Shown here one piece after another: positions 1 to 64,000 of a stretch of 64,000 nt of DNA; positions within the stretch are counted from its first letter, which is position 1; every line of letters begins with the position of its first letter. The stretch comes from Mycobacterium cookii (lineage in GTDB: Bacteria; Actinomycetota; Actinomycetes; Mycobacteriales; Mycobacteriaceae), in the NCBI RefSeq assembly GCF_010727945.1, contig NZ_AP022569.1:1922001-1986000 (forward strand), in the 5' to 3' direction. The position numbers and the translations under genes are program-made. The notes beneath the pieces are model-generated. The model had not been told where the DNA came from. It made no database searches and worked only from the letters and a program-made list of their open reading frames with translations.

Positions 1-571
1 CGGAAAACAAGGCGACCTGTTTGTATTCCGGCGTCTCGGCCAGGATCCGCTCGACTTCCTCGGCGAAACCCATCGTGAGCATTTCGTCAGCCTCGTCGAG
101 CACCAGGTAGTCCACGTGGGACAAATCCAGCGTCCCGCGTTCGAGGTGGTCGATGACGCGGCCGGGCGTGCCGACCACCACCTGCGCGCCGCGCTTCAGG
201 CCAGCCAGCTGCGTCGTGTAGGACGCCCCACCGTAGATCGGCAGCACGTTGATCTGCGGCAGGTGCGTGCCGTACCGGCTGAACGCCTCGGCCACCTGGA
301 GCGCCAGTTCCCGCGTCGGTGCCAGCACCAGGGCCTGGGTGGCCTTGTTGGCGGTGTCGATCTTCGACAGGATCGGGACCGCGAACGCGGCCGTTTTGCC
401 GGTGCCGGTCTGAGCCAGGCCGACCACATCCGAGCCCGCCATCAGCGCCGGGATCGTCGCTGCCTGGATCGCGGAGGGGGTTTCATAGCCGACGTCGACG
501 AGCGCCTGCCGCACCGACGGGTGAATCTGCAGGTCGGCGAAGGTCACCGGGCCATCATCTGGGGAGTCCAT
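1..571 (-). CDS. deaD: DEAD-box RNA helicase DeaD, N-terminal part (runs off window)
   Basis: ATP-dependent RNA helicase, expected to act in the cytoplasm on structured RNA (ribosome assembly, RNA decay). About 190 residues are visible, beginning at the ATG at 571 (MDSPDDGPVTFADL); the rest lies left of the window. Visible motifs are a Q motif (TPSAIQ, about 31-36), motif I AQTGTGKT (53-60), motif Ia PTREL (85-89), GG (114-115), TPGR (135-138) and motif II DEAD (159-162). The sequence closely resembles what I recall of M. tuberculosis Rv1253. The lipoprotein gene starts 87 bases away on the other strand, as lprE does beside deaD in M. tuberculosis. A TAAACT hexamer sits 10 bases before the ATG on the coding strand, so any leader would be very short. 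The family is certain; function is by homology. Confidence 0.95.
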   Translation of the reverse strand, partial: MDSPDDGPVTFADLQIHPSVRQALVDVGYETPSAIQAATIPALMAGSDVVGLAQTGTGKTAAFAVPILSKIDTANKATQALVLAPTRELALQVAEAFSRYGTHLPQINVLPIYGGASYTTQLAGLKRGAQVVVGTPGRVIDHLERGTLDLSHVDYLVLDEADEMLTMGFAEEVERILAETPEYKQVALFS

Positions 572-657
572 GTCGGAAAAAAGTTTACGGGGTGATCGGC
601 TGCCACTCGGCCACGCCTGCCGCTTCGACAGGGCTGGTCAAGGTACCGTGCGGCGTT

Positions 658-1242
658 GTGTGGACACGTCAGCGCCCTATCTGGCGACCGGTCGGTCTGG
701 TCGCTGCCGCGGTGCTGGCCGCGACGCTGAGCAGCTGCGGATCAGGGGATTCGACCGTCGCCAAGACTCCGCAGGCCACGGCCCAACCGACCGCCACATC
801 ACACCCCGCCGCGTCGCCGCCTCCCGTCGCCGGAGCGACGCCGACCAGCTCGGCGCCGGTCGACCCGTGCGCGGTCAACCTGGCCGACCCCGCAATCGCC
901 CGGGGAATCTCCGAGCTGCCCCACGATCCCCGCAGTCAGCAGCCGTGGAATCCCGAGCCGATGGCCGGCAATTTCAACGAATGCGCCCAGCTGTCCGCGG
1001 TCATCGTCAAGGCCAACACCAACGCCGAGAGCCCCAACACCCGGGCGGTGATGTTCCATCTCGGCAAGCTCATACCGCCGCAGGGCGTGCCCGACACCTA
1101 TGGCTTCAACGGGCTCGACCTCTCGCAGTGCACCGGCGACACCGTGGCGTTGATGTACTCCGGCGGCATCGGCCTGCCCAGCGTGGTGAAGTTCCGCTGG
1201 AACGGCAACGGCGTGGAACTCGTCGCCAACGCCGGACGCTAG
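658..1242 (+). CDS. lprE: Lipoprotein LprE (LppP/LprE family)
   Basis: Putative lipid-anchored cell-envelope protein of 194 residues. The GTG at 658 is preferred because it gives a short basic start, a hydrophobic stretch and a lipobox-like LSSC, whose cysteine would be lipidated after signal peptidase II cleavage. An in-frame extension to 319 would run antisense into deaD and is not credible. After the cysteine comes a Thr/Ala/Pro/Ser-rich linker, then a folded domain with the conserved blocks DPCAVNLADP, NECAQLSAV and QCTGDTVAL. Its three cysteines could form disulfides outside the membrane. Sequence and position beside deaD match what I recall of Rv1252c (lprE). The biochemical role of the family is not established. 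Confidence 0.9.
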   Translation: MWTRQRPIWRPVGLVAAAVLAATLSSCGSGDSTVAKTPQATAQPTATSHPAASPPPVAGATPTSSAPVDPCAVNLADPAIARGISELPHDPRSQQPWNPEPMAGNFNECAQLSAVIVKANTNAESPNTRAVMFHLGKLIPPQGVPDTYGFNGLDLSQCTGDTVALMYSGGIGLPSVVKFRWNGNGVELVANAGR

Positions 1243-1332
1243 TCGGCGCGAGCGCCGCCTCTGATGGTCGGGCTCCTCCCCGGGCCGTCCGGCCCGCATC
1301 GTCGTCCGACGTTGTCGGTGTAGCCGCTTACA

Positions 1333-4300
1333 GTGGCTGCTGTGTTCTTGGCAGGCGATCGCATCATCTACAGCGCCTCGGATCTCGCATCCGCCGCCCG
1401 CTGTGAGTACGCGCTGCTGCGGGCGTTCGACGCGAAACTCGGCTGGGGTCCCGGCGTAGCCGTCGAAGACGAATTGCTCGCGCGCACGGCCGCTCTCGGT
1501 GACGAGCATGAGCGGCGCCGGCTCGACAAGTTGCGCGAGGCGCACGGCGGCGAGATGGTCGTGATCGGCCGTCCGGCATTCACCGTGGAGGGCATCGCCG
1601 CCGCCGCGGCGGCCACCCATCGCGCCGTCGACAACGAAGCGCCGGTGATCTACCAGGCCGCGATGTTCGACGGCCGCTTCGTCGGGTTCGCCGACTTCCT
1701 GGTCCGCCGCGACGGGCAGTACCAGGTGTCGGACACCAAGCTGGCCCGCTCGGCGAAAGTCACCGCGTTGCTCCAGATCGCGGCGTACGCCGACACCTTG
1801 CACCGCGCCGGCATTCCGGTATTCGGAGAGGCCGAGCTGATTCTGGGCAACGGCACAGAAGTCGGCTACCGCGTCGACGAACTGATCCCGGTGTACCTCG
1901 AGCAGCGGACCCGGTTGCAGCACCTACTCGACGAGCATCACGCCGGCGGCGCCCCGGTTCGCTGGGACGACGAGCGGGTGCGGGCATGTTTTCGGTGCCC
2001 GGTCTGCGACGAGCAGGTGCGTGCCACCGACGACCTGTTGCTGGTCGCGGGCATGCGGGTCAGCCAGCGCGCCAAGCTGATCGATGCGGGCCTTTCCACT
2101 GTCGCGGGTTTGGCCGCACACACCGGGCCCGTTGCCGACCTGGCCGTTCGCGCCGTCGACAAGCTGGTCTCGCAGGCCAAACTACAAGTACGTCAACGTG
2201 ATAGCGGCACACCGCAGTACGAGGTGGTCGACCCGCAACCGTTGACCTTGCTGCCCAACCCCGACGAGGGCGATCTGTTCTTCGACTTCGAAGGTGATCC
2301 GCTCTGGACAGCCGACGGCGTCGATTGGGGCCTGGAGTATCTATTCGGCGTCTTGGAAGGCGGACGGTCGAGCACCTTCCACCCGCTGTGGGCACATGAT
2401 CGCCCCGACGAGCGCCGGGCCCTGATCGACTTCCTCGCGCTGGTGGCCAAACGACGCAAGCGCTATCCGAACATGCACGTCTACCACTACGCGTCGTACG
2501 AGAAGACGGCGCTGCTTCGGTTGGCCGGCCGCCACGGCGTCGGCGAGGACGACGTCGACGACCTACTGCGCAGCGGCACGCTGGTCGACCTGTATCCGAT
2601 CGTGCGCAAGAGCACTCGGGTCGGCGCCGAATCGATCAGCCTGAAGGCGTTGGAGCCGCTGTACATGGGCGCGCAGCTGCGGTCGGGCGACGTGACCACC
2701 GCCGCCGACTCGATCACGCAGTACGCCCGATACAGCGAGCTGCGCGGCAGCGGGAGGCTCGACGAGGCGGCGACCGTCCTCAAGGAGATCGAGGACTACA
2801 ACCACTACGACTGCCGGTCGACCCGCGGCCTGCGCGACTGGTTGATGTTGCGGGCATTCGAATCCGGCGTCACACCCATTGGCGCACAGCCGGTTTCCGA
2901 CAGCGGGATCATCGACGAGGCCGACCCGCTGGCCGACACTCTGCACGCGTTCACCGGCGACGCCGCCTCGGCTGACCGCACCCCCGAGCAGACGGCGGTC
3001 GCACTGGTTTCCGCCGCTCGCGGCTATCACCGCCGCGAGGACAAGCCGTTCTGGTGGGCGCATTTCGACCGGCTGAACTATCCCGTCGACGAATGGGCCG
3101 ACGAGACGGACGTTTTCATCGTCAACGGGGCGACTGTCGCGGTCGACTGGGACCTCCCGCCGCGAAAGCGCAAACTGCAACGTCAGCTGCAGTTGACCGG
3201 CGAATTGGCCCGTGGCGTGCTCAACCGCGAGGTCTTCGCGCTCTACGAGCCGCCGGCACCGGCCGGTCTCACCGACAACCCGGATCGGCGGGCGGCCGGC
3301 CGCGCCGAGGTGCTCGAGGCCGACGATCTGGCCGCGCCGACCGACGTGATCATCTTGGAGCGAACACCCAAGGACGGCAGTACCTTTCATCAACTGCCGT
3401 TCGCTCTGACTCCGGGACAGCCGATATCGACGACGCCGCTGCGGGAGTCGATCCACGAGGTCGCCACGGCCGTCGCGGCCGGATTACCGCAACTGCCGCG
3501 CTCCGCGGTGTTCGACATCCTGCTACGCCGCCGGCCCCGCACCCGCAGTGGCGCAGAGCTGCCCAGAGCCGGAGATCGTGTCGACGACATCATCGCCGCC
3601 CTGCTCGACCTCGACTCGTCGTATGTGGCCGTGCACGGACCCCCAGGCACCGGTAAGACCTTCACCGGCGCACACGTCATCAAACGACTTGTCGCCGATC
3701 ATGGTTGGCGGGTCGGCGTCGTCGCGCAATCGCACACCGTGGTGGAAAACCTGTTGCGCTGCACGATCGACGCCGGTATCGATCCGCTGCGCGTCGCCAA
3801 GAAGCGATCCGACCGCGAGAACATCGGCTGGCAGCAGATCAGCGAGAGCGAATACGCCGGATTCATCGCCGGCACAAACGGCTGTGTGATCGGTGGCACG
3901 GCCTGGGATTTCGCCAACCCGCGCCGGGTTCCGCCGGGCAGCCTCGACCTGCTGGTGATCGACGAGGCCGGCCAGTTCTGCCTGGCCAACACCATCGCGG
4001 TCGCACCGGCGGCCGCCAACCTGCTGCTGCTGGGCGACCCGCAGCAGCTGCCGCAGGTCAGCCAGGGCACCCATCCTGAGCCCGTCGACGGGTCCGCGCT
4101 GGGCTGGCTGGTCGAGGGTCACCGCACGTTGCCCGCCGAGCGCGGCTACTTTCTTGACCGCACCCATCGCATGCATCCTGACGTCTGCACACCCGTGTCG
4201 GTCCTGGCCTACGAGGGCAGGCTGCAGTCCAACGACGAACTCACCGCCGCGCGTGAGCTCAGCGGATACCCGCCCGGGGTGCACGTCGTGCGCGTCCACC

Positions 4301-4752
4301 ACGAAGGCAACGCCACGGAAAGCCCCGAGGAAGCCGCGGCGATCGTCGACCACATCATGCGCATCATGGGCGCGGCGTGGACGACCGAAGACGGCACCCG
4401 GCCGTTGACGCAGGACGACGTGCTGGTGCTCGCGCCCTACAACGCACAGGTGGTGCTGCTGCGCCGGCACCTGGCCGAAGCAGGGCTCGGCGATGTCCGG
4501 GTCGGCACCGTCGACAAGTTCCAGGGCGCCGAGGCGCCAGTGGCCATCATCTCGATGACCGCCTCGTCGGTCGAGGACATTCCGCGGGGAATCCCGTTCC
4601 TGCTCAACCGAAACCGGTTGAACGTGGCAGTCAGCCGCGCACAGTACGCGGCCGTGATAGTGCGGGCCGAAACGTTGACCGACTACCTGCCCGCCGCACC
4701 CACGGGCCTGGTGGAACTGGGAGCATTCCTCGCCCTGACAGCGTCCGATTAA
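1333..4752 (+). CDS. TM0106-family RecB-like nuclease fused to SF1 helicase
   Basis: A 1139-residue protein that looks like a DNA or RNA repair/processing enzyme, the same length as I recall for Rv1251c. The N-terminal third is a RecB/Cas4-like PD-(D/E)XK nuclease domain; GFADFLV followed by SDTKLA (about residues 115-140) supplies the acidic and D-x-K residues. The centre contains an RNase H-like exonuclease-type segment (FFDFEGDP, then YHYASYEK). The C-terminal third is a superfamily 1 helicase: Walker A GPPGTGKT (769-776), Walker B VIDEAGQF (about 874), motif [27 protein letters not shown] and a final [11 protein letters not shown] at 1333 is used; a second in-frame GTG lies 9 bases later. 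The 3' end overlaps the convergent MFS gene by 4 bases. The substrate is unknown. Confidence 0.88.
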
Positions 4753-6887
4753 TCGAGGTGCGAATGCCGTCCGTAACGCGGCCCGTCGTCCGGATCCGCT
4801 CGACGGCGCTCCCCGCGAGGCGGCGGGTGGTACCCGTTGCCCTTGTCGCCGCGGTCACCTGCCGGTCCTGAATGCCGCGGACGGTCGGTGCCGCCGCCGT
4901 AAGTGTCGATGTCGTCGAAGAACGGCTCGTCGAAATCCGGCACGCGGTCGATGGGGCGGTACTCGCGCGGCGAGAACTCCTCGACCGGCCGGAAACGCTG
5001 CTCGTCGTCAACATGCAAGCCGTTGTCGGCGAGCCCGATTGGCTCATCGTCCGGCTCGGAACCCAGGTCTTCCAGCAAGCTCTGCCACGACTCGACCGGT
5101 GCGCCGCGCCAGTTCTCGGCGGGCGACGGCCGGGGGTGGTCGACGTGTTTGGGCAGCGGTTCGGTTCTGTCCTCCCGGATAGGCGGCCGCACTGCCGCAC
5201 GGGGCCGCCGAGGCGGGGCTGCGGGCGCGGGCGTCAACGTGTACTCCACGTAGTCGTCATCGTCGTCGAAGCCGCCTCGGATGCCGTCGTTCTCGAAACT
5301 GTCTGCGGCACTGGGCCTTACCCGAACGCGCCGGGTCTGCACGTCGCCGTGTTCGGATGTCGCGTCGTCGGCGCGTTGCTGCCGGCCGCGGCGCGCCGGC
5401 CCAGCGGAATCCAGCATGAACAACGCCGCCGCGACGCCGAACAGCGCGACGAACGCCGGCAACAACATCGACTGAGACATCGCGGTGGCGAACGGCTCGC
5501 GCAAGAATTCCGGTAACTGCAGCGCAGCGCCCTTGTCGCCTTGGGACCCGACCCCGTCGGGCATCGGTGGCAGGTGCGAGCTGATCCGCGAGGTCATGAA
5601 CGAGGCCATGCCGGCGCTGCCCAGCACGGCCCCGACTTGACGCGTCGCGTTGTAGACGCCGGAACTGGCACCGGCCACCTGGTCCGGCAGGTTGCGCGTC
5701 GCCGTGGTCGCCAGCGGCGCCCAGATGAAGGCCATGCCGATACCCAGCACGAAGAACGGCAGAACCAGTTCCCAGATCGGCACGGTCGCGGTCATCACGA
5801 ACGACAACCAGGTCACCCCGATGGCCAGCGCCGAGAAACCGAAGCCGACCAGCGGCTGCGGATGGACGCGGTCGATGATCCGGCCGACAAACGGCGCAAG
5901 CACACCGCTGGTGACCGCCATCGGCGCGGTCAGCAGGGCCGCGCGCGTCGGCGAAAGTCCGCACACCGCCTGCGCGTAGAACATCAACGGCAGCACCATC
6001 GCGGTGGCCACGAAGCTGATCACCACCACACCGACGTTGGCCAGGCTGAACCCGCGGTCGCGGAAGATACCAAGTGGAACAAGCGGTTCGTGGGTGTTCA
6101 GCGACTGCCAGTAGATGAAAGCGCTCATGAATCCGATACCGGCGACCAGTACCGCCCAGATCCACGGCGCCCAGCCGCCGGACTGGCCTTCCTGCAGCGC
6201 GAAGACGATCAGGAACATGCCGACCGCGGACAACCCCACACCGATCAGGTCGAAGCGGTGTTTGTGCGTGGGCAGCGACGGCACCAGCCAGTACGCCAGC
6301 CCCAGCCCGATGATGCCGATCGGAACATTCACGAAGAAGATCCACGCCCAGCCCAGCGCGTCGACCAGGATGCCGCCGGCCAGCGGCCCGACCAGCGTGG
6401 CGACGCCCGCGGTGGCGCCCCACATGCTCATCGCCACCCCGCGGCGCTCGGCCGGGAACGTGCGGGTGATCGTGGACAGGGTCTGCGGGGTCAGCAGCCC
6501 GGCGCCGATCCCCTGCACCATCCGCGCGGTGATCAGCATGCCGATGCTGCCGGACAACCCACACCACAGTGAGGCGAGCGTGAAGACGGCCAGACCGGCC
6601 AAGTAGAGGTTCTTCGGGCCGTACCGGTCGCCGAGTCGCGCGGCCACCAGCAGTGGGACTGCATAGGCCAGCAGATAGGCGCTGGTCACCCAGATCACCG
6701 TGTCGTAGCCGGTGCCGAGCTTGTTCATGATGCTCGGGTTGGCGACGGCGACGATCGTCGAGTCGAGCAGGATCATGAAGAAGCCGACCATCATCGCCCA
6801 GAGCGCGTTCCACGGGTTGACGTCGCCGACGCGGCCCGAAGCTGCCGGGCCGCCGCCCGCGCGCCGCCGAGCAGTCGCCACGGTCAT
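4749..6887 (-). CDS. DHA2-type MFS drug exporter with long acidic/Arg-rich C-tail (Rv1250-like)
   Basis: Proton-coupled efflux permease of the EmrB/QacA (DHA2, 14-helix) family in the inner membrane, 712 residues. The start at 6887 is chosen because its ATG overlaps the PadR stop codon (ATGA); a longer reading frame upstream would lie inside padR. Visible family motifs are [12 protein letters not shown] in TM1, the loop motif [10 protein letters not shown], a TM4 region with [13 protein letters not shown], and motif C-like GPLAGG in TM5. The membrane part ends near residue 500. A hydrophilic tail of roughly 200 residues rich in Asp, Arg and Pro follows ([11 protein letters not shown], later repeated charged blocks); it is longer than the tail I recall for Rv1250 and is probably disordered in the cytoplasm. 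Likely controlled by the co-transcribed PadR repressor. Substrate unknown. Confidence 0.9.
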
Positions 6888-7525
6888 ACCCCCACCCCGT
6901 CCGTCTGTTGTCGCTCCGGCCGACCGGATCGCATCGAGTCGGCGAAGCTTCGCAACCACGTCAACTCAGCTTGCACCATTGCCAGCAAATAATCGAACGC
7001 CGCCAAATAACCGGCGGGCGTGACACCGACATCGCGAATCGCCATGATCTCGGCGGCCTGCGCCTCCAAGGCCCCGACCCGGTCGCCGACCGAGTCGACC
7101 GCAGCGTCGTCACCCAGGGTATCGATCTCGGCGAGGGCGACGGCGAACTGCGGAAACTCGTTCACCGGGGTTCCGATCAGTTGACCCACCCGTTGTTGGA
7201 GGGCTTCGGCACCGGCGTCGGTGATCTCGTAGACGGCGCGTTCCGGGCGTCTGCCGTCCCTGATGGTCGCCGCCCGGCGGATCAGTTTCTCCTCCGTCAA
7301 CCGGTCCACAACGTGGTACAGCGACCCGGGCCGGACCTTCACGATGCGGTCGGCGTGCCGTTCGACCAGGGTCTGGAACATCTCGTAGCCGTGCATCGGG
7401 CGGGCTCGGAGCAGCGCCAAGACCGAGATGCCCAGCGCGGTGAGTTGGTAGGCCATCGACTGCCCGTCGTGCCTGGCGGGCCGCCCCGGCTCATCGTCGG
7501 GCGGGACGTGACCCCGCGTCGTCAT
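6884..7525 (-). CDS. PadR-family transcriptional regulator
   Basis: A 213-residue DNA-binding repressor of the PadR family with an extra C-terminal dimerisation region. The winged helix is visible at about residues 28-110: [38 protein letters not shown] and [13 protein letters not shown]. The ATG at 7525 is preferred over a longer frame because GGAGGGG lies nine bases upstream of it. The stop overlaps the ATG of the MFS exporter by 4 bases, so the two are translationally coupled. PadR genes beside efflux pumps usually repress their own operon and are released by the pump's substrate; here that is an inference supported by the inverted repeat at 7544-7563. I do not recall a PadR gene beside Rv1250 in M. 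tuberculosis. Confidence 0.9.
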
Positions 7526-7543
7526 CGAATGTGTCCCCTCCGG

Positions 7544-7563
7544 ATTATTCCCAATGGAGTAAT
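7544..7563. promoter_or_regulatory. Candidate PadR operator (inverted repeat)
   Basis: A 20-bp imperfect palindrome, ATTATTCCCAATGGAGTAAT, lies 19-38 bases upstream of the padR ATG, between padR and the divergent membrane-protein gene. Seven of ten positions pair across the centre, with ATTA/TAAT outer arms. It is AT-rich in a GC-rich region and well placed to block transcription of padR-MFS. Operator assignment is an inference. Confidence 0.45.
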
Positions 7564-7602
7564 GGCGAGGACGCCTGGCCCCACATTTTCCGGCACCGGC
7601 GC

Positions 7603-7608
7603 TAGCCT
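7603..7608 (+). promoter_or_regulatory. -10 hexamer TAGCCT for a probable leaderless transcript
   Basis: TAGCCT fits the actinobacterial -10 pattern TANNNT and ends six bases before the ATG at 7615. Transcription would therefore start at or next to the A of the start codon. No Shine-Dalgarno sequence is visible, which agrees. Confidence 0.5.
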
Positions 7609-7614
7609 GAACGC

Positions 7615-8370
7615 ATGAGCGCCCGATGGAAACGGTCATCGTCTGATTCGTCGCCCGCCACCACCGACGGCAAGCCAAAGGCATCGGCGCGGGCGCTGGC
7701 GAACATCATCGAGCGCAGTTCACGCATTCAGGGCCCCGCCGCCGAGGCGTACGTCGAACGCCTCCGACGGGCAGATCCCGGCGCCGACCCCGCAACGATC
7801 GCCAAGAAGCTGGAGAAGCGCTTCATCGCGGCCGTGACGGCCAGCGGCGCAGCGGTCGGGTCGGCGGCCGTACTGCCGGGGCTCGGCACGATCGCCGCGT
7901 TGTCCGCCGCCGCCGGCGAGACCGCGGTGTTCTTGGAAGCCACCGCGTTCTACGCGTTGGCGACCGCGTCGGTCTACGGGGTCTCGGCCGAGAACCGGGA
8001 ACGGCGCCGCGCGCTGGTGCTATCGGTGCTGGTCGGCGACGACAGCAAGCACGCCATGGCCGAGCTGCTCGGCCCGGGCCGGACAAGTGGGGCGTGGTTG
8101 TCGGAGGGCGTGGCGTCGCTGCCGATGGCGTCGTTGTCGCAGCTCAACTCGCGGCTGCTCAAGCGGGCGGTGCGGCGGTTCACGCTGCGCCGCAGCGCAC
8201 TGCTGTTCGGCAAGGTCCTGCCCGTCGGGATCGGCGCCATCATCGGCGCCGTCGGGAACCGGCTCGCGGGCAAGAAGATCGCCCGCAACGCCCGCAACGC
8301 CTTCGGCAAGCCACCCGCGCGATGGCCGGGCACCCTGCACCTGCTGCGTACCGCTTCCGACGCGACGTAA
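7615..8370 (+). CDS. Conserved membrane protein, Rv1249c-like
   Basis: A 251-residue protein of unknown function. It has a basic, Ser-rich N-terminus, then a glycine/alanine-rich hydrophobic segment (about 75-120: ASGAAVGSAAVLPGLGTIAAL and on) that could form two helices. A second glycine-rich segment near 200-220 (VLPVGIGAIIGAVGNRLAG) precedes a strongly basic tail. The pattern resembles EcsC-like or other small inner-membrane proteins. Its place between an Rv1250-like transporter and kgd matches what I recall of Rv1249c. The ATG at 7615 fits a leaderless start (see the -10 hexamer at 7603). No catalytic motif is visible. Confidence 0.8.
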   Translation: MSARWKRSSSDSSPATTDGKPKASARALANIIERSSRIQGPAAEAYVERLRRADPGADPATIAKKLEKRFIAAVTASGAAVGSAAVLPGLGTIAALSAAAGETAVFLEATAFYALATASVYGVSAENRERRRALVLSVLVGDDSKHAMAELLGPGRTSGAWLSEGVASLPMASLSQLNSRLLKRAVRRFTLRRSALLFGKVLPVGIGAIIGAVGNRLAGKKIARNARNAFGKPPARWPGTLHLLRTASDAT

Positions 8371-8420
8371 CGGCAGACCGAGCCGGTGCGAAGTCACATG
8401 GCGGATCGTCGGCAAAGGGT

Positions 8421-8426
8421 TAGCCT
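8421..8426 (+). promoter_or_regulatory. Possible kgd promoter -10 (TAGCCT)
   Basis: A TANNNT-type hexamer in the 295-base gap before kgd. A transcript from about 8433 would have a leader of roughly 230 bases carrying the 48-bp hairpin repeats. No convincing -35 was seen. Placement is an inference. Confidence 0.35.
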
Positions 8427-8436
8427 TTATGAGGCG

Positions 8437-8613
8437 GTGACTGTCGGGGCGCCGCAGCTGTCCGGCGACGAGGAGCCGGACGGTCAGCCGTCCGGCGACG
8501 ATGCGGGTGGTCCCGAGGAGGAGCCGGACAGTCAGCCGTCCGGCGACGATGCGGGTGGTCCCGAGAAGGAGCCGGACAGTCAACTGAGACGCGCCGACAC
8601 CATGTCCAGGTAA
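8437..8613 (+). CDS. Possible small acidic leader ORF upstream of kgd
   Basis: An open frame from GTG 8437 to a stop at 8611-8613 gives 58 residues with two copies of a 16-residue acidic repeat ([15 protein letters not shown][EK]). An in-frame GTG at 8386 would lengthen it. No Shine-Dalgarno is visible, although a -10-like hexamer ends ten bases before GTG 8437. It could be a short leader peptide, or the frame may be open only because the DNA is a GC-rich repeat. I do not recognise the sequence. Confidence 0.2.
8473..8568 (+). repeat. Two 48-bp tandem repeats with internal hairpins in the kgd leader
   Basis: Units 8473-8520 and 8521-8568 are nearly identical, and a partial third copy starts at 8569. 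Each unit contains a hairpin: 8476-8495 is a perfect 8-bp stem (CCGGACGG / CCGTCCGG) with loop TCAG, and 8524-8543 is the same with one mismatch. The unit is a multiple of three, so an open frame crosses it. The repeats lie between a possible promoter and kgd. Confidence 0.9.
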
Positions 8614-8665
8614 TGGCAAGCGCGGCGTGGCGCTTTCGGAAGAGGAATCGAGGCGAGTAGCTGCT

Positions 8666-12349
<3,684 letters not shown>

Positions 12350-12371
12350 GCCGCTGAGCCCGCCGGAAGCC

Positions 12372-15293
12372 TCAGCGGCGATGCGAGCCGTGACCGACCG
12401 TCGCGAGCGGCGCAGTGATATCGCCTTCGGCTCGCAGCTCGCGCACGAGTTCCGGTGCGGCAGTGCGCCGGATCCGCGGCGGACGTGACTGGACGTTCGT
12501 CGGCCACCAGAACCAGCGCCCCAGCAGCACCGCAATCGACGGCATCAGGAACGACCGCACCACCAGCGTGTCGAACAGCAGGCCCAGACCGATGGTGGTG
12601 CCCACCTGGCCGACCGCCCGGTTGTCGCTGACCACCATCGAGGCCATGGTGAACGCGAACACCAGCCCAGCGGCCGTCACCACCTTGCCGGTGCCGCCCA
12701 TTGCCCGGATGATGCCGGTCTTCAGCCCCGCGCCGATCTCTTCTTTGAACCGTGCGACCAGCAGCAGGTTGTAGTCGGATCCCACTGCCAGCAGGATGAT
12801 CACCGACATCACCATCACGAGCCAGTGCAGTTTGACGCCGATGAGGTACTGCCACAACAGCACCGACATCCCGAACGACGCGCCCAGCGAGAGCGCCACG
12901 GTGCCGACAATCACCAACGCGGCGACCAGACTTCGCGTAATGATCAACATGATGATGAAGATCATGCAGAGCGACGAGATGCCCGCGATCAGGAAGTCGT
13001 AGCTCGAGGCCTCGCGCAGATCCTTGAAAGTCGCTGCGGTGCCGGCGATGTAGACCTTGGAGTCCTCCAGCGCTGTTCCCTTGAGCGACTCGTAGGCCGC
13101 CGTCCGGATGGCGTCGATGCGCGACATGCCCTCGCCGGTCGCGGGATCTCCCTTGTGCGAGATGATGAATCGCGCCGCCTTGCCGTCCGGGGACAGGAAC
13201 AGCTTCTCCACCCGCTGGAAGTCGGGGTTCGAGAACACCTCGTGCGGCAGGTAGAACGACTCGTCGGTCTTCGCGGCGTCGAAGTCCTTGCCCATCGCGG
13301 TCGCGTCGCCGCTCAACTCGTTCGCCTGGTCGACCATGCCGGACATCGTGCTGTGCATGGTCAGCACCATGCTCCGCAGGCTTTTCATGGTGTCGATCTG
13401 CGGCGGCAGCAGCGCGACCAGTTGTGGCACCACCACGTCGACGGAGTCGATGTCCTTGCTCAGCTCACCCAGCTTCTGGCTGAGCTTGTCCACCCCGTCG
13501 GTGGCGTTGTAGGCCGACCGGATCGCCCAGCAGATGGGGATGTTGTAGCAGTGCGGATCGGCGTAGAAGTAGCTGCGCAGCGGCCGGAAGGTGTCGTCGA
13601 AGTTGGCGATGTCGTCGCGCACCTCGTTGGTGATCGCCAATGTGTCGTGGGTGGTGCCCGCGACGTGGTGGGTCGTTCCGACGAGCTGGTTCATCAGGCC
13701 GTTCATCCGCTGCAGCGAATTGATGGTGCCGTTGAGCTGATCGGCCAGCTTGGTCATGTCATCGAGCCGGCTCTCGGCGACCTGCAGGTTCTGCAGCTGA
13801 CCGGCGTTCTGCATGCTGAGCAGAAACGGTATCGACGTGTGCTCCAGCGGGGTGCCCTGCGGCCGGGTCACGGCCTGTACCCGCGCGATGCCCTCGACCC
13901 GGAAAATGCCCTTGGCCAACTTGTCCAGGACCAGGAAGTCGGCCGAGTTGCGCAGGTCGTGATCGGATTCCACCATCAGCATCTCGGGCATCATCCGCGC
14001 CTGGGAGAAGTGCCGCTCCGCGGCCGCCATGCCGACATTGCCGGGCGTGCTCTTCGGGATGTAGTCGCGATCGATGTAACTCACCTTGTAGCCGGGCAGC
14101 GCCAGCAGGCCGACCATGGTGACCGCGACCGTCGCGGCGAAGATGGGCGCCGGCCAGCGGACCACTGCGGTGCCGACCCGACGCCATCCGCGAACATCGA
14201 ACTGCCGCTTGGGATCCAGCAGGCCGAAACGCCCACCGACGGTGATCACCGCGGGGATCAGCGTCAATGCGACGGCGACCGCGACCAGCATCCCGATTGC
14301 GCACGGAGCGGCCATGGTCTGAAAGACCGGCAGCCGGGCGAAGCTCAGGCAGTACGTCGCGCCCGCGATAGTCAGGCCGGACGCCAGAACCACATGCGCG
14401 ACACCGCGATACGCCGTGTAAAAGGCACGCTCGCGATCTTCGCCCGCCTGTCGGGCCTCGTGGTAGCGCCCGAGGAAGAAGATGCCGTAGTCAGTACCCG
14501 CCGCGATCGCGAGCGACACCAGCATGTTGGTGGCGAACGTCGAGAGCTTGATGACGTCGTTCAGGGCAAGGAACGCGACAATGCCTCGGGCAGCGGCTAA
14601 TTCGATGCCCACCATCGCCAGCAGCAGGGCAACCGTGACGACAGAGCGGTAGACGAACAGCAGCATCACGAAGATCACCATGACCGTGGCGATCATGATC
14701 TTCACAATTGTCTTGTCGCCGCTGCTGTTTCCGTCGGCCGCGACGGCGGCCGGTCCGGTGACGTAGGCCTTGATGCCCTGCGGCGCCGGGACGCCGTCGA
14801 CGATCTTGCGGACGGCGTCGACGGACGCGTTGGACCGCGTCTCACCCTGGTTTCCGGTGAGATTCAGTTGGACGTAGACAGCTTTGCCGTCGGCGCTCTG
14901 GGCGCCGGCCGCGGTGAGCGGGTCACTCCAGAAGTCCTGGATATGCTGCACGTCCTTCGGGTCGGCCCGCAGTCCCCGAATCAACTGGTCGTAATACCGG
15001 TGAGCGTCTTGACCGAGAGTCTTATCGCTCTCGATGACGACCATCGCCATGCTGTCGGAGTCGGATTCCTTGAACACCCGACCGATGCGCGCCATGGCTT
15101 TGATCGACGGCGCGTCCTTGGTGCCCATCGAGACCGCGTGTTCACGGGCGACCTGCTCCAAGGACGGAATCGCAAGTGTCACCACAACAGTGAGCGCCAA
15201 CCATCCGAGGATGATGGGCACCGAGAGCAGCCGGACCATCCTCGCCACAAAGGGCTGTTTGGTCTCTTGGCTGCGGCCGTGATGGTTGATCAT
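12372..15293 (-). CDS. MmpL-family RND lipid/siderophore exporter (MmpL4/5-like)
   Basis: A 973-residue inner-membrane transporter powered by the proton gradient. It has 12 predicted helices with two large periplasmic loops. The proton-relay Asp-Tyr pairs are visible as TDYG (Asp268/Tyr269) in TM4 and SDYN in TM10. The second loop carries a paired-cysteine block ([13 protein letters not shown]) that I recall from MmpL4 and MmpL5, which export siderophores or glycopeptidolipids. The ATG at 15293 overlaps the mmpS stop (ATGA), so both are made from one message; a start 18 bases upstream is less likely. The region it borders is rich in lipid-modifying genes, so it may export a product made there, but no substrate can be read from the sequence. 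Confidence 0.92.
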
Positions 15294-15724
15294 GCGCCTC
15301 TGACCAAGCAATGCGTGTAGGCGTTCACTTCGTTCGAGATCCTCTCGGACTTGATCTGACCGTCTACCACGATGCGGCAGCCGATGCTGTCGCTGTCCCC
15401 CTGTGCCACAACGTTACCCGCGACAGCCGGCGCACTCACCGTGAGCGTCACCGACCACGGCAGCCGGGCCCCGTGGACCCGCCGTGGATCGGAGTTCACA
15501 TCAAAATAGCTGATGCCCGCGATAGTGCCCACCGGAGCGAACACCTGGTAAACCACGGACTTCGGATTGGCGAGTTTGGTGTCCTCGGCCCTGGCGTACG
15601 GGTGCGGGTAGGGCTCCGAGCCGAAGTCCGCGCGCACGCGTGACACGGTGTACGCGCCGCCGCCGGCTACCGCCACGACGACCAGCGGCATCCACATCCG
15701 TTTGAGCACCCCGGCGAACGCCAT
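15290..15724 (-). CDS. MmpS-family accessory membrane protein
   Basis: A 144-residue partner of the downstream MmpL. One N-terminal helix (about residues 9-30, [18 protein letters not shown]) anchors a periplasmic beta-rich domain typical of MmpS4/5: [34 protein letters not shown] and a C-terminal CRIVVDG...CLV pair of cysteines. The ATG at 15724 is preferred because it starts just before the basic and transmembrane segment; an upstream ATG at 15832 adds residues not typical of the family. It ends in a 4-base overlap with mmpL. The long divergent gap upstream probably holds its promoter. Confidence 0.88.
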
Positions 15725-16205
15725 CTGCTTGCCCTGTCCCGAACGCTCGTGGCCCCTCGATACGAGCGCGACCCGCAGGGACTTGAAGTAAACCACGCTG
15801 CAGAATGCCAATGTTGAGATCTTCTGGTGCATTATCTAAGAATTGGACTCGGTCCGTAAGCACCTGCTTGACCTGCGGTTATGCAGACTTCGGCGGCTGA
15901 GTGGCAAATCATGAATCGCACGTTCCGACGCATTTAATTGGCGATTTAACATTGCTGACATGAAAGGGCGATAAACGGGTATACGGGCGCGGAACCGCTA
16001 GCTGCCGACCGGAGCACAATGCGAATTCGCGCCAACACTTTCGCGCACCCTGAGTTGGTCTAATCCGGACCTCGCCGGCACCGGCGACGGGCCGGGCCCC
16101 CGCCGACCTCGGTCGTGATCTGTACCTGGGGTTTTCGTGCACTCGTCCGATCGACGACCCAGGGCGCGTTGCACCGCGCACCCCCATTCATGACATACTG
16201 CCGCG
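15725..16205. other. 481-base divergent intergenic region between mmpS and methyltransferase gene
   Basis: No supported gene. It should carry the minus-strand promoter of mmpS-mmpL and, at its right end, the extended -10 of the methyltransferase gene. It contains an AT-rich patch at about 15920-15980 (CATTTAATTGGCGATTTAAC) that stands out from the surroundings and could be a promoter or binding site. Short open frames here have no recognisable protein features. Confidence 0.5.
16191..16199 (+). promoter_or_regulatory. Extended -10 (TGA-CATACT), leaderless promoter of first Rv2952-like methyltransferase
   Basis: TG-A-CATACT ends six bases before the ATG at 16206, placing the transcription start on the start codon. 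A TTGCAC element 19 bases upstream may be the -35. The same layout occurs before the two other methyltransferase paralogues. Confidence 0.6.
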
Positions 16206-17039
16206 ATGGCCACCACGAACCGCCTGGTACGCAATCCGATTCACCGTCTCGTCATTAACCCCTTCATGTTTCGGCTGATATTCACGTCGTTCGCCACCAC
16301 ACGGTTCGCTTCCCAGACTCGCCTGCTCGGCGGCGACGACTGGTTGTTCTTCAACTACGGATATGAGGAAGACCCGCCACTGGGCATCCCGCTCGACGCT
16401 GCCGACGAGCCGCACCGCTACTTCATCCAGCTCTACCACCGCACGGCCACCCAGGCGGACCTCAGCGGCAAGAAGGTGCTGGAGTGCAGCTGCGGCCACG
16501 GCGGTGGAGCCTCCTACCTCGTGCGCACACTGCACCCGGCGTCCTACACCGGGCTGGACCTGAACCCGGCCGGCATCGAATTCGCCAAGAACCGCCACCA
16601 CCTGGACGGCCTGGATTTCGTCGAGGGCAACGCCCAGGAGCTGCCCTTCGCCGACGCATCCTTCGACGCGCTGCTCAACGTCGAAGCGTCGCACCTCTAC
16701 CCGGATTTCCCGCGCTTTCTCGCCGAAGTGGCGCGGGTGCTGCGCCCGGGCGGGCATTTCCTCTACACCGACTTCCGGCCGCGCCAGGAGGTCGCGGAGT
16801 GGGAGGCGGCGTTGGCCAAGGCTCCGCTGCGGCAGCTGTCCATGTCGGTGATCGATCAGAACGTTCTGCGCGGCAACGAGAAGAACGCCCCGCGTAAGCA
16901 CGCGCGGATCAGCCAGCACGGGTCCGCGATCCCGCGCACCTTCGCCCGTGCCGCCAGCGACATGACCGACTGGGCGTTCAACGGCGCGCTGCGCGGCGGC
17001 GAGTACACCTACCGGGTGTACTCGTTCGTCAAGGACTAG
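16206..17039 (+). CDS. SAM-dependent O-methyltransferase, Rv2952-like (copy 1)
   Basis: A 277-residue class I methyltransferase resembling M. tuberculosis Rv2952, which O-methylates the phthiotriol hydroxyl of DIM and phenolic glycolipids. Motif I is VLECSCGHGGG (91-101), followed by YTGLDLNPAGIEF, the NAQELPFAD...NVEASHLYPDF block and RPGGHFLYTDF. The N-terminal 45 residues differ from the other two copies and are more hydrophobic (PFMFRLIFTSF), perhaps for lipid-substrate access. It lies 8 bases upstream of a P450 gene and is presumably co-transcribed with it. A hydroxyl or carboxyl of a lipid is the likely target, but which lipid is unknown. M. tuberculosis has one Rv2952 in its DIM locus; three similar genes within 7 kb is unusual. 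Confidence 0.85.
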   Translation: MATTNRLVRNPIHRLVINPFMFRLIFTSFATTRFASQTRLLGGDDWLFFNYGYEEDPPLGIPLDAADEPHRYFIQLYHRTATQADLSGKKVLECSCGHGGGASYLVRTLHPASYTGLDLNPAGIEFAKNRHHLDGLDFVEGNAQELPFADASFDALLNVEASHLYPDFPRFLAEVARVLRPGGHFLYTDFRPRQEVAEWEAALAKAPLRQLSMSVIDQNVLRGNEKNAPRKHARISQHGSAIPRTFARAASDMTDWAFNGALRGGEYTYRVYSFVKD

Positions 17040-17047
17040 GGGGCGAC

Positions 17048-18418
17048 ATGGCAACGGCGACAACCGAGCCGGTCCGGCTGCCTCCTGCGTTGCGGCTGCC
17101 GAAGATGGTGCAGGCCGTGTTGTTCCTGACCGCGTTGCAGTACCGGGTGGCGCCGAGACTGAGCCGGCACTACGGCGGTCCGTTCACGATCAACCTTCCG
17201 GTGTTCGGCAAGACCGTCGTGATCCACGACCGTGACCTCGTCAAGGACGTCTTCAGCACCAGCTTCGATCTGATCGAGCGTCCGACCAAGGTGTTGGGCC
17301 AGGCTTTCGGACCGGGGTCGACGTTCAGCCTGCTCGGCAAGGAGCACTCCGAGCGCCGCAAGCTGGTGTTGCCGAACTTCCAGGGTCGGCGGCTGAAGAA
17401 CTACGAGCAAATCGTCGAAGACGAGGTGCTGCGCGAGACCGCGAAGTGGCCGGAGGGCAAAGAGTTCGAGACGCTCTCGACGATGACCAACCTGACGCTC
17501 AACGCGATCATGCGCGCGACATTCGGCGAACGGGCGGACGCCCTCGATGAGCTTCGGGTTGTCATCCCGCCGTTGATCACGCTGGGTTCGCTGATGCAGC
17601 GGATGCCGCCGATCGTGCGCGGCGAATACGGCCGCTGGAGTCCCGGTAGCAGGCTGGCGGGTTACCGGCGTCGTTTCGACGCGGTGATCGACGAACTCAT
17701 CGCCGAAGCGCGCGCCGACATCGACGCCCTGCCCGAGCGCGGCGACATGCTGGCGTTGCTGTTGCAGGTCCGCTACGAAGACGGTCAACCGATCTCCGAT
17801 CGACACATCGCCGACGAGTTGCTGACGCTGGTCGCCGCCGGCCACGAGACGACCGCCTCGCAGTTGGCGTGGGCCGTCGAGCGGCTGCGCCGCCACCCTC
17901 GGCTGTTGTCGCGGCTGACCGAGGAAGTCGACGCCGGCGGGTCCGAACTGCGGCAGGCGACGATCTATGAAGTGCAGCGCCTCCGCTCGACGATCGCGGC
18001 CTCGCTGCGAACCACCAAGACCAAAGTCCGCCTCGGCGAATGGGTTCTGCCGGCGGACACCAACGTGATGGTCGACTTCCAGCTGGCCCACGAGTCGGAC
18101 GTCAACTACACCGACCCCGAGACCTTCAACCCGGACCGGTTCATCGGCACCACTCCCCCGTCATTCCGGTGGCTTCCGTTCGGTGGCGGCATAAACCGAT
18201 GCGTCGGCGCGGCGTTCGCCAACATGGAGATGGACATCACCCTGCGCACGCTGCTCCGCGAATTCCGTTTCGCGCCAACCGATGCGCCCGACGAGGGCCG
18301 TAATTTCCGTGGCGTGGCGATCGCGCCGTCGAAGGGCGCGCTGGCCGTGGTCTACCGGCGACCGCAAGCCAAGCAGAGCGATCGCGACTCGGTCGCGGTG
18401 GCCGACCACAGCAGCTGA
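17048..18418 (+). CDS. Cytochrome P450 (CYP138-like)
   Basis: A 456-residue haem monooxygenase that inserts one oxygen into a hydrophobic substrate using ferredoxin-supplied electrons. Motifs are the I-helix AAGHETTAS (about 262-270), the K-helix E308-x-x-R311 in YEVQR, PETFNPDRFIG, and the haem loop FGGGINRCVG with Cys385 as iron ligand. The N-terminus (RLPPALRLPKMVQ) and the pattern HETT...GHELRQ-type spacing resemble what I recall of CYP138. The start at 17048 lies 8 bases after the preceding methyltransferase stop, so the two probably form an operon. No ferredoxin gene is visible nearby. Substrate unknown; hydroxylation followed by O-methylation by the neighbours is a reasonable idea. Confidence 0.9.
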   Translation: MATATTEPVRLPPALRLPKMVQAVLFLTALQYRVAPRLSRHYGGPFTINLPVFGKTVVIHDRDLVKDVFSTSFDLIERPTKVLGQAFGPGSTFSLLGKEHSERRKLVLPNFQGRRLKNYEQIVEDEVLRETAKWPEGKEFETLSTMTNLTLNAIMRATFGERADALDELRVVIPPLITLGSLMQRMPPIVRGEYGRWSPGSRLAGYRRRFDAVIDELIAEARADIDALPERGDMLALLLQVRYEDGQPISDRHIADELLTLVAAGHETTASQLAWAVERLRRHPRLLSRLTEEVDAGGSELRQATIYEVQRLRSTIAASLRTTKTKVRLGEWVLPADTNVMVDFQLAHESDVNYTDPETFNPDRFIGTTPPSFRWLPFGGGINRCVGAAFANMEMDITLRTLLREFRFAPTDAPDEGRNFRGVAIAPSKGALAVVYRRPQAKQSDRDSVAVADHSS

Positions 18419-18432
18419 GTCGAAGCCTCGCC

Positions 18433-18441
18433 TGGCATACT
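18433..18441 (+). promoter_or_regulatory. Extended -10 (TGG-CATACT), leaderless promoter of second methyltransferase
   Basis: TG-G-CATACT ends seven bases before the ATG at 18449. No -35 was recognised. The arrangement matches those at 16191 and 22400. Confidence 0.55.
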
Positions 18442-18448
18442 GCCTGGC

Positions 18449-19255
18449 ATGCCCACGACTAAGGAACGCGTCACCGACATCGGCTACCGCGGCTACAAGG
18501 CCTTCATGAACAAGGTCTGGTACCCGTTCCTGACCCGTCGGCTCAACACCCAGGACGTCACCTTCCTCAATTACGGGTACGAAGCCGACCCGCCGCTGAA
18601 CCTTCCGCTGGACGACAACGACGCGGCCAACCGGTACTCGATCAACCTGTACAACCAAGTTGCCTCGCAGATCGACCTCGCCGGCAAGAAGGTGCTGGAG
18701 TGCAGCTGCGGCCACGGCGGCGGCGCCTCGTACATCATGCGCACGTTCAAGCCCGCCGAGTACACCGGGCTGGATTACAACCCGGACGGTATCGCCTACT
18801 GCAATGCGCATCACAAGCTGCCCGGCCTGACCTTTGTGCACGGCAACGCCGAAGACCTGCCGTTCGGAGACAACACATTTGACGCGATCGTGAATGTCGA
18901 AGCCTCACATGCTTATCCGAACCTGTCGAAGTTCCTCTCCGAGGTCACGCGCGTGCTGAAGCCGGGCGGCAGCCTGCTCTACGCCGACTTCCGCGGCCGT
19001 CCCGAATTCCCGGTCTGGGAGGGCGCTCTGGACGCGATGCCGCTGCGTCAGGTGTCCATGCGGGTCATCAACGACGGCGTGATCCGCTCACTGGATGCCA
19101 GCGCGCAGCACAAGCTCGACCTGATCAGTGCGCAGCTGCCCAAGTGGTTCCGGCCGTTCGGCCGCCACTTCGCCGGGGTGCCGGGTACCGGGATCTACAA
19201 CGTCATCGAGAGCGGCGGCGCGGAATACCGCATCTACCAATTCATCAAGGATTAA
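18449..19255 (+). CDS. SAM-dependent O-methyltransferase, Rv2952-like (copy 2)
   Basis: A 268-residue class I methyltransferase, paralogue of the genes at 16206 and 22415. The N-terminal VWYPFLTRRLN is shared with Rv2952 and copy 3, whereas copy 1 differs. Motif I is VLECSCGHGGG (82-92), then YTGLDYNPDGIAYC, HGNAEDLPFGD, NVEASHAYPN and KPGGSLLYADF. It ends in IYQFIKD, the usual family C-terminus. It follows the P450 by 30 bases but has its own leaderless-type promoter, so it may be expressed separately. It ends 6 bases from the convergent monooxygenase gene. Substrate unknown; by family it should methylate a hydroxyl on a large lipid. Confidence 0.87.
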   Translation: MPTTKERVTDIGYRGYKAFMNKVWYPFLTRRLNTQDVTFLNYGYEADPPLNLPLDDNDAANRYSINLYNQVASQIDLAGKKVLECSCGHGGGASYIMRTFKPAEYTGLDYNPDGIAYCNAHHKLPGLTFVHGNAEDLPFGDNTFDAIVNVEASHAYPNLSKFLSEVTRVLKPGGSLLYADFRGRPEFPVWEGALDAMPLRQVSMRVINDGVIRSLDASAQHKLDLISAQLPKWFRPFGRHFAGVPGTGIYNVIESGGAEYRIYQFIKD

Positions 19256-19261
19256 CCGCGA

Positions 19262-20755
19262 TCAGTGAATTGCGTAGTCCGACATCGGGAATCGCTCCTG
19301 CTCTTTGACTGCACTGCGCACCGACGTCGGCCGAAACAGCGGCGCCTCACCTTTGCCGGTGTGATCCCGGAACCAGTACGACCGTGACGTGACACAGCTG
19401 CCGAGTTCGAACGCTGAGTCCTCCATCAGCTTGAGCATCCGGTCGAGGAACTGGGCGTTCGCCGCTTCGGTGACCTCGAAGGTGCTTGCGTCGCGCTGCT
19501 GCATCTCGCCGAACAGCCGCTCCATGTGCTTCATCTGGTATTCCACCGTGTTGAACCAGGACAGACCGACCCACGCGTACGGGCTGGCCATCGACAGGAA
19601 GTTTGGGAAGCCGGGCATCGAAATGCCTTGGTAGGCCTGGAATCGCGTCTCCCGCCACCACTTTCCGAGGTTACGGCCGTCGCGTCCGATCACCTCGATG
19701 GCCGGCAGGTTGGCTTCCCAGACATCGAATCCGGTGGCAAGCACCAAGGTGTCGATGATCCGCTTGGTGCCGTCTTTGGAGACGATTCCGTCCGGCTCGA
19801 TCCGCTCGATGCCGTTGGTGTCCAGGTGCACATGGGATTTGGTGAACGCCGGGTAGAAATCGTTGGAGATGGTCGGTCGCTTGCAACCGAAGTCGAAGTC
19901 GGGGTCCAGTTTTCGGGACAGCTCGCGGTTGCGCACCAGCAGCATCCGGTAGAGCCGGGAGAACTGCGAGATGCCCTTGTTGAACACCTTGAAGTACCGG
20001 TACTTCCACATGGTGATCACCATCGACCATTCCAGAATGGTGTCGGTGTACCAGCGCACCATCCGCTGGGTGGCCGGAAAGCGGGCGAACAACTTTTGCA
20101 CCGCCGGGAAGAACTTCACGTCGAACTTCGGCAGCACCCAGATCGGGGTGCGCTGATACACCGTCAGCTCGGCGACTTCCTTCGCCAACTCCGGCACGAC
20201 CTGCACGCCGGTCGAGCCGGTCCCGATCACCGCGGCGCGGCAGCCGGTCAGCGAAACGTCGTCGTCCCACTGCGCGGTGTGGATCACGCGTCCGGCAAAC
20301 GTCTCGATGCCGTCGATGTCCGGCGTTTTCGGCTGGCACAGAAATCCGGTCGCGGCGATCAAGAATTGGGTGCTCAAGGTTTCGCCGTCGGCCAGCGCGA
20401 CCCGCCAGACCTGGGCGTCTTCGTCCCACCGCGCGCCTTCGACGGTGGTGTTGAAGCGCATGAAACGGCGGACGTCGTATTTCTCTGCCACGTGCGCCGC
20501 ATAGCTCTTCAATTCCGAACCCGGCGCATACATCCGCGACCAGTACGGGTTCGGCTCGAACCGGTATGAGAACGTCGGCGACGGCTGGTCGACCGACAGA
20601 CCGGGATAGTGGTTGACGTGCCACGTTCCGCCGAGATCGTCCTCGCGGTCGAGGATCAGGATTCTCTGGTAGCCCAGGTTGCTCAGTTGGATCGCGGCAC
20701 CGATCCCGCCGAAACCCGCCCCCACAATGATCACATCGAATTGCTGCTCACCCAT
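19262..20755 (-). CDS. Flavin-containing Baeyer-Villiger-type monooxygenase
   Basis: A 497-residue FAD/NADPH monooxygenase expected to turn ketones into esters or to oxidise soft heteroatoms. The FAD-binding GAGFGG is at 12-17, the Baeyer-Villiger fingerprint FxGxxxHxxxW at 153-163 (FAGRVIHTAQW), the NADPH-binding GTGSTG at 178-183, and the later family block TGFDVWEANLP is present. The ATG at 20755 is chosen because the FAD motif then falls at the normal distance; a longer open frame extends to 21121 but has no family features. It is transcribed away from the AurF-like gene. The fingerprint ends in D rather than the more common P, as seen in several mycobacterial BVMOs. Substrate unknown. 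Confidence 0.9.
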   Translation of the reverse strand: MGEQQFDVIIVGAGFGGIGAAIQLSNLGYQRILILDREDDLGGTWHVNHYPGLSVDQPSPTFSYRFEPNPYWSRMYAPGSELKSYAAHVAEKYDVRRFMRFNTTVEGARWDEDAQVWRVALADGETLSTQFLIAATGFLCQPKTPDIDGIETFAGRVIHTAQWDDDVSLTGCRAAVIGTGSTGVQVVPELAKEVAELTVYQRTPIWVLPKFDVKFFPAVQKLFARFPATQRMVRWYTDTILEWSMVITMWKYRYFKVFNKGISQFSRLYRMLLVRNRELSRKLDPDFDFGCKRPTISNDFYPAFTKSHVHLDTNGIERIEPDGIVSKDGTKRIIDTLVLATGFDVWEANLPAIEVIGRDGRNLGKWWRETRFQAYQGISMPGFPNFLSMASPYAWVGLSWFNTVEYQMKHMERLFGEMQQRDASTFEVTEAANAQFLDRMLKLMEDSAFELGSCVTSRSYWFRDHTGKGEAPLFRPTSVRSAVKEQERFPMSDYAIH

Positions 20756-21174
20756 AAGAACTAAACGGTACCTTCTGCTGGATCTGCGGGGCACGACACC
20801 GAAGGTGATTGACGCGGCCCACCGGCCACGGGACGGCGGTTTGCCAATTGTAACGCTGTCCAACAGCGAGTTTGGCCGCGCCCATGGATGCAATTCAGGG
20901 CACCCTACGCAACATCGCGCACCTGATCCCCTAGGCTGAACGCCGAACGGCCAGCCAGCGGACAGCGCAAGTGTCCTGTCTAATGGGGACTGGTTGTTCG
21001 TGGGGCAGAACCAGGCTGATCTCGGTTTACCGGGCCTAGATATAGACGCGAGAATGAGGCCGTTCCGTACTAGGTCTTTGATTGTCACACCGGTAGACTT
21101 CGAGCCCATCTGTGTCCACATGGGGCGTGTGCAGCAGAGCGCACGCGGTGCAGAGCCAGAGGGGAGGCCTCGGT
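20756..21174. other. 419-base divergent intergenic region
   Basis: Lies between the minus-strand monooxygenase and the plus-strand AurF-like gene and should hold both promoters. A TAGACT hexamer at 21094-21099 is a possible -10 for the plus-strand gene. GGGGAGG at 21161-21167 is a strong Shine-Dalgarno seven bases before TTG 21175. Nothing else was recognised. Confidence 0.45.
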
Positions 21175-22272
21175 TTGCCGGGTGCGCTGGGCACTATCCT
21201 CTGGTCGCTGGCCGTTGTTCTGCTGGTGAGCCTGGTCTTGCTGTTCGCCTTCATGCGCTTGGTCAAGCGGTTGAAGCGCGGCATGGATGTCGGTGACGAC
21301 GCCGACTACGCCGCCACCCTCACGTCGCTTTCCGAAGCATCGGTGCGTCATTTCAACCCCTACACCGACGTCGACTGGGAAGCGCCGCTGTTCTCCGTCA
21401 CCGAGAACGACCCGCGCTGGGTGCTGTCGACGTCAGACCCGCTGGGAAGCCACCCGTGGTATCAGGCCCAGCCGCTGGACAAGCGAGTGGCGATCGGCAT
21501 GTGGCGTCAGGCCAACATGGCCAAGGTCGGCACCCAGTTCGAAGGCATTCTGGTCCGCGGCCTACTGCATTACGCGTTCTGGGTGCCCAACGGGTCGCCG
21601 GAGTACCGCTACTGCGTGCATGAGTCCATCGAGGAGTGCAGCCACAGCCTGATGTTCCAGGAGATTGTCAACCGCATCGGCGTTGACGTGCCCGGGATGC
21701 CGCGCTGGCTGCGTGTGCTGTCGCCGCTGGTCCCGTTCTATGCGGGCCCGTTGCCGAATGCCTTCTTCTTCGGGGTGCTCGCCGGCGAAGTGCCGTTCGA
21801 TTACCTCCAGACGAATCTGTTGCGGGAACCCGAGCCCCGGTCGATACACCCGATCATGCAGGATCTGATCGCGATCCACGTCGCCGAAGAGGCCCGCCAC
21901 ATCTCGTTTGCGCACGAATACCTGCACCGGCGCGTTCCGCGGCTGGCGTGGTACACGCGGTTCTGGTTGTCGCTGTACGTGCCGGTCGTGATGCGGATGC
22001 TGGGACAGGCGATGGTCGTCCCGCCCCGCCGATTCTTCCGGAAGTTCGGCATCCCGCGCTCGGTGCGCAGGGAGCTGTATTCCGGTTCACCGGACTCGCG
22101 GCAGACGCTGCGCAACATGTTCGGCGACATCCGAATGCTGTGCGACGAACTGGGGTTGATGAATCCGTTCGCGCTGCTGATGTGGCGGATCTGCAGAATC
22201 AGCGGCAGCGCCTCGCGTTATCGCAGTGAGCCGCAACGCGCACACTTGCCCGCTCCGGTCAACGCGGCCTAA
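21175..22272 (+). CDS. Membrane-anchored AurF-like di-iron oxygenase
   Basis: A 365-residue protein related to p-aminobenzoate N-oxygenase AurF (PF11583), a non-haem di-iron enzyme that oxidises amines or C-H bonds. Iron-ligand signatures are visible: a glutamate in [12 protein letters not shown], ExxH in EECSH within [15 protein letters not shown], and ExxH in EEARH within [16 protein letters not shown]. Unlike AurF it begins with a single hydrophobic helix ([20 protein letters not shown], about 5-25) followed by basic residues, so it is probably tethered to the inner face of the membrane. TTG 21175 is preferred because of the GGGGAGG seven bases before it; GTG 21112 is an alternative. It lies 142 bases upstream of the third methyltransferase. 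The substrate is not known. Confidence 0.8.
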
Positions 22273-22399
22273 ATCCCCTGCCGCACAACACATTAGGGAA
22301 CTGCGCGGTAATCGCGTGATCACCTTTCGTTGGCGTGCTGTGAATTACCCGGTCACAACGCCCAAAACAGGCATGCCACAACACCCCCAGGCGATGCTG

Positions 22400-22408
22400 T
22401 GCGATACT
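22400..22408 (+). promoter_or_regulatory. Extended -10 (TGC-GATACT), leaderless promoter of third methyltransferase
   Basis: TG-C-GATACT ends six bases before the ATG at 22415. It supports that ATG over in-frame alternatives at 22226 and 22394. Same design as the promoters at 16191 and 18433. Confidence 0.6.
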
Positions 22409-22414
22409 TCCAGG

Positions 22415-23251
22415 ATGGTTCGTAGCCCATCCCTGGACAACGTCGGCGCCAGTCTCGTCTATCGCATCGGGTCGACGGCGACGTACAAGAAGCTGTTCCG
22501 GTACTGGTACCCGCTGATGACCAAGCGGCTGCACAACCAGGACGACGTTCAGTTCCTGAACTGGGGCTACGAGGAGGACCCACCGCTGGCCCTGCCGCTC
22601 GACCCTGCCGACGAGCCGAACCGATACAGCATTCAGCTCTACCACCAGTGCGCGACACAGGACGGTGTCGACCTCGCCGGCAAGAAGGTCCTGGAGTGCA
22701 GCTCCGGCCACGGCGGCGGCGCCTCGTATCTGTCCCGCACGCTGAAGCCGGCGTCCTACACCGGTCTCGATTTCAATGCGGCCGGCGTCAAATTCTGCAA
22801 TGAGCGACACAAGGTGCCGGGCCTGAGTTTCGTGCACGGCGATGCCGAGAACCTGCCGTTCCCGGACGAATCCTTCGACGCGGTGGTCAACGTCGAGGCG
22901 TCACACATCTACCCGCACTTCGACCGTTTCCTCAGTGAGGTCAAGCGGGTGCTGCGTCCCGGCGGCCACTTCCTCCATGTCGACTTCCGCAACCGCGACA
23001 ATTTCGCGAACTGGGAGTCGGATCTGGCGAACTCAGGCCTGCGGCAGGTCTCGTCGCGGGTCATCAACGACGAGGTGCTGCGCGGCCTGAAGAAGAACTC
23101 GGCTCGTTCGAACGAGATCATCAACACCCGGCTGCCTGCCTTCCTGCGCAAGTTCGGCCGTGAGTTCGCCGTGGTCGACGGCTCGTGGTTCTACAACGAC
23201 CTCGAACGCGGCGAAATCGACTACCGCGCATACCATCTCACGAAGGACTGA
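22415..23251 (+). CDS. SAM-dependent O-methyltransferase, Rv2952-like (copy 3)
   Basis: A 278-residue paralogue and the most Rv2952-like of the three: [20 protein letters not shown] near the N-terminus matches the family start closely. Motif I is [11 protein letters not shown] (92-102; Ser where the other two copies have Cys), then [40 protein letters not shown] and [11 protein letters not shown]. The ATG at 22415 is chosen from the N-terminal family match and the extended -10 six bases upstream. The next gene, a P450, starts 59 bases downstream with a good ribosome-binding site, so methyltransferase plus P450 recurs as a pair, as at 16206-18418. Confidence 0.88.
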
Positions 23252-23309
23252 CGTCCTTCCCGGGCGATCGCCCTTGCGTCGGTAAGTCTTCACGGGAGGG
23301 TTAGTCCGC

Positions 23310-24626
23310 ATGACGCTGGCTCGCAGGCTGCGGTTCCGTGCCAGCCTGATGAAGGTCGGCGTCGACGGCGCGCTCGGGGTGGCGCGGGACAAAGCCACCT
23401 CCTACGGCTACTCCCTGACCGGCCGAAAGACCGCGCCCGCCACCGACTTCGACCCGTTCTCAGCACAGGTCATGCTCGATCCGTACCCGGGTTATCGCTC
23501 CTTGCTGACCGGCCCTGAGGTGCCAGGAGTCTGGTACAACCGCAAGCGCGCAATCTGGATCATCGCGGGCTATGACGACGTGCGAAAAGCATTGCGCGAC
23601 AACGAGGCGTTGTCGTCAGCGCAGAGCCAAAGCCGATTTCGGGTCTACCTGCCGTCGATGAACGCGGCCGATCCGCCGGCACATACCCGGCTGCGCAAAT
23701 TCGTCTCCCGCGCCTTCACCGCACGGGCGATGGCGGCCTGGCAGACCAACATCAACGAGGTCGCCGACGAACTCGTCGACACCGTGGTCAGACAGGGCCA
23801 CACCGAGGCGGTCACCGAACTCGCGAAGCCGCTGCCGACCCGGCTGATTGCCAGGATGCTGGGCATCCCGCAGCAAGATCAGCCCCAATTCGTGGCATGG
23901 TCGGACGACATGGTCGCGGGCGCCTTCGCACCGTTGACTCCGCACGGGATGCGGCTGTCGGCTCGCTCGGGCAGCGCGACCGCTGCGATGCGCCGCAGCC
24001 TCGACCCGCTGATCGCGCAGCGACGCGCCAATCCCGGCGACGACCTGATCTCGATGATGACTCCGGCCGACGCCGACGACGTGCTCACCGACGACGAGAT
24101 CTTCTGGAGCGCCGCGATGTTGATCGGCGCCGGCAGCGAGACGACGACGAACATGCTGTCCGGGCTGCTGCTGACGCTGGCGCAACGGCCCGAGCTGTAC
24201 GCCCGGCTACGCGAGCAGCCCGAGCTTATTCCCGCCGCGGTCGAGGAACAGCTGCGGATGGGCTCGCCCGTACAAGGCTTCTACCGCACTGCCACTCGCG
24301 ATTACACCGTTGGGGCACAAACGATTCCGGCTGGCGCACGGGTGCTGCTGCTGTTCGCCGCGGCTAATCGCGATCCGCGTCACTACGACGATCCGGACAC
24401 CTTCAGCCTCGACCGCAATCCGACCGACCATCTCGCCTTCGGCGGCGGTGTTCACTATTGCCTGGGCGTGCCGTTGACCCGGCTGGAGGGTGCCCGGGTG
24501 TTCTCGCAGCTGCTCCCCCGGGTCGAGTCGATCCGGCTCAACGGGGAGTACCGCTACCTGGAGAACCCGACGATGCGTGGGCTGGAACACCTTCCGCTGG
24601 AGTTGATCCCCGCCAAAGGCGTGTGA
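23310..24626 (+). CDS. Cytochrome P450
   Basis: A 438-residue bacterial class I P450, only distantly similar to the one at 17048. It has the I-helix IGAGSETTTNM (about 270-280), a K-helix glutamate in AAVEEQLR, and the haem loop FGGGVHYCLG with Cys384. The ATG at 23310 follows GGGAGGG by about 10 bases. The first 45 residues are basic and precede the usual FDPFSAQVMLDPYPGYRSLL start of soluble bacterial P450s. It is convergent with the alpha/beta hydrolase (11 bases apart). Likely co-transcribed with methyltransferase copy 3. Substrate unknown. Confidence 0.9.
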   Translation: MTLARRLRFRASLMKVGVDGALGVARDKATSYGYSLTGRKTAPATDFDPFSAQVMLDPYPGYRSLLTGPEVPGVWYNRKRAIWIIAGYDDVRKALRDNEALSSAQSQSRFRVYLPSMNAADPPAHTRLRKFVSRAFTARAMAAWQTNINEVADELVDTVVRQGHTEAVTELAKPLPTRLIARMLGIPQQDQPQFVAWSDDMVAGAFAPLTPHGMRLSARSGSATAAMRRSLDPLIAQRRANPGDDLISMMTPADADDVLTDDEIFWSAAMLIGAGSETTTNMLSGLLLTLAQRPELYARLREQPELIPAAVEEQLRMGSPVQGFYRTATRDYTVGAQTIPAGARVLLLFAAANRDPRHYDDPDTFSLDRNPTDHLAFGGGVHYCLGVPLTRLEGARVFSQLLPRVESIRLNGEYRYLENPTMRGLEHLPLELIPAKGV

Positions 24627-24637
24627 TCCGCCCGGCG

Positions 24638-25423
24638 TCAGAGCCCGCGACTGCCCAGCCAGGTGTCGATGCGCTCAGCGACGGCCATCCACCCCGGCTC
24701 GAGCATCATGTTGTGGCCCATGCCGGGAAAGAACTCCGCCTCGGTGCTGTAAGCACGTGCGGTGGCAACGATTTCTTCCCGGGTGTGCGCGCCATCTTCC
24801 TCGGCGCCGAGCACCAATATCGGCGTGGAGACGCGCCTGGGCCGGGGCAGACGCAGGAGCAGACAGTCGATGCCGATGCGCGAGGAGTCCTCCTGCAGCC
24901 GAGCAGCGTATTTGCGGACGTCGGCCTCGGGCGTGTGCGAGGAGAAGAATCGGTGCCGAGCCAATTCCGGCGGATTGATGTAGGGCAACGCCTTACCGGT
25001 GACGGTCATCTTGGCGAACTGCGACGGGCTCTCCCTGATCCAGCGCAGCGCGTTTCCAAGGTTTCCCTGCGGAGGAATGGATGTCATCAGGACGCCTGCC
25101 GGTGCGGGGTGCTTCTCCAGATACTTCTGCACGATCAGGCCGCCCATGGAATGGCCGATGGTCACCGGAGGGGTGGGCAACGAGTCGGCCACCGAGAAGA
25201 CGTCCTCGATGTAGTCGGAAACCGAGAGGCTTCGCAGCGGCTTGTTGCTCGGACTGTTGCCGTGGCCGCGAAAGCTCAGCGCGAGAGCGCGATAGCCCTT
25301 GTCGGCGAAGAAGCTGAGAAAATTCTCGTCCCAACACCACGCCGCGTGCCAGGCCCCGTGCACGAAGAGCAACGGAACAGGGTGCGCCTCACTGGCGCTT
25401 CCCTTTTCGATGACCTCGAGCAC
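24638..25423 (-). CDS. Alpha/beta hydrolase
   Basis: A 261-residue alpha/beta-fold hydrolase. The oxyanion HG is at 22-23 (LLFVHGAWHAAWCW), the nucleophile elbow GHSMGG at 90-95 with Ser92, the acid Asp210 in LGAEED, and the general base His237 in GMGHNMM. The whole protein is one catalytic domain with a short lid, as in lysophospholipase or thioesterase-like enzymes; no signal peptide, so probably cytoplasmic. It starts with GTG. It lies 80 bases downstream of an SDR on the same strand and may be in its operon. An esterase or thioesterase role in lipid metabolism is plausible but unproven. Confidence 0.85.
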   Translation of the reverse strand: MLEVIEKGSASEAHPVPLLFVHGAWHAAWCWDENFLSFFADKGYRALALSFRGHGNSPSNKPLRSLSVSDYIEDVFSVADSLPTPPVTIGHSMGGLIVQKYLEKHPAPAGVLMTSIPPQGNLGNALRWIRESPSQFAKMTVTGKALPYINPPELARHRFFSSHTPEADVRKYAARLQEDSSRIGIDCLLLRLPRPRRVSTPILVLGAEEDGAHTREEIVATARAYSTEAEFFPGMGHNMMLEPGWMAVAERIDTWLGSRGL

Positions 25424-25503
25424 CGCGTTAGCCTATCTGCCTGCACATCACGCTCTCTGATGTGTCCAACTTTCCGTACTTGGTTGTGTCGACCTCCACA
25501 CCG

Positions 25504-26310
25504 TCAGGCGTGCTTTGTCAGCCGAGCACGCCGCGCGAGGAGCGGTAGCAGCACTTCGTGCGGCGCAACCCGACAAAAAGCCGCGGCGAGCTGATTCGCC
25601 CGACCCGGAACGACGTGGGCCTTGTTGGCGGCCAGCCCATCCAGACCGGCCCGCGCCACCTCGTCGGCGGACTTCCACATGAAGCCGGGCAGCACTGCGG
25701 CGCGTTCCCCTTCGCCGAAGCCGGCCGCATCGTCGAACCCGGTCGCAACCGGCCCCGGACACAGCGCTGTCGCCGTGACCCCCGTTCCGCGCAATTCGTT
25801 GCGCAGACCGTCGGTGTAGGACAACACAAAGGCTTTCGCTGCTCCGTAGACGACTTGGCCGGGCGCCGGGAGGAAACCCGCCAGCGACGACACGTTCAGC
25901 ACCGCGCCACAGTTGCGTTCCACCATTCCCGGCAGGAACCTGCTGCACAGGTCGACCACCGCGGCGACATCAACCTCGATCAAGTTAAGTTGTTGTTCGG
26001 GAACTGATTTCGCGATGAGCGCGCCGACCGACAAGCCGGCGTTGTTGACCAGAATGTCCGGCTGCAAACCCAACGCCGCGACGCGGCCCGGCAGAGCCGC
26101 GCGATCGGCCGGCCGGGAAAGGTCGGCGGCCAGCACATGAGCCGGCGGTTCGAATTCTTCGGCGATCTCACGGAGGCGGTCGACACGTCGTGCGACCAGG
26201 ACTAATTGGTGGCCACGCTGCGCGAGCTCGCGAGCGATGGCTTCGCCGATGCCGGACGAGGCTCCGGTGACGATGGCCGCTCGGTTAGCTGCCGGTAGCG
26301 GAAGGGACAC
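25504..26310 (-). CDS. Short-chain dehydrogenase/reductase
   Basis: A 268-residue classical SDR that oxidises or reduces an alcohol/carbonyl with NAD(P)H. The cofactor motif TGASSGIG is at 15-22, NNAG at 89-92, catalytic Ser in VSSLAG (141-142), and YxxxK at Tyr155/Lys159. Arginines after the second strand (VARRVDRLRE) favour NADP. The start is GTG 26310. It is divergent from the PE-PPE-domain gene and followed by the alpha/beta hydrolase. The C-terminal 40 residues are hydrophobic and basic, as in many mycobacterial SDRs acting on lipids. Substrate unknown. Confidence 0.88.
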   Translation of the reverse strand: MSLPLPAANRAAIVTGASSGIGEAIARELAQRGHQLVLVARRVDRLREIAEEFEPPAHVLAADLSRPADRAALPGRVAALGLQPDILVNNAGLSVGALIAKSVPEQQLNLIEVDVAAVVDLCSRFLPGMVERNCGAVLNVSSLAGFLPAPGQVVYGAAKAFVLSYTDGLRNELRGTGVTATALCPGPVATGFDDAAGFGEGERAAVLPGFMWKSADEVARAGLDGLAANKAHVVPGRANQLAAAFCRVAPHEVLLPLLARRARLTKHA

Positions 26311-26460
26311 GCGAAACGACCTTACTCGGCTTGTCGGGGTTGGCGAGTCGAAAAACTGACTGCGTCACGTCGGATTTGTCATCTCTAGAACCCTTCAGAA
26401 CAGGGCAAAACAAGGTAATTTGTATCCCGATGCGCGGGGGCGCACGTGAACGGAGTTTGA

Positions 26461-27747
26461 ATGACACCCTGGAAAATTCGGGGGCTGGGTGTTGGCCTAC
26501 TTGCGGGCGCGTGTGCAGGTCTGTTGGATCTGACGTCGGTGTTGAATGCTTCGCCGGCGTTTGCCGACGACAGTGCTGACTACACCGCGCTGGTCTTGGG
26601 CCACGCGTTTCTGGCCCAGCCGGATGCCACGTACATGCAGGAAGTGGTCAACACCTACGTCGATCCCACGCCTCCATATGCGCAAGGGGAGCCCGCGTAC
26701 AACATCGTCGGCAACCCGGTCAGCGTGTACACGCCGGAAACCGATTACGGCTCGGGGCTGACCCAGGGCGTCACGGACCTGAACAACCAGCTCACGCCGC
26801 TACTGACCGCCAACCCCGACGCCAACCTCGTAATCGCCGGCTACTCGATGAGCGACTCGGACATCACCCAGGAGATGATCAATCTTGCTGCGGCAGGGGT
26901 CAAAGATCCCAATCTGAAATTCGTGCTGGCGGAAAACCTCAACAATCCCGACGGCGGAATCTTCACCCGGTTCCCGGGGATGTTCGGCGTGAATCTTCCT
27001 GCGACACCGGCGGATACTCCGTACGACACCACGATCTACACCATCGAGTACAGCGGGGCCTCCGACTTCCCGCAGTATTACGGCAACCTGTTCGCGGACG
27101 CGAACGCCGCGGACGGCTACTTAGATCTGCATCCCTACCTGCTGACCGGCTGGCCGGCGTACTTCGACCCGTCGACAGTAGCTAATGCCGTGGCGGAGAA
27201 CACATCTGCGGGATACGACGGCAGCACCGACTACTACCTGATCCCCACTCAAGATCTGCCGATACTGGACGGGCTCCACGGCGTCAACGGGACATCGGCG
27301 TATGCCGACCTGATCCAACCCGACATGCGGGTACTGGTCGACCTGGGCTACAACTGGACGGGGGGTGCGGATGTGAGTACGCCCGCCACGCTGTCCAATC
27401 CCGACATCGACTTCACCGCGGTCGACTCGTATCTCAACGCCGGCGCCGACCAGGGCATGATCAATTATCTGGTTGATCTCGGGATCCTGCCACAATCCGA
27501 CCTGGCGGGTCTTGCGGGCATGTACCCGTACGTTCCGGATATTTCGGCACTGGAGGCTGGCGCCCTTACCGCTGGTACGACCATTTCCGACGCTTCAGCG
27601 GCTTCAGATGCGGCGACGTCGCTCGCTCTGTTGACGACTGATCTGTCGGAATCGACCAACCCGATAGCGGTGGAATTCGGCTCGTACTTCCCGATGATGG
27701 CGACGGATATGGCCGGCTTCTTCCAGACGCTCGCCAGCTCGCTCTGA
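26461..27747 (+). CDS. Secreted PE-PPE-domain hydrolase
   Basis: A 428-residue exported serine hydrolase of the PE-PPE domain family (PF08237), which despite the name is an alpha/beta-hydrolase fold; some members are esterases of acyl lipids. There is no PE or PPE N-terminus. Instead a Sec signal peptide is visible (basic start, hydrophobic 8-24, SPAFA-DD cleavage near residue 35). The nucleophile elbow is GYSMS (127-131, Ser129), and family blocks include DLHPYLLTGWPAYF and DYYLIPTQDLPILDGL. The C-terminal 130 residues are low-complexity Ala/Thr/Ser-rich. The ATG at 26461 sits after GGAGTTTGA. An SDR follows 18 bases later, so they are probably one operon. Confidence 0.88.
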   Translation: MTPWKIRGLGVGLLAGACAGLLDLTSVLNASPAFADDSADYTALVLGHAFLAQPDATYMQEVVNTYVDPTPPYAQGEPAYNIVGNPVSVYTPETDYGSGLTQGVTDLNNQLTPLLTANPDANLVIAGYSMSDSDITQEMINLAAAGVKDPNLKFVLAENLNNPDGGIFTRFPGMFGVNLPATPADTPYDTTIYTIEYSGASDFPQYYGNLFADANAADGYLDLHPYLLTGWPAYFDPSTVANAVAENTSAGYDGSTDYYLIPTQDLPILDGLHGVNGTSAYADLIQPDMRVLVDLGYNWTGGADVSTPATLSNPDIDFTAVDSYLNAGADQGMINYLVDLGILPQSDLAGLAGMYPYVPDISALEAGALTAGTTISDASAASDAATSLALLTTDLSESTNPIAVEFGSYFPMMATDMAGFFQTLASSL

Positions 27748-27765
27748 CAAGCTGACCTCGATCCG

Positions 27766-28596
27766 TTGAACGCCAAGCCTGTCGCCTTGATCACGGGTGC
27801 GACAAGCGGCATCGGCCAGGCCACCGCCTACCGGCTGCACGACCGCGGCTATACCGTGTTCGCAACCGGCCGAAACCCAGAAGCGCTGGATGCATTGCGT
27901 GCCAAGGGTTTACAGGCTCGATCCCTCGACGTGACCGATGAGAGCGCCGCGTCGCTCGTCATCGAGGAAATCCAGGCCGAGCACGGCGGGGTCGACGTTC
28001 TGGTCAACAGCGCCGGGTACCCACTCCCCCGCCCGCTCGAACAGGTCGCGCTGGACGAATTGCGAGCGCTATTCGAGACCAATGTGGTTGCGACACTTCA
28101 TTTGTCGCAGGCCGTGTTGCCGGGCATGCGGGCTCGCAGGTCCGGCACGATCGTCACGATCGGCAGTACCGGTGGACGATTCACCAGCCCGGGCGCCGGC
28201 GCCTATCACACGGTGAAGTATGCCGTCGAAGCGTTGTCGTTGTCGCTGGGTGCCGAGGTGGCGCAATTCGGCGTCCGGGTCGTGTTGATCGATCCGACCG
28301 GGGTTCGAACGCCGTTTGTCTCCTCGCAATTCGACACGGTGCACTCCTATCCCGACGATGATCCCTACGGCGAGTTCAAGATTCGCTACTCAGAAACGAC
28401 CCGCCGGTTGGCCACCACGCCCGGGGCGACTGTCGACGCCGACACCGTGGCCCGCGCGGTGGTGCGCGCGATCAAGGCCAAGAACCCTAGACCCCGCTAC
28501 ATCGTCGGGGCGTCCGGGAAAGCCTCGGTGTTAGCCCGGGCGCTGCTCAGCGACCGGATGTGGGACCGCGTCATGTCGACGGGCCTCAAGGGCTGA
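27766..28596 (+). CDS. Short-chain dehydrogenase/reductase
   Basis: A 276-residue classical SDR. The cofactor motif TGATSGIG is at 10-17, NSAG at 81-84, catalytic Ser134 in TIGSTGG, and Tyr147/Lys151 in YHTVK. The start appears to be TTG 27766; no ATG or GTG gives the complete Rossmann N-terminus. ATGRN after the second strand suggests NADP. It follows the PE-PPE hydrolase by 18 bases and is convergent with the next gene (1 base apart). Its partner substrate cannot be read from the sequence. Confidence 0.86.
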   Translation: MNAKPVALITGATSGIGQATAYRLHDRGYTVFATGRNPEALDALRAKGLQARSLDVTDESAASLVIEEIQAEHGGVDVLVNSAGYPLPRPLEQVALDELRALFETNVVATLHLSQAVLPGMRARRSGTIVTIGSTGGRFTSPGAGAYHTVKYAVEALSLSLGAEVAQFGVRVVLIDPTGVRTPFVSSQFDTVHSYPDDDPYGEFKIRYSETTRRLATTPGATVDADTVARAVVRAIKAKNPRPRYIVGASGKASVLARALLSDRMWDRVMSTGLKG

Positions 28597-28597
28597 G

Positions 28598-30253
28598 TCA
28601 GAACAGAGTCGCAAGGGACGCCGGCAGCTGAGCACCGAGATCCGTGGCGAGTTGGGTCCCGAGCTCTGAGACCAGCTGGCTCAGGGTCTCTGCACCGGCG
28701 GTCGTGCCCAGGCCGGACAACAGCGACGTCAGGTCGGTCGAGAGCGTGCTGGGATCGAAGCCGCCCAGCCCGCCGCTCAGATCCGTGGCCGCCCCGGCCA
28801 GCGACGTCGTGCCTGTTGTGACGTTCTCAGACGCGGGATCGAACAGGTAGTACAAGGTGTTGGGGTTGCTCAAGTCGGTGGCCAGAGCACCGAAATTCCA
28901 CTCGTTGTTGGTGAGAAGTGTGTAGTAGTCCCCTAATTCGGCGTAGGGGTTGTAACCGCCGTAGGTGGGGTCGAAGGCCGCCGTGCCGTTGGCGAACTCC
29001 ACGTAGTTCGGGTCGGTGACGATGCCCGCGTTGGTGAACAGGACCGGCAGCTCGGGGTTGATCTGTGCCAGCAAGGCGTCGTAGTTCAGCAGGTTGTCCA
29101 GCGACAAGTTGTATTCACCCGTCTGCAGCAGCGCGACGGACTGTTCGGCCTCGGTGATGGTCGCGTTGTTGTCGGGGAAGTTCGCGACGTACTGCGCGAT
29201 GGTCTGGTTGCTCGGGTCCAGCGCGAGGATGTCCTGCATCAGGCCCAACTGGGTGTCACTCGCAGGTAGGTCGCACGCTGCGGGGCACGCCGGGCTTCCC
29301 TCGACGAACGGGTCGAAGGCGACGACCAGCCCGCCGAGGAAATTCTGGACGGACTGGGTGAGATCGGTGGCGCCGGGAAGGTCGATGCCGGTGCCGTCGA
29401 TGCCCGACGTCGAGGGAGTCGCGAGCAAGCTGTTGTAGAAGTCCTGGAAGGGCCCCAACAGGTTCAGCTTGAACGTCACGCCGTCCCACGGCATGTCGCC
29501 GGCGGTTCCGCCGGTACCAGTGGTGCCGGGGAAGCCGAATTCGCCGAGCACCCCACCGCCGTTGGTTGCGTTGGGGCTGGGGTCAACGATGCCGGTGTCG
29601 CTGCTTCCGAACGTGTATCCGTTCGTCAGGTCCGACAGTGGCACCTTGAGCCAGTCCGAGAACAGCGAGAACGACGATCCGTCTTGGGTGGTTGCGTTTC
29701 CGGAGAGGGCTTGCAGGAAGCCGATGTCGCGGTCGAAAGAGGTGCTGCCGGTGATGATGTTCGGCGGCGTCATCGGGAAGCAGGTTTCCGCGTCGCAGGA
29801 GGCGCTCGTCGGGAGTTCGGCAGCCGCGAGCAGACCGATCTGCTGTGCCAACCCGGCGGTACCGCTCGCGTCGGCGGTCGGATCGATCTCCGGCTGGTCC
29901 AGCCCGGAGATCTGCGGGAAGGGGATCAGCACGTCGAGCAGTCCCATGTAGTGACCCAAGTCCCCCGGGTCGGTTCCCCACAGGTTGGTGGCGCTCGGCA
30001 CCCACCAGTCGCCGCTGAACAACAGTGAATCCCCGAGGACGTTGAAGCCTTGGAGTTCGGTGTAGGGAATGTTCGCGATGTCGTCGAACAAGTTGACCGG
30101 GATGTTGAGCACCGACTCGGCATCGACCAGACGGGTCTCCAGGTGACGGACGGGAACCTGCGAGGGCCGCGGAACGGCCGGGGTGACGACGACGGCGCTG
30201 GTCGCCGCGAACGCGGCAGCTGCCAGGACATACCCACGCGAGGCAGCCAGCAC
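28598..30253 (-). CDS. Secreted protein of unknown function, paralogue A
   Basis: A 551-residue protein not recognised as a named family. GTG 30253 is chosen because GGAAGGGGGG precedes it and because the resulting N-terminus aligns with the two neighbours: ASRGYVLAAAAFAATSAVVV is a signal peptide or uncleaved anchor. Shared blocks with paralogues B and C are NIPVNLFDDIANIPY, NLWGTDPGD, SCDAETCFPMTPP, GSTSFDRDIGF, KVPLSDLTNGYTF, SPACPAACDLP, LLQTGEYNLSL and FDPTYGGYNPY. Four conserved cysteines (CDAETC and CPAAC) could make two disulfides, fitting an extracytoplasmic location. The C-terminus is a Leu/Ser/Thr-rich helical-looking stretch ending in Phe. No hydrolase or binding motif was seen. 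Confidence 0.7.
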   Translation of the reverse strand: MLAASRGYVLAAAAFAATSAVVVTPAVPRPSQVPVRHLETRLVDAESVLNIPVNLFDDIANIPYTELQGFNVLGDSLLFSGDWWVPSATNLWGTDPGDLGHYMGLLDVLIPFPQISGLDQPEIDPTADASGTAGLAQQIGLLAAAELPTSASCDAETCFPMTPPNIITGSTSFDRDIGFLQALSGNATTQDGSSFSLFSDWLKVPLSDLTNGYTFGSSDTGIVDPSPNATNGGGVLGEFGFPGTTGTGGTAGDMPWDGVTFKLNLLGPFQDFYNSLLATPSTSGIDGTGIDLPGATDLTQSVQNFLGGLVVAFDPFVEGSPACPAACDLPASDTQLGLMQDILALDPSNQTIAQYVANFPDNNATITEAEQSVALLQTGEYNLSLDNLLNYDALLAQINPELPVLFTNAGIVTDPNYVEFANGTAAFDPTYGGYNPYAELGDYYTLLTNNEWNFGALATDLSNPNTLYYLFDPASENVTTGTTSLAGAATDLSGGLGGFDPSTLSTDLTSLLSGLGTTAGAETLSQLVSELGTQLATDLGAQLPASLATLF

Positions 30254-30446
30254 GGCGCCCCCCTTCCACCCCGTTGGACCGATGCCCGCTGAACGTACCG
30301 GGGATGCACCGTGCTGTGCCACTCGGGAGGTGACTATCACCGTCAAGATTCCGTAAGTGAATTGAGAATGGCAGACCACTATGCAATTTTGCGAATTTGC
30401 TAGCCGACTATTCGACCTGAGCACAATTAATGCAATCGCGCCGATA

Positions 30447-30486
30447 AACAATGGGGCCCCCAGCATTCGCGGGGGGCCCCATTGTT
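30447..30486 (-). terminator. Strong hairpin, probable terminator of paralogue B
   Basis: A perfect 15-bp stem (AACAATGGGGCCCCC and its complement at 30472-30486) with a 10-base loop, 11 bases beyond the stop codon at 30498. On the minus strand the stem runs into TTGTTTATC, a weak U-rich end. It is the strongest hairpin noticed outside genes in the window. Confidence 0.75.
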
Positions 30487-30497
30487 GCGCTGTGCGT

Positions 30498-32180
30498 TTA
30501 GAACATGCTCAGCACCGACTGCGGAACGAAGCTCGCCAGGTCCGCACTGATCTGCGCCGACAGTTCGGAGAGCGCCGCACTCAGTGCGTCCGCGCCGGCC
30601 GTCGTACCGAAGCTCGCGAACAGCGCGCTCAGGTCCGTCGAGAACTGCCCGAGAGCTGAGCTGCCACCGACCGAGTCCGCGGCGGCCGAGCTGAACAACC
30701 CGGGAACCGCTGCGGCGCCGTCGACCACTCCGCCGTTGTACGGGTCGGGGCTGCTCAGCGGGTCGGCCAGGAACCACAGCAGTTCGGCGTTGCTCAACTG
30801 GCTCACGTTGGTCTGGGTGCCGAACATGATGATCATGTCGTTGAAGACCTCTTGAGGGTTGTAGCCGCCGTACACCGTATCGATCTGGCCAGTCGTCGGG
30901 TCGGTGACGCTGCTGGGATCGATGGAATATTGCACGTAAGCAGGATCGGTGTAGTAGCCCGCGTTGGTGAGCAGCTGCGGTAGCTCGGCGTTGATGCTTG
31001 CCAACCCCTTGTCGACGTCGGTCAGCTCCTGGATGTTCAGGTTGTAGACCCCCGTCTGCAGCAGCGCCACCGATGCGTTGATCTGGTCCTGCGTCGGCTC
31101 GTTGACCAACGACGGGTCGATCGCGTAGTTGGTCACCCAGTCCGACAGCGTCGTATTGGACGGGTCCATCTTGGAGAGTTCCGCGATCAGCCCCGGGACC
31201 TGGTCCTGGCTGGGGATGTTGCATAGCGCCGGGCAGGCCGGGCTGCCCTCGGTGAACGGGTCGAAACTGATGATCGACCCGGCCAGCAGGTTCTCGAAGG
31301 TGTGGGCGACATCCGTGGACGTGAAGGACTCGATACCGGTCCCGCCGATGCCATCGGTCGCAGGCGTCTGCAACAAGCTGTCGTAGAAGGTCTGGAACGG
31401 CTGCAGCAAGTTGAGGTGGTAGGTGACGCCGTCCCATGGCATGGTGTTGCCTGCACCTGTGCCACCTTCGAACGGATTGCCGCTGGTACCCCAGCCGTAG
31501 AGGGATTGGACCGGCCCGCTCGGATCGACGATGCCCGGGTCATTGGACCCAAACGTGTAACCGTTGATCAATTCCTGCAGCGGCACGTGGAAGAAGTTGG
31601 TGAACAGCCCGAAGGGCTCGCCGTTCGCGTCCGTGGCTTTCCCCATGAGCGCGTCGAAGAACCCGATGTCGCGGTCGAACTGGGTGCTGCCGGTGACGAC
31701 CTCCGGAGGCGTCATCGGGAAACAGGACGCGGCGTCGCACGACGAGCTCACTGGGAGCTCGGCGGCCAGCAAGCCGGCGAATTCGTAGTTCAGGCCCGGC
31801 TCGTACACGCCGGCGGAGTTGGTGAATCCCTCGGTGAAAGCGGTGAACGGCAGGAAGTTGTCGATCAACGCGATGTGCGTCGGGTCACCAGGGTCGATAC
31901 CCCAGAGGTTCGACGAGCTGGGCACCCACCAGGTCCCGGTGAACAAGAAGGAGTTCGCCATGGTGGCCAGGCCACCGCCCACGGTCTCGTTGTAAGGGAT
32001 GTTCAGGATGTCGTCGAACAGGTTCATCGGGATGTTGTCGATGCCCACGTCGACAAGCTTGGTCTCGATCTGGCGAACCGCGAGCGGGACCTGACGCGCC
32101 AACACCGGAGTGACGACGACAGTGCTGACCGCTGCGAGTGCCGCCGCGGCCAGTGCGTAAGGACGTGAAGCAGCCAGCAC
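30498..32180 (-). CDS. Secreted protein of unknown function, paralogue B
   Basis: A 560-residue member of the same family as its neighbours. It starts with GTG after GGGGGAGCC; the N-terminal ASRPYALAAAALAAVSTVVV is a signal peptide or anchor. Conserved blocks are NIPMNLFDDILNIPY, NLWGIDPGDPTH, SCDAASCFPMTPP, GSTQFDRDIGF, HVPLQELINGYTF, SPACPALCNIP, LLQTGVYNLNI and YGGYNPQ. The same four cysteines occur in two pairs. The last 90 residues are Ser/Ala/Leu-rich with degenerate repeats and end in LSMF. The 245-base gap upstream separates it from paralogue C, and a strong terminator follows, so it is probably its own transcription unit. Function unknown. Confidence 0.7.
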   Translation of the reverse strand: MLAASRPYALAAAALAAVSTVVVTPVLARQVPLAVRQIETKLVDVGIDNIPMNLFDDILNIPYNETVGGGLATMANSFLFTGTWWVPSSSNLWGIDPGDPTHIALIDNFLPFTAFTEGFTNSAGVYEPGLNYEFAGLLAAELPVSSSCDAASCFPMTPPEVVTGSTQFDRDIGFFDALMGKATDANGEPFGLFTNFFHVPLQELINGYTFGSNDPGIVDPSGPVQSLYGWGTSGNPFEGGTGAGNTMPWDGVTYHLNLLQPFQTFYDSLLQTPATDGIGGTGIESFTSTDVAHTFENLLAGSIISFDPFTEGSPACPALCNIPSQDQVPGLIAELSKMDPSNTTLSDWVTNYAIDPSLVNEPTQDQINASVALLQTGVYNLNIQELTDVDKGLASINAELPQLLTNAGYYTDPAYVQYSIDPSSVTDPTTGQIDTVYGGYNPQEVFNDMIIMFGTQTNVSQLSNAELLWFLADPLSSPDPYNGGVVDGAAAVPGLFSSAAADSVGGSSALGQFSTDLSALFASFGTTAGADALSAALSELSAQISADLASFVPQSVLSMF

Positions 32181-32425
32181 GGCTCCCCCTTCACTTCAGT
32201 GTTCGATGCCTCAACAGGGACTGAACATACACTAAGAAATTCTAAGTTGTTACGGAATTTGAAATTGTTGCTGAAGTCCATCCTGGCTCGACTCACAGCA
32301 AATTAACACTTCCGTTTAACTAAATGAACCAACCATCCAACATGTTGGACTCGACGGCCAATAACGCAACCGTGATTTGTCGAAAGTGTCCTGAGCCGGA
32401 CGTAAGCGCGGCGGTAGAACCGCAG

Positions 32426-33985
32426 TCAGAACATCGTCAGCGCAGAGGTCGCCAGGTCGGGAATGAACGCCGCGGTGAGGTCGTCCACCAAATTGGCCCA
32501 CTCCGCCGACAGCGCGGCCGGATCGAATCCTCCCAACAATGTGGCCCAGTCCAGCGACAACGCGGCCGGATCAAACGCGGCCAGTAATCCGCTGAAGTCT
32601 TCCGATATCTCCGCTGGATCAAGGCCACCGAACAAAGCGCTCAGATCCGCCGTCCATGCGGCCTCGAAACCGACGGCCGTCCCGGCAGGGTCGACACCGA
32701 ATAGTTGCAGGATGTCCGGCCAGACCAGCGCAGGGTTGTAGCCGCCGTAAACGGGGTCGAACTCGGCGCCGGGGTCGGTCACAAACGCCAGGTAGCCCGG
32801 GTCGGTGATGAACCCGGCGTTGACGGCCAATGCCGGCAGCGCCGGGTTGATGTCTTCCAGTTGTCCGATGACCCCGTCGAGTTGCTCGGGAGTCAAGTTG
32901 AAAATCCCGGTCTGCAGCAGAGCGATGGCCGCGTTGACCTGATCGGGCGTCGCATTGTTGTTCGGGATGTCCGCGTTCAGCCAAGCCTGGATCATCGGGT
33001 TGGAATCGTTGGGGTCCAGCATGTCGACGAGCGCCCGGGTCGTCAGGCTCTCGGGCAGGTCGCAGATCGCCGGGCACGCGGGGCTGCCCGCCGTGTAGGG
33101 ATTGAAGGCCACAATCAGCGATGCGGCGACCGATTGCAGCGACTGACCAAAGTTTTCGAAGGTGGGCAGCTGAATATCGGTGCCCGGAATGTCGCCGTCG
33201 GTCGCCGGGTCTTCCAGCAGGCTTTGCCAGTAATTGTCGAACGGCTGGAGAAGATTGAAATAAAACGTGTGGCCGTTCCAGGGCATTTCGTCGGCGCCGA
33301 CCGTGCCTCCTTCGAACGGGTTTCCGCCACCGTTGGGGAAGCCGAAGACCGGATCGGCGTACGCCGGCCCGCTGGGACTGGTCGCGTCGTTGAACGTGTA
33401 ACCGTTGATCAGGTCCTGAATCGGCACCTTGAACCAGTTCTGGAACAGCCCGAAGTTCTCCCCGCTGCCCTGACCGGTGAGGGCGTTGACGAAGCCGATG
33501 GCGCGGTCGAACGAGGTGCTGCCGGTGATGACCTCGGGCGGGGTCATCGGGAAGCAGGTCTCGGCGTCGCACGAATCGCTCACCGGGAGTTCGGCGGCGA
33601 GAAAGCCGTCGAGTTGGTACTGCAATCCGCCGAGGCCTTCGTTCAGATCCGGGAACGGCGCGAACAGATTCGTCAACAGCGCAACGTGCGTCGGGTCACC
33701 GGGGTCGATACCCCAGAGGTTCGTCGAGCTCGGCACCCACCAGTTCCCGCCGAAAAACAGTGATCCGGCAACCGAGTTGAGCGCCTCGACCTCGTTGAAC
33801 GGGATATTCGCGATGTCGTAGAGCAAGTTGATCGGAACGTTGAGAAGCGACGCGTCCATCAGCTGGGTTTCGATGCTGCGTATCGGGAGCGTCAGAGCTT
33901 CCTGCGCGCTCGGAGTGACGGCGACGAGACTGGTCGCCAAGAGCACCGCACCCGCCATGGCATATGGACGCGCAGCAATCTGCAT
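32426..33985 (-). CDS. Secreted protein of unknown function, paralogue C
   Basis: A 519-residue member of the family, starting ATG 33985 after a GGGGGG-rich site. The signal-like N-terminus is ARPYAMAGAVLLATSLVAVT. It shares NVPINLLYDIANIPF, NLWGIDPGDPTH, SCDAETCFPMTPP, GSTSFDRAIGF, KVPIQDLINGYTF, SPACPAICDLP and LLQTGIFNLTP with the other two. Its tail is the clearest in structure: three 16-residue repeats of the type LLxGFDPAALSxxWxx (see 32492-32635), then ending LTMF. I do not recognise a PE, PPE, lipase or porin domain. Three tandem copies with different tails suggest duplication followed by tail divergence. Confidence 0.7.
   Translation of the reverse strand: MQIAARPYAMAGAVLLATSLVAVTPSAQEALTLPIRSIETQLMDASLLNVPINLLYDIANIPFNEVEALNSVAGSLFFGGNWWVPSSTNLWGIDPGDPTHVALLTNLFAPFPDLNEGLGGLQYQLDGFLAAELPVSDSCDAETCFPMTPPEVITGSTSFDRAIGFVNALTGQGSGENFGLFQNWFKVPIQDLINGYTFNDATSPSGPAYADPVFGFPNGGGNPFEGGTVGADEMPWNGHTFYFNLLQPFDNYWQSLLEDPATDGDIPGTDIQLPTFENFGQSLQSVAASLIVAFNPYTAGSPACPAICDLPESLTTRALVDMLDPNDSNPMIQAWLNADIPNNNATPDQVNAAIALLQTGIFNLTPEQLDGVIGQLEDINPALPALAVNAGFITDPGYLAFVTDPGAEFDPVYGGYNPALVWPDILQLFGVDPAGTAVGFEAAWTADLSALFGGLDPAEISEDFSGLLAAFDPAALSLDWATLLGGFDPAALSAEWANLVDDLTAAFIPDLATSALTMF
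32492..32635 (-). repeat. Three 48-bp repeats encoding 16-residue FDPAALS units
   Basis: Within the 3' end of paralogue C, three consecutive 16-residue units share GG/AA-[FL]DPA-x-x-S. The two downstream units are closest to each other, also at DNA level. They are part of the coding sequence and probably form a repeated helical or solenoid-like segment. Confidence 0.7.
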
Positions 33986-34151
33986 GGCGGGCCCCCCTTT
34001 TCGGTTGTGAAAGCTTTCGGCGTTTCTAAAACTAGACTCAGAGAACGTCAGCTCGCGCCGCTGGGGTGTGGACTCTTGTGAATCTCATATTTGGTTGGGT
34101 GTCTAACAACTCACCGTCAAATGTCTGCTCTGACAGGCAGTATCGACGTCG

Positions 34152-34883
34152 TCACCCTCGCCTGAGCCAAGCGCGGTTGCCGTAGGCATCGAGGTGAACC
34201 ACCTGCTCGACGGGTACGCGAGTGGTCGGCCCGTAGCGGCCGCGCGGCCAACCAAGGGCCACAACGCAACACGGTGTCACCGAGCGTGGCAGACCGAGAA
34301 TCTTGCGCGCCCGCGACACCCCCCATAGCGGCAGGGTGATCAGCGACGCACCCAAACCCATTGCGCGGGCGGCCAGTAGCAGGTTCTGCACGCTGGGGTA
34401 GATCGATCCCCAGTACCCGGACAGGGCGGCATGCGGCATCAGGGAATACGGCGCGCGACCCTCGCGGACCGTCAGGCGAAGACAGGCGACCACCAAGACC
34501 GGGATCTCGGTGAAGTGGTCGACCTGCCACTGTGCCGCGCGGATGACCTTGGCCAGCGACTCGTCGTTGTCGCCCGCACTGCTGAGCAACCCGCCGTAGG
34601 AGAACTTCCAGCCTTTGCGGTAGCGGCCGGCGAGTTTCTTGATGACGCGGCGGTCCTTGACGACGATGAATTCCCAGTTCTGGCCGTTGGCACCGGTCGG
34701 TGCGTGCAACGCCAATTCGATGCACTTCAACACCACGGCGTCGTCCACCGGTTCGGGATGCACCCGCCGTACCGCCCGCTGGGTCAGCATCGCATCCGCC
34801 AACGGCATGCTCAGGCCGGCGAGCGCGTCGGATGTGCTGGGGGCCACCCGAAATGCGTCGGCGTAGTGGGAGTCGTCGCTCAT
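34152..34883 (-). CDS. Nitroreductase-family FMN oxidoreductase
   Basis: A 243-residue nitroreductase-fold protein that would bind FMN as a dimer and reduce a substrate with NAD(P)H. The family start is visible (MLTQRAVRRVHPEPVDDAVV), then APTGANGQNWEFIVV for FMN-phosphate contact and a C-terminal GLGASLITLPLWG. The ATG at 34883 overlaps the stop of the SRPBCC gene (ATGA). It is the last gene of a three-gene operon with a flavodoxin and an SRPBCC protein, which makes it a likely electron acceptor or partner of the flavodoxin. The physiological substrate is unknown; a much longer open frame upstream overlaps the preceding gene and was rejected. Confidence 0.87.
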   Translation of the reverse strand: MSDDSHYADAFRVAPSTSDALAGLSMPLADAMLTQRAVRRVHPEPVDDAVVLKCIELALHAPTGANGQNWEFIVVKDRRVIKKLAGRYRKGWKFSYGGLLSSAGDNDESLAKVIRAAQWQVDHFTEIPVLVVACLRLTVREGRAPYSLMPHAALSGYWGSIYPSVQNLLLAARAMGLGASLITLPLWGVSRARKILGLPRSVTPCCVVALGWPRGRYGPTTRVPVEQVVHLDAYGNRAWLRRG

Positions 34884-35380
34884 GCGTTCTCGGTGACCCA
34901 CCTCGCGGTGAAGGCTTGGAGATCCGGTACCCCTTTGGCGAATTCGCGCGCGATGAAGCTTTCGACCGTGCCGCCGACCAGCGGCACCTTGAATTCGACT
35001 GTCCCATTCACCGTCAGCACCGAACCGTCGTCGGTCGGCGCAACCGACGCGGTGGCCAAACCGGAACCCGGCGCGCCGGACACCGCGACGCTGATCTCGC
35101 CCCGCAATTGGTCGCCCGACGGCGTCCACGTCTCGGTGTGCCGGATTTTGATGTCATGTCGATAGAACTTGGCAACGATCCCGGGCAACAGGTCAGGGCC
35201 GAGGTCCTGCTCTGTCGTCACCCGCACGGTGCGGCCGTCGTCGACCACGACGGATTCCAGCGTGGAGCGCCCGCTCTGGGTCGCGATCCGGGAGAGCCAG
35301 TAGTCCTCGGAACTGAATGCGGTGAGCACCTCGTCGACGCTGACTGGCGAGTCGACGGCGACGTCGAATGAACGCGGCAT
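34880..35380 (-). CDS. SRPBCC / DUF2505-type protein
   Basis: A 166-residue soluble protein with the START/Bet v 1-like pattern of DUF2505: a beta-alpha start (FDVAVDSPVSVDEVLTAFSSEDYW), several strands, and a final long helix (VPLVGGTVESFIAREFAKGV). Members are thought to hold a hydrophobic ligand in a cavity, but no ligand is established. The ATG at 35380 directly follows the flavodoxin stop (TAGATG) and its own stop overlaps the nitroreductase ATG. The tight packing suggests the three products act together. Confidence 0.83.
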   Translation of the reverse strand: MPRSFDVAVDSPVSVDEVLTAFSSEDYWLSRIATQSGRSTLESVVVDDGRTVRVTTEQDLGPDLLPGIVAKFYRHDIKIRHTETWTPSGDQLRGEISVAVSGAPGSGLATASVAPTDDGSVLTVNGTVEFKVPLVGGTVESFIAREFAKGVPDLQAFTARWVTENA

Positions 35381-36079
35381 CTAGATCGTTTCCTGGCCGG
35401 GCGCTGCCGAGGTCTTGGACAGCAACCGATCCGCCAAGCGGGACGCGAAAACGCGCGCCTGCTCCAGCTGTTCGGGCTGCACGTTCGTCGGCGGAAGCTT
35501 GAGACCCAGCGATCGCTTGCGGTACTCCCCAGTGCCCAGATAGCTGGTCAGCGCCAGCATCGAGTGCAGATTGTCGCCGGGATAGGTGAAGTGGATTTCG
35601 TCGACGTAGCGACCACCCTGCGCCTCGGCGAGCTCACGCACGCCTTCGAGGTTCTCGCGCCAAAACGTCCGGCACACGACGAAGACCGCAAATGGCTTGC
35701 CGGACAGTAGCTTACGTGCCTCATCGGATTTCAGGAAGGAGCGCAGCGGCATGCTGACGTTGTCCCACCAAGTGGGCGAGCCGATCAGGATCAAGTCGTA
35801 GTCGCCGTCGCGCACGGTATCCGGGGTTTGGATCTCACCGGTCTCGTTGCGCTTCTGCGCGTTCAGCACGCTGAGCATGTCGGGCCACACCCGGCGCATC
35901 GGGAATCGCGAGAACTTCTCGGAGTATTTCGGGTCGGTGAACTTGATCTCGGCGGTCTGCACGTCGCATCCCCGGCCGCGGAACACCTCACCCGCGGTGT
36001 CGAGGACTTTCTGCGACTGCCCGGTGTAGGAGTAGTACAGCAGCAAGACCCGTGGCGGTCGAGCGGTCGTATCCGTCAT
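35381..36079 (-). CDS. Flavodoxin-family protein
   Basis: A 232-residue protein with a flavodoxin-like fold. The FMN-phosphate loop is YSYTGQSQK (about 16-24), the isoalloxazine contact is IGSPTWWDNVSMPLRSFL, and the third block is FVVCRTFWRENLEGV. ATG 36079 is preferred because GGAGG lies six bases upstream; an ATG at 36091 and one at 36106 are in frame. It is first in an operon with an SRPBCC protein and a nitroreductase and divergent from a methyltransferase gene 96 bases away. It is longer than electron-carrier flavodoxins, with about 60 extra C-terminal residues, and may be a flavodoxin-type reductase. Confidence 0.86.
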   Translation of the reverse strand: MTDTTARPPRVLLLYYSYTGQSQKVLDTAGEVFRGRGCDVQTAEIKFTDPKYSEKFSRFPMRRVWPDMLSVLNAQKRNETGEIQTPDTVRDGDYDLILIGSPTWWDNVSMPLRSFLKSDEARKLLSGKPFAVFVVCRTFWRENLEGVRELAEAQGGRYVDEIHFTYPGDNLHSMLALTSYLGTGEYRKRSLGLKLPPTNVQPEQLEQARVFASRLADRLLSKTSAAPGQETI

Positions 36080-36161
36080 GGCTTCCTCCATTGTCAAATG
36101 TCGCACACTATCGTCCGTGGTGACCCGCTGCGCCCTGCTCCGCAGCGCTTGCGATCACCAC

Positions 36162-36167
36162 TAAGCT
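36162..36167 (+). promoter_or_regulatory. -10 hexamer TAAGCT of the COG3315-type methyltransferase gene
   Basis: TAAGCT matches TANNNT and ends eight bases before GTG 36176, consistent with a leaderless or nearly leaderless message. No Shine-Dalgarno is visible. Confidence 0.45.
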
Positions 36168-36175
36168 TCGGGGTC

Positions 36176-37006
36176 GTGACCGACAAAGTATCCGTCGACC
36201 TCAGCGGTCCCTCGCAGACAATGCTGACCACGCTGTACTGCAAGGCCCTCGACGCCGACTGGGCTCGGCCCATCCTGGGTGACACCTTCGCCAAGGACGC
36301 GGTGGCACGGATCGACTACGACTGGAGCGGCCTGAAGGTCACCGACCGCTGGACGCCGTTGGTGACGGTACGGACGGCCCAGTTCGACGTCTGGGCCGGC
36401 GAATTTCTGGCCGCGCATCCGCAGGCCACGGTCATCCACGTGGGTTGTGGGTTGGACAGCCGGGTCTTCCGCTTGAACCCCGGGCCCGGCGTCGAGTGGT
36501 ACGACGTCGACTATCCGGCGGTCATCTCGCTGCGCGAGAAGGTTTTTCCGAGCCGAGGAAACTACCACCTGGTGGCCACACCGGCGACCGATCCGTCCTG
36601 GCTCGACCAGATCCCGGCCGACCGTCCGACGTTGTTGTTGGCCGAGGGGATCAGCATGTACCTGACCGAAGCCGACGGCATCGCGTTGCTGCAGCACGTC
36701 GTCGACCGATTCGGGTCCGGGGAGATACAGATCGACTACTACAGTCGGCTCGTCGTTCGGTCGCAGAAGACGCACCGCCTGCAGCGGCAGTCCGGTTCCA
36801 AGCTGTACTGGGCGGTCAACAACGCCGCCGATGTGGTGAACAAGCTGTCCGGGGTGCGGTTGTTGAGCGCCGTAACCTTCTTCGACGCAAGCACTTTCGG
36901 CCGGGCATCCGGCGTCTTCCGGTTGATGCGGCAGCTGGTTCGCCCGCTGCCGCCGCTGCGCCGGACATTCCAGTACCACCGCTACGCCTTCGGCCCGGTC
37001 AGCTGA
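36176..37006 (+). CDS. Putative SAM-dependent methyltransferase, LCMT/COG3315 family
   Basis: A 276-residue methyltransferase of the leucine carboxyl methyltransferase-like superfamily, which in actinobacteria is often found beside polyketide genes. SAM motif I is HVGCGLDSR (88-96), the adenine-contact region [14 protein letters not shown] follows, then [14 protein letters not shown] 36176 is preferred over a longer in-frame extension that overlaps the flavodoxin gene, and a -10 hexamer lies eight bases before it. It is convergent with papA5, overlapping it by 8 bases. It is unrelated in sequence to the three Rv2952-like methyltransferases. O-methylation of the polyketide is possible from context only. 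Confidence 0.85.
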
Positions 37007-38258
37007 CACCACTGGTGGCGTGCTGCTCGGCGACGGCGACCAGCTGCGCCTGGATGGCCGCGACCGACTTCTCCGGCTCCGGCCCGTGCGAGTTGTACTC
37101 GATGTTGAGCTGGTCGGCGTAGATCTGGGTGAAGTAGATCTCGATTCCGGCGCTGACGGCGAAGTAGAGCTCGCCGTGTGTGGCGGTCACCTCCACACCC
37201 GGAGGTGTGCGCACCGGAGGTACCAGACCGTTGTCGGACAGCAGGACCACGTCGGGCATTCCCGGCGCGTTGCCGACATACTGCGGACTGAAGTGCAGCC
37301 GGGACTGCTGGATGACGCCCTCGTCGAGGTCTGCCTTGAAGGTCAAGGCGATATCGCGCGCGAGGTCGACAACCGTTGTCTTGTGGTTGATTTCGGCGAG
37401 GTAGGTGCCCAGACCGACCGGGTTCGTGCATCCGGTTGCCGACACCGGCGGGTTCAGGAAGTACCGCAGGTCGACGGTGTAGATGAACGGGACCGGAATG
37501 TTCAGCTTGCCTCGAACCTCCCACTCCCCGATCAGGATCGCGGCGGACAGCACCGAGTGCAGCCCGAGCCTTTCCGCGCGGCACAGCTCGACCAGGGCGC
37601 GGGTGTGGTCTTCGCTCAGCCGCGCTGACACCATCGGAACACGCACCGGCTCAGAGGGTTTGACACCGGTGTCGGCACGCCGCGACGGCGGGAGGTCGTA
37701 GGCGAACAGCGCCGGCATGAAACGTTCGATCCCCGAGCGCGGCCCCTTCTGGATCCCCCGGTCGGCGAGCACCGTCTCGATCGATTCCGGCGCCGGTTGG
37801 GCGGTGACCGGACCGGTCTGTCCTTTGCCGACCAGGTCGGTGTAGAACGACAGCAACTCTTCGATCAGGCCGTACATGTGGTGCCCGTCGGCCAGCGCGT
37901 GGTGCACGTACAGCGTCGGGTGCGCCTGACCGTCGCGGATGGTCACCCGCAGGTGAACCAGCGCCTCGCCTTGGTCGAAATGCGGTGCGGGCCCCTCATC
38001 GTCAGGACCGTCGACCTCTACGACCTCGATGCCGGAGTGAAGCAGATCATCGGCCACCAACTCGTGGCGGCCGTCCTCTCCACGCTCGAGGCGCGCGGTG
38101 AGCACCGGGTGCGCCTCGAGCAAGGTGTCGAAAGCGTCCGACAGCGCGTCGATGTCGATCGGACCCTGCATTTGCGCGGCGAGACCCACGAAGTTGTGCG
38201 TCTCGGCGAGCATCTCTTCGCTGAGCGCCAGCTTGCGGATGACCGACGATGGAAACAC
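36999..38258 (-). CDS. papA5: PapA5-like polyketide-associated acyltransferase
   Basis: A 419-residue acyltransferase of the condensation superfamily. In M. tuberculosis PapA5 transfers mycocerosyl groups from Mas onto both hydroxyls of phthiocerol. The catalytic HHxxxDG is HHALADG (119-125; His120 as base), close in position to His124 of PapA5. Other family matches are FPSSVIRKL at the start, [45 protein letters not shown] and MRTPPG-like [12 protein letters not shown] 38258 is preferred because GAGAGG precedes it and the protein then begins like PapA5. It lies 31 bases downstream of the PpsE-like gene in the same direction. No mas gene or drrABC transporter is present between them, so the acyl donor must come from elsewhere. 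Confidence 0.9.
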
Positions 38259-38289
38259 GTTGCGCCTCTCTAAGCCGGACCTGTCCTTT

Positions 38290-41200
38290 CTAAGACAAGT
38301 CCACCAGTTCGAGTTCATCGCTGCCGGAGTCCATCTCGTCCTCGGCGAGCGCCTCGCGGATCAGCTCCAGCAGTGTCTGGGAGAAGCCACTGGCAAGTGC
38401 CTGCACGGTGGCCGCGTCGACCCGGCGGCTGTCGTACCACCAGTCCAGATGCAGCACACCCGCTGTGCGGAACACCCGTAATTCGATCGGGTGACCCAGC
38501 CCCGCGATCGCTTCGCGCACCGGTAGCGCGGTGTCGGAGTCGAATCGGACCGCGACATCGTCGCCCAGCGGCGGCAGATCCGGGATCGTGCCGATGTAGG
38601 AGAAGAAGATGTCGGCCGGGCCGGTGGCGCCGAGCTGTCGCGCGGTCGGGGCATACAGGTAACGCAGCAGCCCGTAGCCGATTCCGTAGTGTGGGACGGC
38701 AGTCAGCGTGTCGTGCACGTCGTCGAGCAGCCGCTTGGCGCCGTCCTGCTTGGTGCAGCTCAGCGCGACCGGGTAAACGGTGTTGAACCAGCCGACGGTG
38801 CGACGCACGTCGACGTCGGGCTTGAGCACCGAGCGACCCTCGCCGCTGAGGTCGACGGCGACGGTCCCGTCGCCGAACTGGTGGGCGATCGTCCGACCCA
38901 ATGCGGCCAACAGCATTTCGTCGATCGGCACCCGCAGCCGCCGGCGGGCGTCGTCGATCTCGGTCGTCTCCGCGACCGTCAGCGACAACGCGCTACGGGC
39001 CAGGTCCTGCAGGCCCGGCGCTCCGGCGGTCTGCTCGCCCGCCACCCTCAGCGTCGGCGCCGTCGCCGTCTTCAGCCAGTAGTCGCGGCTTTCGACGACC
39101 GCCGGGTGCACGGCCAGTGCCGCGCAGCGCTGCGACCACTCGGTCCACGGCGTCGTGACCGGTTGCAGCGCAATCTCTTCGCCGGCCAGTTGTTGCCCGA
39201 ACGCGGTGAAGGTATCGGTCAGCAGGATGTCGCGCGACGCGTTGTCGGCCACGATCGCCCGCACACTGATCGCGAGGTAGCACGAGCCGCCTGGTACGCC
39301 GCGGACATACGTCGCGATCAGCGGGTTGGATGGGTCTTGTTGGCGGACAACGTCGATCAGGGTCGACAGCAGCGCATCGCGTTCCTGCGGCGTGCCCGGT
39401 TTGATGTCTTCCGGCAGCGAGCGGGTGGCCAAGTCGGCGAAGGCCTCCCCTTCCGAGGGCTCGCTCACATTCTGCTCCCAGGTGCCTGCGCGTTCGACGA
39501 GTCGCAGGCGCAGCGCCTCGTGGTGGTTGCGCAGCGCGGTCAGCACCGCGCAGACATCGTCGACCTGCACGTCGGGGCGCAGTTGCAGGATCAGCGGTAC
39601 ACGCCACTGCTCATGCTCACGCACGCCGTGCTCGAGGAAGTAGGAGATGTTCGGCGGCACCGGCGGATGCGTGACCTCACCCGGCGCCTGCCGGCCCAGG
39701 CCGCCGGCCGCGTAGCGGGCCGTCAGCGCCTTGGCCAACGCGGCAACCGTCTGATTCTCGTAAAGATCCTGCGGCGTGAGGTCCAGGCCTTCGTTGGAGG
39801 CGTTCATCGCGACGCTGATCGCGACCAGCGAATCACCGCCCAGCTCAAAGAAGTTCGCGTTGCGTTCGACATTGGGCAGCCCGAGGCACTGGCCCCAGAT
39901 GCGTTGCAGCGTCGCTTCCATCGCCGACTTGCCGGACGCGCTGGCCTGCGCAGCCTCGGCACCGCCGGTCGACGCGGCGGCCGCCCCGTTGGTCGCCGCG
40001 GCGTCACCCGTCCACGTCGTCTGGCGGTGCTCGATCCAATGCCGTTGCCGCTCAAAGGGGTAACCGGGCAGCGTGAGAAGACGGCCGGACTGCCCGCCGC
40101 GCAGCGGCGCCCAGTCGACGTCGACCCCGGCGGCCCAGAGTTGGCCCAGCGCCAACAGGAACGCGTCGCGGTCGTCGCGGTTCTGGGCGTGGTGGCGCAT
40201 CAGCCGCACGGCGTGGTGTTCGGTCGACCACTTGGGGTGCCGTGTCGCCGAGGCGGTCAGCGTGCCACCCGGGCCGACCTCGACCAGGACGCGGCGCGGA
40301 TCGCCGAGCAGCACGTCGATCTCGTCGGAGAACCGCACCGTCGAGCGGACCTGGCGCGCCCAGGTGGACGGGTTGGTGGCCTCGCTGGCGGCCAGCCAGG
40401 TCCCAGTGACGTTGGACAGCAACGGAATCTGCGGTTCACGCAGCGTCTGCCGGGACAGGAAGCCGGTGAATTCCGGGATCATCGAGTCCATTAGCCGCGA
40501 GTGGAACGCGTGCGAGGTGCGGACCCGACGCGCAACGACGCCGTTCTGTTTGAGCCGATCGCTGAATGCCTTGATGCTTTCCTCGGACCCGGCGACCACG
40601 CAGCCGCCCGGCTCGTTGATCGCGGCGATGTCGACGTCACCGGTCAGGTGCTCGGCGAGCGCATCGGGGCCCAGCGCGACTGCGACCATCACGCCACGGG
40701 GTGCGGCGTGCATCAGCCGGGCGCGCATCGAGACCACCTTGATGGCCGTCTCGATGTCGAAGACGCCGGCGATGGTGCCCGCGACGTATTCGCCGATGCT
40801 GTGCCCGACCATCGCCGCCGGCCGCACACCGTAGCTTTCGATCAGCTTGGCCAGCGCGTACTCCACGGTGAACAGCGCGGGCTGGGTGCGGTCGGTGCGC
40901 TCCAGATTGCGTGCGGTGCCTTCGAAGATCTCCGCGCGCAGGTCGACACCGAGCTCCGCGTTGAAGCCGGCGGCGCACTGGTCGAAGTGCTCGGCGAACA
41001 CCGGCTCGCCGTCGTACAGTCCGCGGGCCATCCCGATGTGCTGTGCACCCTGACCGGGGAACAGGAAGACGACCTGATCCGAATTGTCTTTGTTCTCAGC
41101 GAATTCGCCGATGAAGACGTTGTCGTTCTCGGCGGTCTCCAGCACGGTTCTCGCGTGCTGCTCGTCGTTGACGACCGCGGCCATCCGGATCTTCTCTTTG

Positions 41201-42693
41201 CGGCGACGGCCGAGTGTGTAGGCGACGTCGGTCAGGCTCAGCGCGTCGCTGCCGGAGATCGCGGCAGCCAGCGCCGTGCGCGACTGCTGCAGCGCCTCGG
41301 GGCTGCGGGCCGACATCAGCAGCACCTGGGGGCCGGGCTTCGGGGTCGAGACCGGCACCGGCGGCGCCTCCTCCAGCACCACGTGCGCGTTGGTACCGCC
41401 GACACCGAAGGAGCTGACGCCGGCACGCAACACACCGTCCCACTCCCAGGGGCCGTATTCGCTGCGGACCTTGAAAGGTCCACGGTCGAGGTGTAATTCG
41501 GGGTTCGGGCTGGTGTAGTGCAGCGTCGCCGGAATGGCCCGGTGCTTGAGGCACAGGATCGCCTTGATCAGGCTGGCGATGCCGGCCGCCGATTCCAGGT
41601 GACCGATGTTGGACTTGACCGAGCCGACGTAGCAGGGGCCTTGACGAGGCTCTTCGGAAACCTCGAAAGCCTGCCGCAAGCCTTCGATTTCGACCGGGTC
41701 GCCCAGTGGCGTGCCGGTGCCGTGCGTCTCGATGTAGCTGATCTCCGACGCGTCGACTTCGGCGATCGCGTGCGCCTCGGCGATCACGTCGGCCTGGCCG
41801 GCGGCGGTCGGGGCAGCGTAGGTCATCTTCGTCGAGCCGTCGTTGTTCAGTGCCGAACCGCGGATCACGGCGTGGATCCGGTCGCCGTCGTCGACGGCAT
41901 CCTGCAGCGCCTTGAGCACCACGACTCCGACACCGCTGCCGAAAATCGTGCCGTCGGAGCGGGCGTCGAATGGCCGGCAGTGGCCGGTCGGCGACACCAT
42001 CGAGCCTGGGGCGTACCAGTATCCGACGTGATGCGGGATGCGCAGTGACGCCCCACCGGCCAGCGCCACCTCGCACTCGCCGTTCAGGATGCTCTGGCAG
42101 GCCAGGTGCACCGCCACCAACGCCGACGAGCACGCCGTCTGCACCGACAGCGCGGGGCCGCGCAGATTCAGCGCGTACGCCACCTTGGTGGCCAGGTAGT
42201 CTTTGTCGTTCTGCATCGACAGGTTGACCATGTCAAACGTGATGCCCTGTCCCATAACCACATTGGGGTCATAATTGGACATGATGTTGTGCAGCAGATA
42301 CCCGCTGGTGGTGCTCGTCGCATAGACACCCACCGTGCCCTCGATCTCGGCGGGGTCGTAGCCGGCGTCCTCGATCGCGTGAAACGCGGTCTGCAGGAAC
42401 AGCCGGTGCTGCGGATCGGTCGAGCGGGCCACCTGCGGAGTGAAGCCGAAGAAGTCGGCGTCGAATTCCTCGATTCCGTCCATCAACGCGGCGCGCCGCA
42501 CATAGGCGGAATTCGCCAGCGCCTTCTCCGGAATGCCCTCGGCCAGCAGGTCATCCTCGGACAGCGTGACGATGGACTCCTCGCCACGAACCAGGTTGTC
42601 CCAGAACGCCGACAGCGTGTTGGCGCCGGGCAACCTGGCCGCCATGCCGACAACCGCGATCGCGTTGGGCGGCAGTTCGCTGGTGCTGGTCAC
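38290..42693 (-). CDS. ppsE: PpsE-like type I PKS: KS-AT-ACP-condensation-like domain
   Basis: A 1467-residue terminal polyketide synthase very similar to M. tuberculosis PpsE. KS occupies about 9-440 with Cys188 (QTACSSA), then [11 protein letters not shown] and [10 protein letters not shown] follows with Ser632 in GHSIGEY and a HAFH motif, usually linked to malonyl selection although PpsE shares it. ACP Ser955 is in GGDSLVAIS. The last 450 residues resemble a condensation/acyltransferase domain ([35 protein letters not shown]), as in PpsE, where it may help release or transfer the chain. There is no KR or DH, so the last beta-carbon stays a ketone. GTG 42693 overlaps the previous stop (GTGA). 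It should accept the chain from the PpsD-like protein and pass the product towards PapA5. Confidence 0.93.
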
Positions 42694-45600
42694 ACTCGGT
42701 CTCCTACCTTTCGCCGCGCGGCGGCGCGCTGCCGGGCTGCGGCACGCTGCTTGGCTCGATCACGAACTCCGCCTGCGCTTTCGGCCTTGTCTACTTCTTC
42801 CAGGCCGAGCTGGCGGATGAGGTCGGTGGTCAACGCGGCCAGCGAGGCCCCCTGCAGCAGCAGGGCCACCGGCGGCTCGACACCGAAGTCGCCGCGGACC
42901 GTGTTCCGAATTCGCACGGCCATCAGCGAATCCATGCCCAGCTCGGTCAGCGGCCGATCGGCGTCGATCGTGCTGTCTTTCGGGTAACCCATGATAGCCA
43001 GGATCCGGGTGGCGAGTCGCCCGATAACGACCTGGTTGGCTTCGGCGGCAACGAGTTCGCGCAACGCGTCGGGACCGGCCCAGTCGTCGTCCTCGCTGTC
43101 GATGTCGAGTTCCTCGGCCAACTTCGCGAAGTAGCCGAGTTGCTGGATCTCCGGGAACGCCGCCGCGGCGCGGTCCAGCCGCAGCCGGGCCACACCGATA
43201 TTGACCGGCCGGCTGGCCAGGATGGCTTCCAGCGCCTCGATGCCCTCGGCCGGTGAAATGGGGTCCAGCGCACTGAATGTCAAGGTACGGGCGACGCCGA
43301 TATCGGACCACTGACCCCAGTTGATCGCGGTGGCAGGCAAACCCGACGCCCGTCGCCAGTCGACCAGACCGTCGAGCCAGGCGCTGGCGGCGGCGTAGGC
43401 GCCCTGCCCGGGCGCCCCCAGCAGTGACGACGTCGAGGAGAAGCCGAGCCACCAATCGAGTTCTGCGCCTTTGTCACCCGAAGTCACCGAGTGCAACCGC
43501 AGCGCGCCATTGGCTTTCGGAGCCCATACCCGCTCCAGGCTGTCCTGACTGAGGCCGGCGACGATCTGGTCGTCGAGCACGACAGCGCTGTGCATCAGGC
43601 CGCGCAAGCTCAGCCCGGTCTCCTCAGCCGCGTCCACCAGCTTCTCGGCGACGCCCGGCTCGGCGATATCGCCCAGCACGACGGCGATTTGCGCCCGCTG
43701 CTGCAATTCGTCGACCAGCGCCTGCGCCTCGTCGGACGGTGTGGACCGGCCGTTGAGCACCACGCGTCCGGCGCCGCTGTCGACCAGCCATCGGGCCATG
43801 GCCAAGCCCAGCCCGCGGAGACCACCGGTGATGATGTAGGAACCGTCCGGCCGCACCACCGTGTCGGCCTTGGCGTCACTCAGTGTCGCGCGGGAAAGCC
43901 GTTTGGCGTAACGCTTTTCGTCGCGCCAGGCGATGATGTCGTCGCCGGTCAGGCCGAGCTCGTCGGTCAGCCGGGCCACTGCGTCACCGGGCAGGTCGAC
44001 CAACGTGGTGCGCAGGTCCGGGTGCTCGTAGGCCAGCACCCGGATCAGCCCGGTCAATGCGCTGATCGACGGATCGCCGGATTCGCCGTCGCGGACTGCC
44101 AGCCCGTCGCGGGACACCACCCACAGTCGAGGCGGTTTGCCGTGCCAGCCGGTGAGGATCGTGCGAACCGTCGACGCGACTGCCCAGGTCAGGTCGCGAC
44201 CGCGGCCCGCGGCGTCGTCGGACTCCGAGCCGTCGAACGGCTCCCGGCCCGCGAAGACGACCACGCCCACCGGTGGCAGCTCAGGGTCTCCTGCGGCTTG
44301 CGAGAACGCTTCCAGCACAGCCGATTCCCGAGCCAGGTCAGCGGTGACGACCCGGCGGGTCGGTGAGCCGAATGCGGCGGTGAATTCCCGCGCGACTGCC
44401 TCGGCTTCGGCGCCGTCGGTCAGCACCAGCCAACTGCCGTCGGCCGGCTGCGCCGCCGAGTCGACCTCGGTGTGCACCCACTCGGTGTTGAAGATCTTCT
44501 GCTCCAACGGCATCGGCACGGTGCGGCGCTGCACGCGTTGCAGGTAGATACCGCTGATCTCGGCGGTGGGCTTGCCGGTGTCGTCGGTGATCAGGACGCG
44601 GCCCATGATGCCGGCCCCGTCTGCGTCTGGGTTGACCAACTCGGCGCGGCACCGGGCGCGGCGTCCGACTTCACCAAACACCCGGATCTTCTCGAAGGAC
44701 ACCGGCAGATAGGTCGCCTCGTCGGAATCGGCCAACGATTCGCTCGACAGCGCTGCGGCAAGGCCCTGCAGCGCAGCATCCAGCAGCACCGGGTGAATGC
44801 GGTATCCGCGATGGCCGGTCGCCTCGTCCGGCAGCACGATCTCGGTCTCCGAGGTGCCGTTGGGGCCCCGCACGATGCGGGTCAGCGCGGCGAACGCCTG
44901 CCCGTGGTGCAGGCCGGTGGCGCGCAGCGCGGCATACAGATCGGCAGGCGAGAGCACCGTGCCGGGTTCCGACGAAGCGGGCGGCACAGTCGGTGCTTCC
45001 GACTGTCCCACTTCAACTTTCGCGACGGCGTGACGAATCCAGGCACCGGTGGCCGAGCGCGAGTGGATCTCGACGCGGATCTCGTCACCGTCCTTCTCGC
45101 CGCGGGTCAGCAGCGTGGTGAGCTGGGTCGACTCGCCGAGCGGCAGCATCTGCTCAACCTCGACGCCGACGGACACCGACTGCGCCGGCAACCCAAGGGC
45201 CTCACAGGCTGCCGCCAACGCGATCTCGCCGAAGCCGGTGCCGGGCATGACCGGTTGGCCGTGCACTTTGTGATCGAGCAGGTAGGGAACGAGGTCCGTC
45301 CCCACGTCGGCGGTGAAGACGTGGTCGCGGCCGGACGGCAATTCGACGTGCGTGCCCAGCAGTGGGTGGGCGCTGGCCGGTTGCCGGTTGGTCGCCGTCG
45401 GCGCCGCCCAATACCGGGCGTGCTGCCACGGGGTCGGCGGCAGATCGGCGATTCGCTTGACGCCGGTGTCGGCCGCGGCAGCCGATTGTGGCCGCACCGT
45501 CGCCAGTTGGGTGTGGAACGTCAACGTCTCCGGGTTGTCCCGGGTCAACGTCGCGGCCACCTGGATGCCGCCGCGCGGGCGAACCGATTCGAGCGTGCCG

Positions 45601-48097
45601 GCGATGGCGTGACTGAGCAGCGGATGCGGGCTGACTTCGACGAAGCTCGCGTGCTTTTCGGCCGCGGTGGCGACGGCCTGGCTGAACCGCACCGGGTTAC
45701 GCAGGTTCACCACCCAGTAGTCCGCATCGAACAAGGGCGCCCGGCCGCCTTGACCGACCGTGCTGATCAACGGAATCTTCGGGGCCCGCGGCATCAAATC
45801 GGCCAGCGCCGTGCGCAACTCGTCGAGGATTGGGTCGACGGTCGGGTGGTGCGAGGCAACGTCCACCTCGACGCGGCGGGCAAGCCGGCCGCGGGCGTCG
45901 ACGACCGCGATGGCCGCGTCGACCTGATCGGGCGGGCCGGCGATCACCGTCTGCTGCGGCGCCGCATACACCGCGATGGTGATGTCCGGGTAGTCGCCGA
46001 CCAGTTTCTCCGCTTCCTCGGCGCCCAGTTCGACGAGCGCCATCGCGCCCTGACCCGACAGCCGCGACATCAACTTCGACCGCGTCGCAATGACTTTCAA
46101 ACCGTCGGCGGGGCTCAAGGCACCCGACACCACCGCCGCGGTCACCTCGCCCATCGAATGACCGATCACCGCGTCGGGCTCCACGCCGTAGGACCGCCAC
46201 AGCGCCGTCAACGCCAGCTGCATGCCCACCAGCACCGGCTGAATCCGCTCGATACCGACCACCGGCTCACCGGCAACCAGCACATCACGCAGCGAGAAAC
46301 CCACCTGCGCAACGAAATCCGGCTCCAACTCGGCCACCGCCGCAGCAAAAGCCGGCTCGTCGGCCAACAACTGCCGACCCATCCCGGCCCACTGCGAACC
46401 CTGACCCGAGTACAAGAACACCGTGCCCGAACCCCGAGGCGCCTCACGCGGACCGACCACACCGGGCGTGGGCTGCCCCGCTGCCAGTGCGCGCAGCCCG
46501 GCCACGGCCTCGTCGCGGTCACGCGCGCAGACGGTGGCGTACTTGTTGTGGCGAGTGCGGTAGAGGTTCACGGTGTGGGCGATGTCGGCCAGCGGCACGC
46601 CGGCGCCGTCGCCGGACATCCACTCGGCCAGCACCGCCGCCCACGACGCGATGCGCTGCTCGGTTTTGCCAGCGATCGTCAACGTCGTTACCGGAGAAGC
46701 TGATTCGGCTTCCGACAGCGGCGCCGGTTCCGGGCCCTGCTCGACGACGACGTGGGCGTTGGTGCCACCGATGCCGAACGACGAGATCGCGGCCCGTCGC
46801 GGACCTTCTTCGGCGGGCCACGGGGTGAGCTCGGTCGGGACGAACAGCCGGGTCGGTTTGGGGTCGATCGCCGGATTCCATTGCGCGAAATGAAGATTCG
46901 GCGGGATCTGAGCCCGTTGCACCGACAACGCGGCCTTGATGAAACCGGCGATGCCGGCGGCCGCCTCGAGGTGGCCGAAGTTGGATTTCACCGCGCCCAA
47001 CGCGCACGGCTTGTCGCCGCGGCCGTACTGGTCGGCCAGCGCTTCGAATTCGATCGGGTCGCCCAGCCCGGTGCCGGTGCCGTGCGCCTCGATGAAGTTC
47101 ACCGAGCCCGCCGTCACGTCGGCGCTGCGCAGCGCCCGGGCGATGACATCCTGCTGCGCGATGGTGTTGGGCGCGGTCAGGCCGTTGGAGCGGCCGTCCT
47201 GGTTGACCGCCGAGCCGCGGACCACGGCCAGCACCCGGTCGCCGTCGCGAACCGCGTCGGTGAGCCGCTTGAGCACCACGACGCCGCAGCCCTCACCGCG
47301 GACGAACCCGTCGGCGCGGGAGTCGAAGGAATGACAGCGGCCCTGCGGGGACAGCATTCCCCACTTGGCCATGGCGATCTGGGTTTCCGGCCGCAGGATG
47401 AGGCTGACGCCGCCGGCCAGGGCGAGGTCGCTCTCCCGCAACCGCAGGCTCTGGCAGGCCAGATGGATGGTGACCAGCGACGACGAGCATGCGGAGTCGA
47501 TCGCCACCGCCGGACCGCGCAAACCCAGTGTGTAGGCGATGCGGCCGACCGCGACAGCGTGGGCGTTGCCCGTCGCCGAGTAGGCATCGATGGCGTCCGG
47601 GTTGGCCGCCGAAATCGTCTGGTATTCACCGTAATACACGCCCATCATGACGGCGGCCCGCACGCCGGACAGATCCTCGGTCGCGATGCCGGCGTGCTCG
47701 AGCGCTTCGAAGGCCACTTCGAGCATCAGCCGCTGCTGGGGGTCCATCGCTTCGGCTTCGCGTGGAGAGATGCCGAAGAAGTCGGCGTCGAAGCCGGCCA
47801 CATCGGACAGGAAGCCGCCCCACTTCGACGACATCCGGCCGGGAGCGAACTGGTCGGGGTCGTAGAACTCGTCGGCGTTCCAGCGGTCCGCCGGGATTTC
47901 GCTGATCCCGTCACCACCTGAGGTCAGGAACTTCCAGTAGCCCTCCGGGCCCTCGGCGCCGCCGGGGAACCGGCAGCCCATGCCGACGACCGCGATCGGC
48001 TCGGCAGAAGCGACCCGCGACGCCTTGTCGAACTGCTGCGTCAGCGCGTCCCGCTTGTCGCCGGGCATCGCCGAGACTCTGTCGTAAATCGTCGCCA

Positions 48098-48098
<1 letters not shown>
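42690..48098 (-). CDS. PpsD-like type I PKS: KS-AT-DH-KR-ACP
   Basis: An 1802-residue module. KS Cys204 is in DSACSSS (Ser where Thr is usual), AT Ser648 in GHSMGEV with VDVASHHP, DH with an intact active site (His943 in DHKVHGQPVMP and the aspartate in HPVLLDAALQ), KR with TGGLRGLG and the catalytic FSST...GQGAYAAA block, and ACP Ser1724 in GMDSLMAV. The tail (RDRAKQRAAARQRAAARR) matches what I recall of PpsD, which docks to PpsE. The head, however (MATIYDRVSAMPGDKRDAL), looks like the PpsB head, not the PpsD one. The AT is nearly identical in DNA to the AT of the next gene upstream. Without an ER it should leave a double bond unless a trans enoylreductase acts, as Rv2953 does for PpsD. ATG overlaps the previous stop by one base (TGATG). 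Confidence 0.9.
45661..46433 (-). repeat. AT-domain repeat, copy in PpsD-like gene
   Basis: 773 bases that align without any gap to 50943-51715 (constant offset 5282). The right half (from about 46029) is almost unchanged, including silent positions; the left half differs more. It encodes most of the acyltransferase domain, including GHSMGE and VASH. Confidence 0.9.
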
Positions 48099-53401
<5,303 letters not shown>

Positions 53402-53406
53402 CGCGC

Positions 53407-56400
53407 TTAACCCAACCTGTCCGAAAGCTGTTTGAGCAGTTCGTCGTCGCTGAAGTCGTCATAGGCGTCGGCGTCGTCATCCTCGGCCGCCTCGACCAGC
53501 TCGGGCAGCAGGGTGGCCAGGTAGTCCGACAGCGCCTCGACGGTTGGATAGTCGAACACCACTGACGCGGGCAGCGTTTCACCGAGGCTGTCCGACAGGG
53601 CGCGCTGCAGGGTCACACTCATCAGCGAGTCCATCCCGGACTGGAAGAAGCCCGCGGTCGGATCGAGCAATTGCGGCGAGGCCAACCCCATCGCCTGGAC
53701 AACCTGCGTGGTGACGTGATCGACCAGCAGGCCGCGGCGTCGAGCCGGCTCGGCGTCGCGCAACGTCTCCCGTAGCTTGGTCGTGTGGGCGGCGCCACCG
53801 TCGTCGGCGCCGTCGTGCACGGTCAGCAGATCGTCCACGATGTGCAGGGCCGCCCTGGTGCGGTACGCGGTGGCGAGCAGGCCCCAGTCGGCGGCGACCA
53901 CCGTCGGGCGGGCCGGCGCACCGGGTCCGGTCAGCAACGGCAGCACCTTGATCGCGACGTCGTCGGCCATCGGCAGCAGACCGGAACCGCTCGTGACCTG
54001 ACGCTCCTCCTCGGATTGCCCGTCGGACAACGACTTCCACAGACCCCAGTTGATCGCGGTAGCCGGCAGGCCGGCGGCCCGGCGGGCCATCGCGAAGGTG
54101 TCCAGGAAGGTGGTCGTCGCCGTGTAGTGGGCCAACCAACGGGATCCGGTCAGGCCGGAGATCGACGAGAACAACACGAACTGCTCGATCGCATGCCGCA
54201 CCGAAAGCCGGTGCAGCAGCGACACCACGTCCAGCTTGGGCCGGAACATCGCGGTCACGTCGTCGGTTGTCATGTCCAGCAACGTGATCGGACCACCGGC
54301 GAACGCCGCCACGTAGATGCCGGCCAGCGGCGGCAGATCGGCGCCGAAACGGTCGAACACCGCGCTCATCGCCGACTCGTCGGCCGCGTCGGCGGCAACC
54401 GTCACCACTGAAGTGCCTGCGGGTACCAGGCTCGCCGCCAGCTCGTCGAGCTTGGAACCGGGGTTGCGCGATACCGCGACGACGGTGCCCGCACCCGATT
54501 CGGACAGTTGCCGAATCAAGTGCGGCCCGATGTTTCCGGTCGCACCGATCACCAGATAGCTGTGGTCCTTGTCGAGCGTGGCCGGCTCCGTGGCCGGCGG
54601 ATACCCCTTGTGCAGTCGCGGAACTCGACGCTGACCGGCCCGGTAGACGACCTGGTCTTCGCCGTCGTCGGCGCGCGCCTCGTCCACCACGTAGCGGGCG
54701 ACCACGCCGTCCGGCACCGACTCGTCGACATCGATGACGCCGCCCCAGAATTCGGGGTGTTCCAGGGCCAGCGTGCGGCCCAAGCCCCACAGCACCGCGT
54801 GGGCGGGGTTGCCCCGGTCGCCTTCGCTGACCGGTTGGGCGTTACGGCTTAGCAGATACAGCCGCGGCGCGACACCCATGTCGGCGATCGCGGCGGACAA
54901 CCGCCGCGCGGCGTTGAACAACGCGTATCCCGCTTCAAAGTCGAACGGCCCGCCGGTCACCTCGGGTGCGTACAGCACATGCGTCACCCCGGCCAGCGCG
55001 TCGGTGATCGCCGTCGGGTCCGCCCCGTCGGCCAGCAACGACGACGGTTCGACCATCGCGGCGAATTCGTCGCCGAGGACATGACCGATCTCGGCGCCCA
55101 GCCCGGAGTCGGTGATCACCAGCCACGAGTTGTCGGCATCCGCCTCGGCAGCGGACAGTTCCCGGACCGGCCAGTCCAGCTGCAGATACCACTCCGACGG
55201 AATCGGACCGTCGAGGGCAGCCGAATCGACTGGCCCCGCAACACTTCTGACCGGAGACAGCGGCCGCGGGTTGACCCAGTAGTGGCCGTGGTGCCACGGC
55301 GTGGTCGGCAGCACCGGGTGCGGTTCGACCGGATGCGAGGTCTGCGGTGGATGGTTGGTGTGGACGGTGTTGAGGTTGGTGTGGAAGATGACCGTGTCGT
55401 CGCCGTCCCGCCACAGCGTTCCGGTGCTGTGGTGGTGGTTCGCGGGATCCAGCGTGTCGGTGACCGCGTGGGTCAGGATCGGATGGGCGCTGATCTCGAT
55501 GAAGGTGGTGTGCTCATCGGCGGCCGCGGCGACGGCCTGGCTGAGCAGTGCCGGCCGGCGCACGTTGGCCACCCAGTAGTCGGCGTCCAGCAGCGGCGAC
55601 GTGAGACCTTCGGTGACCGTCGAATAGAACGGGATGGTCGGGATCTCGGGCGTCAGATCGGCCAGCGCCGTGCGCAAGTCGTCCAGGATCGGGTCCATGA
55701 ACGCGGTGTGCGACGCGACCTCCATGTTGACCCGACGGGCGAACTTGTTCTGCGCGCTCACCGCGGCGATCACCGCATCGACCGCGGCCACCGGGCCCGC
55801 GATCACCGTCTCCTTCGGCGAGATATAGCCCGCCGCAGTCACATCGGGGTAATCCGCGATCAATGCCTCGGTGGCCTCGGCGTCGAGTTTGAGCAGCCCC
55901 ACCGCGCCCTGGCCGGCCAGCTGTGACATCAGCTTCGAGCGGATGGCGATCACTCGCAACCCGTCGACCACACTGAGCGCACCGGCGGCCACCGCGGCGG
56001 AGACCTCACCCATCGAGTGACCGATCACCGCGTCCGGGTGCACGCCGCAGGAGCGCCACAACTCGGTCAGCGCCAATTGCAGCCCCATCAGCACCGGCTG
56101 AACCTGCGCATCACCGCTGATCGGCTCACCGGTTTCGATAATCTTCTGCAGCGAAAAGCCAACCTGCTCAACGAAAATCGGGTCCAACTCGGCGATCGCC
56201 TCGGCGAACACCGGTTCGTCGGCAAGCAGTTGCCGGCCCATGCCCGCCCAGTGCGAACCCTGGCCCGAGTACACGAAAACCGTTCCGGGGCCGCACGGCC
56301 CGTCGTGCGCGGCCACCACGCCCTCGGCCGCCCGGCCGTCGGCCAGCACCCGGAGTCGCTCCACCGCCTGTGCACGGTCGCGTGCGGCGACGGTGGCAAA

Positions 56401-58164
56401 GTGCGGGTGGCGCTCGCGGTGGTAGTTGAGTGTGTGCGCGACGTCGGGCAGTCGCACGTTCGCGCCGTCACCCTCCAGCCAGTCGGCCAGCGACGCGGCC
56501 AGCGACGCGATCCGCTCCTTCGACTTGCCCGATACGACCAAAGTGGTCACCGCCGGATCGGCCTCGCGGATAACCGGCACCGCTGCAGGAGCCTGCTCGA
56601 TCACCGCGTGAGCATTGGTGCCACCGAACCCGAACGACGAGATTCCGGCCCGCCTCGGGTGCTCGGTCTGCGGCCAATCCTGTTGCTTGTCAACAACTTT
56701 CAGGCGCAGCTGATCGAACGGGATGTGCTCGTTGGGGTTGTGGAAGTGCAGGTTCGCCGGGATGCTCCCGCGCTGCACGGCCAGCACCGCTTTGATCAGG
56801 CCCGCCGCACCGGCCGCGCCCTCGAGGTGGCCGATGTTCGTCTTCACCGTGCCGATCAGCAGCGGCGCGTCTTCGGGACGCCCGCGTCCCAGCACCGTAC
56901 CGAGCGCACGGGCCTCGATCGGGTCGCCGAGCGGCGTCCCGGTCCCGTGGGCCTCGATGTAGTCCACCTCTTGCGGCGGCACACCGGCGTTGGCGTAGGC
57001 CGAGCGCAGCACCGCCATCTGCGCCGCGGGGTTGGGCGCCAGCAGGCCGTTGGAGCGGCCGTCCTGGTTGACCGCCGAACCCCGCACCACCGCGAGCAGT
57101 CGGTCGCCGTCGCGCACCGCGTCGCTGAGCCGCTTGAGCACCACCATGCCGCAACCCTCGCCGCGGATGAACCCGTCGGCATCCGCGTCGAACGCATGGC
57201 AGGCACCCGTCGGAGACAACGCGCCGGTCTGATCGAAGGCGCGCACGACCGCGGGCGCCAGCATCAGGTTGACGCCGCCGGCCAGCGCCACGTCGGAGTC
57301 CCCGGTGCGCAGGCTCTGGCAGGCCAGGTGCAGCGCGACGATCGACGACGAGCAGGCGGTGTCGACGGTGACCGACGGGCCGCGCAGATCCAGGAAGTAA
57401 GACAGCCGGTTCGCGACGATGCTCAGCGCGCCACCGGAATTGCTCCACGCGTCGACGTTGGTCAGGTCCAGGGCCGCCACGTATCCGTAGTCGGTGTAGC
57501 ACGCGCCGGTGAAGACACCGGTCTGCGAGCGGCGCAGCGAGCTCGGCGGAATGCCGGCGTGTTCCAGTGCCTCCCAAGCGACTTCGAGCAGCATCCGCTG
57601 CTGCGGGTCCATCTTGGTCGCTTCGCGGCTGGAGATGTCGAAGAACTCGGCGTCGAAGGCGTCGATGTCGTCCAGGTATCCGCCGAAGCGGGTGGTGCGG
57701 GCCAGAGCCGCTGTCGTCTCAGGCGAGCCGTCGTCGAACGGCGCCCACCGGTCCGGCGGCACCTCGGTGACGGCGTCCTTGCCGTCGACCATGAATTCCC
57801 AGAACTCGTCCGGCCCGTGGATGCCGCCGGGGAACCGGCAGCCGAGGCCGATCACCGCGATCGGCTCGTCGCTCTGCACCCGGTGCGGCTCATCTTCGGC
57901 TTCGGCAGCGGTGAGGGCATCGGCGTCGGTCAGGAAGCGGGCCAGCTCGGCGATCGACGGGTGCTGCCAGAACTCCACCGGCGACACCTTGCGGCCGAGC
58001 AGCTCGGACAACTCGCCGGAGAGCACGACGACGTCCCGCGAACCCAGACCCAGGTCGCTCATCGGGGCGTCAAAGTCGATGTCGTACGGGTTGCACCCGA
58101 CGTTCGTGACGAGATAGTCGGCCAGCCAGTGTCGCAGCGCCCCTTCGTCATACGACGACGTCAT
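53407..58164 (-). CDS. Pps-like loading and extension PKS: ACP-KS-AT-KR-ACP
   Basis: A 1585-residue protein. It begins with a free-standing ACP ([20 protein letters not shown]; Ser42 in LGLGSRD) like the loading ACP of PpsA, which receives a fatty acid from FadD26. KS Cys271 is in DTACSSS, AT Ser717 in GHSMGEV with MEVASH, KR has the variant nucleotide motif IGATGNIG with FSSISG and Tyr1347 in HYTATT, and ACP Ser1513 is in SGMDSLMSV. There is no DH. The tail ([12 protein letters not shown]) looks like the PpsB tail. So it combines a PpsA head with a PpsB-like body and tail. ATG 58164 is chosen over an upstream in-frame start because the ACP then begins as in PpsA. It lies 46 bases after the previous PKS stop and 5 bases before the next start. 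Its position as second gene, not first, is odd. Confidence 0.9.
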
Positions 58165-58210
58165 GACCAGACCTTCAGTCGGCTGGATGCACCTTCCCGG
58201 TAGCGCCTCA

Positions 58211-61200
58211 TCACAAACCCCTCTCACTGCCGGCCGGTGCCGATTCCACGCTGTCGAACAACTCACTCAGGACGCCGCCGTCCGAATCGCCCTGCGAGTC
58301 GAGCTCGCTGTCCGATTCCGTCTGCGGCAGAACCTTTTTCGCGAGATGCCCCGCGAGTGCAACGATAGTCGGGTAGTTGAAGAGCATCGTGGCGGACAGC
58401 TCGATGCCGACGAATTGCTCGGTGTCCCGGCGCACCGACATCGCCATCACGGAGTTCATGCCAAGCTCGGCGAACGGCCGGTCCAGCTCGAGTTCGGATT
58501 CGGGCATCTGGAGTTCGCGGGCCAGGATCGCACGCAGGCCATCCTGGAGTTCGCGGTGCACGTCGTCGGCCGACATCTCCGACCATGCCGGTGACGTCCC
58601 GGACGGCTCGGCGTCCGTCGACTCATCCGACGACGGCAGCGGCGCCATCACGGCCTGCGCGACGTCGTAGCGCTCGAGGTGGTCCCACGCCGCGAAGGCT
58701 TCCTCGGCGGTCACCGGGCGCGAGCCCAGTCGTTCGAGTTCCTGCAGCGCGATCTGCGCGTCGGCGCCGAAACCGAGGCCGCGCCAGGCGACCCAGTCCT
58801 GGCTGACGGTGTGGCAGCCCTGGCCGTGCCGAGCCCGCGCCAGGCCGTCGAGGTAGGCGTTGGCCGCCGCATACGCGCCCTGGCCGGGGACACCGAAAAC
58901 GGCACCGGCCGCGGCCGTCAGGAAGAAGAAGTCGACGCTGCCCGGCGGGAACGCCCGGTGCAGTACCTGCGCGCCGGCGATCTTCGGCCAGATGGTGCGG
59001 CGCAGGTGGCTCTCCTCGACGTCGGTGAACAGCTGCGCGTCGGTGATGCCGGCGCCGTGGATGATGCCGCGGACCGGCGCCGCTCCCTCGGCGTCACGCT
59101 TGGCCAGCAGGGCCTGCACGGCGTCGGCCGAACCGATGTCGAGGGACACGGCTTCGACTGCGACACCGCGCATTTCGAGCGCCCGGATGGCGGCGATCTT
59201 CTGCTTGGTGTCGGCGTCGTTGGTGTCGGCGTCCCACTCCCGCCGCGGCGGCAACGGGGTACGGCCGGCCAGGATGACGCGACGCGCGCCGTGGTCGGCC
59301 AGCCAGCCGGCCATCAGCAGACCGAGCGCACCCAGGCCGCCGGTGATTAGATATGCCGCGTCGGGCCGGCAGCGCAGCGGCTCCCGCTGCGTCTCACCGG
59401 CCACCGGCGCAAGGGCCTGGGTCACGAATTCGCCATTGTGCAGCGCCAGAATGGTTTTGGCCGGTGTCCGCAGAATCGTCGACAGCGCGGGCAACTGCTC
59501 GCCGATGTCCACACCGTCGGGCAGATCGACCAGACCGCCCCACAATTGCGGCTGCTCGGCCCGGATCACTCCGGCCGTGCCCCACAGCGGGCTTTGCGTG
59601 ACGGCGGCGTCGGAACTGCCTTCGCGTACACCGCGAGTGATGATCCACAGCGCGACCGGGTTGTCGTCGTCCCGCTCGGCCAGACCCCGTACCAGCTCGG
59701 CCAGTTCCATCGACGTGCGGATCGCGAAGTCGGAATCAGTTTCGCCAGTGTGGATTTCCGGGATGTAGATGACGTAGCGCGCGTCGGCGACGGTCGCCGC
59801 CGAGTAGCCGGCGCGGCCCAACCCGTCGCGCACGGTGTGATCGCCGATCACCGCGACCGTGCGCGGGCCGTCGTCGTGACCCGCGTCGGGCGTGAACGGC
59901 TGCCAGTCGATGGCGTGCACCATCGTGGCGGGATCGTCGGCCCGGCCGGCGGCCGCGCTCGAGTCCACCGCGGTGTAGCGCAGCCCGTGTACCTCGACGC
60001 ACGTGCTGCCGTCGGAGGTGGTGACCGCGACATCGACGACGAGCTCTTCGTCGTTGCCGCCGCGACGGCGGACCTCGACGTGGCCGTGCGGCTCGGCGAG
60101 CTCGGCGCCGAAGTGCACGCCGGCGACCGCGGCCGGCACCATCAGCCGCGGGTTGGCGCTGTCCAGCAGCCGGCCGAGATGAATTGCGGCGTCCAGCAAC
60201 GCAACTGACGATGCTTTGGTCAGCTCGACGTCGGCATGCAGGACACCGGCCTTCGACTGGCAGGAGCCGACCGACCAGCCGAACGGTCGTCCTTCGCTGC
60301 CCCACGTCTGCCAGAATTCGGTGACCGACTCGTCGGTGAAATCGGTATCGGTGGCACCCGGAGCGGCAACCGCGTTGTCCGACTGGGTCTCCGGGGCGTC
60401 AGCGATGCGCGCGGTGGCGTGGCGAATCCAGTGCTGCGCCTCGGAGGCGCTCGATGACACCGTCACCGATCCGCCGTCGGCGACCACCTGGATGACCCGC
60501 GGCTCGCCGATGACGATCGGGTAGTCGAATCGGACACCGGACAGCTTCGACCCCGCGGCTTCGCAAAGCGTTTGCAGCAGAACCGATATCGGGATGATCT
60601 CGACGCCGTTGTTGTGGTGCGACCCGGGATACGGCTTCGTGGTGGGCGCGAGCCGCGCCTGCCACAGATGTGCCGGCGGTGTCGCGGCTACCGGGATGTG
60701 CTGACCGAGCAGCGTGCCGGGCTTCGGCGCGGATTCGGCTGTCTTGACAAAGTGTTCGGCGCTGATCCAGTGCTCAGAGTGATGCCACGGCGTGCTGGGC
60801 AGCACCGGATGCGGCTCGGGCGGGTGCGGCAACTCGGGCGGACGGATGGTGTGGGTGCTGTTGAGGCTGGTATGGAAGCTCACCGTGTCATCGCCCTTGC
60901 GCGACAACGTCCCAACGCTGTGATGGTGGTCGGTCTCCAGCGTTTCGGCGACCGCGTGCGTCAGCGTGGGGTGCGGGCTGATCTCGATGAAGGTGCCGTG
61001 CTGCTCGGCGGCAGTGGTGATGGCCTGATGCAGCCGCACCGGCTGGCGCACATTGGCGACCCAGTAGTCGGCGTCCAGCGGCGGTGTGCCGTCGGCGACG
61101 GTGGAAATGAACGGGATCGTCGGCGTCTTGGGCGTGAGATCGGCTAGGGTCGAACGCAATTCGGGCAGGATCGGATCCATCATCGCGGTGTGCGAGGCGA

Positions 61201-63460
61201 CTTCCATGTTCACTCGCCGCGCGAAACGCTCCTGCGCGCTGACCGCGACGATCACCTCGTCGACCTGCGCCACCGGCCCGGCGACCACGGTCTGCCGCGG
61301 CGAGAGGAACCCGGCAGGGCTCACCGTCGGGTAGTCGGCGAGGAAGGCCTCGGCCGTCTCGGCGTCCATCTCCAGCAGCGCCACCGCGCCCTGGCCGGCC
61401 AGCCGCGACATCAGCCGCGATCGGGTGCCGATGACCCGCAGCCCCTCGTCGGGGGTGAGCGCACCGGCGACCACGGCCGCGGTCACCTCCCCCATCGAAT
61501 GTCCGATCACCGCATCGGGTTCCACGCCGTAGGAGCGCCACAACGCGGTCAGCGCCAACTGCAGACCCATCAGCACCGGCTGCACGCGCGCATCGCCGGA
61601 TACCCGCTGGCCCTCGGTCAGCACCTGCTGCAGGGAGAACCGCATGTGCTCGACGAACAGCGGCTCCAACTCGTCGATCGTCTCGGCGAACACCGGCTCG
61701 TCGGCCAGCAGTTGCCGACCCATGCCGGCCCACTGCGAGCCCTGGCCCGAGTAGACGAAAACGGTGCCCGGCTTGCAGAACCCTTCGTGCGGGCCGACCA
61801 GGCCGATCGCCGACTGGCCCGCCGCCAGCGCCTGCAACCCGGCTACCGCGTGGGCCCGGTCGCGCGCGCACAACGTGGCGAATGTCTTGTGATGGGTGCG
61901 GTGGTGGTTGAGAGTGTGGGCGATGTCGGTCAGCGACACGGCGGCGCCCGCTCCCGTCATCCAGTCGGCCAGCACCCCGGCCGTCGATGCGATCCGCGCC
62001 GGCGTCCTGCCCGACACAACCAGGGTGGTCACCGCCGACTCCGGTTGCGGTGCAACAGCTTCGGTGACCGGTGCTTGCTCGATCACCACGTGGGCGTTGG
62101 TGCCGCTCACACCGAACGACGACACCCCGGCTCGCCGTGCCCGCCCCACCGCGGGCCAGGGCATCCCGTCGGCCGCGATGGTGAACTTCGACGCTCCTTC
62201 GACGGCGTTCGGGGTCAGCTTGGTGAAATGCAGATGCTGCGGAATGTAGCCGTGCTGCACGGTCAGGACGGTCTTGATGAAACCGGCGATGCCGGCGGCT
62301 GACTCCAGGTGACCCAAGTTGGTCTTCACCGACCCCAGCACCAGCGGCGCCGAGCCGTTGCGCTCGCCGAAAACCTGGTGCAGTGCACCCAACTCGATCG
62401 GGTCGCCCAGTGCTGTACCCGTGCCGTGCGCCTCGACGTAGTCGATCTCGGAGGGCTCCAGCCGCGCCGACGCCAGCGCCGAGCGCACCACCGCCTGCTG
62501 AGCGGGCCCGCTGGGCACCGTCTGACCGCTGCTGGGGCCGTCCTGGTTGACCGCCGACCCGCGCACCACCGCCAGCACCGAATCGCCGTCGCGTACCGCG
62601 TCGCTGAGCCGCTTGAGCACCACGACGCCGCAGCCCTCGCTGCGGACATAGCCGTCGGCGCCGGCATCGAAGGTCTTGCAGCGGCCGTCGGGGGCCAGCA
62701 TCCCCCACCGCGAGGTGGCAACGCTGTTTTCCGGGCTCAGCATCAAATTCACGCCGGCCACCAGCGCCTGGTCACTCTCCCGCTTGCGCAGGCTCTGGCA
62801 GGCCAGATGCACGGTGACCAGCGACGACGAGCAGGCGGTGTCGAGCACGACCGCGGGGCCGTGCGCGCCCAGGAAATAGGACAAGCGTCCGGCAGCAAAG
62901 TTCGCCGCGTTCCCAAACGGGACATGCGGGTCGACCTCTTCCGGCGGCAGTCGGCCGGCCAGGGTCAGCGTGTAGTCATACGTCGTCATACCGACGAACA
63001 CCGCAGTCTGGGTGCCGCGGATCTCCGGGGCGGTGATACCCGCGTTTTCCAGTGCCTCCCAGGTGACTTCGAGCAGCAGCCGCTGCTGGGGATCCATCGC
63101 CGCGGCCTCGCGCGGCGAGATCCCGAAGAATTCGGCGTCGAACTCGCTGGGCCGCCAGGACGTCAGAAAACCGCCCTCTTTGCTGACGATCGTGCCCGGT
63201 ATCGAGTGATCGTCGGCGTAGAAGGCGTCGGCGTCCCAACGCTCCGACGGAACCTCGACGATGCCGCTGACGCCGTCTTGGAGCAACTGCCAGAACTGCG
63301 CGGTGCTGTCCACTCCCCCGGGCAGCCGACAGCCCATTCCGATCACCGCGATCGGCTCGGTGTCACCCTTTTCGGCGATTTCCAACCGCGCCGTCAGGTC
63401 GTCGATCTTGCGCAACGCCTCGGTGATGATCGCCCGACGGTCCGACGGTGCAGCAGTCAT
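58211..63460 (-). CDS. Pps-like type I PKS: KS-AT-pseudoDH-KR-ACP, PpsC-type head, PpsA-like body
   Basis: A 1749-residue module, first PKS gene of the operon. It has no loading ACP; its head helix ([20 protein letters not shown], 8-27) is almost the same as in the gene at 48098. KS Cys210 is in DTACSSS, AT Ser655 in GHSMGEV with MEVASH. A DH-sized region ([18 protein letters not shown] onward) lacks HxxxGxxxxP, like the corresponding part of PpsA. KR has TGGLGALG and Tyr1530 (GQGAYAAAN), but the position 13 residues before Tyr, normally Ser, is Ala1517 (LTAAAG). ACP Ser1670 is in LGMNSVMAM. The tail ([14 protein letters not shown]) resembles the PpsA tail. GAGGGGAGC precedes ATG 63460. It should yield a hydroxyl, or a ketone if the KR is impaired. 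Confidence 0.9.
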
Positions 63461-63752
63461 CGCGCTCCCCTCGGTGTGTTGGAAAGTCGTTGCAGTATTT
63501 CACCGTGTGCGAGAAGCTCGGCCCCGCCCACGGAGATCATCCGGGCGTATCCGGTCGGTTCGCCTCGTTGCACCGACGATGTTCAGCCCAGCCGAAGTGT
63601 TCGATATTACCGGCAAACGGGCGGTGCTGAACCAAGCCCCCCTGTACAGCGGGTACAAAAAATCTCTTCGATGACATCGGCTTTACCCCCCGCTGCGGTG
63701 TAAAGCCGTCCGGATCCCCCCAAGCGGTCCTGTCGTCAATGCCGACAGGAAA
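63461..63752 (-). other. 292-base gap between fadD and first PKS gene: hairpins and possible internal promoter
   Basis: No gene seen. An 8-bp stem (TCCTGTCG/CGACAGGA, 63728-63750) follows the fadD stop by 2 bases, and a 9-bp stem (CGGCTTTAC/GTAAAGCCG, 63678-63708) comes next; on the minus strand a run of six T follows about 16 bases later. TGTAC-N5-GTACA at 63643-63657 is a possible operator. TAATAT on the minus strand (63604-63609) is a possible -10, giving a leader of about 135 bases before the PKS ATG. The PKS genes may therefore be transcribed separately from fadD. These assignments are inferences. Confidence 0.4.
63643..63657. promoter_or_regulatory. Inverted repeat TGTAC-N5-GTACA upstream of PKS operon
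   Basis: Perfect 5-bp arms around AGCGG, about 34-48 bases upstream of the possible TAATAT -10. The placement suits an activator or repressor site. The protein that would bind it is unknown. Confidence 0.35.
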
Positions 63753-64000
63753 TCACGCGGTGGAATCCAAACGGCTGAACTCATCCTGCCGGTAGACCTC
63801 GACACACGAGGAACGGCGGATCTTCCCGCTGGTCGTGATCGGAATAGAGCCAGGCGGCACCAGCACCAGGTCGGCCACCCGCAACCCGTGCGACTTCGAA
63901 ATCGCTGACGTCACTTGCTGTCTCACGTCGCGGAGCCGCTCCTGCTGCTCGGCCTCGGAGCCCTTCTGCTTCATCTCCGCGATCACGACCAGCCGCTCGG
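63753..64000 (-). CDS. Fatty acyl-AMP ligase FadD, C-terminal end (runs off window)
   Basis: The last 82 codons of an acyl-AMP/acyl-CoA ligase of the FadD26/28/32 type. Visible are LVVIAEMK, the conserved [20 protein letters not shown], and [12 protein letters not shown], in which the Lys of SGKIRR is the C-terminal-domain catalytic lysine, then [11 protein letters not shown]. In Pps systems this enzyme adenylates a long fatty acid and loads it on the first ACP; the loading ACP here is at the start of the 53407-58164 protein. The start and any FAAL-specific insertion lie right of the window. Whether it is a FadD26 orthologue cannot be settled from this end alone. Confidence 0.9.

Follow-up and report, generated by a model that had tools for sequence, protein, structure and literature searches.

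A mosaic DIM-type polyketide synthase locus of Mycobacterium cookii with a predicted mid-line fork that rejoins

The stretch of DNA analysed here (the window) comprises 64,000 nucleotides of the Mycobacterium cookii contig NZ_AP022569.1 (positions 1,922,001 to 1,986,000; assembly GCF_010727945.1) and is part of a single-contig genome of 5.32 Mb. Five polyketide synthase (PKS) frames, all present and open, lie on the minus strand, and we named them K1 to K5 by gene order along that strand, K1 being the first PKS and K5 the last. By Pfam, K1 (58211..63460) has the domains KS-AT-weak DH-KR-ACP, K3 (48098..53401) and K4 (42690..48098) are both KS-AT-DH-KR-ACP, and the PpsE-like K5 (38290..42693) is KS-AT-ACP-condensation. 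K2 (53407..58266) has KS-AT-KR and two PP-binding stretches, one of them N-terminal, giving ACP-KS-AT-KR-ACP; its start is probably the ATG at 58164, rather than the GTG at 58266. The N-terminal stretch is a loading ACP of the PpsA class (E 1.2e-33; approximate limits 57931..58149, minus strand), and K2 alone among the five proteins carries one, as an earlier reading made from the letters alone (the sequence-only reading) had claimed. No enoylreductase domain was present among the Pfam matches of K1–K5 (up to E 0.01), and when PF03435 was used to search for a trans-acting enoylreductase, none of the 10 matches stood out as a clear candidate.

Upstream of K1, also on the minus strand, is a FAAL gene (63753..65498; L077:753-2498), of which the 3′ end (63753..64000) is inside the window and the rest beyond it. 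A TesA-like gene (66159..66935) lies upstream of the FAAL gene, beyond the window. Downstream of K5 is the gene for a PapA5-like acyltransferase (36999..38318, minus strand), the sole PapA_C match found in the genome. This gene order is that of DIM-type loci. Elsewhere in the window, three tandem paralogues of 519, 560, and 622 aa (28598-33985, minus strand) are 44-49% identical over long stretches and have no Pfam or NCBIfam match; their relatives sit downstream of the same PKS locus in four other genomes (G073, G022, G016, and G069). Two P450s, two methyltransferases, an AurF-like oxygenase, a flavin monooxygenase-like protein, and an SDR are clustered at 16188-26310.

The ends of the PKS proteins were classed with profiles built from PpsA-D of DIM-type loci in other mycobacteria (5 to 10 sequences each), using the 33 aa before the KS for heads B, C, and D, the loading ACP region for head A, and the last 40 aa of PpsA-D for tails A-D. 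At E<=10, each terminus matched one class. The heads of K1 (63362..63460, E 2.6e-21) and K3 (53303..53401, E 1.2e-21) matched the PpsC class only and are 91% identical to each other, and the tails of the same two proteins matched the PpsA class only (K1, 58214..58333, E 4e-4, the weakest class call in the window; K3, 48101..48220, E 1.4e-7). K2 ends in a PpsB-class tail (53410..53529, E 3.5e-11), and K4 has a PpsB-class head (48003..48098, E 7e-9) and a PpsD-class tail (42693..42812, E 6e-9), all of these on the minus strand. From K1 to K5, the window reads C..A, A..B, C..A, B..D, E. The classes agree with the heads and tails of the sequence-only reading, which had described near-identical PpsC-type heads and similar PpsA-type tails on the first and third PKS, a PpsB-like tail on the second, and a PpsB-type head on the fourth.

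Sliding-window BLAST resolved K1 to K4 as mosaics, in which the KS tracks the class of the head, the ACP tracks the class of the tail, and the middle comes from elsewhere. K1 has a PpsC head and KS and is PpsA from after the AT (weak DH, KR, ACP, and tail); K2 has the PpsA loading ACP and KS and is PpsB from after the AT; K3 combines a PpsC head and KS, the AT-DH-KR of PpsD, and the ACP and tail of PpsA; and K4 has a PpsB head and KS and is PpsD for the rest. K5 is PpsE over its full length. The AT windows were ambiguous for several of K1–K5.

In the DIM pathway, whose product is a phthiocerol-type diol carrying mycocerosate esters, the Pps proteins work in sequence from PpsA to PpsE. Only one wiring of the classed ends, K2 > (K1 or K3) > K4 > K5, respects the canonical contacts A>B, B>C, and D>E, and it runs against gene order. 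The same order, from the loading PKS to the first or the third PKS and on to the PpsD-like and PpsE-like proteins, had been proposed in the sequence-only reading, and the classes favor it as the probable route. It is further supported by a related locus (G112) with a single C-head/A-tail protein between K2-like and K4-like proteins, and by the near-identity of the receiving ends of K1 and K3 in 8 of 11 genomes, the window itself reaching only 80.7%. The weak match of the K1 tail is counted against this branched reading. Moreover, since K1 and K3 each join a C head to an A tail on one protein, iteration, or chains that pass through both K1 and K3, may occur. In the rest of the genome, scoring covered 7 other PKS ORFs with a KS active site and left out one further frame of 3082 aa; none of the 7 had a B, C, or D head or an A-D tail below E=1, the best tail match being to tail B at E 1.3. 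Other PKS did match head A, most strongly a Pks13-like protein at 4.9e-16, and these matches are a likeness between ACPs.

The locus has relatives in named species of Mycobacterium, Mycolicibacter, and Mycolicibacterium. We found 86 loci with a PpsE-like protein, 46 of them with a recognised loading head; five of these 46 (G169, G193, G154, G148, and G134) were entered by hand. Written as the head and tail classes of successive proteins, the DIM type is AA/BB/CC/DD/E. Shorter lines are AB/CC/DD/E (G143, G110, G132, and G031, the last with split genes), AA/BC/DD/E (G134, its PpsA-like gene in pieces), AB/CD/E (L022, M. komossense), and the two proteins A..D/E of G146. G112 reads AB/CA/BD/E; the window type adds a second CA protein to this line, and five loci (G037, G082, G054, G140, and G085) add an AA protein to it and have two FAAL genes. 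A C-head protein with no tail occurs in AB/C../CD/E (G087, G193, and G154) and AB/C../CC/DD/E (G095), and the locus of Ca. M. methanotrophicum (G148) is rearranged. A tail class and its partner head class are kept or lost together in 42 of the 46 loci, with weak classes (E 0.01-10, including several two-loader tails) counted as the best class; because the loci are related and partly duplicated, this concordance is a regularity and not an independent-sample test. The four loci discordant as read are G132 (head unread, with D-like BLAST windows), G006 and G031 (split genes), and G085, where a weak C-tail match falls on an extra frame.

Several of these relatives have features of their own. The two-loader loci (L088-L097, from the five genomes named above) each have two pairs of FAAL and loading PKS; from the classes, the A..A loader should feed the B..D protein directly and the A..B loader should do so via the C..A protein, a different kind of branch. 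The C-head PKS of G095, G087, G193, and G154 (L098-L101 and L146-L149) is ~1210-1300 aa long (KS-AT-ACP) and ends right after the ACP, and the KR motif was not found in it. The C-head protein with a B-type ACP is without a docking tail in four of the four genomes that have such a protein; a C..B protein could hand its chain back to itself. In the G148 locus (L139-L141), K2 lies on the opposite strand, K3 is truncated, and there are additional loaders, among them one with an A head, a PpsD-like middle, and an A tail; K1 and the AA loader of this genome have a common variant tail motif, LFAHVES. Loss of K2 from Ca. M. methanotrophicum is ruled out, as the gene lies ~42 kb away on that other strand.

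The head and KS of K1 and K3 undergo concerted evolution in 8 of the 11 genomes read. In these 8, the two proteins are 92-100% identical over head and KS, and each is more similar to its partner copy than to its own orthologues, the nearest overall to K1 of L010 being K3 of another genome; the tails of K1 and K3 are 47-59% identical. The three exceptions, at 79-81%, are the window and its nearest relatives, L009 and L011. At the DNA level, the K1 and K3 KS regions are identical (100%) in G066, and 99.0% (G073), 96.4% (G069), 96.2% (G022), 96.0% (G016), 90.7% (L010), 79.8% (window), 78.1% (L009), and 78.7% (L011) identical elsewhere; this comparison leaves out L014 and L015, and the K3 start of L012 is not readable (L019 and G066 are the same, and L014 is nearly equal to G022). 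In KS trees, K1 and K3 mostly pair by genome, with the G016 pair not sisters and the L010 pair at a support of 0.499. By contrast with the KS, each of the 21 tails read has an orthologue as its nearest relative, and tail trees group by paralogue within the PpsA class, except for two incomplete frames (K1 of L014 and of G073), which we regard as misplaced long branches because of that incompleteness. The KS of K1 and of K3 are nearest to their orthologues in the three exceptions (the window, L009, and L011), so that conversion is not current there, and we conclude that exchange between K1 and K3 has ceased in the window lineage.

An assembly artefact behind the K1/K3 identity is ruled out by the single-contig genomes G022, G016, G069, G073, and G169, in which the two copies carry real differences. 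Four draft contigs (G078, G101, G175, and G182) extend from inside K1 (residues 703-811), across K2, and up to where K3 starts, the pattern that assemblies breaking in a repeat would give; this count leaves out G160 and G166 (two-loader-like) and G130 (which ends inside K2).

K1 and K3 also differ in their active sites. In the KR of K1 (58781..59359, minus strand), the residue 13 positions before the catalytic Tyr, presumably the catalytic Ser of this family, is replaced by Ala, and the KR of K3 (48752..49282, minus strand) keeps Ser, Tyr, and Asn. The K1 change is conserved in 17 of the 18 loci read (two unreadable frames being left out), the other, G066, having Ser. A Ser occupies this position in each of the 15 K3 loci read and in three of three PpsA proteins, as it does in the AA proteins read from two-loader loci and in the C..A protein of G112; in type-B C..A proteins, the KR motif was not found with the pattern used. 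We infer that loss of the Ser would stop reduction by K1; it could instead reflect decay. In the DH of K3 (50003..50659, minus strand), the catalytic His of HxxxGxxxxP is missing, as it is in five of the seven K3 shown (window, L009, L011, G022, and G069), which rules out an active K3 DH as the difference between K1 and K3. The motif is kept in K3 of G016, and K3 of G066 has the His in a shortened motif; the second DH motif, HPVLLDAAL, is still present in the window. The DH of K1 keeps HxxxGxxxxP in six of the seven K1-type rows shown. The difference is therefore likely to lie at the KR, where K1 has exchanged Ser for Ala, and not at the DH, where K3 of the window has lost its His.

The AT of K3 (50768..51703, minus strand) is 85-100% identical to that of K4 in 40-residue bins over residues 561-840. 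An AT motif reads VASHT in K1 and K2, and VASHH in K4 and in PpsD, which uses methylmalonyl; in K3 it is VASHH in the window, L009, L011, and G169, and VASHT in the other K3 read. Together, the KR, DH, and AT differences predict a ketone from K1 and an alcohol from K3, methyl-branched in the window lineage. The sequence-only reading, in which a single reduction step separates the variants, probably has the right kind of difference; it is incomplete in that the AT differs as well in the window lineage.

We consider it probable, on the strength of these gene-level features, that the locus encodes a bifurcated DIM-like PKS line that forks at K1 and K3, rejoins at K4, and is predicted to make two lipid variants. 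The upstream FAAL would put a fatty acid on the N-terminal ACP of K2, which would add the first unit and, by its PpsB-type tail, deliver the chain to a protein with a PpsC-type head. K1 and K3, each with such a head, would compete for the chain: K1 would leave a ketone, its KR having lost the Ser, and K3 would leave an alcohol, its DH having lost the His with the KR intact, and in the window lineage would add a K4-type unit, probably methylmalonyl. Both would then donate, by way of a PpsA-type tail, to the sole PpsB-type head, on K4. From K4 the chain would go to K5, and the product of K5 would be released and esterified by the PapA5-like enzyme, so that one line would yield two lipid variants.

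Two genomes fit the interchangeability of K1 and K3 by reciprocal loss, in which sequence errors may have a part: K1 is interrupted before the ACP in G073, where K3 is kept, and K3 is cut down to 800 aa in G148, where K1 is kept. The interruption in G073 would also suit a K1 that is a relic, that is, a one-time loader that had its start replaced by a C head and is now redundant or decaying, with K2, K3, K4, and K5 making one lipid. K1 does occupy the position of PpsA behind the FAAL gene, and its KR has lost the Ser in nearly all loci read. However, that change is uniform rather than scattered, the open frame is maintained in two genera, K1 is intact in G148 with its truncated K3, and head and KS were homogenised with those of K3 in the 8 genomes described above. 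Nor does K1 stand out in dN/dS measured between the window and L009 (K1 0.196, K2 0.191, K3 0.225, K4 0.138, K5 0.169). We regard a relic K1 as quite unlikely.

Most window-type loci have both K1 and K3 intact, and A tails and C heads coexist in them, which would also suit a serial line in which K1 and K3 are used in succession, A-type tails docking C-type heads as well, and all five proteins make one longer chain. Such cross-docking is compatible with all the measurements. Nevertheless, an A tail that bound C heads would let K1 and K3 feed themselves, an A>C contact is needed in none of the 46 loci, B heads go with A tails in all loci as read but one (the split locus G031), and the G112 line works on paper with one C..A protein; the serial line is in our judgment unlikely. 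It is also conceivable that K1 serves a different line or finds a different partner in trans, given that the loader gene separates it from K3 and that it adjoins the FAAL gene. As K1 has no loading ACP, and the 7 other PKS ORFs offered no other B-type tail or head below E=1 (the 3082-aa frame lying outside that scoring), we deem this very improbable.

The branched line proposed here belongs to an enzyme chain related to that making the wax phthiocerol, and would have two interchangeable middle stations, alike in what they receive and donate and unlike in chemistry. A more general interpretation, which we find about evenly balanced, is that Pps interfaces behave as dominoes: recombination would have rebuilt the line into ~11 layouts with matching classes kept, and the fork of the window would be a stable keto/hydroxyl branch that rejoins, its receiving end held alike by gene conversion and its reductive core kept different. 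Judged from their genes, the rebuilt layouts appear to range from two proteins (A..D then E) to branched lines with either two loaders or two modules. If true, a mid-line fork that rejoins would break the rule that one line makes one product, and would do so for a major family of envelope lipids; the line is kept in species named Mycobacterium and Mycolicibacter. The rewired set is also a natural test of what is exchangeable in a PKS: the stretch from KS to ACP moves freely, and head plus KS and ACP plus tail stay with their partner class.

Among the matches listed by a literature search that covered few subscription journals, none dealt with Pps lines that are rewired or branched. The window resembles the PpsA-E (DIM) locus in having TesA and FAAL genes upstream, five PKS, a PpsE-like last PKS, and a PapA5-like acyltransferase, and in that each domain is nearest to a Pps protein. 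It differs in that the heads and tails are recombined and not colinear (A>B>C>D>E), two proteins (K1 and K3) stand for one position, there is no C tail and no D head, and the Pfam matches include no PpsC-like enoylreductase domain, the mark of the fully reducing PpsC-type module of DIM loci. The loading ACP is on the second gene, K2, and not on the first as in PpsA, which in the available text of two papers is loaded by FadD26 and has the domains ACP-KS-AT-DH-KR-ACP (PMC11837247, PMC9210659). K1 and K3, homologous subunits that share one class of receiving interface and one class of donating interface, have counterparts among nonribosomal peptide synthetases (NRPS). In the anabaenopeptin synthetase, as far as the available text describes it, two alternative AptA starter modules likewise form interchangeable proteins that feed one downstream line (PMC8402340); that system is an NRPS with a choice of starter, and the Mycolicibacterium loci with two loaders come closer to it than the window does. 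The closest precedent is the bifurcated wollamide/desotamide NRPS with WolG1 and WolG2, for which the available text reports two products shown chemically (PMC9205934). There, as here, subunits for the same position are duplicated and the core was changed by intragenomic recombination, seen here between K1 and K3 (head and KS, 8 of 11 genomes) and between the K3 and K4 ATs in the window. Two products come from one upstream line in that system and are predicted here from sequence, and the wollamide NRPS forks at its last subunit without rejoining, whereas the PKS line of M. cookii would fork mid-line and rejoin at K4.
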